DNA from: a virus
IMG/VR virus record: IMGVR_UViG_3300031963_000889
Span: 1 to 24,688 of that record
DNA: 24,688 nucleotides
Reading direction: 5' to 3' (one strand)
The first letter of the stretch is position 1. Each line of letters starts with the position of its first letter. Position numbers and translations under genes: made by a program. The notes below the pieces were generated by a model that worked only from the letters and a program-made list of their open reading frames with translations, did not search any database and was not told the origin of the DNA. Shown piece by piece: positions 1 to 24,688 of the stretch.

Positions 1-29
1 GACTGGGCGCAGCACCTGCTGCCAGAATG

Positions 30-60
30 AAAAAGCCCCGCCATCGCTGGCAGGGCTTTG
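30..60 (-). terminator. Intrinsic terminator at the end of the late operon
   Basis: On the minus strand the arms AAAGCCC/GGGCTTT plus GCC/GGC form a hairpin with one mismatch and a 6-base loop, followed directly by a run of five T. It lies about 150 bases beyond the last tail-module gene. The plus strand also ends in TTT, so it could stop convergent transcription as well. The stem and T-run are seen directly; termination activity is inferred. Confidence 0.75.
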
Positions 61-206
61 AGTAGGGCTGGAGCCCTTGCCCACCCCCGAGGATGGGCGC
101 ATCCCTGCCTATGGCGGGGACCGACCGGGCAAGGTCGGCGGCATGGGCGCAACCCCGATTGCTCGGAGACTCCAGCTTTAGCGCTCCACGGCACAATCAT
201 GCCGCG
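61..206. other. Non-coding 3' region with three further hairpins
   Basis: No credible gene is present. Three perfect short inverted repeats follow one another: AGGGC/GCCCT (64-77), GGATG/CATCC (91-104) and CCGACC/GGTCGG (121-138). They precede the terminator in the direction of late transcription. A short direct repeat, ATGGGCGCA followed by A or T and CC, occurs near 93 and near 143. A structured 3' untranslated region is the simplest reading. Confidence 0.4.
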
Positions 207-338
207 TCACCGCATCCCGATCAACCGCTTGGCCGCCTCGCGGATCTTTCGGCAGCGCTCGCACGGCGGCTTGGGGGCGGGCGGCGGGATGCGCTTCGGC
301 GCGACCTTTGGCTTGGGCCGACGAAAGGCAATGCGCAT
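207..338 (-). CDS. Small basic CxxC protein, 43 aa, function unknown
   Basis: This short gene begins with an ATG whose A is the last base of the preceding TGA (TGATG), so it is coupled to the 120-residue gene upstream. The protein is strongly basic, with a proline-rich middle (KRIPPPAPKPP) and one CERC motif followed by a helical, Arg/Lys-rich tail. A single CxxC cannot form a full zinc site alone, so dimerisation or a partner would be needed for metal binding. It is the last gene before the operon terminator. I do not recognise a family. Its coupling, position and compact composition argue that it is real, but no function can be given. Confidence 0.6.
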   Translation of the reverse strand: MRIAFRRPKPKVAPKRIPPPAPKPPCERCRKIREAAKRLIGMR

Positions 339-700
339 CAGCTTCCTCCGGTGTAGGTGACCACAGCCGTCGGGAAGAAGGTGGCGCCATCGCACTCTCG
401 AACGACTGGCCACGTCTCGGGCTCTTCGTCCAGGCAAACGCCCTGCTGCCCGAGCGAGTACCCGGCCGGAAGGTCGGACTCATCAGCATTGAACTGTGCC
501 GGCCACTCGTCCGGGCCGCAGCCGAACAGGCTGCCGGCGACATTGATGCTGGTCGGCGGTGCCGCCACGCCGGTGCAGTCGCCGCCGGGGCCTGGAGTCT
601 CGGCCGTCTCGCGACTGGCGCGCACTGCCGGCGGCAGCACGATGGTCTGCGCGAAGCCGGCCTGCGTGGCGATCGGAGACAGCCGGAACCGGCGTGTCAT
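338..700 (-). CDS. Distal tail-module protein, 120 aa, function unknown
   Basis: Start at the ATG that overlaps the upstream TGA as ATGA; upstream ATG-like starts would lie inside the preceding tail gene. The protein begins MTRRFRLSPIAT, has four cysteines spread through the chain (in GDCTG, FGCGP, GVCLD and RECDG) and is rich in Pro, Gly and Thr, with no signal peptide or membrane segment. The composition suits a small, possibly disulphide-bearing or metal-binding virion protein. It is the penultimate gene of the tail operon. I do not recognise a family; a role in tail-tip assembly is inferred from position only. Confidence 0.7.
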   Translation of the reverse strand: MTRRFRLSPIATQAGFAQTIVLPPAVRASRETAETPGPGGDCTGVAAPPTSINVAGSLFGCGPDEWPAQFNADESDLPAGYSLGQQGVCLDEEPETWPVVRECDGATFFPTAVVTYTGGS

Positions 701-1950
701 ACCGTCACCTCCGTGGCGAACTCGCGGCCGTCCTCGGTGCGCACCTGGATCACATGCACGCCCGGCGGCATCGCCGAGGCGGGGAAGCTCACGCGGCCGG
801 CGCCGTCGGTCAGGCGGGTGATGTTGTCGTTGAGTCGGCAAGAAGCACCGACGATCGGCCGGCCATCGGCCTCGCGCAGCGTGAGCACGCGCTCGGCGCC
901 TACTGTCTCGATGGCGATCGCTTCGTACTGCTGCACGTCGAGCGCGGCGGACTGGCTGACCAGCCGCACGGTCGGCACGTCGCCCACTGGCAGCTCGAAG
1001 CGGACGCGCGTGCTGCTGTCTTGCACGTCCAGCTCGCGGCCAAGCACCACCGCTGAAGCCTGCACGGGAAGCGTTGGGTGGTCGATCGCCACCACGTCGC
1101 CGATGCGCAGCACGCGATCGACAGTGCCGGTGCCCACCGACCACGCCGGCCGGGCTCGCTGGCGCAGGGCGCGCGTGGCGACAGCGATGGCCACGCGCGG
1201 CGACGTCAGCCAGGGCGCATCCTCGACGCGCTCGCGGCGGCCGTAGGCGGCCACGCTGTCGTGCGCTTCGATGCGCACCGACGCACGCGGCTGGCCGTCT
1301 TCGATGGAGAACCGCACGGTCAGGTCATTGGCCAGAGTGTCGAACTGCAGGCTGGCATCGAGATCGATCTCGCCGCCGATCCGCCAGCCGCCTGTCGGCG
1401 CATCCACTGGCCACAGGAATGCCCGGCCCTCGCTGAAGACTGCACCGATGCTGGCGCACAGGCCGCGCACCACGGCGCGCAGGGTCTCGGCGCGCTCCAG
1501 GCTGCCGCCTACCTCAAGTCCCGCGGATGCGCACGCGCCGCGGAAATCGGACAGGTCGATCGCCGGCCGGCGCGCGATGGTGGTCAGGATGTCCGCCAGC
1601 ACGTCGGCCGGGTTGGTCATCAGCCCGCCGGCGCCCAGCTTGCCGCGACCGCGCGCGATCAGGTCGGCACCCTCTTCGACCGGCTGGTCGAACTCGACGA
1701 ACGCCACAGCCTGGCCGGTGCTGTCCGTGCCGTTGCGGTGCTGCCAGTTGCCCACGGCCTGCCCGCCGATCAGCACCGCGTCAACGCCGGCGACCGGGTG
1801 ATCCGCCCAGACGAAGACGCGCCGGTCTGCGCTGTATTGCAGCAGCCGGCCGCCTGCCTCGCCGTAGCGGTGAGGGATCGGCGCAGGCTCGCGGAAGCCC
1901 GGCCACACGGCCGTGGTGCGCAGCGGCAGCGGGGCGGAAAGCGGCGTCAT
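697..1950 (-). CDS. Tail-tip/baseplate protein with C-terminal Ig-like domain, 417 aa
   Basis: Start ATG overlaps the stop of the 108-residue gene (ATGA). The N-terminal 300 or so residues are a mixed alpha/beta region (PAPIPHRYGEAGGRLLQY near the start, then FVWADHP) typical in length of hub or tip proteins. Roughly residues 355-417 (from LTLREADGRPIVGAS to the end) look like a carboxypeptidase-regulatory or Ig-like beta sandwich, with the GRPIVGA...TDGAGRVSFP pattern common in phage surface proteins. It follows the tape measure by three genes, where siphoviruses encode distal tail, hub and tip proteins. Which of these it is cannot be told from sequence. There are no enzyme motifs that I can see. 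The tail assignment is firm by context; the exact role is inference. Confidence 0.75.
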   Translation of the reverse strand: MTPLSAPLPLRTTAVWPGFREPAPIPHRYGEAGGRLLQYSADRRVFVWADHPVAGVDAVLIGGQAVGNWQHRNGTDSTGQAVAFVEFDQPVEEGADLIARGRGKLGAGGLMTNPADVLADILTTIARRPAIDLSDFRGACASAGLEVGGSLERAETLRAVVRGLCASIGAVFSEGRAFLWPVDAPTGGWRIGGEIDLDASLQFDTLANDLTVRFSIEDGQPRASVRIEAHDSVAAYGRRERVEDAPWLTSPRVAIAVATRALRQRARPAWSVGTGTVDRVLRIGDVVAIDHPTLPVQASAVVLGRELDVQDSSTRVRFELPVGDVPTVRLVSQSAALDVQQYEAIAIETVGAERVLTLREADGRPIVGASCRLNDNITRLTDGAGRVSFPASAMPPGVHVIQVRTEDGREFATEVTV

Positions 1951-2273
1951 GACTCCACCGAAATGCTGGCCGAGTCACGCCCGAGGCGGATCTCGGAGAC
2001 GATGCCGGAGAACACCTGCCCGGCGGGGGTCATCAGCCTGGCGCGCGAGCCAACAGGCGGCCGGCGTGCCAGCAGCGCCGAGGCTTCGCCACTGGTGTTG
2101 GCCAGCTCTAGGGTGATGTTCGGGTCTTCGCCGTCAACGTCCGCCCGCAGGGCGCCAACGCGCTGCAGGATGGCGTGCCGAGCCGCTTGCGGGTCCATGT
2201 ACTGAAGGGCTGCGGCGTCGCTGTAGAACTGGCGCACGGGGTTGCCTTCGATCACAAACCAGACCGGCGTCAT
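1947..2273 (-). CDS. Small tail protein, 108 aa
   Basis: ATGA overlaps at both ends tie it between the 1079- and 417-residue tail genes. The chain begins MTPVWFVIEGNPVRQFYSD and is followed by a helical DAAALQYMDPQAARHAIL stretch, then a beta-rich half (SRARLMTPAGQVFSGIVSEIRL). The latter resembles small OB-like or beta-barrel folds found in distal tail or hub components, but this is only an impression. There is no signal peptide and no cysteine. A structural or adaptor role in the tail tip is inferred from the tight coupling. Confidence 0.75.
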   Translation of the reverse strand: MTPVWFVIEGNPVRQFYSDAAALQYMDPQAARHAILQRVGALRADVDGEDPNITLELANTSGEASALLARRPPVGSRARLMTPAGQVFSGIVSEIRLGRDSASISVES

Positions 2274-5200
2274 GCCACGGCCTCGATGTCGACAGACACC
2301 GACAGGAGGCGGCCAGAGGGCGCAGGCTGGTGGCCGAAGATATCTTCGACTTCAAGCGGATCGTCAGGCAGCCGCACAATGCCGGCCTCGCTGTCGCTCA
2401 CAAGGATGCCCAGCATACGACGGTCGAAATCGCAGGCGTGACCGAAGCCGTCGACCAGATCGTCTACGCTTTGCTGCGTGAGCGCCTCGTGCCGCACGCT
2501 GCCAGACACCGAAGCGCGACGTCGACCAATGCCGGGAAGCTGATAGCGCCGCGTGAGGATGCCGCGCTCAGGCGTGCCGCCGCGGATCTCAGCGACAAGC
2601 GGCGAGCCAATCCACAACCAGCGGATCGAGCCGCCGCGATTGATGACCAGCCGATAGGCCGCGCGCGGCGTGGAAATCGGCACCCAGATGTGACGCGACG
2701 CCCATGCAACAGCCTCGGCGCTGGCGACGGTCGAGAAGCCGTCATCGCTGCCCTGCAGTTCGATCGTGGCATCGGGAGGGATTGTGTGATCGGCGATCAA
2801 CAGGCCCGTCACCGCACCAGCGGCAGGCGTCAAGGTGATTGCGGTGCTGCCTGTCCAACTCAGCGCATCGTCGGTCGGCTGCAGCGCGCGCGCCGGGCCG
2901 TTGATGGCCTCGGCGAGAAAGCTCCAGCGATCGAGCGCCACCCAGCTCGGCGCCACGCCCGGATTGAACACCGCAGACAGGCCCGCCGTCAGCGCGACCG
3001 TACCTGCGGCCTCGATCGGAGCAGACCACGCGCCACCGTTCAGGCGCCACTGCGCGCGCGCAGCCTCGACGCGGAAGGTGTAGCGGTCACCCAGCGCGAA
3101 CGGCACTTCGCCCAGCCCGATGGCGAAGCTCAGGCCGCCGTCGCTGTATCCCGCCGGCGCGGTCGTGCTCAGCGCGTAGTCGTCGAGCCGCCCGTCCACG
3201 CTGCCGATCACGCTCCAGGTCAGCGTGTCCGTACCGTCCTGCCCGCCGGAAAGGCCCACCGGCTCGGCGCGGTTGATCTGCAGCACGAACTCATCGCCCT
3301 GCTGGTAGGTCGCCCGCGGCACGCCGGCCAGGTCGATCGTGATCGAGAGCCGGTCGCCGTCGATGAGCTGCTCGCACGGGATATCGATGCCCACGCCGAA
3401 CTCCTGCGTGGACACCGGAACGCGCCGGCCGGTGTCATCCGTGCCCAGCCGTGCGCTGTGGTAGTAGTAGCCGGGCTGGATGGGCAGCAGGTCGTGCGAT
3501 GTGCACTCGAACCATGCCGCCCCGCCGCGATCGGTCCAGACGCGATTGCCGTCCAGCCCGGCCCCCTCAAAATCCGGGTCGACCCCGGCCGCTGCCAGCA
3601 CCTCATTCATCGCCGCCTGGTAGCGCTGGAAGTACAGCTCAGGCGGGTTGCGCTCTTCGCGCGTGGTGTCACCGTCGACGATGATTCGCGGCGACAGATC
3701 CTCGCCGTCCGACATGCCGAACAGGTTGTCCGCGTCGTCCTTGAAAGCCTCGAACGCCGAGTCCCACATCGCCCACACAGTCAGGCCGATGCAGGTCCAG
3801 GTGCCGTCACCATCGCTCACCGTGTTGCCGATCGTGGTCGGCCACGTCGGTTCCGTCGTGCCCGTGGTGCCGCCGCTGTAGGCGTAGCGGTAGCCGTTGC
3901 GGTCGGTGCTCTCGCGCACCACGTCCGCGCCGATCGCCGTTTCATCGGTCCAGACGGGATAGGTCACGCTGCCGCCGGCGATCTTGCGCAGGGCCGCACT
4001 CAGAATGCGCGAGCTTTCGCGGATGAACCGCAGATCGTTCTCGGCCAGCGCCGGCACATAGGGCGCCGGGCCGGGGCCGGGAGGCGTGCCAGTGTTGGCC
4101 TGCACGAACTGGTTGGCGTACTTGGCGAGGCGCTCCACGCGGATGATCCGCGATGCCTCAGACATGGTTGCAGCTCCTTCGGGCAGTGCGATGCCCAGCA
4201 GATCGGGGTCGGGGCCGCCCTCGATATCGGCGTTGGTGTCGCAGGGGCACGGCTCGGGCCGCGTCACCCAGGTGAACTCGTAGGTCGTTGCCTTGGCCAA
4301 GCGGCCCACCAGCGCGTCCTCGACGCAGAGGGTCGGGCGCTGCGCGTTGTTGCTGCGGTCGGCAGCCAGCTTGACGTCGATCGCCGACACGGTCGGGATG
4401 ATCGGGCTCGGCACCAGCGGGATCTGGAAGCCGTAGGCGCCGGCCGAATACAGGACGTTTGTGATTGCGTCCGACAGCCGGCCCGACACCTGCCCGCGCA
4501 CACTCCAGCGCTCGCGGCCAGATTCGCTGGCGTCCACGCATCGGATGGTCAGCGTTTCCGTGGGCGCAGTCGGCGCGACGGTCACGGGAAACTCGGCGTC
4601 GCGCGCGTACTCCGTGCCGTCGGCAGTGCGGCTGGCGGCGTAGCTCTGCGTGTAGACCGACAGGTCAGTGATGCCCTGCCCGCCCGGGCGGAAGTCGGCC
4701 ACGATGGCGCCTTCGACGCGCACCAGATCGCTGCCATCGCGGATGGCCGACAGCGCGCCGAACAGCGAGACGATGCCCGTGAAGCTCTCGGTGGCCACCT
4801 GGTCGGTGATGCGAATCGTGCGGCTGCCGGACACAGCCTGGATGGGCGTGCCCGCAGGCGCGCTGCGCACCGGCGCCGGCGTGAAGCTGTAGACCCAGCG
4901 GCCCGCCACATAGCGCTTGAACGGTCGGTATACCTGCGGATCGATGCCGAAGCGGATGCGCGGCGCGTTCTGCGGGATCGTGCCATCGGGGTTCAGGGCC
5001 ACCGCGCCGAAGTTCCACTGGTCGCCGAGGTATTCGTTGACGCCCTCGCGCAGTTCTTCTTGCAGCGCGTAGTCGGTGGCGGTGTCAACCAGTCCGCTGC
5101 TGTCCACGGTGACCGTGATCGCGTTGCCGTCGCTGCCTGCGGTCTTGGCGACCAGCAGCGCCGACTGAAACGGCGCCTGCGCGGCGCGCGTCTCGATGCC

Positions 5201-5509
5201 GAGGTTTTCCAGCGTCACCGTCACTGTCTGCGCGGCCACGCTATTGGCCGCCGTCAGCCCGCTGATCTGCCCGCTACCCACGCCCACAAACTGCGGCGCG
5301 CTGACCCGGCGCGTGCTGCCGCCGTCGCCCAGGATCTCGACGTCAATCGTCGCATCCGCGCTGCCCGTGTAGGCGCCAGCCAGCGACACGGCCCCGCCGC
5401 CAGCCTTGGGCGCGCTGTCGGTGCGCGTGATGGCGGTGCTGGGCACGATGTTGGTCGCAGCGATGGTGCCAGTGCGGGCCAGGTTGTCGCGGTTCATCAG
5501 GTAGCGCAT
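2270..5509 (-). CDS. Large tail structural protein, 1079 aa
   Basis: The start ATG shares its A with the tape-measure stop (TAATG). A second ATG four codons in (5497) is an alternative; neither has a strong Shine-Dalgarno. The protein is mostly Gly/Thr/Ser/Asp-rich beta structure. Residues about 30-135 form a repetitive beta region. About 545-575 carry the pattern TEPTWPTTIGNTVSDGDGTW, a small surface or carbohydrate-binding-like motif often seen in phage virion proteins. A CPC motif lies near 421-423. There is no hydrolase motif. Its size and its place directly after the tape measure suit a central tail-tip or tail-fibre-bearing protein that takes the place of lambda J in the gene order, but no J-like sequence is recognised. 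Confidence 0.8.
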   Translation of the reverse strand: MRYLMNRDNLARTGTIAATNIVPSTAITRTDSAPKAGGGAVSLAGAYTGSADATIDVEILGDGGSTRRVSAPQFVGVGSGQISGLTAANSVAAQTVTVTLENLGIETRAAQAPFQSALLVAKTAGSDGNAITVTVDSSGLVDTATDYALQEELREGVNEYLGDQWNFGAVALNPDGTIPQNAPRIRFGIDPQVYRPFKRYVAGRWVYSFTPAPVRSAPAGTPIQAVSGSRTIRITDQVATESFTGIVSLFGALSAIRDGSDLVRVEGAIVADFRPGGQGITDLSVYTQSYAASRTADGTEYARDAEFPVTVAPTAPTETLTIRCVDASESGRERWSVRGQVSGRLSDAITNVLYSAGAYGFQIPLVPSPIIPTVSAIDVKLAADRSNNAQRPTLCVEDALVGRLAKATTYEFTWVTRPEPCPCDTNADIEGGPDPDLLGIALPEGAATMSEASRIIRVERLAKYANQFVQANTGTPPGPGPAPYVPALAENDLRFIRESSRILSAALRKIAGGSVTYPVWTDETAIGADVVRESTDRNGYRYAYSGGTTGTTEPTWPTTIGNTVSDGDGTWTCIGLTVWAMWDSAFEAFKDDADNLFGMSDGEDLSPRIIVDGDTTREERNPPELYFQRYQAAMNEVLAAAGVDPDFEGAGLDGNRVWTDRGGAAWFECTSHDLLPIQPGYYYHSARLGTDDTGRRVPVSTQEFGVGIDIPCEQLIDGDRLSITIDLAGVPRATYQQGDEFVLQINRAEPVGLSGGQDGTDTLTWSVIGSVDGRLDDYALSTTAPAGYSDGGLSFAIGLGEVPFALGDRYTFRVEAARAQWRLNGGAWSAPIEAAGTVALTAGLSAVFNPGVAPSWVALDRWSFLAEAINGPARALQPTDDALSWTGSTAITLTPAAGAVTGLLIADHTIPPDATIELQGSDDGFSTVASAEAVAWASRHIWVPISTPRAAYRLVINRGGSIRWLWIGSPLVAEIRGGTPERGILTRRYQLPGIGRRRASVSGSVRHEALTQQSVDDLVDGFGHACDFDRRMLGILVSDSEAGIVRLPDDPLEVEDIFGHQPAPSGRLLSVSVDIEAVA

Positions 5510-8500
5510 TAGAAAGCTGTCCTCGGGTTGGCGCCGCGGCGCTGCAGCTTTTCAAGCTCGCGCAACACGACGCGCGCTGTCTCTTCAGGGTTGCCGCCGG
5601 TGATGTTGAACACGGGCGCGATCGTGCCTAGCGACTCTGCCGGCTGGCCTGCATCCCGAGCGGGCGCAAGCGCACCACCAGTTGATCCGCCACCGCTGCG
5701 GCGGTTTCGGTCTTCGTCCACACGGCGGTTCGAGTCGATCTGCTCGCGCTCGCGGGCGCGGATCTCGGCGATGTCGGCCTCGAAATTTCGGCGCGCCAGC
5801 TCGCGGGCCTGATTGGCCTGCGTGATCGCTGCCTGCCCGCCCTGGCGCTCAAGCTCGGCGATGCGGCGCAGTTGCTCCTCGTACTCGCGGCGGCGAATGG
5901 CTTCTTCGTTGCCGGCGCGGCGGTCGGCTTCGTCCTGCAACTGGCGGTTCAGGTCGCTCAGCTCGTTGGTGGCTTCGGCGGTCTGCTGCGCAAGCCGGGC
6001 CATCTCTTCGCGCGTGCGCTTCACCGATGCCTCGGTGTCGCCGATCTGCCGCTTCAGTTCCTCGGCGTTCTTGGCAGCGAAGCCGGCCCGGTCAGCAATG
6101 AGCTGCAAGACGTCGGCCGTGCTGCGGCCGGTGGTGTTCACCACCCCAAGCTCGCCGCGGAGTCGGTCGAACTGCGCCACGGCTTCCTCGCCGAACTCTG
6201 CAAGCGAGTCGCGCGCGTCCTTCGTGAACTGGATCAGGCCAAGCAGGGCATTGGAGACGCTGCTCTTGACCTCTTCACCGGCCTGCTGGCCCTGCTGCCC
6301 GATGTCGCCGACAGCCGCAGCGGTTTCCTTCGCCTGCAGCGCTGCATCCTTGAGCACCGGCGTGAGGGTGCCGATGCCATTGGCGCCGCGTCGGCCGGCG
6401 TCCTCGCCAGCATCTCCAACGGCGCCAAGCCCCTGCTGCAATCCGTTGATGCGCGAGGTCGTGCCGGCGATCTCCGCCTGCAGCCCGGAAAGCTGCTGCT
6501 GCAGTGCAGCGACAGGCTCGCCGTTCTGCAAGCCCCGCTGGATCGCCAACGCCAGATTTCCAGCCTCGGCCTCGAGTCCTGCGCGGGCAGACTGAAGCGA
6601 GGCAATCAGTTCGCGTGCAGCCTGCCGGCCTGCTTCGCCCAACTGGCCCAGCGCGCCTTGGGCCTCAAGTGCGCCGTTGGTGATGTCGGCAGCGCGCGCG
6701 CCTGCGGCAGAGAGTGCCGCGCCCAGCTGCTCGGCGCTCAGCTTGCCAGCGGCGAACGCCGCCCGCAGCGCAGCCTCTAGCTCTTGGACTTCGCCGGTCG
6801 TCTCGGCTTTGTTCAGTGCTGCGCGGAAGGCCGCGCTGATCCCCTGCGCCGAAGCGTTGGCGCTAGAAGAGATCGCCCGGAAGTTGGCGATGATCTCTTG
6901 GCCCTGCTTGGTGATCTTGACGCCCGCGGCCTCCGCGTCCACGCCGAGGCGTCGGTAGCTCTCGGCAATCGTCGCATCGAGGATCTGCGAGGCGGCGCCA
7001 GCGCCCTCGCCTGCGGCGTCGAACGCGAATTGCGCAGCCTGCTGGAAGCGCAGCAGTTCCTCGCCGGAAAGATCGGCAAGCTCTTTTGCCAGCCCTTCGC
7101 GGATCGCAGTGCCGGCGGCCGTGCTGCTGCTGGCGGCGCGGTCGATCGCAAGCGCAATCTCGCCCAGGCGAGACGCGCTGTTGTCGAAGTCGATTCCGTC
7201 GAAGGCACCCGACAGTTCCTCGCCAAGCTTCTTGCTGTCTCCAGCAGCCTTGCGGAGATCCTCGGCCAGCTTGGCGACAGCCGGCGACTCAGCAGCAGAG
7301 ACGACGGCGGCGATGCTCTTGGCAGCGCCTAGCCCAGCCTGATCCAGCGCATCGAAGGATGCGCGAACATCGATCAGCCGTTGCTTCGTGGCGTCCAGCT
7401 CGGCCAGCTCCTGCGCCGTAGCTTCGCCGCGCTGCTTGATGGCGATCAACTCACGCCCACGGCCGAGCAGGTACTGCTCCAAGCCCTCAAGCGCGGCGCG
7501 GTACGCCTCGCGCTGGGCGTCGCCAAGCTGCGCTGCAGCCTCTGCGCTGCGGACCTGCACATCGGCGAAGTTCGAGAACTGCGCAGCCTGCGCGGCGCCC
7601 GCTTGGCCTGCCTGCTGGATTTCGTCAGCCAAAGCAGAGACAGACTGCCCCGCCGCCGTGGCGCTTTGGCTGATCTCGTTGAACTTTTCGCCGATCGCCT
7701 GCCCGACCTCGAAGCCAGCAGCGGCGACGCCAAGCGCTGCAAAGGCTCGCCCGAGCGTGGAAAGCGAGAGATTCAAGCGGCCAGCCGCCGCAGTTGCAGC
7801 GTTGGCCGCCGTGGTGAACACGCCGACACCGCCGCCGGCCGCCGCAGCAGCCGGGCCGATCGCTCGCAGACTGCCCAGCAGCAGCACAAGCGCCGCGCGG
7901 CTCTGCACGATGGCAATGGCCAGCGGGGCGACAACGGCCGTGAGCGCGGTGACGCCGGCGATGCCGGCGCGCACGCCGGACGGCAGCTCATTGAACAGGT
8001 TGACTGCCGAGGTCAGGCCGTCCAGCAGTGGCGTCAGCGCCGTGACAGCCTGCCCAAAGCTCATCTCTAGGTCGCCGACGGCGGCGCGGAACAGGCGCAG
8101 CCGCGCCTCGGGCGTGTCCTGCAGCTTGGCCAAGGCCTCGGCCGTGCGGCCGGCGCCGTTCTCCATGTCGCTGAGCGCCTTCGCGAAGGCATCCGCCTGG
8201 TTGCCGGTCAGCGCCAGCACGCCCTGCAGGCCCTCGACGCGGCCGAACAGCGTGGCGAGCGTTGTCTCGTTGCCCTGCGCGGCATCGGAGACGCCCTGCA
8301 GGAACTGCTGCAGCCCCTGCGAGCGCAGCGCAGCCACGTCGAACTGGATGCCCAGCGCCTCAGCCGCCTTGCGCGCCTCAGCCGTGGGCTTGACCACGGC
8401 CGTCAGCGCGGACTGGATCTGCGTGAACGCCTGCCCGGTGTCGAGGCCGCCCGCAGTGAGCGCGCCGACCGCGCTGGTCAGCTGCTCGACCGACACGCCC

Positions 8501-9891
8501 ACCGAGGCCGCCAGCGGCGCCACGCCGCCGATGCTCTGCGACAGCTCTTCGATGGTGGTGTTGCCGGCCGCCGCGGCGACGAAGAAGGCGTCGCTCACGC
8601 GCGTGGCTTCTTCGGCCGCGAGGCCGTAGGCGTTCAGCGTGGCGACCAGCCCGCTGGCCGCGACTTCGGTATCCGCCAGGCCGCCGATGGCGAGCTGGTT
8701 GGCGACGCGCAGGATCTCCAGCGCCTGCGTGGTGTCCTCGACGCCGGCAGCGATGATCTCGTACAGCGCCGCAGCGTTGCGGGCAGCGTCGCCACCGAAC
8801 TCGCGGGTCAGGCCGCGGACGCTCTCGCTCAGCGCAGCCAAGTCAGCTTGCGGAGCAATGGTGCTGATTGCTGCAATCGATCGTGCGAACTGGCTGGCAG
8901 CGCTTGCAGCCGTGCTCAGCGTGCGGGTGACGGTGAACAGGCTGGCGCCCGCAGCGATCAAGCTGCCCTGCACTTGCTGCAAAGACGCGCCGAGGCTGCC
9001 GTACTCGCTGCGCAGCTCGCGCGTGCGCTCGATCAGGCGGGACTGCGCCTGCGCCAGCTCTCGAGCGGACAGCGTGCCGCTTGCGCGAAGCGTGTCATAG
9101 GCAGCCCGAACGCGCTGAATCTCGGCGGTGATGTCGCCAAAGCCACGGCGCCCCAAAGCCTCGTTCGCGTCGGCAAGCTGCTGCGCGCTGGTCGCGGCGG
9201 CACGGTTGCTGCTGACCTGCTGGGAAACGCTGTTCGCCAGAGCATCGAGCGCCGCGCGTGACTGCTGGGCTCGCGCCTGCAGCTCGGCTTGCGCGCTGGT
9301 GTAGCTCTTGCTCGCGACGCCGGCCTTCTCAAGCTCGCCGCGAATCTGCTGGATGGGCTCGCGCAGGCGGTCTTGCTGGGCGGCGAGCTTGGAAATCGTG
9401 CCGCGCGACTTCTCAAGCTCGGCGTCATAGCGGCGCTGGGCCGTCTCCGCCTCGCGAAGCTCGGCCGTAAGTCGCTGAATCTCGACTCGGGCTTCAGCGC
9501 TCGCGCGCTGGCGCTGTTCTTCGCTGATCTCACCGCGCTGGGCTGCTGCTGCCAGTCGCCGCAGCCCCTCTTCCTGGTCAGCAATGGCCGCGCGCGTGGC
9601 GCCCTGCGTTGCAGCAGCCTGCTTGCTGGCAGCATCCAGCGCAAGCGTCGCGGCCTGCGTCTCGCGGATGCTCTGCTGCAGGCCGATGTATTGCTGGCCA
9701 AGCTCACGCAGGCGAGCGAGAGACTGCTGCAGTGCGCCGGTGTCGGCCAATGCATCGGTGAGCTGCGACAGTTCGGATGCTGACTGCTGGCCCTGCTCGC
9801 CCAAGCCGTCGATCTGCGCGCGCAGGTCGCGCAGGTTGCTGATGCCCTCGACTTCAAATTGCAGCCGCAGGGTTTCGTCGCGCGTAGCCAT
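5509..9891 (-). CDS. Tail tape measure protein, 1460 aa
   Basis: This protein sets tail length and is ejected ahead of the DNA in siphoviruses. Residues 1-310 are Gln/Ala/Arg-rich coiled coil. Residues about 330-600 match the TP901-type tape-measure core (LSESVRGLTREFGG, YEIIAAGVEDTTQALEIL, GVAPLAASVGVSVEQL). Hydrophobic, Ala/Gly-rich stretches at about 641-675 and 680-730 could insert in membrane. Coiled coil returns near 1280-1400, and a short C-terminal domain ends at the stop. It is longer than lambda gpH (853 aa). Start ATG overlaps the gpZ-like stop as TGATG. No lysozyme or peptidase domain is visible inside it. The family call rests on length, composition, core motifs and position after tail tube and chaperone. 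Confidence 0.95.
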   Translation of the reverse strand: MATRDETLRLQFEVEGISNLRDLRAQIDGLGEQGQQSASELSQLTDALADTGALQQSLARLRELGQQYIGLQQSIRETQAATLALDAASKQAAATQGATRAAIADQEEGLRRLAAAAQRGEISEEQRQRASAEARVEIQRLTAELREAETAQRRYDAELEKSRGTISKLAAQQDRLREPIQQIRGELEKAGVASKSYTSAQAELQARAQQSRAALDALANSVSQQVSSNRAAATSAQQLADANEALGRRGFGDITAEIQRVRAAYDTLRASGTLSARELAQAQSRLIERTRELRSEYGSLGASLQQVQGSLIAAGASLFTVTRTLSTAASAASQFARSIAAISTIAPQADLAALSESVRGLTREFGGDAARNAAALYEIIAAGVEDTTQALEILRVANQLAIGGLADTEVAASGLVATLNAYGLAAEEATRVSDAFFVAAAAGNTTIEELSQSIGGVAPLAASVGVSVEQLTSAVGALTAGGLDTGQAFTQIQSALTAVVKPTAEARKAAEALGIQFDVAALRSQGLQQFLQGVSDAAQGNETTLATLFGRVEGLQGVLALTGNQADAFAKALSDMENGAGRTAEALAKLQDTPEARLRLFRAAVGDLEMSFGQAVTALTPLLDGLTSAVNLFNELPSGVRAGIAGVTALTAVVAPLAIAIVQSRAALVLLLGSLRAIGPAAAAAGGGVGVFTTAANAATAAAGRLNLSLSTLGRAFAALGVAAAGFEVGQAIGEKFNEISQSATAAGQSVSALADEIQQAGQAGAAQAAQFSNFADVQVRSAEAAAQLGDAQREAYRAALEGLEQYLLGRGRELIAIKQRGEATAQELAELDATKQRLIDVRASFDALDQAGLGAAKSIAAVVSAAESPAVAKLAEDLRKAAGDSKKLGEELSGAFDGIDFDNSASRLGEIALAIDRAASSSTAAGTAIREGLAKELADLSGEELLRFQQAAQFAFDAAGEGAGAASQILDATIAESYRRLGVDAEAAGVKITKQGQEIIANFRAISSSANASAQGISAAFRAALNKAETTGEVQELEAALRAAFAAGKLSAEQLGAALSAAGARAADITNGALEAQGALGQLGEAGRQAARELIASLQSARAGLEAEAGNLALAIQRGLQNGEPVAALQQQLSGLQAEIAGTTSRINGLQQGLGAVGDAGEDAGRRGANGIGTLTPVLKDAALQAKETAAAVGDIGQQGQQAGEEVKSSVSNALLGLIQFTKDARDSLAEFGEEAVAQFDRLRGELGVVNTTGRSTADVLQLIADRAGFAAKNAEELKRQIGDTEASVKRTREEMARLAQQTAEATNELSDLNRQLQDEADRRAGNEEAIRRREYEEQLRRIAELERQGGQAAITQANQARELARRNFEADIAEIRAREREQIDSNRRVDEDRNRRSGGGSTGGALAPARDAGQPAESLGTIAPVFNITGGNPEETARVVLRELEKLQRRGANPRTAF

Positions 9892-10445
9892 CAGCGGGTG
9901 AGCCTCTCGATTTCGGTTGCGAGCACGGTCCGCGCCTTGTCCACCAGCTCATCGCCGATGTCCTGCTGGGCAAGCTGCTGCGCGATGGATGGGCCGTAGA
10001 CGCCCTTAAGGGGATAGCGACCGACGCGCGGGCCGTCGCTGTATTCGCTGCCGCTGACGCGCTTGCGCTCAAGCCCGACGCGGTTTCCGTTCGCGCCGGT
10101 GCGAATGAATGCTCCGGCGCGGACTTCTCGCTTCCCGCCCTTCCGCACCTGGACCTCGGCGCCGTCTCGGCGCGGGTTCCAGCGCGCGCCGTAGCTCACG
10201 ATGTTGACGCCCTTCCCGCTGGCGACCAGCTCCACCGCGTCATCGGTCACGCGCGAGCGAAGGCCGTCGAGGATGCGGAACGCTGGCAGGTTGAACTCGG
10301 CCTGCAGACTGCGGCGGGCTTCGGGCTTGATGCGCCGGCCAACGGTCGACTTGGCGCGCTGCACCGCGACTTCGCCGCGTTCGCCCAATTCGCGCGCGCG
10401 CTCGACCAGCCGCTGCAGTCCGCGGCTGTCGAGAACGGTCGGCAT
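9891..10445 (-). CDS. Z: Minor tail protein Z (GPZ) family, 184 aa
   Basis: The C-terminal part (RYPLKGVYGPSIAQQLAQQ, then a closing helix) is the signature of the lambda gpZ / prophage minor tail protein Z family, which acts in tail completion so that finished tails can join heads. The N-terminus is helical and basic. The start ATG lies two bases after the chaperone stop. In lambda, Z lies between head-completion and U genes; here it sits between the chaperone and the tape measure. That is a different but workable order. The protein is close to lambda gpZ in size (192 aa). Confidence 0.85.
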   Translation of the reverse strand: MPTVLDSRGLQRLVERARELGERGEVAVQRAKSTVGRRIKPEARRSLQAEFNLPAFRILDGLRSRVTDDAVELVASGKGVNIVSYGARWNPRRDGAEVQVRKGGKREVRAGAFIRTGANGNRVGLERKRVSGSEYSDGPRVGRYPLKGVYGPSIAQQLAQQDIGDELVDKARTVLATEIERLTR

Positions 10446-10447
10446 GG

Positions 10448-10813
10448 TCAGTCAGCCTTCGGCGCCAAGCCAGCGGCGATCTGGTCCGCAGTGTTCTGGA
10501 GCGCCTTGATCTCGGGAATGACCTTTTCGGACAGGTAGGGCGCGGACTGCAGCGCGGCAAACTCCATGATCTGCCGCGTCGCGCTCAGCAACTCGTGCAG
10601 CATCATTCCGCCGACGGGCAGGCCATAGGCGCCACACAGACGCGAGGCGCACGCCAAGGCTTTGCTTGTGGCAAGCGCCAAGGAATTGGTGCCGGCATCC
10701 TGCACGCACTCCCACAGCGTCATCAGGGCCAAAGCGCGATCCGCAGTCAGCGGACCGAATGCGTATTCGTTGCCGCCTACCAGGATGGCCGCGGGCTTGT
10801 TTGTCTTGAACAT
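10448..10813 (-). CDS. Tail assembly chaperone candidate (gpG-like position), 121 aa
   Basis: I choose the ATG at 10813 (MFKTNKPAAILVGG) because GGAG sits about 8 bases before it; a longer frame upstream would run through a strong hairpin. The protein has a short beta N-terminus (EYAFGPLTADRAL) followed by helices rich in Ala and Leu, as tail chaperones do. It lies between the tail tube and the tape measure, the place of lambda G/T. Unlike lambda G, no clear slippery heptamer is seen near its 3' end and there is no separate T-like frame. So either this family makes no frameshifted product or the identity is different. Confidence 0.7.
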   Translation of the reverse strand: MFKTNKPAAILVGGNEYAFGPLTADRALALMTLWECVQDAGTNSLALATSKALACASRLCGAYGLPVGGMMLHELLSATRQIMEFAALQSAPYLSEKVIPEIKALQNTADQIAAGLAPKAD

Positions 10814-10828
10814 GCGATCTCCGAAGAG

Positions 10829-10859
10829 AGCCCCGGCGCCGACTGGCAACGCCGGGGCT
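10829..10859 (-). terminator. Perfect 10-bp hairpin after the tail tube gene
   Basis: AGCCCCGGCG and CGCCGGGGCT are perfect complements separated by 11 bases. The hairpin fills most of the 51-base gap between the tail tube stop and the chaperone start. On the minus strand the following bases are CTCTTCGG, not a T-run, so it may be an attenuator or an mRNA 3'-end stabiliser instead of a full terminator. Confidence 0.55.
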
Positions 10860-10864
10860 GTGGC

Positions 10865-11659
10865 TTAGGCGGCGCGACGGCCGTCGATGATGATCTGCGG
10901 GGTGCCGCTGTCACGCTCGTTGATGCCCACGGCCAGGGTGAAGCTGGCCAGCTCATCTTCGGTGATCAGCGGCAGCTCGCCCGACGGGCTCAGGCTGGCG
11001 GACGCAATGTAAAGGTCACGGTTCGGGCCGGCAGCGTTGTCGGAGATGAAGCGAATGGCGCCGGTCTGCGAGCCACTGCCGCCCGAAGATACGCGGGTGA
11101 TGGTGCCAGCGGTCGGGGTGTAGTCCACATGCACCGTGGTGCCGTTCGCGATGGCTCCGCCGGGGATGATGTAGATGCGGGCCTTGGCAGCGTCGAGACG
11201 GTAGTCGGTATTCAGGACGTAGGTGGTCGAGCCCGCGACGTTGGTCACGACGACACTGGTCACGTCCTGCACGCCGAGCGGATTGTTGCTGGTGGCGCCG
11301 AGCTGGTATTCGCGGTCCTGCCGCACGACGATCGCTTCATTCGTCACCGGCGTGGCCGTCTGCGTGACGGTCGAGACAGTGCCGCCCAGGAAGAGGGCCA
11401 GGTTCTGGGCGCTCACGTCGTCACAGGTGATCTCGGCGTTGAAGTTGACCGACAGCGTGACGGTCAGATCCTTCTTGCGCAGGCCGCCAGTGGAGCTGAA
11501 ATGCTCGAACTGCTCCGATTCGATGTTGAGCGAGAAGCCAGGGCAGTTGCCCAGAAAGCGCTCGCCGGTCTTGGCGCCGTTGCTGTCGAAGAGATCGACG
11601 AACAGCTCGCCGCGACCGAAGACGTAGGTATTGCTGAAGTTGGTGCCGGCGATGGGCAT
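10865..11659 (-). CDS. Major tail tube protein, 264 aa
   Basis: Start ATG at 11659 (MPIAGTNFSNTYVFGRGELF) follows AGAGGA at a good distance; an upstream in-frame start would read through the preceding hairpin. The chain is beta-rich, beginning with a FGRGELFVDLFD strand pair and a SSTGGLRKKDLTVTLSV segment. This matches the tail-tube fold, whose loops and strands stack into hexamer rings. It is close in size to lambda gpV (246 aa). The last part (LPLITEDELASFTLAVGINERD) fits a tube C-terminus. It is followed by a chaperone and a tape measure, as tail tube genes are. Strong hairpins lie on both sides, as if its message were expressed separately at a high level. Confidence 0.85.
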   Translation of the reverse strand: MPIAGTNFSNTYVFGRGELFVDLFDSNGAKTGERFLGNCPGFSLNIESEQFEHFSSTGGLRKKDLTVTLSVNFNAEITCDDVSAQNLALFLGGTVSTVTQTATPVTNEAIVVRQDREYQLGATSNNPLGVQDVTSVVVTNVAGSTTYVLNTDYRLDAAKARIYIIPGGAIANGTTVHVDYTPTAGTITRVSSGGSGSQTGAIRFISDNAAGPNRDLYIASASLSPSGELPLITEDELASFTLAVGINERDSGTPQIIIDGRRAA

Positions 11660-11680
11660 GGTGCGGTCCTCTGAAATGCG

Positions 11681-11705
11681 AAAGGCCCGCACTTGGCGGG
11701 CCTTT
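11681..11705 (-). terminator. Perfect 10-bp hairpin before the tail tube gene
   Basis: AAAGGCCCGC and GCGGGCCTTT pair perfectly across a five-base loop (acttg). It ends in TTT on both strands, so it could act in either direction. It lies between the 64-aa gene and the tail tube Shine-Dalgarno. As a terminator it would cut expression of all tail genes, so partial termination or 5'-end stabilisation of the tube message is more likely. Confidence 0.6.
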
Positions 11706-11728
11706 CAGGGGGTGGAGTTGGTCGCGGC

Positions 11729-11923
11729 TCAGCGCCGCTTGCGCGGCCTCGGGCTCGGATCAGGGGTTGCGTCCTGGTCCGTCGGCGGGTCTGCGATCTG
11801 GCCGGCGCCGAGGTCGCGCAGGCGAATCGCCTGTCCCTCCGGCAGATCGATGATGTCGCCGGGCGCGTAGCTCACGCCGGCGTTGATCCAGTGCTGCGAG
11901 AACTCAAAAGCGACTGCTGACAT
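11729..11923 (-). CDS. Small accessory protein of the tail module, 64 aa
   Basis: The start is the ATG at 11923 (MSAVAFEFSQHWINAG), which has AGGAG about 9 bases upstream. The gene overlaps the end of the tail terminator gene by 20 bases. The protein has an HWINAGVSYAPGDIIDLPEGQA pattern ending in a basic PSPRPRKRR tail. It resembles the small phage proteins with a PGD..LPE..A..L..GAG pattern found near tail or head genes (DUF7210-like by eye). Its molecular role is unknown; a structural or assembly role is inferred from its neighbours. Confidence 0.7.
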   Translation of the reverse strand: MSAVAFEFSQHWINAGVSYAPGDIIDLPEGQAIRLRDLGAGQIADPPTDQDATPDPSPRPRKRR

Positions 11924-12401
11924 GCGCAGGCTCCTGTCCGTAGGGATTGCCAATGCCCTCCACATAGGTGATTCGGATCGAGAGGCGCACGATCTCGGCC
12001 TGCCCGCCATCGAGGCGCGCAGTGCTGACGGTCGACTCCATCGCCATCGTGCCAATTCGCCCGGCCTCATCAGACAGCGCGGCATGCGGCTCGCTGAAAA
12101 TGGCGCGCTTGATGTCGGCCTTGATCAGCTCCATTGCGGTGCCGGTCGTCTCTTCGTCCGCGGGGACATAGCCCTCGACGTCAACGCGCAGATCGGTCGC
12201 GGTCTTGTTGCTGTTGGCGTCGGCGCGGAAGTCCTCGGCCTGCGACCAGACCACGATTGCAGGAAGCTCGACCTGATCAAGCGAACGGCGTGCCCGATAC
12301 ACGCTGCGGCCGGCGTCGGTCTGGAAGTCATCAGCAGACCGGATGCGGCGAAGGCGGCACGCGATCTCACGCAGCGCGCGTTCGGAAATTGGCAGGCTCA
12401 T
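11904..12401 (-). CDS. Tail terminator-like protein (gpU-type position), 165 aa
   Basis: Start ATG (MSLPISERALREIACRLRRI) overlaps the upstream TGA as ATGA and follows a GGGTGG stretch; a GTG three codons earlier is the alternative. The N-terminal helix and the RARRSLDQVELPAIVVWSQAED segment, then YVPADEETTGTAMELIKADIKRAIF, are typical of small tail-terminator or completion proteins that cap the tail tube and bind the head connector. It is longer than lambda gpU (131 aa). It is the first clearly tail-type gene after the accessory fibre block. The terminator identity is a family-style match, not a proven one. Confidence 0.65.
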   Translation of the reverse strand: MSLPISERALREIACRLRRIRSADDFQTDAGRSVYRARRSLDQVELPAIVVWSQAEDFRADANSNKTATDLRVDVEGYVPADEETTGTAMELIKADIKRAIFSEPHAALSDEAGRIGTMAMESTVSTARLDGGQAEIVRLSIRITYVEGIGNPYGQEPAHVSSRF

Positions 12402-12745
12402 CCGATCCACCCGAACGAATAGCCCGCGGTGATCACGTCGCCGGTGTCGGGCGGCGCTTCCTCGGTAACGGTTACCGAAGTGCCAAGCACTACGATGGAC
12501 CAGCCTCGAACGGTCCCAAGCTCAGAAGCCCAATAGGTGCCGTCATTTAGGCCTCCGACGGTCCAGTTGCCGGCGTTGTCAGCGCGGACAGTTGCCACCT
12601 GCGAACGACGCAGCGAAATGAGTATTTCGCTGCCAGCGGTAGCGCCAGACCCAGAGACAACAGCAACCGCCCGGCTCCCGAAAGAAAACATCACGGGGCG
12701 CGATCGGTCTGGAACAATTACGCCAATATCTCCGAGCGCGCTCAT
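12398..12745 (-). CDS. Beta-rich accessory virion protein, 115 aa, unknown
   Basis: ATGA overlaps on both sides. The sequence is beta-rich (VMFSFGSRAVAVVSGSG, then QVATVRADNAGNWTVGGLNDGTYW). The DNAGNWTVGGL stretch is the sort of turn-rich pattern found in carboxypeptidase-regulatory or Ig-like phage surface domains. There is no signal peptide or membrane segment. It lies in the lower-GC block, immediately after the 329-aa protein, and the two may have been acquired together. Function not recognised. Confidence 0.65.
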   Translation of the reverse strand: MSALGDIGVIVPDRSRPVMFSFGSRAVAVVSGSGATAGSEILISLRRSQVATVRADNAGNWTVGGLNDGTYWASELGTVRGWSIVVLGTSVTVTEEAPPDTGDVITAGYSFGWIG

Positions 12746-13731
12746 GCGAGCGGGTCCTGCCAGGTGTCGGTGGTTTCAACTACAAGCTTTCCTGCCGAGT
12801 TGGCGCCTGCCCCAAGGATTGAGAAGTTTGCACTCGGGTCATACCCCGCCGCATTGAATGTGTCTGCATAAGCGATTGTTGTGCCGCCCGCGTTGACGTT
12901 GTGCAATGGCACCCACAAGTTCGGGAAAAATCCGGCCGGCTGCTGATTTGATAGAGATGCACCAGACGCTCCGTTAACCCACAATTGCGGCGGACTGATG
13001 AAGAACTCGCCATCATCATTTGGCGCTTTCGGTCCAACACTTCCTGCAAATCCCGAGGCCGTTGTCCCACTGGTTCCTTCGGTCACAAACGCCGCGCGCG
13101 GAGACTTTGACACCCCATCCACAGTTCGCATGGCGAATAGCCTAGGGGAGCCCACGCCTGCATAAGACGAAAAGAACATTTGCGCAGCTAGGCTTTCACT
13201 TGCCGCGTTTGACGAAGCGCGAGTGTTTACGACGTAAGGCCATGAATTGGCCGAACGTATTGGCGAGAACTTGCCGAAAAGGTATGTGTCCGCAGAGGTT
13301 GTTCCAAACCTGACGGACAGAATGAACCAGTTTTCATTGGCAGTAAGCTGCCAAGCTCGCGCAGTTGTGTCGAGCGTGTCAGAGCATCGCCACACACACA
13401 CGCTGTCAGCCATTTCCGCGACAGTAGGAAACGGGTCGACCAAAGTATCTACGCCGGTCGCGCCTTCTGCGGCACGCACAATTGCTTCGCGGAATCCGCC
13501 GGTGCCTGTGCCGTCATTGACAACGCGCAGAAAACCAACGCCGTCGACAGTGCAAAAAACCGCTTTATTGGTCCCGGTGAACAGCAGTGTCCATCCCTTC
13601 TTGGGCAGCGAGCCGTAAGCCGTGCCGGTTCCGGTCAGGCAAATTGTCAACAGATTTACTAGGCCGTTGCCGGTGGTCCCACGAAGAACCGGCGCGCCTG
13701 CGTCGGTGCTGCGGTAAGTCGTCACGCTCAT
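12742..13731 (-). CDS. Virion-associated protein with DAGAPVL N-terminus, 329 aa
   Basis: The true start is the ATG at 13731, overlapping the fibre stop as ATGA. The N-terminus (SVTTYRSTDAGAPVLRG, then LPKKGWTLLFTGTNKAVF) is a recurrent phage pattern: a D.GAPVL element followed by a GW...F.GTNKAVF element, often encoded near fibre and connector genes. The rest is rich in Ser, Phe, Trp and Asn, and ends GKLVVETTDTWQDPLA. No catalytic motif is evident. The DNA here is about 55-57% GC in two counted lines against about 70% in the tape measure, which suggests recent exchange. A virion surface or accessory role is inferred. Confidence 0.7.
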   Translation of the reverse strand: MSVTTYRSTDAGAPVLRGTTGNGLVNLLTICLTGTGTAYGSLPKKGWTLLFTGTNKAVFCTVDGVGFLRVVNDGTGTGGFREAIVRAAEGATGVDTLVDPFPTVAEMADSVCVWRCSDTLDTTARAWQLTANENWFILSVRFGTTSADTYLFGKFSPIRSANSWPYVVNTRASSNAASESLAAQMFFSSYAGVGSPRLFAMRTVDGVSKSPRAAFVTEGTSGTTASGFAGSVGPKAPNDDGEFFISPPQLWVNGASGASLSNQQPAGFFPNLWVPLHNVNAGGTTIAYADTFNAAGYDPSANFSILGAGANSAGKLVVETTDTWQDPLA

Positions 13732-15527
13732 GCTTCGGTCGCCTCGATGATCAGGGTGATTCCGGTCACGGTGCCGGTGACGCTCGTCACCTCCATTTCG
13801 ATCAGGTCGCCGTCGTCGATCGCAGTCCACGCAGAGGCTGAAGCAGTGCCTCGGGCGCCTGAAGAAATCGACGGCGGCGAGCCCGCCGTGATCGCGGTGA
13901 AGGTGCCGCTGGAAAAAGGTCGCTTGCGTACTTCGACCGTGATGCTTCCGGTGCTGCCGGCCTTGGGCAGCAGGGTCCAGGCCACCGGAGTCAGGCCGGT
14001 CACGGCGCGCAGCTCGACGCGGCGGCCAGTGGTGAGCGGCTGGTCGATGCCGTTCACGGTGCCGGCGTCCCAGCCGACGGTGATCGGGCGCACAGCAGAG
14101 CCGCCGGTAGCGGTTGCGCTGATCACGTTGTCGACGATGGTGATGCCAGTTCCAGCCGTAAGCGCGTTCTGCTTGCTGCTTGGCGCCAAGGCGTGCCAGC
14201 CCTGCAGGTTGGCGCTCAAGGTCAGCGCGGCGGCGGTGAAGCTCAGTCCGGTGCCGAGCGAAATCTGAGTCGCGGCGCTGCCGCCTGAAATCTGGCCCAG
14301 CAGGCGATCATCGGACAGCACGATCTTGCTGGCGGACAGCGCGGGGATGTCGCCCTGCACCAGCTCGCGGAAAGTCGGGGCGCCGTCAGAGCCTGCCGGG
14401 CTCGCCCAGACGCGCGAGGCTGTCTGCGATGCCAGGGTGGCAGTGATGGTGCCTGCGCCCGTCACCGGCGAGTTGGAAACGGAGAAGATGCTCGGCAGCG
14501 ACAGGCCCACGCTTGTGACCGTGCCGTTGCCCGTGCCTGCACCAATCGCTGCGCGGGCGCCCTCAGCAGTGGTAGCGCCGGTGCCGCCGTTGGCGATGCC
14601 GAGCGTGCCGCCCAGCGTGAGCGTTCCCGCGATGGTGATCGGGCCGCCACTGAAGGTCAGGCCCGTGGTGCCGCCCGAAGCCTGCACGCTGGTGACGGTG
14701 CCGGAGCCGCCGCCACCTCCGCCGCTTGCACTGATCGTGACCGTGCGCGAGGCGCCGCTGCCCGAGTAAGTCAGCGTGACGTTTGCGCCGGCGATGAGCA
14801 TCGCCTCGACTTGACCGCGCGCGATCGTGTCGGTGTAGACCGTGGCACCCGGCGCAATGCCGTCGAGCTTGGCCTTGTCCTCCACCGACATGACGCCGGC
14901 AGCGGCCTGCGTAGCGATCGGGAGCGTTGCGGCGGTGCCCGTACTGCTTGTGACGGTGCGCGCGTTGCCGGTGCCGCCGATGCCGAGGTTGGTCGCGACG
15001 TTGACCTGCGCGCCGGCTTGGATTCCGTCGAGCTTGTTCTTGTCGTTCACTGACATGAAGCCGGCGCTGCCGCCGACGCCGCCAGTGGCGACGCTATGCA
15101 GCGTGCCGCCAGGCTGCGATCCGTGCGCATGCGTGTGATCCTCGCGGGCAGCGCGAGCGCTGGCACCGGCCTGCGAGGACGCAGCCACGGCAGGCGGCGC
15201 GCTGCTCTGCAGGATCAGGTCCAGCTTCGCCTTGTCGGCGGCGGACATGCTGCCGGGCGCTGATGGCGTGGCCGGGGTGATCCCGATCACCGGATCGACG
15301 CCGCCAGTGCTGGTGATTGGCGCAGTCGCGGTGACGGTGTTCACCAGCGAGGGCGCGTCGCCAGGATTTAGCCATTCGGTGTCGTAGTCGGCGCCGGATC
15401 GCTTGCCCAGGATCTGTCCCTGCGCGCCGCCAGGGATTACGCCTTGGCCGCGCTCGCCCCGCAGACCGCGGGCGACGACGCGAGTCGCAAACTCTTGCGC
15501 CTGCACGATGATGCGTGGAGTGCTCAC
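13728..15527 (-). CDS. Fibre protein with MSxxDKxKLD and NGGTGATT repeats, 599 aa
   Basis: Start is GTG at 15527, overlapping the upstream stop as GTGA, with GGAGG ten bases before it. A short Gly-rich N-terminal stretch (RGLRGERGQGVIPGGAQGQ, then DYDTEW near 48-52) is a typical fibre attachment region. Three MSxxDKxKLDxI repeats lie at about 94-105, 158-169 and 213-224. A DHTHAH motif is at 130-135. A poly-Gly linker is at 269-274, and GTVTSV, NGGTGATT and GAGTIT segments lie at 276-364, the classic trimeric tail-fibre pattern. A C-terminal domain (about 480-599) could be the receptor-binding or decoration tip. Unusually it is encoded between head and tail genes, so it may be a head or neck fibre. 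Confidence 0.85.
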   Translation of the reverse strand: MSTPRIIVQAQEFATRVVARGLRGERGQGVIPGGAQGQILGKRSGADYDTEWLNPGDAPSLVNTVTATAPITSTGGVDPVIGITPATPSAPGSMSAADKAKLDLILQSSAPPAVAASSQAGASARAAREDHTHAHGSQPGGTLHSVATGGVGGSAGFMSVNDKNKLDGIQAGAQVNVATNLGIGGTGNARTVTSSTGTAATLPIATQAAAGVMSVEDKAKLDGIAPGATVYTDTIARGQVEAMLIAGANVTLTYSGSGASRTVTISASGGGGGGSGTVTSVQASGGTTGLTFSGGPITIAGTLTLGGTLGIANGGTGATTAEGARAAIGAGTGNGTVTSVGLSLPSIFSVSNSPVTGAGTITATLASQTASRVWASPAGSDGAPTFRELVQGDIPALSASKIVLSDDRLLGQISGGSAATQISLGTGLSFTAAALTLSANLQGWHALAPSSKQNALTAGTGITIVDNVISATATGGSAVRPITVGWDAGTVNGIDQPLTTGRRVELRAVTGLTPVAWTLLPKAGSTGSITVEVRKRPFSSGTFTAITAGSPPSISSGARGTASASAWTAIDDGDLIEMEVTSVTGTVTGITLIIEATEA

Positions 15528-15925
15528 GGGCTGCTGACCTCCAGAGCACGGACGGTGACGGTCGCATCGGCGATCGTGCGGCTGGTGCCGGCGATGTCGA
15601 GCGGGTCGAACACGCGGACGGCCAGGTTCACATCCCAGCGCGGCGTGCCGGCAGGCGGCGCAAGCGCCAAGGTCTGAGTGGCTGTGGCCAGCAGGGCGAT
15701 GGTGTTCGCGCCTTCACTGCCGGCAGTGGTGAGTCCAGCGCCTTCGGTCAGCGTCAGCAGAACAGCGTTGGTCGCTCGGTTGCGGAACTCGGCGCGGGCT
15801 TGCAATCCAGTCAGCGGGACCGGCGTGCCTTCGTCCGGCGACTGCCCCTGCTCAGGCGGCATGCGGCAATCAAGCACCAGCGGCAGCGCATCGCCTGCGC
15901 GCGCAAAGATCGGATCGCAGCTCAT
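15524..15925 (-). CDS. Fibre-associated beta-rich protein, 133 aa, unknown
   Basis: ATGA at the start and GTGA at the end tie it between the head-completion protein and the fibre. It begins MSCDPIFARAGDALPLVLDCR, then has LTGLQARAEFRNRATNAVLLTLTEG and a C-terminal WDVNLAVRVFDPLDIAG...ATVTVRALE strand series. This resembles the small Ig-like baseplate or fibre adaptor domains (BppU N-terminus type) that begin with a L.G...R...R pattern, but the match is by eye. The direct coupling to the fibre gene makes a fibre-adaptor role the best guess. Confidence 0.65.
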   Translation of the reverse strand: MSCDPIFARAGDALPLVLDCRMPPEQGQSPDEGTPVPLTGLQARAEFRNRATNAVLLTLTEGAGLTTAGSEGANTIALLATATQTLALAPPAGTPRWDVNLAVRVFDPLDIAGTSRTIADATVTVRALEVSSP

Positions 15926-16254
15926 GCGGTCACCTGGACAACAAGCACAGAGAATCGGGATTCGTCCGCTGCCTGCACGGCAGAGGACACGCGATAAAGG
16001 CCGTCCGCCAGTTCGATCTGGTCGTCTCGCAGAGGCCGGGGAAGATCGGGCACACGGATCAGGTCAACCACCGTCTCGTTGCTGGTGACTTGCCCGTTGT
16101 CGTTGATGAACTGGACCCCGCGGCGGACGTAGCAGCGCACGTCTGGCACGGCCGCGCCCTGCTTCGGGCGGAACGTGCAGACATCGGCAAGGCCGGCGCG
16201 CGCTGCGACGCGATGGATGCGTGCGTCGATTGCAGCCAATCGGGGGTTGGTCAT
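15922..16254 (-). CDS. Head-tail joining/completion protein (gpFII-like), 110 aa
   Basis: Start ATG follows TGGAG and comes 13 bases after the big hairpin behind the capsid gene. The protein is small and beta-rich (CTFRPKQGAAVPDVRCYVRRG, VVDLIRVPDLPRPLRDDQIEL, FSVLVVQVTA), like lambda gpFII (117 aa), which binds the head connector and gives the attachment point for tails. Position after the capsid protein agrees. An exact FII identity is not certain, since several small connector families have this size and fold. There is no separate FI-like gene in the window. Confidence 0.6.
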   Translation of the reverse strand: MTNPRLAAIDARIHRVAARAGLADVCTFRPKQGAAVPDVRCYVRRGVQFINDNGQVTSNETVVDLIRVPDLPRPLRDDQIELADGLYRVSSAVQAADESRFSVLVVQVTA

Positions 16255-16267
16255 CGGGGCTCCAGAA

Positions 16268-16301
16268 AGGACTCGGCCCGCGCGAGGCGGGCCGGAGTCC
16301 T
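16268..16301 (-). terminator. Long hairpin after the major capsid gene
   Basis: AGGACTCGGCCCGC pairs with GCGGGCCGGAGTCCT with one bulged G across a five-base loop. On the minus strand it is followed by CTTTCTGGAG, so the next gene's Shine-Dalgarno is almost touching it. It could partly terminate transcription after capsid or protect the capsid message 3' end. Confidence 0.6.
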
Positions 16302-16323
16302 GGTGCTGCGGTGGTCAGTCGGA

Positions 16324-17358
16324 TCAGGTGCGGCGAGCGACCATCAGCGACTTCGGGCGGGTGCAGTACGACAGCGGGTTCGCCTGCACTTCGAGGTTCG
16401 CGGACTTGCCGTTCGGCGACATCCACATGCGCGAGTAGCGCGGCAGGCCCACGGTGTTGACCGTTTCCATGTAGTCGGCCGGCGCGTAGACCGTGCGGAA
16501 CAGACCCGGCACGCCGACGGGGAACAGGTGGCACTTGTTCGTGTCCACCATCGCCGTCGCGCCGTTCTTGCCGCGGTAGTTCTCGAACACGATGCCGCCG
16601 AACTCGAACGCGCCATAGATGCGGTTGCCGTTCGGGTAGACGTAGCCGTCGCGCAGCACGGTCGCCATGTCGGTGTTGCGGTAGCTGGCGACCACCTCGG
16701 GGTGCGAGAGCAGGTCGTCGAAGAACGCATCGCCGCAGAACGCATGGATGCCGGTCAGCGGCACGCCGCCGAGGTTGTCCATGATCTTGCGCACCACCTC
16801 GGCGCACTTCTTGCGCAGGGCGCCGCTGGCCGGGGTTGCGTTGTCCAGGTCGAAATCGACCTCCGTTTCCTGCGTCACGCCGAACTCGGTGAACAGGTTG
16901 TAGAGGGTCGAGCCGTCGGCGTTGAGGATGATGCCCTTGACCGCGCCCAGGCGCTGCAGCTCCAGGGTCGGATCGAGCACCAGCTGAATCGCCTCGGTCT
17001 GCCGCTGAGTCACCAGCGACATCACGCTCTGGACTTCCGTCTCGGAGCCGAAGGCGCGCACGCCCTGCACCTCGTCGGCGTTGATATGGTCGTCGTGCTG
17101 GTAGTGCGGGACGATGAGCGAGCGGGCCGTGCGCTTGTCCTTGGCCTTCGTCTCGCCCGGGCCGCCGCGCCCCGTGGGGTTCAGCAGCTTGAGCGTGCCA
17201 TCGACGGACTCGATCATCACGCTGGTGGTCGTAATGCCGCGCTCGTTCCAGTTCAGCACCTGACCGCAGCGGCCGGGCACGAACGGAATGTTGTTGACCG
17301 AATCGGTCAGGGAGATGACGCCAAAGGCGTCCTGGTTGAAAACGTCGAGAGTGGGCAT
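16324..17358 (-). CDS. E: Major capsid protein, lambda gpE type, 344 aa
   Basis: This is the HK97-fold shell subunit. It begins MPTLDVFNQDAFGVISLTDSV and has the gpE-family features RSLIVPHYQHDDHI near 80-92, a VQGVRAFG stretch, a central FDLDNATPASGALR, and a C-terminal half with AFCGDAFFDDLLSHP (about residues 205-219) and FENYRG. Length is nearly the same as lambda gpE (341 aa). ATG is preceded by AAGGAG. The gene directly follows the gpD-like protein and the S49 protease, as in lambda. A strong hairpin follows the gene. Confidence 0.95.
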   Translation of the reverse strand: MPTLDVFNQDAFGVISLTDSVNNIPFVPGRCGQVLNWNERGITTTSVMIESVDGTLKLLNPTGRGGPGETKAKDKRTARSLIVPHYQHDDHINADEVQGVRAFGSETEVQSVMSLVTQRQTEAIQLVLDPTLELQRLGAVKGIILNADGSTLYNLFTEFGVTQETEVDFDLDNATPASGALRKKCAEVVRKIMDNLGGVPLTGIHAFCGDAFFDDLLSHPEVVASYRNTDMATVLRDGYVYPNGNRIYGAFEFGGIVFENYRGKNGATAMVDTNKCHLFPVGVPGLFRTVYAPADYMETVNTVGLPRYSRMWMSPNGKSANLEVQANPLSYCTRPKSLMVARRT

Positions 17359-17382
17359 TGGATGCTCCTTGCCGTGGCCGGC

Positions 17383-18009
17383 TTAGCGGATGACGATGCC
17401 GGCGCGGGCCAGCTGCTGGGTTGCGATTGCCTTGTTGGCCGCGCTGATGCCGGCGGGCCAGATCAGCTCGTTGCCGTTGACGGCGGTGCCGCGCGCGGTG
17501 ATCACGCAGCGGGTGTCGGCGTCAGTCGCGTTGACCGGGCCGTAGAGGATGCCGGCGGCCACCTGCGTGCCATCGGTCGCGGCCGGGTCCAGGGCCTCGT
17601 AGTCGCCGCCGGTCACGGTGACGTGAATCACGTCGCCAATGTCCCAGTCGTTCGCGCCGTCAGCCACCGTGAGCGAGATAGCCGAGGTGCCGTAAGCCAC
17701 GGCGACGGTAAGGTTGGGCATGTTCGAGCCATCAGGCGCGATCACGCGAAAGGTGCCCGCGTTGCCGGACTCGGCGATGCAGATCAGCTGATAGATGCCG
17801 ACCTGCGCATCCGGGCCGACGGTGACCGCACCGACGGTGCCGTCACCAGTGCCGGAGATCTTGGCGCCCGCGGCAGTGATCAGGCGGCCCAGAACAGTGC
17901 CGGCCTGAAGGTTCTGGCCAGAGTTGAGTCGACCGTTTTCTCGGCTCCAGTTGGCATCCAGCTCGCGCAGGATGTAGCCGCCGGCGTGGGTGGTTTCAGT
18001 AAGTGCCAT
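17383..18009 (-). CDS. D: Head decoration protein, extended gpD type, 208 aa
   Basis: Residues 1-50 (HAGGYILRELDANWSRENGRL, LQAGTVLGRLI) and 138-208 (DYEALDPAATDGTQVAAGILYGPV, then LIWPAGISAANKAIA) match the lambda gpD decoration protein, which trimerises on the expanded head and stabilises it. Lambda gpD is 110 residues, so about 90 extra residues (about 50-137) are inserted between the two halves. They are beta-rich with a TVGAVTVGPDAQVGIYQLI start, like known extended decoration proteins. GAGGA precedes the ATG. It lies 24 bases ahead of the capsid gene. Confidence 0.9.
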   Translation of the reverse strand: MALTETTHAGGYILRELDANWSRENGRLNSGQNLQAGTVLGRLITAAGAKISGTGDGTVGAVTVGPDAQVGIYQLICIAESGNAGTFRVIAPDGSNMPNLTVAVAYGTSAISLTVADGANDWDIGDVIHVTVTGGDYEALDPAATDGTQVAAGILYGPVNATDADTRCVITARGTAVNGNELIWPAGISAANKAIATQQLARAGIVIR

Positions 18010-18036
18010 GATGCTTTCCTCTTGGTGGTGCCGCGT

Positions 18037-18531
18037 TTACTGACCACTCGACGCGGCGGCGGCGCGACGGCGGTATACGTCCGTGGATCGCGGCTGCTTC
18101 GCCGCGCTCGGGGTGCTGCTGTTCGGAATGTGCGTGGTGATTTCAGGCCCGGCGTCGGCCCGCAGGTCCAGCAGTTGCGCGCGAGCCGCCTCCACCGGCG
18201 TGCCGTTCGCCACCATGTCGGCGGCCAGACTCTCCACGCCGGCCGCAGCGCACAGGTCGCGCACCTTGATCGCGTAGGCCACGGCGGCATCGGCGGCCAT
18301 GCCCTCGGGCGGCTTGCTGATCAGGGCCAGGCCAAGAGCTGGCGGCAGCTTCGATGCGGCGACGGCGGCGATCAGCGAGGGCAGGGGGTCGGGCTGCGCA
18401 GCTAGCTCGGCCTGCACCTTTTCGGGGATTGCCTGCAGCTCGGCTTGCAGTTCGGCAAGCGCTTGGTCGATAGCAGCACGGCCATCCGCGGTTTCGACGG
18501 CCAAGGTCAGGACATCCGCAGCCGGCCGCAT
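18037..18531 (-). CDS. Possible separate scaffold protein from an internal start, 164 aa
   Basis: In lambda the scaffold Nu3 starts inside C in the same frame. Here Met311 of the protease (ATG at 18531) begins the Ala/Glu-rich C-terminal region, and GGAAGAAGAG lies 8-15 bases upstream as a weak ribosome site. The 164-residue product would lack the protease domain and hold the helical scaffold region. The internal start is inferred from family precedent, a suitable ATG and a purine stretch, not shown. Confidence 0.35.
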   Translation of the reverse strand: MRPAADVLTLAVETADGRAAIDQALAELQAELQAIPEKVQAELAAQPDPLPSLIAAVAASKLPPALGLALISKPPEGMAADAAVAYAIKVRDLCAAAGVESLAADMVANGTPVEAARAQLLDLRADAGPEITTHIPNSSTPSAAKQPRSTDVYRRRAAAASSGQ

Positions 18532-19461
18532 CTCGGGCTCTTCTTCCGTCGCGGCCTCTTCAGCTGTCGGCGGCGTCTCGGCAGCAGGCGCAGGCGCGCC
18601 CGCAGCGATGTGCTGCAGCAGCTGCCTGAAGGTTCCGACACGATCGGCGAAGCCCACAGCCACGGCGTCGGCGCCGCTGTAAATCTCGGCTTCCGTCGCC
18701 ATGACGGCATCGACGTCGAGCCCGCGGCTTTCGGCGACCAGCGTCGCGAACTCTAGGCGCATCGCGTCCATCTTGGCCTGCATGCGCTCGCGTACCGAAT
18801 CTTTCAGAGGCTGCGCGGGACTCAAGTCCACCTTGTGCGCGCCGGAGTAGATCGGCGTGACCTTGATGCCCTGCTGCGCCAGCCGGCCCGATTCGTCGAT
18901 GTGATAGCCCACAACACCGACAGAGCCGGCCCCGGCGCTGCGCGTGGTCCAGATTTCATCCGCCGCGACGGCCAGCGCGAAGGCCGCGCTATAGGCGTAG
19001 TCGTCCAGGCTGGCATAGATCGGCTTGCGGCCACGGCTGGCGCGGATGTGCTCGGCCAGGTCGAAGCAGCCCGACGCGGAGCCGCCGGGAGACTCAAAGC
19101 GCAAGACAATTGCTTGCACGCTGTCGTCCGCCATCGCGGCGTCGAATGCCTCTTGAATCTCGACATAGGACATGGGGCCAGGGCCGCAGTCGCCGGGCAT
19201 CGGGCGATTGACCAGCGCGCCGGAGACGTTGATGACAGCAATGTTGTTGCTGCCCATCTCTCGCGGAAGATTGTCAGTCGGCTGCAAGTACATCGTCGGC
19301 GGCCGGGCATCGATCGCGCCGGACATGTAGCCGGTGATCAGGGCCTCGCCCATCTGCGGGTGGATCAGCAGCGGCTGGCCGATCGCGTTCGCGTACAGCT
19401 GCGACACGACGGGCGACTGGCTGCGCCCGAACAGGCGTGACAGGGTCTTCAGAGGGTTCAT
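18037..19461 (-). CDS. C: S49 (gpC-type) head maturation protease with C-terminal scaffold, 474 aa
   Basis: This enzyme cleaves scaffold and connector proteins during head assembly. The signal-peptide-peptidase A-type fold is visible: SPGGSASG at 124-131, nucleophile Ser158 in DYAYSAAF, and catalytic Lys210 in GAHKVDLSP. The Ser-Lys dyad is complete. Residues about 290-474 are acidic, Ala/Glu-rich and helical, with AELQAELQAIPEKVQAEL near 340-360, as expected of a scaffold fused to the protease (lambda C/Nu3). It ends in a basic, Ser-rich tail. The start ATG overlaps the portal stop as ATGA. Confidence 0.92.
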   Translation of the reverse strand: MNPLKTLSRLFGRSQSPVVSQLYANAIGQPLLIHPQMGEALITGYMSGAIDARPPTMYLQPTDNLPREMGSNNIAVINVSGALVNRPMPGDCGPGPMSYVEIQEAFDAAMADDSVQAIVLRFESPGGSASGCFDLAEHIRASRGRKPIYASLDDYAYSAAFALAVAADEIWTTRSAGAGSVGVVGYHIDESGRLAQQGIKVTPIYSGAHKVDLSPAQPLKDSVRERMQAKMDAMRLEFATLVAESRGLDVDAVMATEAEIYSGADAVAVGFADRVGTFRQLLQHIAAGAPAPAAETPPTAEEAATEEEPEMRPAADVLTLAVETADGRAAIDQALAELQAELQAIPEKVQAELAAQPDPLPSLIAAVAASKLPPALGLALISKPPEGMAADAAVAYAIKVRDLCAAAGVESLAADMVANGTPVEAARAQLLDLRADAGPEITTHIPNSSTPSAAKQPRSTDVYRRRAAAASSGQ

Positions 19462-20951
19462 TCTTGGCCTCGCATGGGTAGTGCCTCGGGCTCTGCCGGT
19501 TCTTCCGGCGCAGCCTGCTGCGTGATGCCGTTGGCGCTGGTCTTGCGCGGGTCAGAGTCGAAGACAAAGCCGGCGGCATCCGCACGGCGGTTGTCCTCGG
19601 CGATCTGCTGGTCCACGGCTTCCGGGTCTTCGCCGCTGCCCAGGATCGCAGCGCTCCGCGACTTGAAGCCGGCGCGCACGGCGTTGCGTTCGGCGGTCAC
19701 GTCCTGCACCGGGTGCGACCACGGCCAGCCCTGCGGCACCCACAGCGTCTTCGTGTACCAGCCGCGGCGCTCGGCGTAGTCGGGCAAGTCCACTGCGCCA
19801 GACAGCACGGCAGCATCGAAGAACGCAGCGCGCGCTTTCTGCAGCATCTGCGGTATCAGGTAAAGCCACTGACGCTGCTCGATGTTGCGGCGAAACTCGT
19901 TCAGGATCAGCCGCAGCGCGCGGTCGGACACGTCGCGCAGGTCGCCGGTTAGCACCTCGTAAGGAATGCCGCGTGCGGCTGCGATGGCCTGCAGTCTGCT
20001 GCGCATGTACTCGACGAAGTTGCTTCCCGCATCCGGTGGATTGGAGAACTCGGGCTTTACGCCGGGAGGCAGCTCGATTGCCGTTCCTGGCTCCATTCCG
20101 CCCATCGGGATGCCGTCAGCATCTTCGTCCGGGGCCATATCTTCGCCAATGCCAGGGCCGCGCGTGTTCGCATCGCGAGTGAAGTAGACGGTGAACAGAT
20201 TGCCAATCAGCTGGCGCTCTGATACGGCGTCGCCAAACTGATTCGCCTTGAACATTTCCAGCAGCGCCGATGTGGCATGCGGCATTCCGCGATGCTGCCC
20301 AGCGCGCAACGGCGTGTAGAGGTGCAGCACCTGCTCGGCAGGCACGCGGACCAGCTCCGTGCCGTTGGTCTGTTTCTGGTCGTCGCCCGGGTGCTCGCGG
20401 TACATCCAGTACGCGGCGCGGCGGCCGATGCGGTCAAACTCGATCCCGTTGCGGATCGTGTTGCCATTGCTCGCGTAGCCGTTCCAGTGATGCGGACACT
20501 GTTCGGCCTCGATCAGCTGAAACTGCAGCGGCACGGTGAGCCCGTCCTCGGCGCGGCGCGACCGCAGGCGCATGAACACCTCGCCGGCCTCTTCCCACTC
20601 GCGCCAGGCGACGGCCTGCATGCCGTAGAAGTCGAGCACGCCATCGGCATCGCACTCGCCGGTGAAGGCGTCCCACACCTCGTGCACAGCGGCGCGCAGC
20701 TCGGGCGAGCCGTTGACCATCTTGGCCTGCACGCCGGTGCCGATGCCGTTAGCAACTGATCGATCCGAAGCAGCCCCACCCCAAGGATCGTTTCGCGTCG
20801 CGGCGCGCGAGCGGTTACGCACCGTCTCCACGGACGCCATGACGGTGTTCGGGCCGCTGGTGCTGGTCCGCCACATCTTGAGCCGTCGGCCATGACCGGA
20901 CGCCACATAGTCTGGCGCTGGCGAGCCGCTGGGGATCTCGATGTCGCTCAC
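19458..20951 (-). CDS. B: Portal protein, lambda gpB family, 497 aa
   Basis: The portal is the dodecameric DNA entry ring and prohead nucleator. It starts with GTG overlapping the gpW stop (GTGA). Lambda-portal features include the RNRSRAATRNDPWGGAASDRSVANGIG region near 46-72, GEVFMRLR near 122-129, FQLIEAEQCP, VLHLYTPLRAGQHRGMPHA near 210-230, and IAAARGIPYEVLTGDLRDVSDRALRLILNEF near 322-355. It ends in a Pro/Glu/Ala-rich tail. It is somewhat shorter than lambda gpB (533 aa). It lies between gpW and the protease, the lambda order. Confidence 0.95.
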   Translation of the reverse strand: MSDIEIPSGSPAPDYVASGHGRRLKMWRTSTSGPNTVMASVETVRNRSRAATRNDPWGGAASDRSVANGIGTGVQAKMVNGSPELRAAVHEVWDAFTGECDADGVLDFYGMQAVAWREWEEAGEVFMRLRSRRAEDGLTVPLQFQLIEAEQCPHHWNGYASNGNTIRNGIEFDRIGRRAAYWMYREHPGDDQKQTNGTELVRVPAEQVLHLYTPLRAGQHRGMPHATSALLEMFKANQFGDAVSERQLIGNLFTVYFTRDANTRGPGIGEDMAPDEDADGIPMGGMEPGTAIELPPGVKPEFSNPPDAGSNFVEYMRSRLQAIAAARGIPYEVLTGDLRDVSDRALRLILNEFRRNIEQRQWLYLIPQMLQKARAAFFDAAVLSGAVDLPDYAERRGWYTKTLWVPQGWPWSHPVQDVTAERNAVRAGFKSRSAAILGSGEDPEAVDQQIAEDNRRADAAGFVFDSDPRKTSANGITQQAAPEEPAEPEALPMRGQE

Positions 20952-21160
20952 AGGCCGTTGCCTCGCTGATACAGGCGGAACACGCGGCTGCGCTTGGGCT
21001 TGCCGGCGCTGTTCAGTTCGTTCTGGATCACGTCAAGTGCAAGCAGCATCTCGCTCGTGTCCTGATAGGTCACGAGGCGCCCGTCTGCATAGCGCACGGT
21101 CTTCTCTCCCCCGGCGATTGCTGACTTGATCAGCGCCAGGTCGTCAGTCGTGAATGCCAT
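20948..21160 (-). CDS. W: Head-tail joining protein gpW, 70 aa
   Basis: The small protein (MAFTTDDLALIKSAIAGGEK then VRYADGRLVTYQDTSEMLLALDVIQNEL) has the gpW fold pattern: a helix, a beta hairpin of VRYADGRLVTYQ, and a second helix, ending in a basic tail. Lambda gpW has 68 residues. gpW enters the connector after DNA packaging and is needed for tail joining. Its start lies 2 bases beyond the terminase stop. Confidence 0.92.
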   Translation of the reverse strand: MAFTTDDLALIKSAIAGGEKTVRYADGRLVTYQDTSEMLLALDVIQNELNSAGKPKRSRVFRLYQRGNGL

Positions 21161-21162
21161 GC

Positions 21163-23283
21163 TCAGCGGTGCCTTGTGAGGTAGTTGCTGCGGACCACGC
21201 GCGGTGCTCGCGGAGCGGCCGGCTTCGGATCAATCGGCGCCGGGCCGTCGGATCGCACATCCGGGTTTTCATCCCAAGGTCGCGCCCAGACAGGCGGCGC
21301 AGCCCAATTGATCTTGTCGGCCTGCAGCGCGATGTAGGCGGCCTCGCCGTAGACGCACAGGTCGAGCGTCTCGTTCTGACGCTTGCCCATTGCCACCCAG
21401 CCCTTCGCCGTTCGCGTCTCGGCCGTCAGCTCTTCAAGCATCGAGGCCGGCGCCCACGCGGGGACGTGCAGGTATCCAGGGCCAGGCTCTTCGCGGCGCA
21501 GGTCCGCAGCGAGCTGGTCCTTCAGCAGATCGGTGTTCAGCAGAAGCACCGGCACATCGCCCGCGCTCCCGCTGTTGCGGTCCTTGCGGCCTCGAGTGTC
21601 GGGGAACGCCTCATGCACGCGCGGCGCATTGGCGCTGCTTCCGCCCTTGACCAGTCGGAAGCGGTGGCCAAGCCCAAGCCGGCGCAGCTCGCGCCAGAAC
21701 TCATAAGCCCGCGCCGTGACGCCCGCGTCGCCATCCTTGCCGCCCTTGCCGCCCGAGTCACACAGCACCACGCGAACCGGCATCGTTCGGCCGCTGCCAT
21801 CAGCCAGCGGATAGCGACGCTCGATCACCTTTCCGATCAGACGGCGCCAGTCCTCGACGTAGGCGCTCGGGTCCATCGGCAACGGCTCGCCGTCCTGCTC
21901 TCGCTCGCTTGTGCGAAGGCGGAAGCGATCGACCAGCCACTTCTCACGCTGCGGCCCCCACCCGGTGACCAGCACCTCGAATCCCGCGCGCTTGCCAGCC
22001 TGAACATCGACCTGCGCCGTCAAGAAGCGCACGCCATGCGGCACGAAGCCTTGCGTGGCGTCCTCGGCTCGATCTTGCAGCTCGTGCCCATCGCGCCGCG
22101 CGTTGACCGCTGGCGGCAGGAAGGGCATGGCCTGATCGACGTTGACCGTCGACTTCAGCGGCTTCGTTTCGCCGGTGAGCGCGTACTGCTTCAGCGCCTG
22201 CAAGTAGCGTTCGACCAGCGACACCCAAGGCTGGTACGCCGCAGCCACGCCGCCGAGCCAGTAGCTCGCCACGCGCGACCTCCGCGCCTCGCCAGTGACC
22301 GTGCCATCCGGCCACATGCGCTGGCCTTCGGCGACCCACTGACCGGCAGCGTTCATCGCCCGCTTGTGCTTCGGGTTGATCGCGCTCCCGCAGTGCGGGC
22401 ACACGACTCGGCTGTATCGCTCGGCAAGCTGCAGCACGTCCTCGACCTGGACGCGCTCGCGCAATTCTTCCTCATCCGGCAGCGCGAACAGGCTAAGCCC
22501 GGCCGTCGCCGCAAACGGCTCCTTGCACTCAGGGCAAGGCCAGTACCAGAGGCGCCGGTCGCCGCGGTTGAACAGCGAGGCGATGCCGTCTGCCGGTGGT
22601 GCTTCGTGCGGGCTGGACGGCCGCCACTTCGCGTCCGCGTAGTCACGCGCCGGGCTCGACTCTGCAATGCAGATCCCGGCCGACATGTAGGTCTGCGTGC
22701 GCTTCAGGGCCAGGCCGAAGGCTTCGTCAAGCGCCATGTCGCCGGTGAAGTTGTCGACGTCGGTCATCAGCACGCGGCGGATGTCCTTGCCGCTCAGCTG
22801 CCCCAGACTCGGCCAGCCGAACAGGATGTTCATCCCCGACCGGAACGTCTTCATGTAGACGTTGTCGTCATGCGCCCGCGGGCTCAGCCGCTGGCGCAGC
22901 TCCGGGCTGCCTTGGATGGCGCGCCGGATTCGAGTCTTGCTGTACAGCTCGGCCTGCAGCTGCGAGGTCTGAATGACCATGCAGTCGGCGGGATCGTCGA
23001 CGATGCTGTACGCCAGCACGCCGTCGACCAGGGCAATGGTCTTGCCACTGCGCGCCGGTCCCATGAACACCACCGCCTCAAACAAGCGCGAGCGCGCCAT
23101 GTTCATCGGCTCGACCATGTAGGGCGCAGTCTCCGGCGACCAGTTGCCCGAGGCGCCGGATGGGTTGACGATCCGCAGATTGCGCCCGGCAGACTCAGCG
23201 ACCGTCGTTTCCTGCGGCGGCCTGACCATCTCCAACACACCGCGGCGAATCTCGCGCGCAGAGCCGAAAGCCGGTTCAAGCAC
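21163..23283 (-). CDS. A: Terminase large subunit, GpA family, 706 aa
   Basis: This is the ATPase and nuclease that cuts and packages DNA. I choose GTG at 23283 (VLEPAFGSAREIRRGVLEM), which overlaps the small-subunit stop by 8 bases and fits the GpA N-terminus; a frame from 23364 would overlap the upstream gene by 89 bases. On this start, Walker A is GPARSGKT at 75-82, and a Walker-B-like segment VLMTDVDNF is at 171-179 with Asp where many ATPases have Glu. Zinc-ribbon cysteine pairs CPEC (250, 253) and CPHC (295, 298) follow. The nuclease domain begins near QVDVQ (Asp426) with CDSGG near Asp509. Lambda gpA is 641 aa. Confidence 0.95.
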   Translation of the reverse strand: MLEPAFGSAREIRRGVLEMVRPPQETTVAESAGRNLRIVNPSGASGNWSPETAPYMVEPMNMARSRLFEAVVFMGPARSGKTIALVDGVLAYSIVDDPADCMVIQTSQLQAELYSKTRIRRAIQGSPELRQRLSPRAHDDNVYMKTFRSGMNILFGWPSLGQLSGKDIRRVLMTDVDNFTGDMALDEAFGLALKRTQTYMSAGICIAESSPARDYADAKWRPSSPHEAPPADGIASLFNRGDRRLWYWPCPECKEPFAATAGLSLFALPDEEELRERVQVEDVLQLAERYSRVVCPHCGSAINPKHKRAMNAAGQWVAEGQRMWPDGTVTGEARRSRVASYWLGGVAAAYQPWVSLVERYLQALKQYALTGETKPLKSTVNVDQAMPFLPPAVNARRDGHELQDRAEDATQGFVPHGVRFLTAQVDVQAGKRAGFEVLVTGWGPQREKWLVDRFRLRTSEREQDGEPLPMDPSAYVEDWRRLIGKVIERRYPLADGSGRTMPVRVVLCDSGGKGGKDGDAGVTARAYEFWRELRRLGLGHRFRLVKGGSSANAPRVHEAFPDTRGRKDRNSGSAGDVPVLLLNTDLLKDQLAADLRREEPGPGYLHVPAWAPASMLEELTAETRTAKGWVAMGKRQNETLDLCVYGEAAYIALQADKINWAAPPVWARPWDENPDVRSDGPAPIDPKPAAPRAPRVVRSNYLTRHR

Positions 23284-23791
23284 TTGCGGCTTCGTCCTGG
23301 TCTTCGGCCTGCAGCTGCGCATAGAGCGCGCCGCGCTGCTTGGCGATGGACTTGTTGACCGCATCCACTTGCTCAGCGGTCAAGCCGACGTCGCGCTCCA
23401 GCGAGTCGGGAAGCGTGTCCAGGAACTGCACAAAGCTCCTGACCACCTCGGCCATCTCCGACTCGACCTCACCAGCCGGGATCAACTGGCGCGCGTCTGC
23501 CTCAAGGCTGATTCGCTCGCGCTCAGACTGGAACCACGCCCGGCGGTCCATCGGCTTCATCTGCCGCGGATCAAGCGGGCCGTCCTCGCCGGCCAGGGTC
23601 TGCGGCAGTAGGCACGCTTCGCACGCCTGCCGGCCGTCGTAAACCGGGTAACCGTCGCGCTTCCCGGCCTGCGGGACGTTGGCATCCAGCAGCCGCTTAG
23701 AGACGGTCTTGCGATCCATGCCAAGCAATTCAGCAATCCGAGAGATCGACACCAGCCGGAGCCGATCGCGCTGGTTCAGTACCTCACCCAT
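23276..23791 (-). CDS. Terminase small subunit, Nu1-like (DUF1441 type), 171 aa
   Basis: The small terminase recognises the cos or pac DNA and brings the large subunit to it. The N-terminus has a helix-turn-helix (VSISRIAELLGMDRKTVSKRLLD, about 14-36), like lambda Nu1 and the DUF1441 family. The C-terminal half is helical, suited to oligomerisation and large-subunit contact. Start ATG at 23791 has no good Shine-Dalgarno and lies 2 bases after a mini-ORF stop. The protein ends in acidic EDQDEAASA, with its last bases overlapping the terminase large subunit. Confidence 0.85.
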   Translation of the reverse strand: MGEVLNQRDRLRLVSISRIAELLGMDRKTVSKRLLDANVPQAGKRDGYPVYDGRQACEACLLPQTLAGEDGPLDPRQMKPMDRRAWFQSERERISLEADARQLIPAGEVESEMAEVVRSFVQFLDTLPDSLERDVGLTAEQVDAVNKSIAKQRGALYAQLQAEDQDEAASA

Positions 23792-23793
23792 AC

Positions 23794-23823
23794 TTAAATC
23801 GCAAGCCTTTGTTTTGCTTGCAT
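23794..23823 (-). promoter_or_regulatory. Nine-codon leader ORF before the small terminase
   Basis: On the minus strand AGGA three bases before an ATG opens a 9-codon frame (MQAKQRLAI) whose TAA lies two bases before the small-terminase ATG. The small-terminase start lacks its own Shine-Dalgarno, so ribosomes finishing the leader could restart on it. The leader overlaps the GCAAGC/GCTTGC inverted repeat. The sequence is seen; the role is inferred. Confidence 0.3.
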
Positions 23824-23856
23824 TTTTCCTATCTGATGCTGCGGCCCATAGGCCCG

Positions 23857-23894
23857 AAAAACTGCCGACTTCCGCGCGCGAGCCCCGCGTCGGC
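23857..23894 (-). terminator. Candidate terminator of the lysis genes
   Basis: On the minus strand GCCGAC and GTCGGC enclose 19 bases that can fold further through CGCG/CGCG. The stem is followed after two bases by TTTTT. It lies after the 59-aa membrane gene and before the small terminase, so it could separate lysis from packaging expression. The outer stem is only six base pairs, so confidence is moderate. Confidence 0.45.
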
Positions 23895-23933
23895 CTTCAA
23901 GGGGTCTGGAGGGACCCACTGTTCATACTTTCT

Positions 23934-24113
23934 TCACGCATTACGCTTGCGATTCCAGGGGTAGAAGCTCGACGCGGCCGGCGGCATCACGGCTTCAAGC
24001 CGCTTGCGGTCTTGCTCACGCTTGCGCCTCTCGCGCTCTCCTGCCCACATGGCGAGCAAGCGGCCGAGCGTTCCGCCAAGCAGCAGGTAGTAGACGATCA
24101 GGTCGGCGCTCAC
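23934..24113 (-). CDS. Small one-helix membrane protein, 59 aa
   Basis: Start is GTG overlapping the lipoprotein stop as GTGA, with GGGAG about 9 bases upstream. A hydrophobic stretch (ADLIVYYLLLGGTLGRLLAM) near residues 3-22 is followed by a strongly basic helix (GERERRKREQDRKRLEA) and a short Pro-rich end. This is an N-terminal transmembrane helix with a charged, likely cytoplasmic or DNA-near tail. It sits between spanin genes and terminase, so a lysis-related role (small holin-type or spanin helper) is possible, but I do not recognise a family. Confidence 0.65.
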   Translation of the reverse strand: MSADLIVYYLLLGGTLGRLLAMWAGERERRKREQDRKRLEAVMPPAASSFYPWNRKRNA

Positions 24114-24469
24114 TGCCCACACTCCCGCCCAAGACCGCACACGATGCCGGCAGCTTCCATGTTCTCGATGCAACGCACGCATGACGAGCGGGCTGCGTTG
24201 CACTGCTCGGCCCATTCCTTCAGTGGACTCAGCACCTGCTTCGGCAGCAAGTCCCATGTCTTGGGGTCCAGAGGATCGCCCGACCATTTCGGCCACTTGC
24301 GCAGCGGGTTGCCGTCCTTGTCGAACTTCCCGGGGATCACTGCAGGCAGGCAGTCCTCCTTGCACTCAGCGCTGCAGGTGACAGCGATCGGGCCGAGGTC
24401 AGGCGGGCGGATGGTCTGGCGCTGGCAGGCGGTCAGGCCCAGCAGCAGGACGCACAGGGCGAGCCTCAT
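24110..24469 (-). CDS. Rz1-like outer-membrane lipoprotein (o-spanin), 119 aa
   Basis: Start ATG at 24469 overlaps the upstream stop as ATGA. The N-terminus MRLALCVLLLGLTAC is a type II signal peptide with lipobox LTAC (Cys15 lipidated). A short Pro-containing stretch follows, then a Cys-rich C-terminal half with eight further cysteines (about 31, 35, 39, 88, 95, 98, 109, 115). A Rz1 partner of the upstream Rz-like protein is the best reading: o-spanins join outer membrane to the inner-membrane spanin at lysis. It is clearly longer than lambda Rz1 (60 aa) and follows Rz instead of being embedded in it. Confidence 0.6.
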   Translation of the reverse strand: MRLALCVLLLGLTACQRQTIRPPDLGPIAVTCSAECKEDCLPAVIPGKFDKDGNPLRKWPKWSGDPLDPKTWDLLPKQVLSPLKEWAEQCNAARSSCVRCIENMEAAGIVCGLGRECGQ

Positions 24470-24688
24470 TCCCCACCCACCAACGCATTGACCGCATCCA
24501 TGCGCTCTTGCCCAGGCGCGCATGTAGGCGCAGGCAGCGAGGCGATGCGGTCGCGGTAGATGACGCGGGCAGTGCGCGCACGCTCGGCAATCTCGGTCAG
24601 CTCTTGCACCAGCAGACTGCGATCCAACTCGGCCAGGCTCACAAGCTGGGCCAGTTGGTCGGCGCGCTCAGACAGCGCTTCCGCCCGG
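24466..24688 (-). CDS. Rz-like i-spanin, C-terminal part (gene runs off the window)
   Basis: Only the last 74 codons are inside the window; the 5' end, with the expected membrane anchor, is missing. The visible part is a long amphipathic helix (ALSERADQLAQLVSLAEL, then LTEIAERARTARVIYRDRI) followed by a Pro/Cys turn (LPAPTCAPGQERM) and AVNALVGGE. The coiled-coil form and the ATGA overlap with a lipoprotein gene fit the Rz/Rz1 spanin pair. Identity depends on this context. Confidence 0.55.
   Translation of the reverse strand, partial: RAEALSERADQLAQLVSLAELDRSLLVQELTEIAERARTARVIYRDRIASLPAPTCAPGQERMDAVNALVGGE

Follow-up and report, generated by a model that had tools for sequence, protein, structure and literature searches.

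Four genes located between an FII-like head completion gene and a U-like tail terminator gene of a lambda-type siphophage would together specify a single fibre complex for host binding, of the T5 LtfC/LtfA type. The genes are found on an IMG/VR contig of 24,688 bases, the whole of which is termed the window here. Leaving the attachment site aside, there is high confidence that they represent an LtfC/LtfA-type module of adaptor and fibre with exchangeable tips. For the whole statement, in which this complex is bound at the neck of the virion, the probability is put at roughly 0.5. This assessment draws on the gene order and the gene overlaps, the family and the fold match of the adaptor, the anchor sequence of the fibre, the co-occurrence of the tip genes and the pattern of linkage among related phages.

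In the proposed model, the 133-aa beta-sandwich adaptor would assemble in several copies into a collar that encircles the particle axis. The first ~25 residues of the fibre trimer would hold it in place by extending the adaptor sheets at their edges with two beta-strands, and the shaft would reach out to a C-terminal domain docking the 329-aa protein. The latter would carry the receptor-binding surface, with the 115-aa Ig-like protein as a presumed accessory of the tip. The most likely place of the collar would be the neck, on FII, U or the first tube ring: adaptor and fibre N-terminus are co-inherited with FII, U, V and Z, whereas neither the capsid nor the tail-tip protein shows such linkage.

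Gene order and the structural module

All four open reading frames (133, 599, 329 and 115 aa) were confirmed on the minus strand (Table 1). Together with their neighbours they constitute one unit of six genes, in the order FII, 133-aa adaptor, 599-aa fibre, 329-aa protein, 115-aa protein and U, with a 4-nt overlap at each of the five junctions if the start of U is set at the ATG at 12401, as in the Cylindrospermopsis phage Cr-LKS3. The genome of Cr-LKS3 was deposited with the same six genes in the same order, and between the window and Cr-LKS3 dN/dS values of 0.03-0.15 were obtained for FII, the adaptor, the fibre, the 115-aa protein and U. This clearly indicates that the four reading frames are real. 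A second phage, Cy-LDV1, was deposited with the order FII-adaptor-fibre-U and does not contain the 329- and 115-aa genes; in both deposits the adaptor-fibre gene order is already present. Adaptor and fibre are kept between FII and U in 11 distinct phages.

Table 1. Positions of the fibre cassette and of neighbouring structural genes in the window.
Feature	Position	Strand	Basis
FII-like head-tail attachment (head completion) protein, 110 aa	15922..16254	-	Pfam PF05354 Phage_attach E 3e-7; 99% identical in Cr-LKS3
Fibre adaptor, 133 aa, LtfC/p132 family	15524..15925	-	phrog_1084 E 1.9e-9
Fibre, 599 aa, GTG start	13728..15527	-	PHROG tail-fibre matches; 93% identical in Cr-LKS3
Fibre residues 1-25, two-strand N-terminal anchor (VSTPRIIVQAQEFATRVVARGLRGE)	15453..15527	-	Likeness to other fibre starts
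Fibre residues 479-599 plus stop, tip type X	13728..14093	-	Co-occurrence with 329- and 115-aa genes
329-aa DAGAPVL protein	12742..13731	-	phrog_9600 E 3.4e-29
115-aa Ig/prealbumin-like protein	12398..12745	-	SpaA prealbumin-like fold E 0.0025, under Pfam cut-off
U-like tail terminator	11904..12401	-	phrog_5078 tail terminator E 7.5e-6; also phrog_4204; ATG start as annotated in Cr-LKS3
Major tail (tube) protein V with Ig domain	10865..11692	-	phrog_807 E 2e-59
Z-like tail completion protein	9891..10445	-	phrog_27 E 2e-15
1079-aa tail-tip protein (g1079)	2270..5509	-	Position after tape measure
Tail-tip genes L (108 aa) and J (417 aa)	697..2273	-	Annotated L and J in Cr-LKS3; J weak phrog_1101 tail-protein match

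The surrounding genes constitute a lambda-type siphophage structural module, which was defined by a GpA terminase, a lambda portal, the S49 protease C, D, E and FII; Pfam matches above the cut-off were obtained for A, B, C, D, E and FII. A sequence-only reading of this DNA had placed the four genes between an FII-like and a U-like gene, and this was confirmed, for FII by Pfam Phage_attach (31.4 bits vs a curated Pfam cut-off of 26) and for U by phrog_5078 and phrog_4204. The same reading had compared the locus with lambda, in which FII, Z and U are adjacent. Here, the fibre genes indeed split FII from U, but the comparison is incomplete, as this adjacency is interrupted twice in the window: the second break arises because the Z-like gene comes after the major tail protein.

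Further features of the window were observed. The decoration protein gpD (17383-18009) has 208 aa vs 116 positions of the Pfam model, which indicates an insertion of about 90 aa; gpD of Cr-LKS3 has 128 aa. Upstream of the terminase, a small ORF (24110-24523) displays a lipobox-like start (LLLGLTACQ) and is possibly an outer spanin. Searches of the window for tRNA genes and Rfam families gave no match. The G+C content amounts to 66-68% in the window, Cr-LKS3 and Cy-LDV1. That of Cylindrospermopsis, the reported host, is roughly 40%, and since the phage values are far above this, the host assignment to Cylindrospermopsis deserves a check.

Adaptor, fibre and exchangeable tip

The 133-aa protein, previously called adaptor-like from its sequence, is a fibre adaptor of the LtfC family. 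It matches phrog_1084, a profile listed as 'unknown function' which also contains LtfC of phage DT57C (E 1.4e-32). In a comparison with hhalign, the adaptor family matched DT57C LtfC with P 1.7e-4, vs P 0.45 for TP901-1 BppU and P 0.34 for the unrelated 115-aa protein. For a profile of the TP901-1 neck fibre protein NPS, P 0.01 was obtained against the adaptor family, and the N-terminus of NPS displays a weak match to phrog_1084 (E 0.004); BppU has no sequence match.

The fold is in line with this assignment. A single predicted model (pLDDT 64, pTM 0.56) displays one beta-sandwich like T5 p132. In one Foldseek search of this pLDDT-64 model against 350,542 PDB chains, the top two entries were 8hqz_Q (DT57C LtfC, E 2.4e-5) and 7qg9_J (T5 p132 in the tail tip, E 1.2e-4), with TM scores of about 0.6, and TP901-1 BppU (4v96_AA) followed at rank 8. 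Among PDB entries, chain M of 26dk from Pseudomonas phage KPP25 also matches the adaptor family (E 5e-15). Concerning the virion position of this chain, two other KPP25 proteins were searched and matched no 26dk chain, and no paper on the entry was found. A genome-collection search with the adaptor gave no match.

Directly 3' of the adaptor gene, the fibre gene encodes a product that starts with a two-strand anchor. The N-terminus reads VSTPRIIVQAQEFATRVVARG in the window fibre and MALKTKIIVQQIL...KYTVVLGN in DT57C LtfA. A comparable V/I-rich strand pair opens nearly all fibres encoded 3' of phrog_1084 adaptors, and a PGP or collagen-like sequence often comes after it. Between the window and Cr-LKS3, residues 1-60 of the fibre have a dN/dS of 0.023. 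For DT57C, it has been shown that the two N-terminal strands of LtfA pair with the sheets of LtfC; a dodecameric LtfC ring holding the fibre by strand addition is known only for this phage (PMC10713586). By analogy, the fibre strands may pair with the adaptor in the window phage as well.

The type X fibre end (last 121 aa) is present in all five phages with the 329- and 115-aa genes and in none of the six without them. In these six, the fibre has a different end (type Y) and neither gene is present; in this group the two genes always occur together. Each of the two ends is found with both adaptor types. Compared with Cr-LKS3, the 329-aa protein shows just 67% identity, and only 60% over the last two thirds. 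In addition, dS of its gene is saturated vs 0.1-0.6 in the neighbouring genes. Low identity and saturated dS fit an exchanged receptor-binding tip. The type X end may be the docking part for the 329-aa protein, and the latter a distal tip or receptor-binding partner. Sequence searches against the PDB gave no match for the 329-aa protein and only insignificant, pilin-like matches for the 115-aa protein.

The adaptor family itself is widespread, with phrog_1084 relatives at no fewer than 591 places in viral contigs, and adaptor-fibre pairs adjoin portal, terminase, capsid, FII or baseplate genes, depending on the phage. In many contigs (L020, L021, L028-L032, L073-L087), portal, adaptor and fibre follow in direct succession, and L020 contains a protease-capsid fusion gene downstream of this row. 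In Synechococcus phage S-CBS1 (L149, 7610-10093), the capsid genes are separated from the tail genes by a fibre gene and a major tropism determinant; a phrog_1084-type adaptor was searched for at this head-tail boundary and not found. With these data phrog_1084, so far of 'unknown function', gains a role as an LtfC-type fibre socket.

Linkage and attachment site

Eleven relatives were compared gene by gene. Two adaptor types are present, and FII, U, V and Z, as well as the fibre N-terminus where it was compared, sort identically without a single exception; no phage separates the adaptor from FII, U, V or Z. Among these phages, which are related to one another, the pairwise identity of the adaptor correlates with that of Z (0.96), U (0.93), V (0.90) and FII (0.76), whereas the correlation is about 0 for portal, protease, D and E and low for the tail-tip genes (g1079 0.24, L 0.42, J 0.32). 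Terminase A, located 5 kb off across swapped head genes, also correlates with the adaptor (0.88). For head type, fibre tip and g1079 type alike, all four pairings with the adaptor type are observed, and in two relatives (L010, L017) adaptor and tail-tip types are mismatched. The position of the cassette beside the neck genes is kept although every flanking block has been swapped. Docking of the adaptor collar at the neck, on FII, U or the first tube ring, is given an even chance on this basis.

This linkage has to be read with care. The genes from FII to Z are also neighbours on the DNA and may be linked for this reason alone, so neck attachment is compatible with the linkage to FII, U and Z rather than demonstrated by it. 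Further limits are the equally good correlation of the distant terminase A, the relatedness of the phages and the fact that FII itself combines with unrelated portals. The sequence-only reading had considered fibres at the head, neck or connector. Of these, neck and connector agree with an adaptor that is linked to FII, U, V and Z but not to the tail tip, whereas the head shell is disfavoured by the comparison of adaptor and capsid genes.

For such capsid head fibres, the adaptor would sit on the shell, the decoration protein or the portal, and the fibres would radiate from the head. The cassette lies directly downstream of the capsid gene block. Among 53 sampled contigs, whose choice was biased by the seeds, at least 25 have a related adaptor immediately after a portal or terminase gene, and in Streptomyces phage Faust one follows the capsid gene. 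Nevertheless, the window and Cr-LKS3 share adaptor and fibre at 96 and 93% identity, as against only 16-26% for E, D and portal (capsid proteins 16%), and the adaptor is not co-inherited with the head genes. With almost the same adaptor and fibre present on unrelated capsids, it is very unlikely that the adaptor docks specifically on the capsid, the decoration protein or the portal. Within the window, the head block from W to E (16324-21160) is 83-98% identical to Cy-LDV1, while the terminase and the genes from FII to J follow Cr-LKS3, with a mosaic breakpoint between E and FII.

A tail-tip location is a serious alternative, with a chance judged to be somewhat under even. Here, an LtfC-type collar would encircle a ring at the tail tip, as it does in T5, and only the gene location, between FII and U, would have changed. 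Candidate docking partners would then be the 1079-aa protein and the tail-tip proteins L and J. In T5/DT57C, LtfC encircles the middle protein of the tail tip (PMC10713586), and the solved relatives T5/DT57C LtfC and TP901-1 BppU both sit at the tail tip. Furthermore, phrog_1084 adaptors adjoin baseplate or tip genes in HTVC008M, phiHAP-1 and AP1. Homologues of the DAGAPVL protein follow tail-tip genes in DLP4, Suso and 13 contigs with V homologues, so that this family is no marker of a neck position. The cassette fibres must probably reach the host as well, since the complete genomes of Cr-LKS3 and Cy-LDV1 contain no other annotated fibre gene. On the other hand, the free recombination of g1079 with respect to the adaptor type does not favour docking on the 1079-aa protein, and the unbroken association of the adaptor with FII, U, V and Z and the constant place of the cassette speak against a tail-tip location. 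However, identities of 77-92% among the tail-tip proteins of all members leave room for interchangeable interfaces. In Cy-LDV1 (L002, 17877-21434), the counterpart of the 1079-aa protein aligns in two segments that overlap, pointing to a stretch of about 100 residues duplicated within the protein.

Decoration of the tail along its length through the major tail protein V would fit the correlation of the adaptor with V, but V already has an Ig-like decoration domain (phrog_807), and LtfC-type adaptors of known site form a single collar, which makes this arrangement highly improbable.

A recent insertion of the fibre cassette is unsupported within the group, as the adaptor and fibre N-terminus track the FII-to-Z backbone and exchange is limited to the tip. 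FII lies directly beside U, with no cassette, in one Rhodanobacteraceae MAG contig (L037; V 56% identical). Deeper in the tree, the cassette could have been either gained or lost.

Wherever located, the cassette fibres are probably the host-binding device, as the two complete relatives have no other annotated fibre gene. Returning to the neck collar, it can tentatively be proposed that the host-recognition fibres of a lambda-like siphophage lineage, the only ones it has, sit at the head-tail junction on a collar of the T5-LtfC type and that first host contact is thus made by the neck instead of the tail tip, with the same adaptor family located at the baseplate in other phages. If true, the adaptor family would be a site-independent fibre socket. 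With the neck site, neck-borne fibres would extend to lambda-like phages of Gram-negative or cyanobacterial hosts. Cr-LKS3 is an isolated phage and allows direct testing.

Comparison with known systems

Among the closest systems are the two deposited cyanophages, in which the cassette products are annotated only as putative tail fibre proteins. Cr-LKS3 resembles the window in the FII-adaptor-fibre-U order and the additional 329- and 115-aa genes and differs in its unrelated capsid block. Cy-LDV1 shares the order; in contrast, its fibre has 803 aa with another tip, and the 329- and 115-aa genes are lacking.

Neck fibres of a cyanophage are known from the Anabaena myophage A-1(L), where gp80-82 likewise possess a small trimeric N-terminal anchor domain (PMC10966104). 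In contrast to the window, gp82N displays a pilus-like fold on a pentadecameric neck protein, and the neck fibre genes are located far from the other structural genes (PMC10966104). No sequence relation between gp80-82 and the window cassette was found in this comparison.

The neck collar of TP901-1 is formed by NPS, whose N-terminal domain is of the BppU type (PMC10747895, PMC6669499). NPS of TP901-1 and the 936 group would be similar to the proposed complex in its BppU-type beta-sandwich collar, the neck fibres and the exchangeable carbohydrate-binding tips (PMC6669499, PMC10747895). However, TP901-1 NPS is one fused protein, and its sequence relation to the adaptor is weak. Its gene is located after the baseplate genes. 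Gene order as proof of the attachment site was rejected, since it would misplace the neck fibre genes of both TP901-1 NPS and A-1(L).

In DT57C, LtfC forms a collar holding the lateral tail fibres of T5-type phages (PMC10713586). The LtfC-LtfA pair of T5/DT57C (p132, gp109-gp108) shares the adaptor PHROG and the fold match with the window; ltfC of DT57C also lies directly 5' of ltfA, and LtfA has a two-strand N-terminal anchor. The T5/DT57C genes adjoin tail-tip genes and their product docks there, whereas the window cassette is located between FII and U and, unlike the T5/DT57C pair, has a separate tip of 329- and 115-aa proteins.
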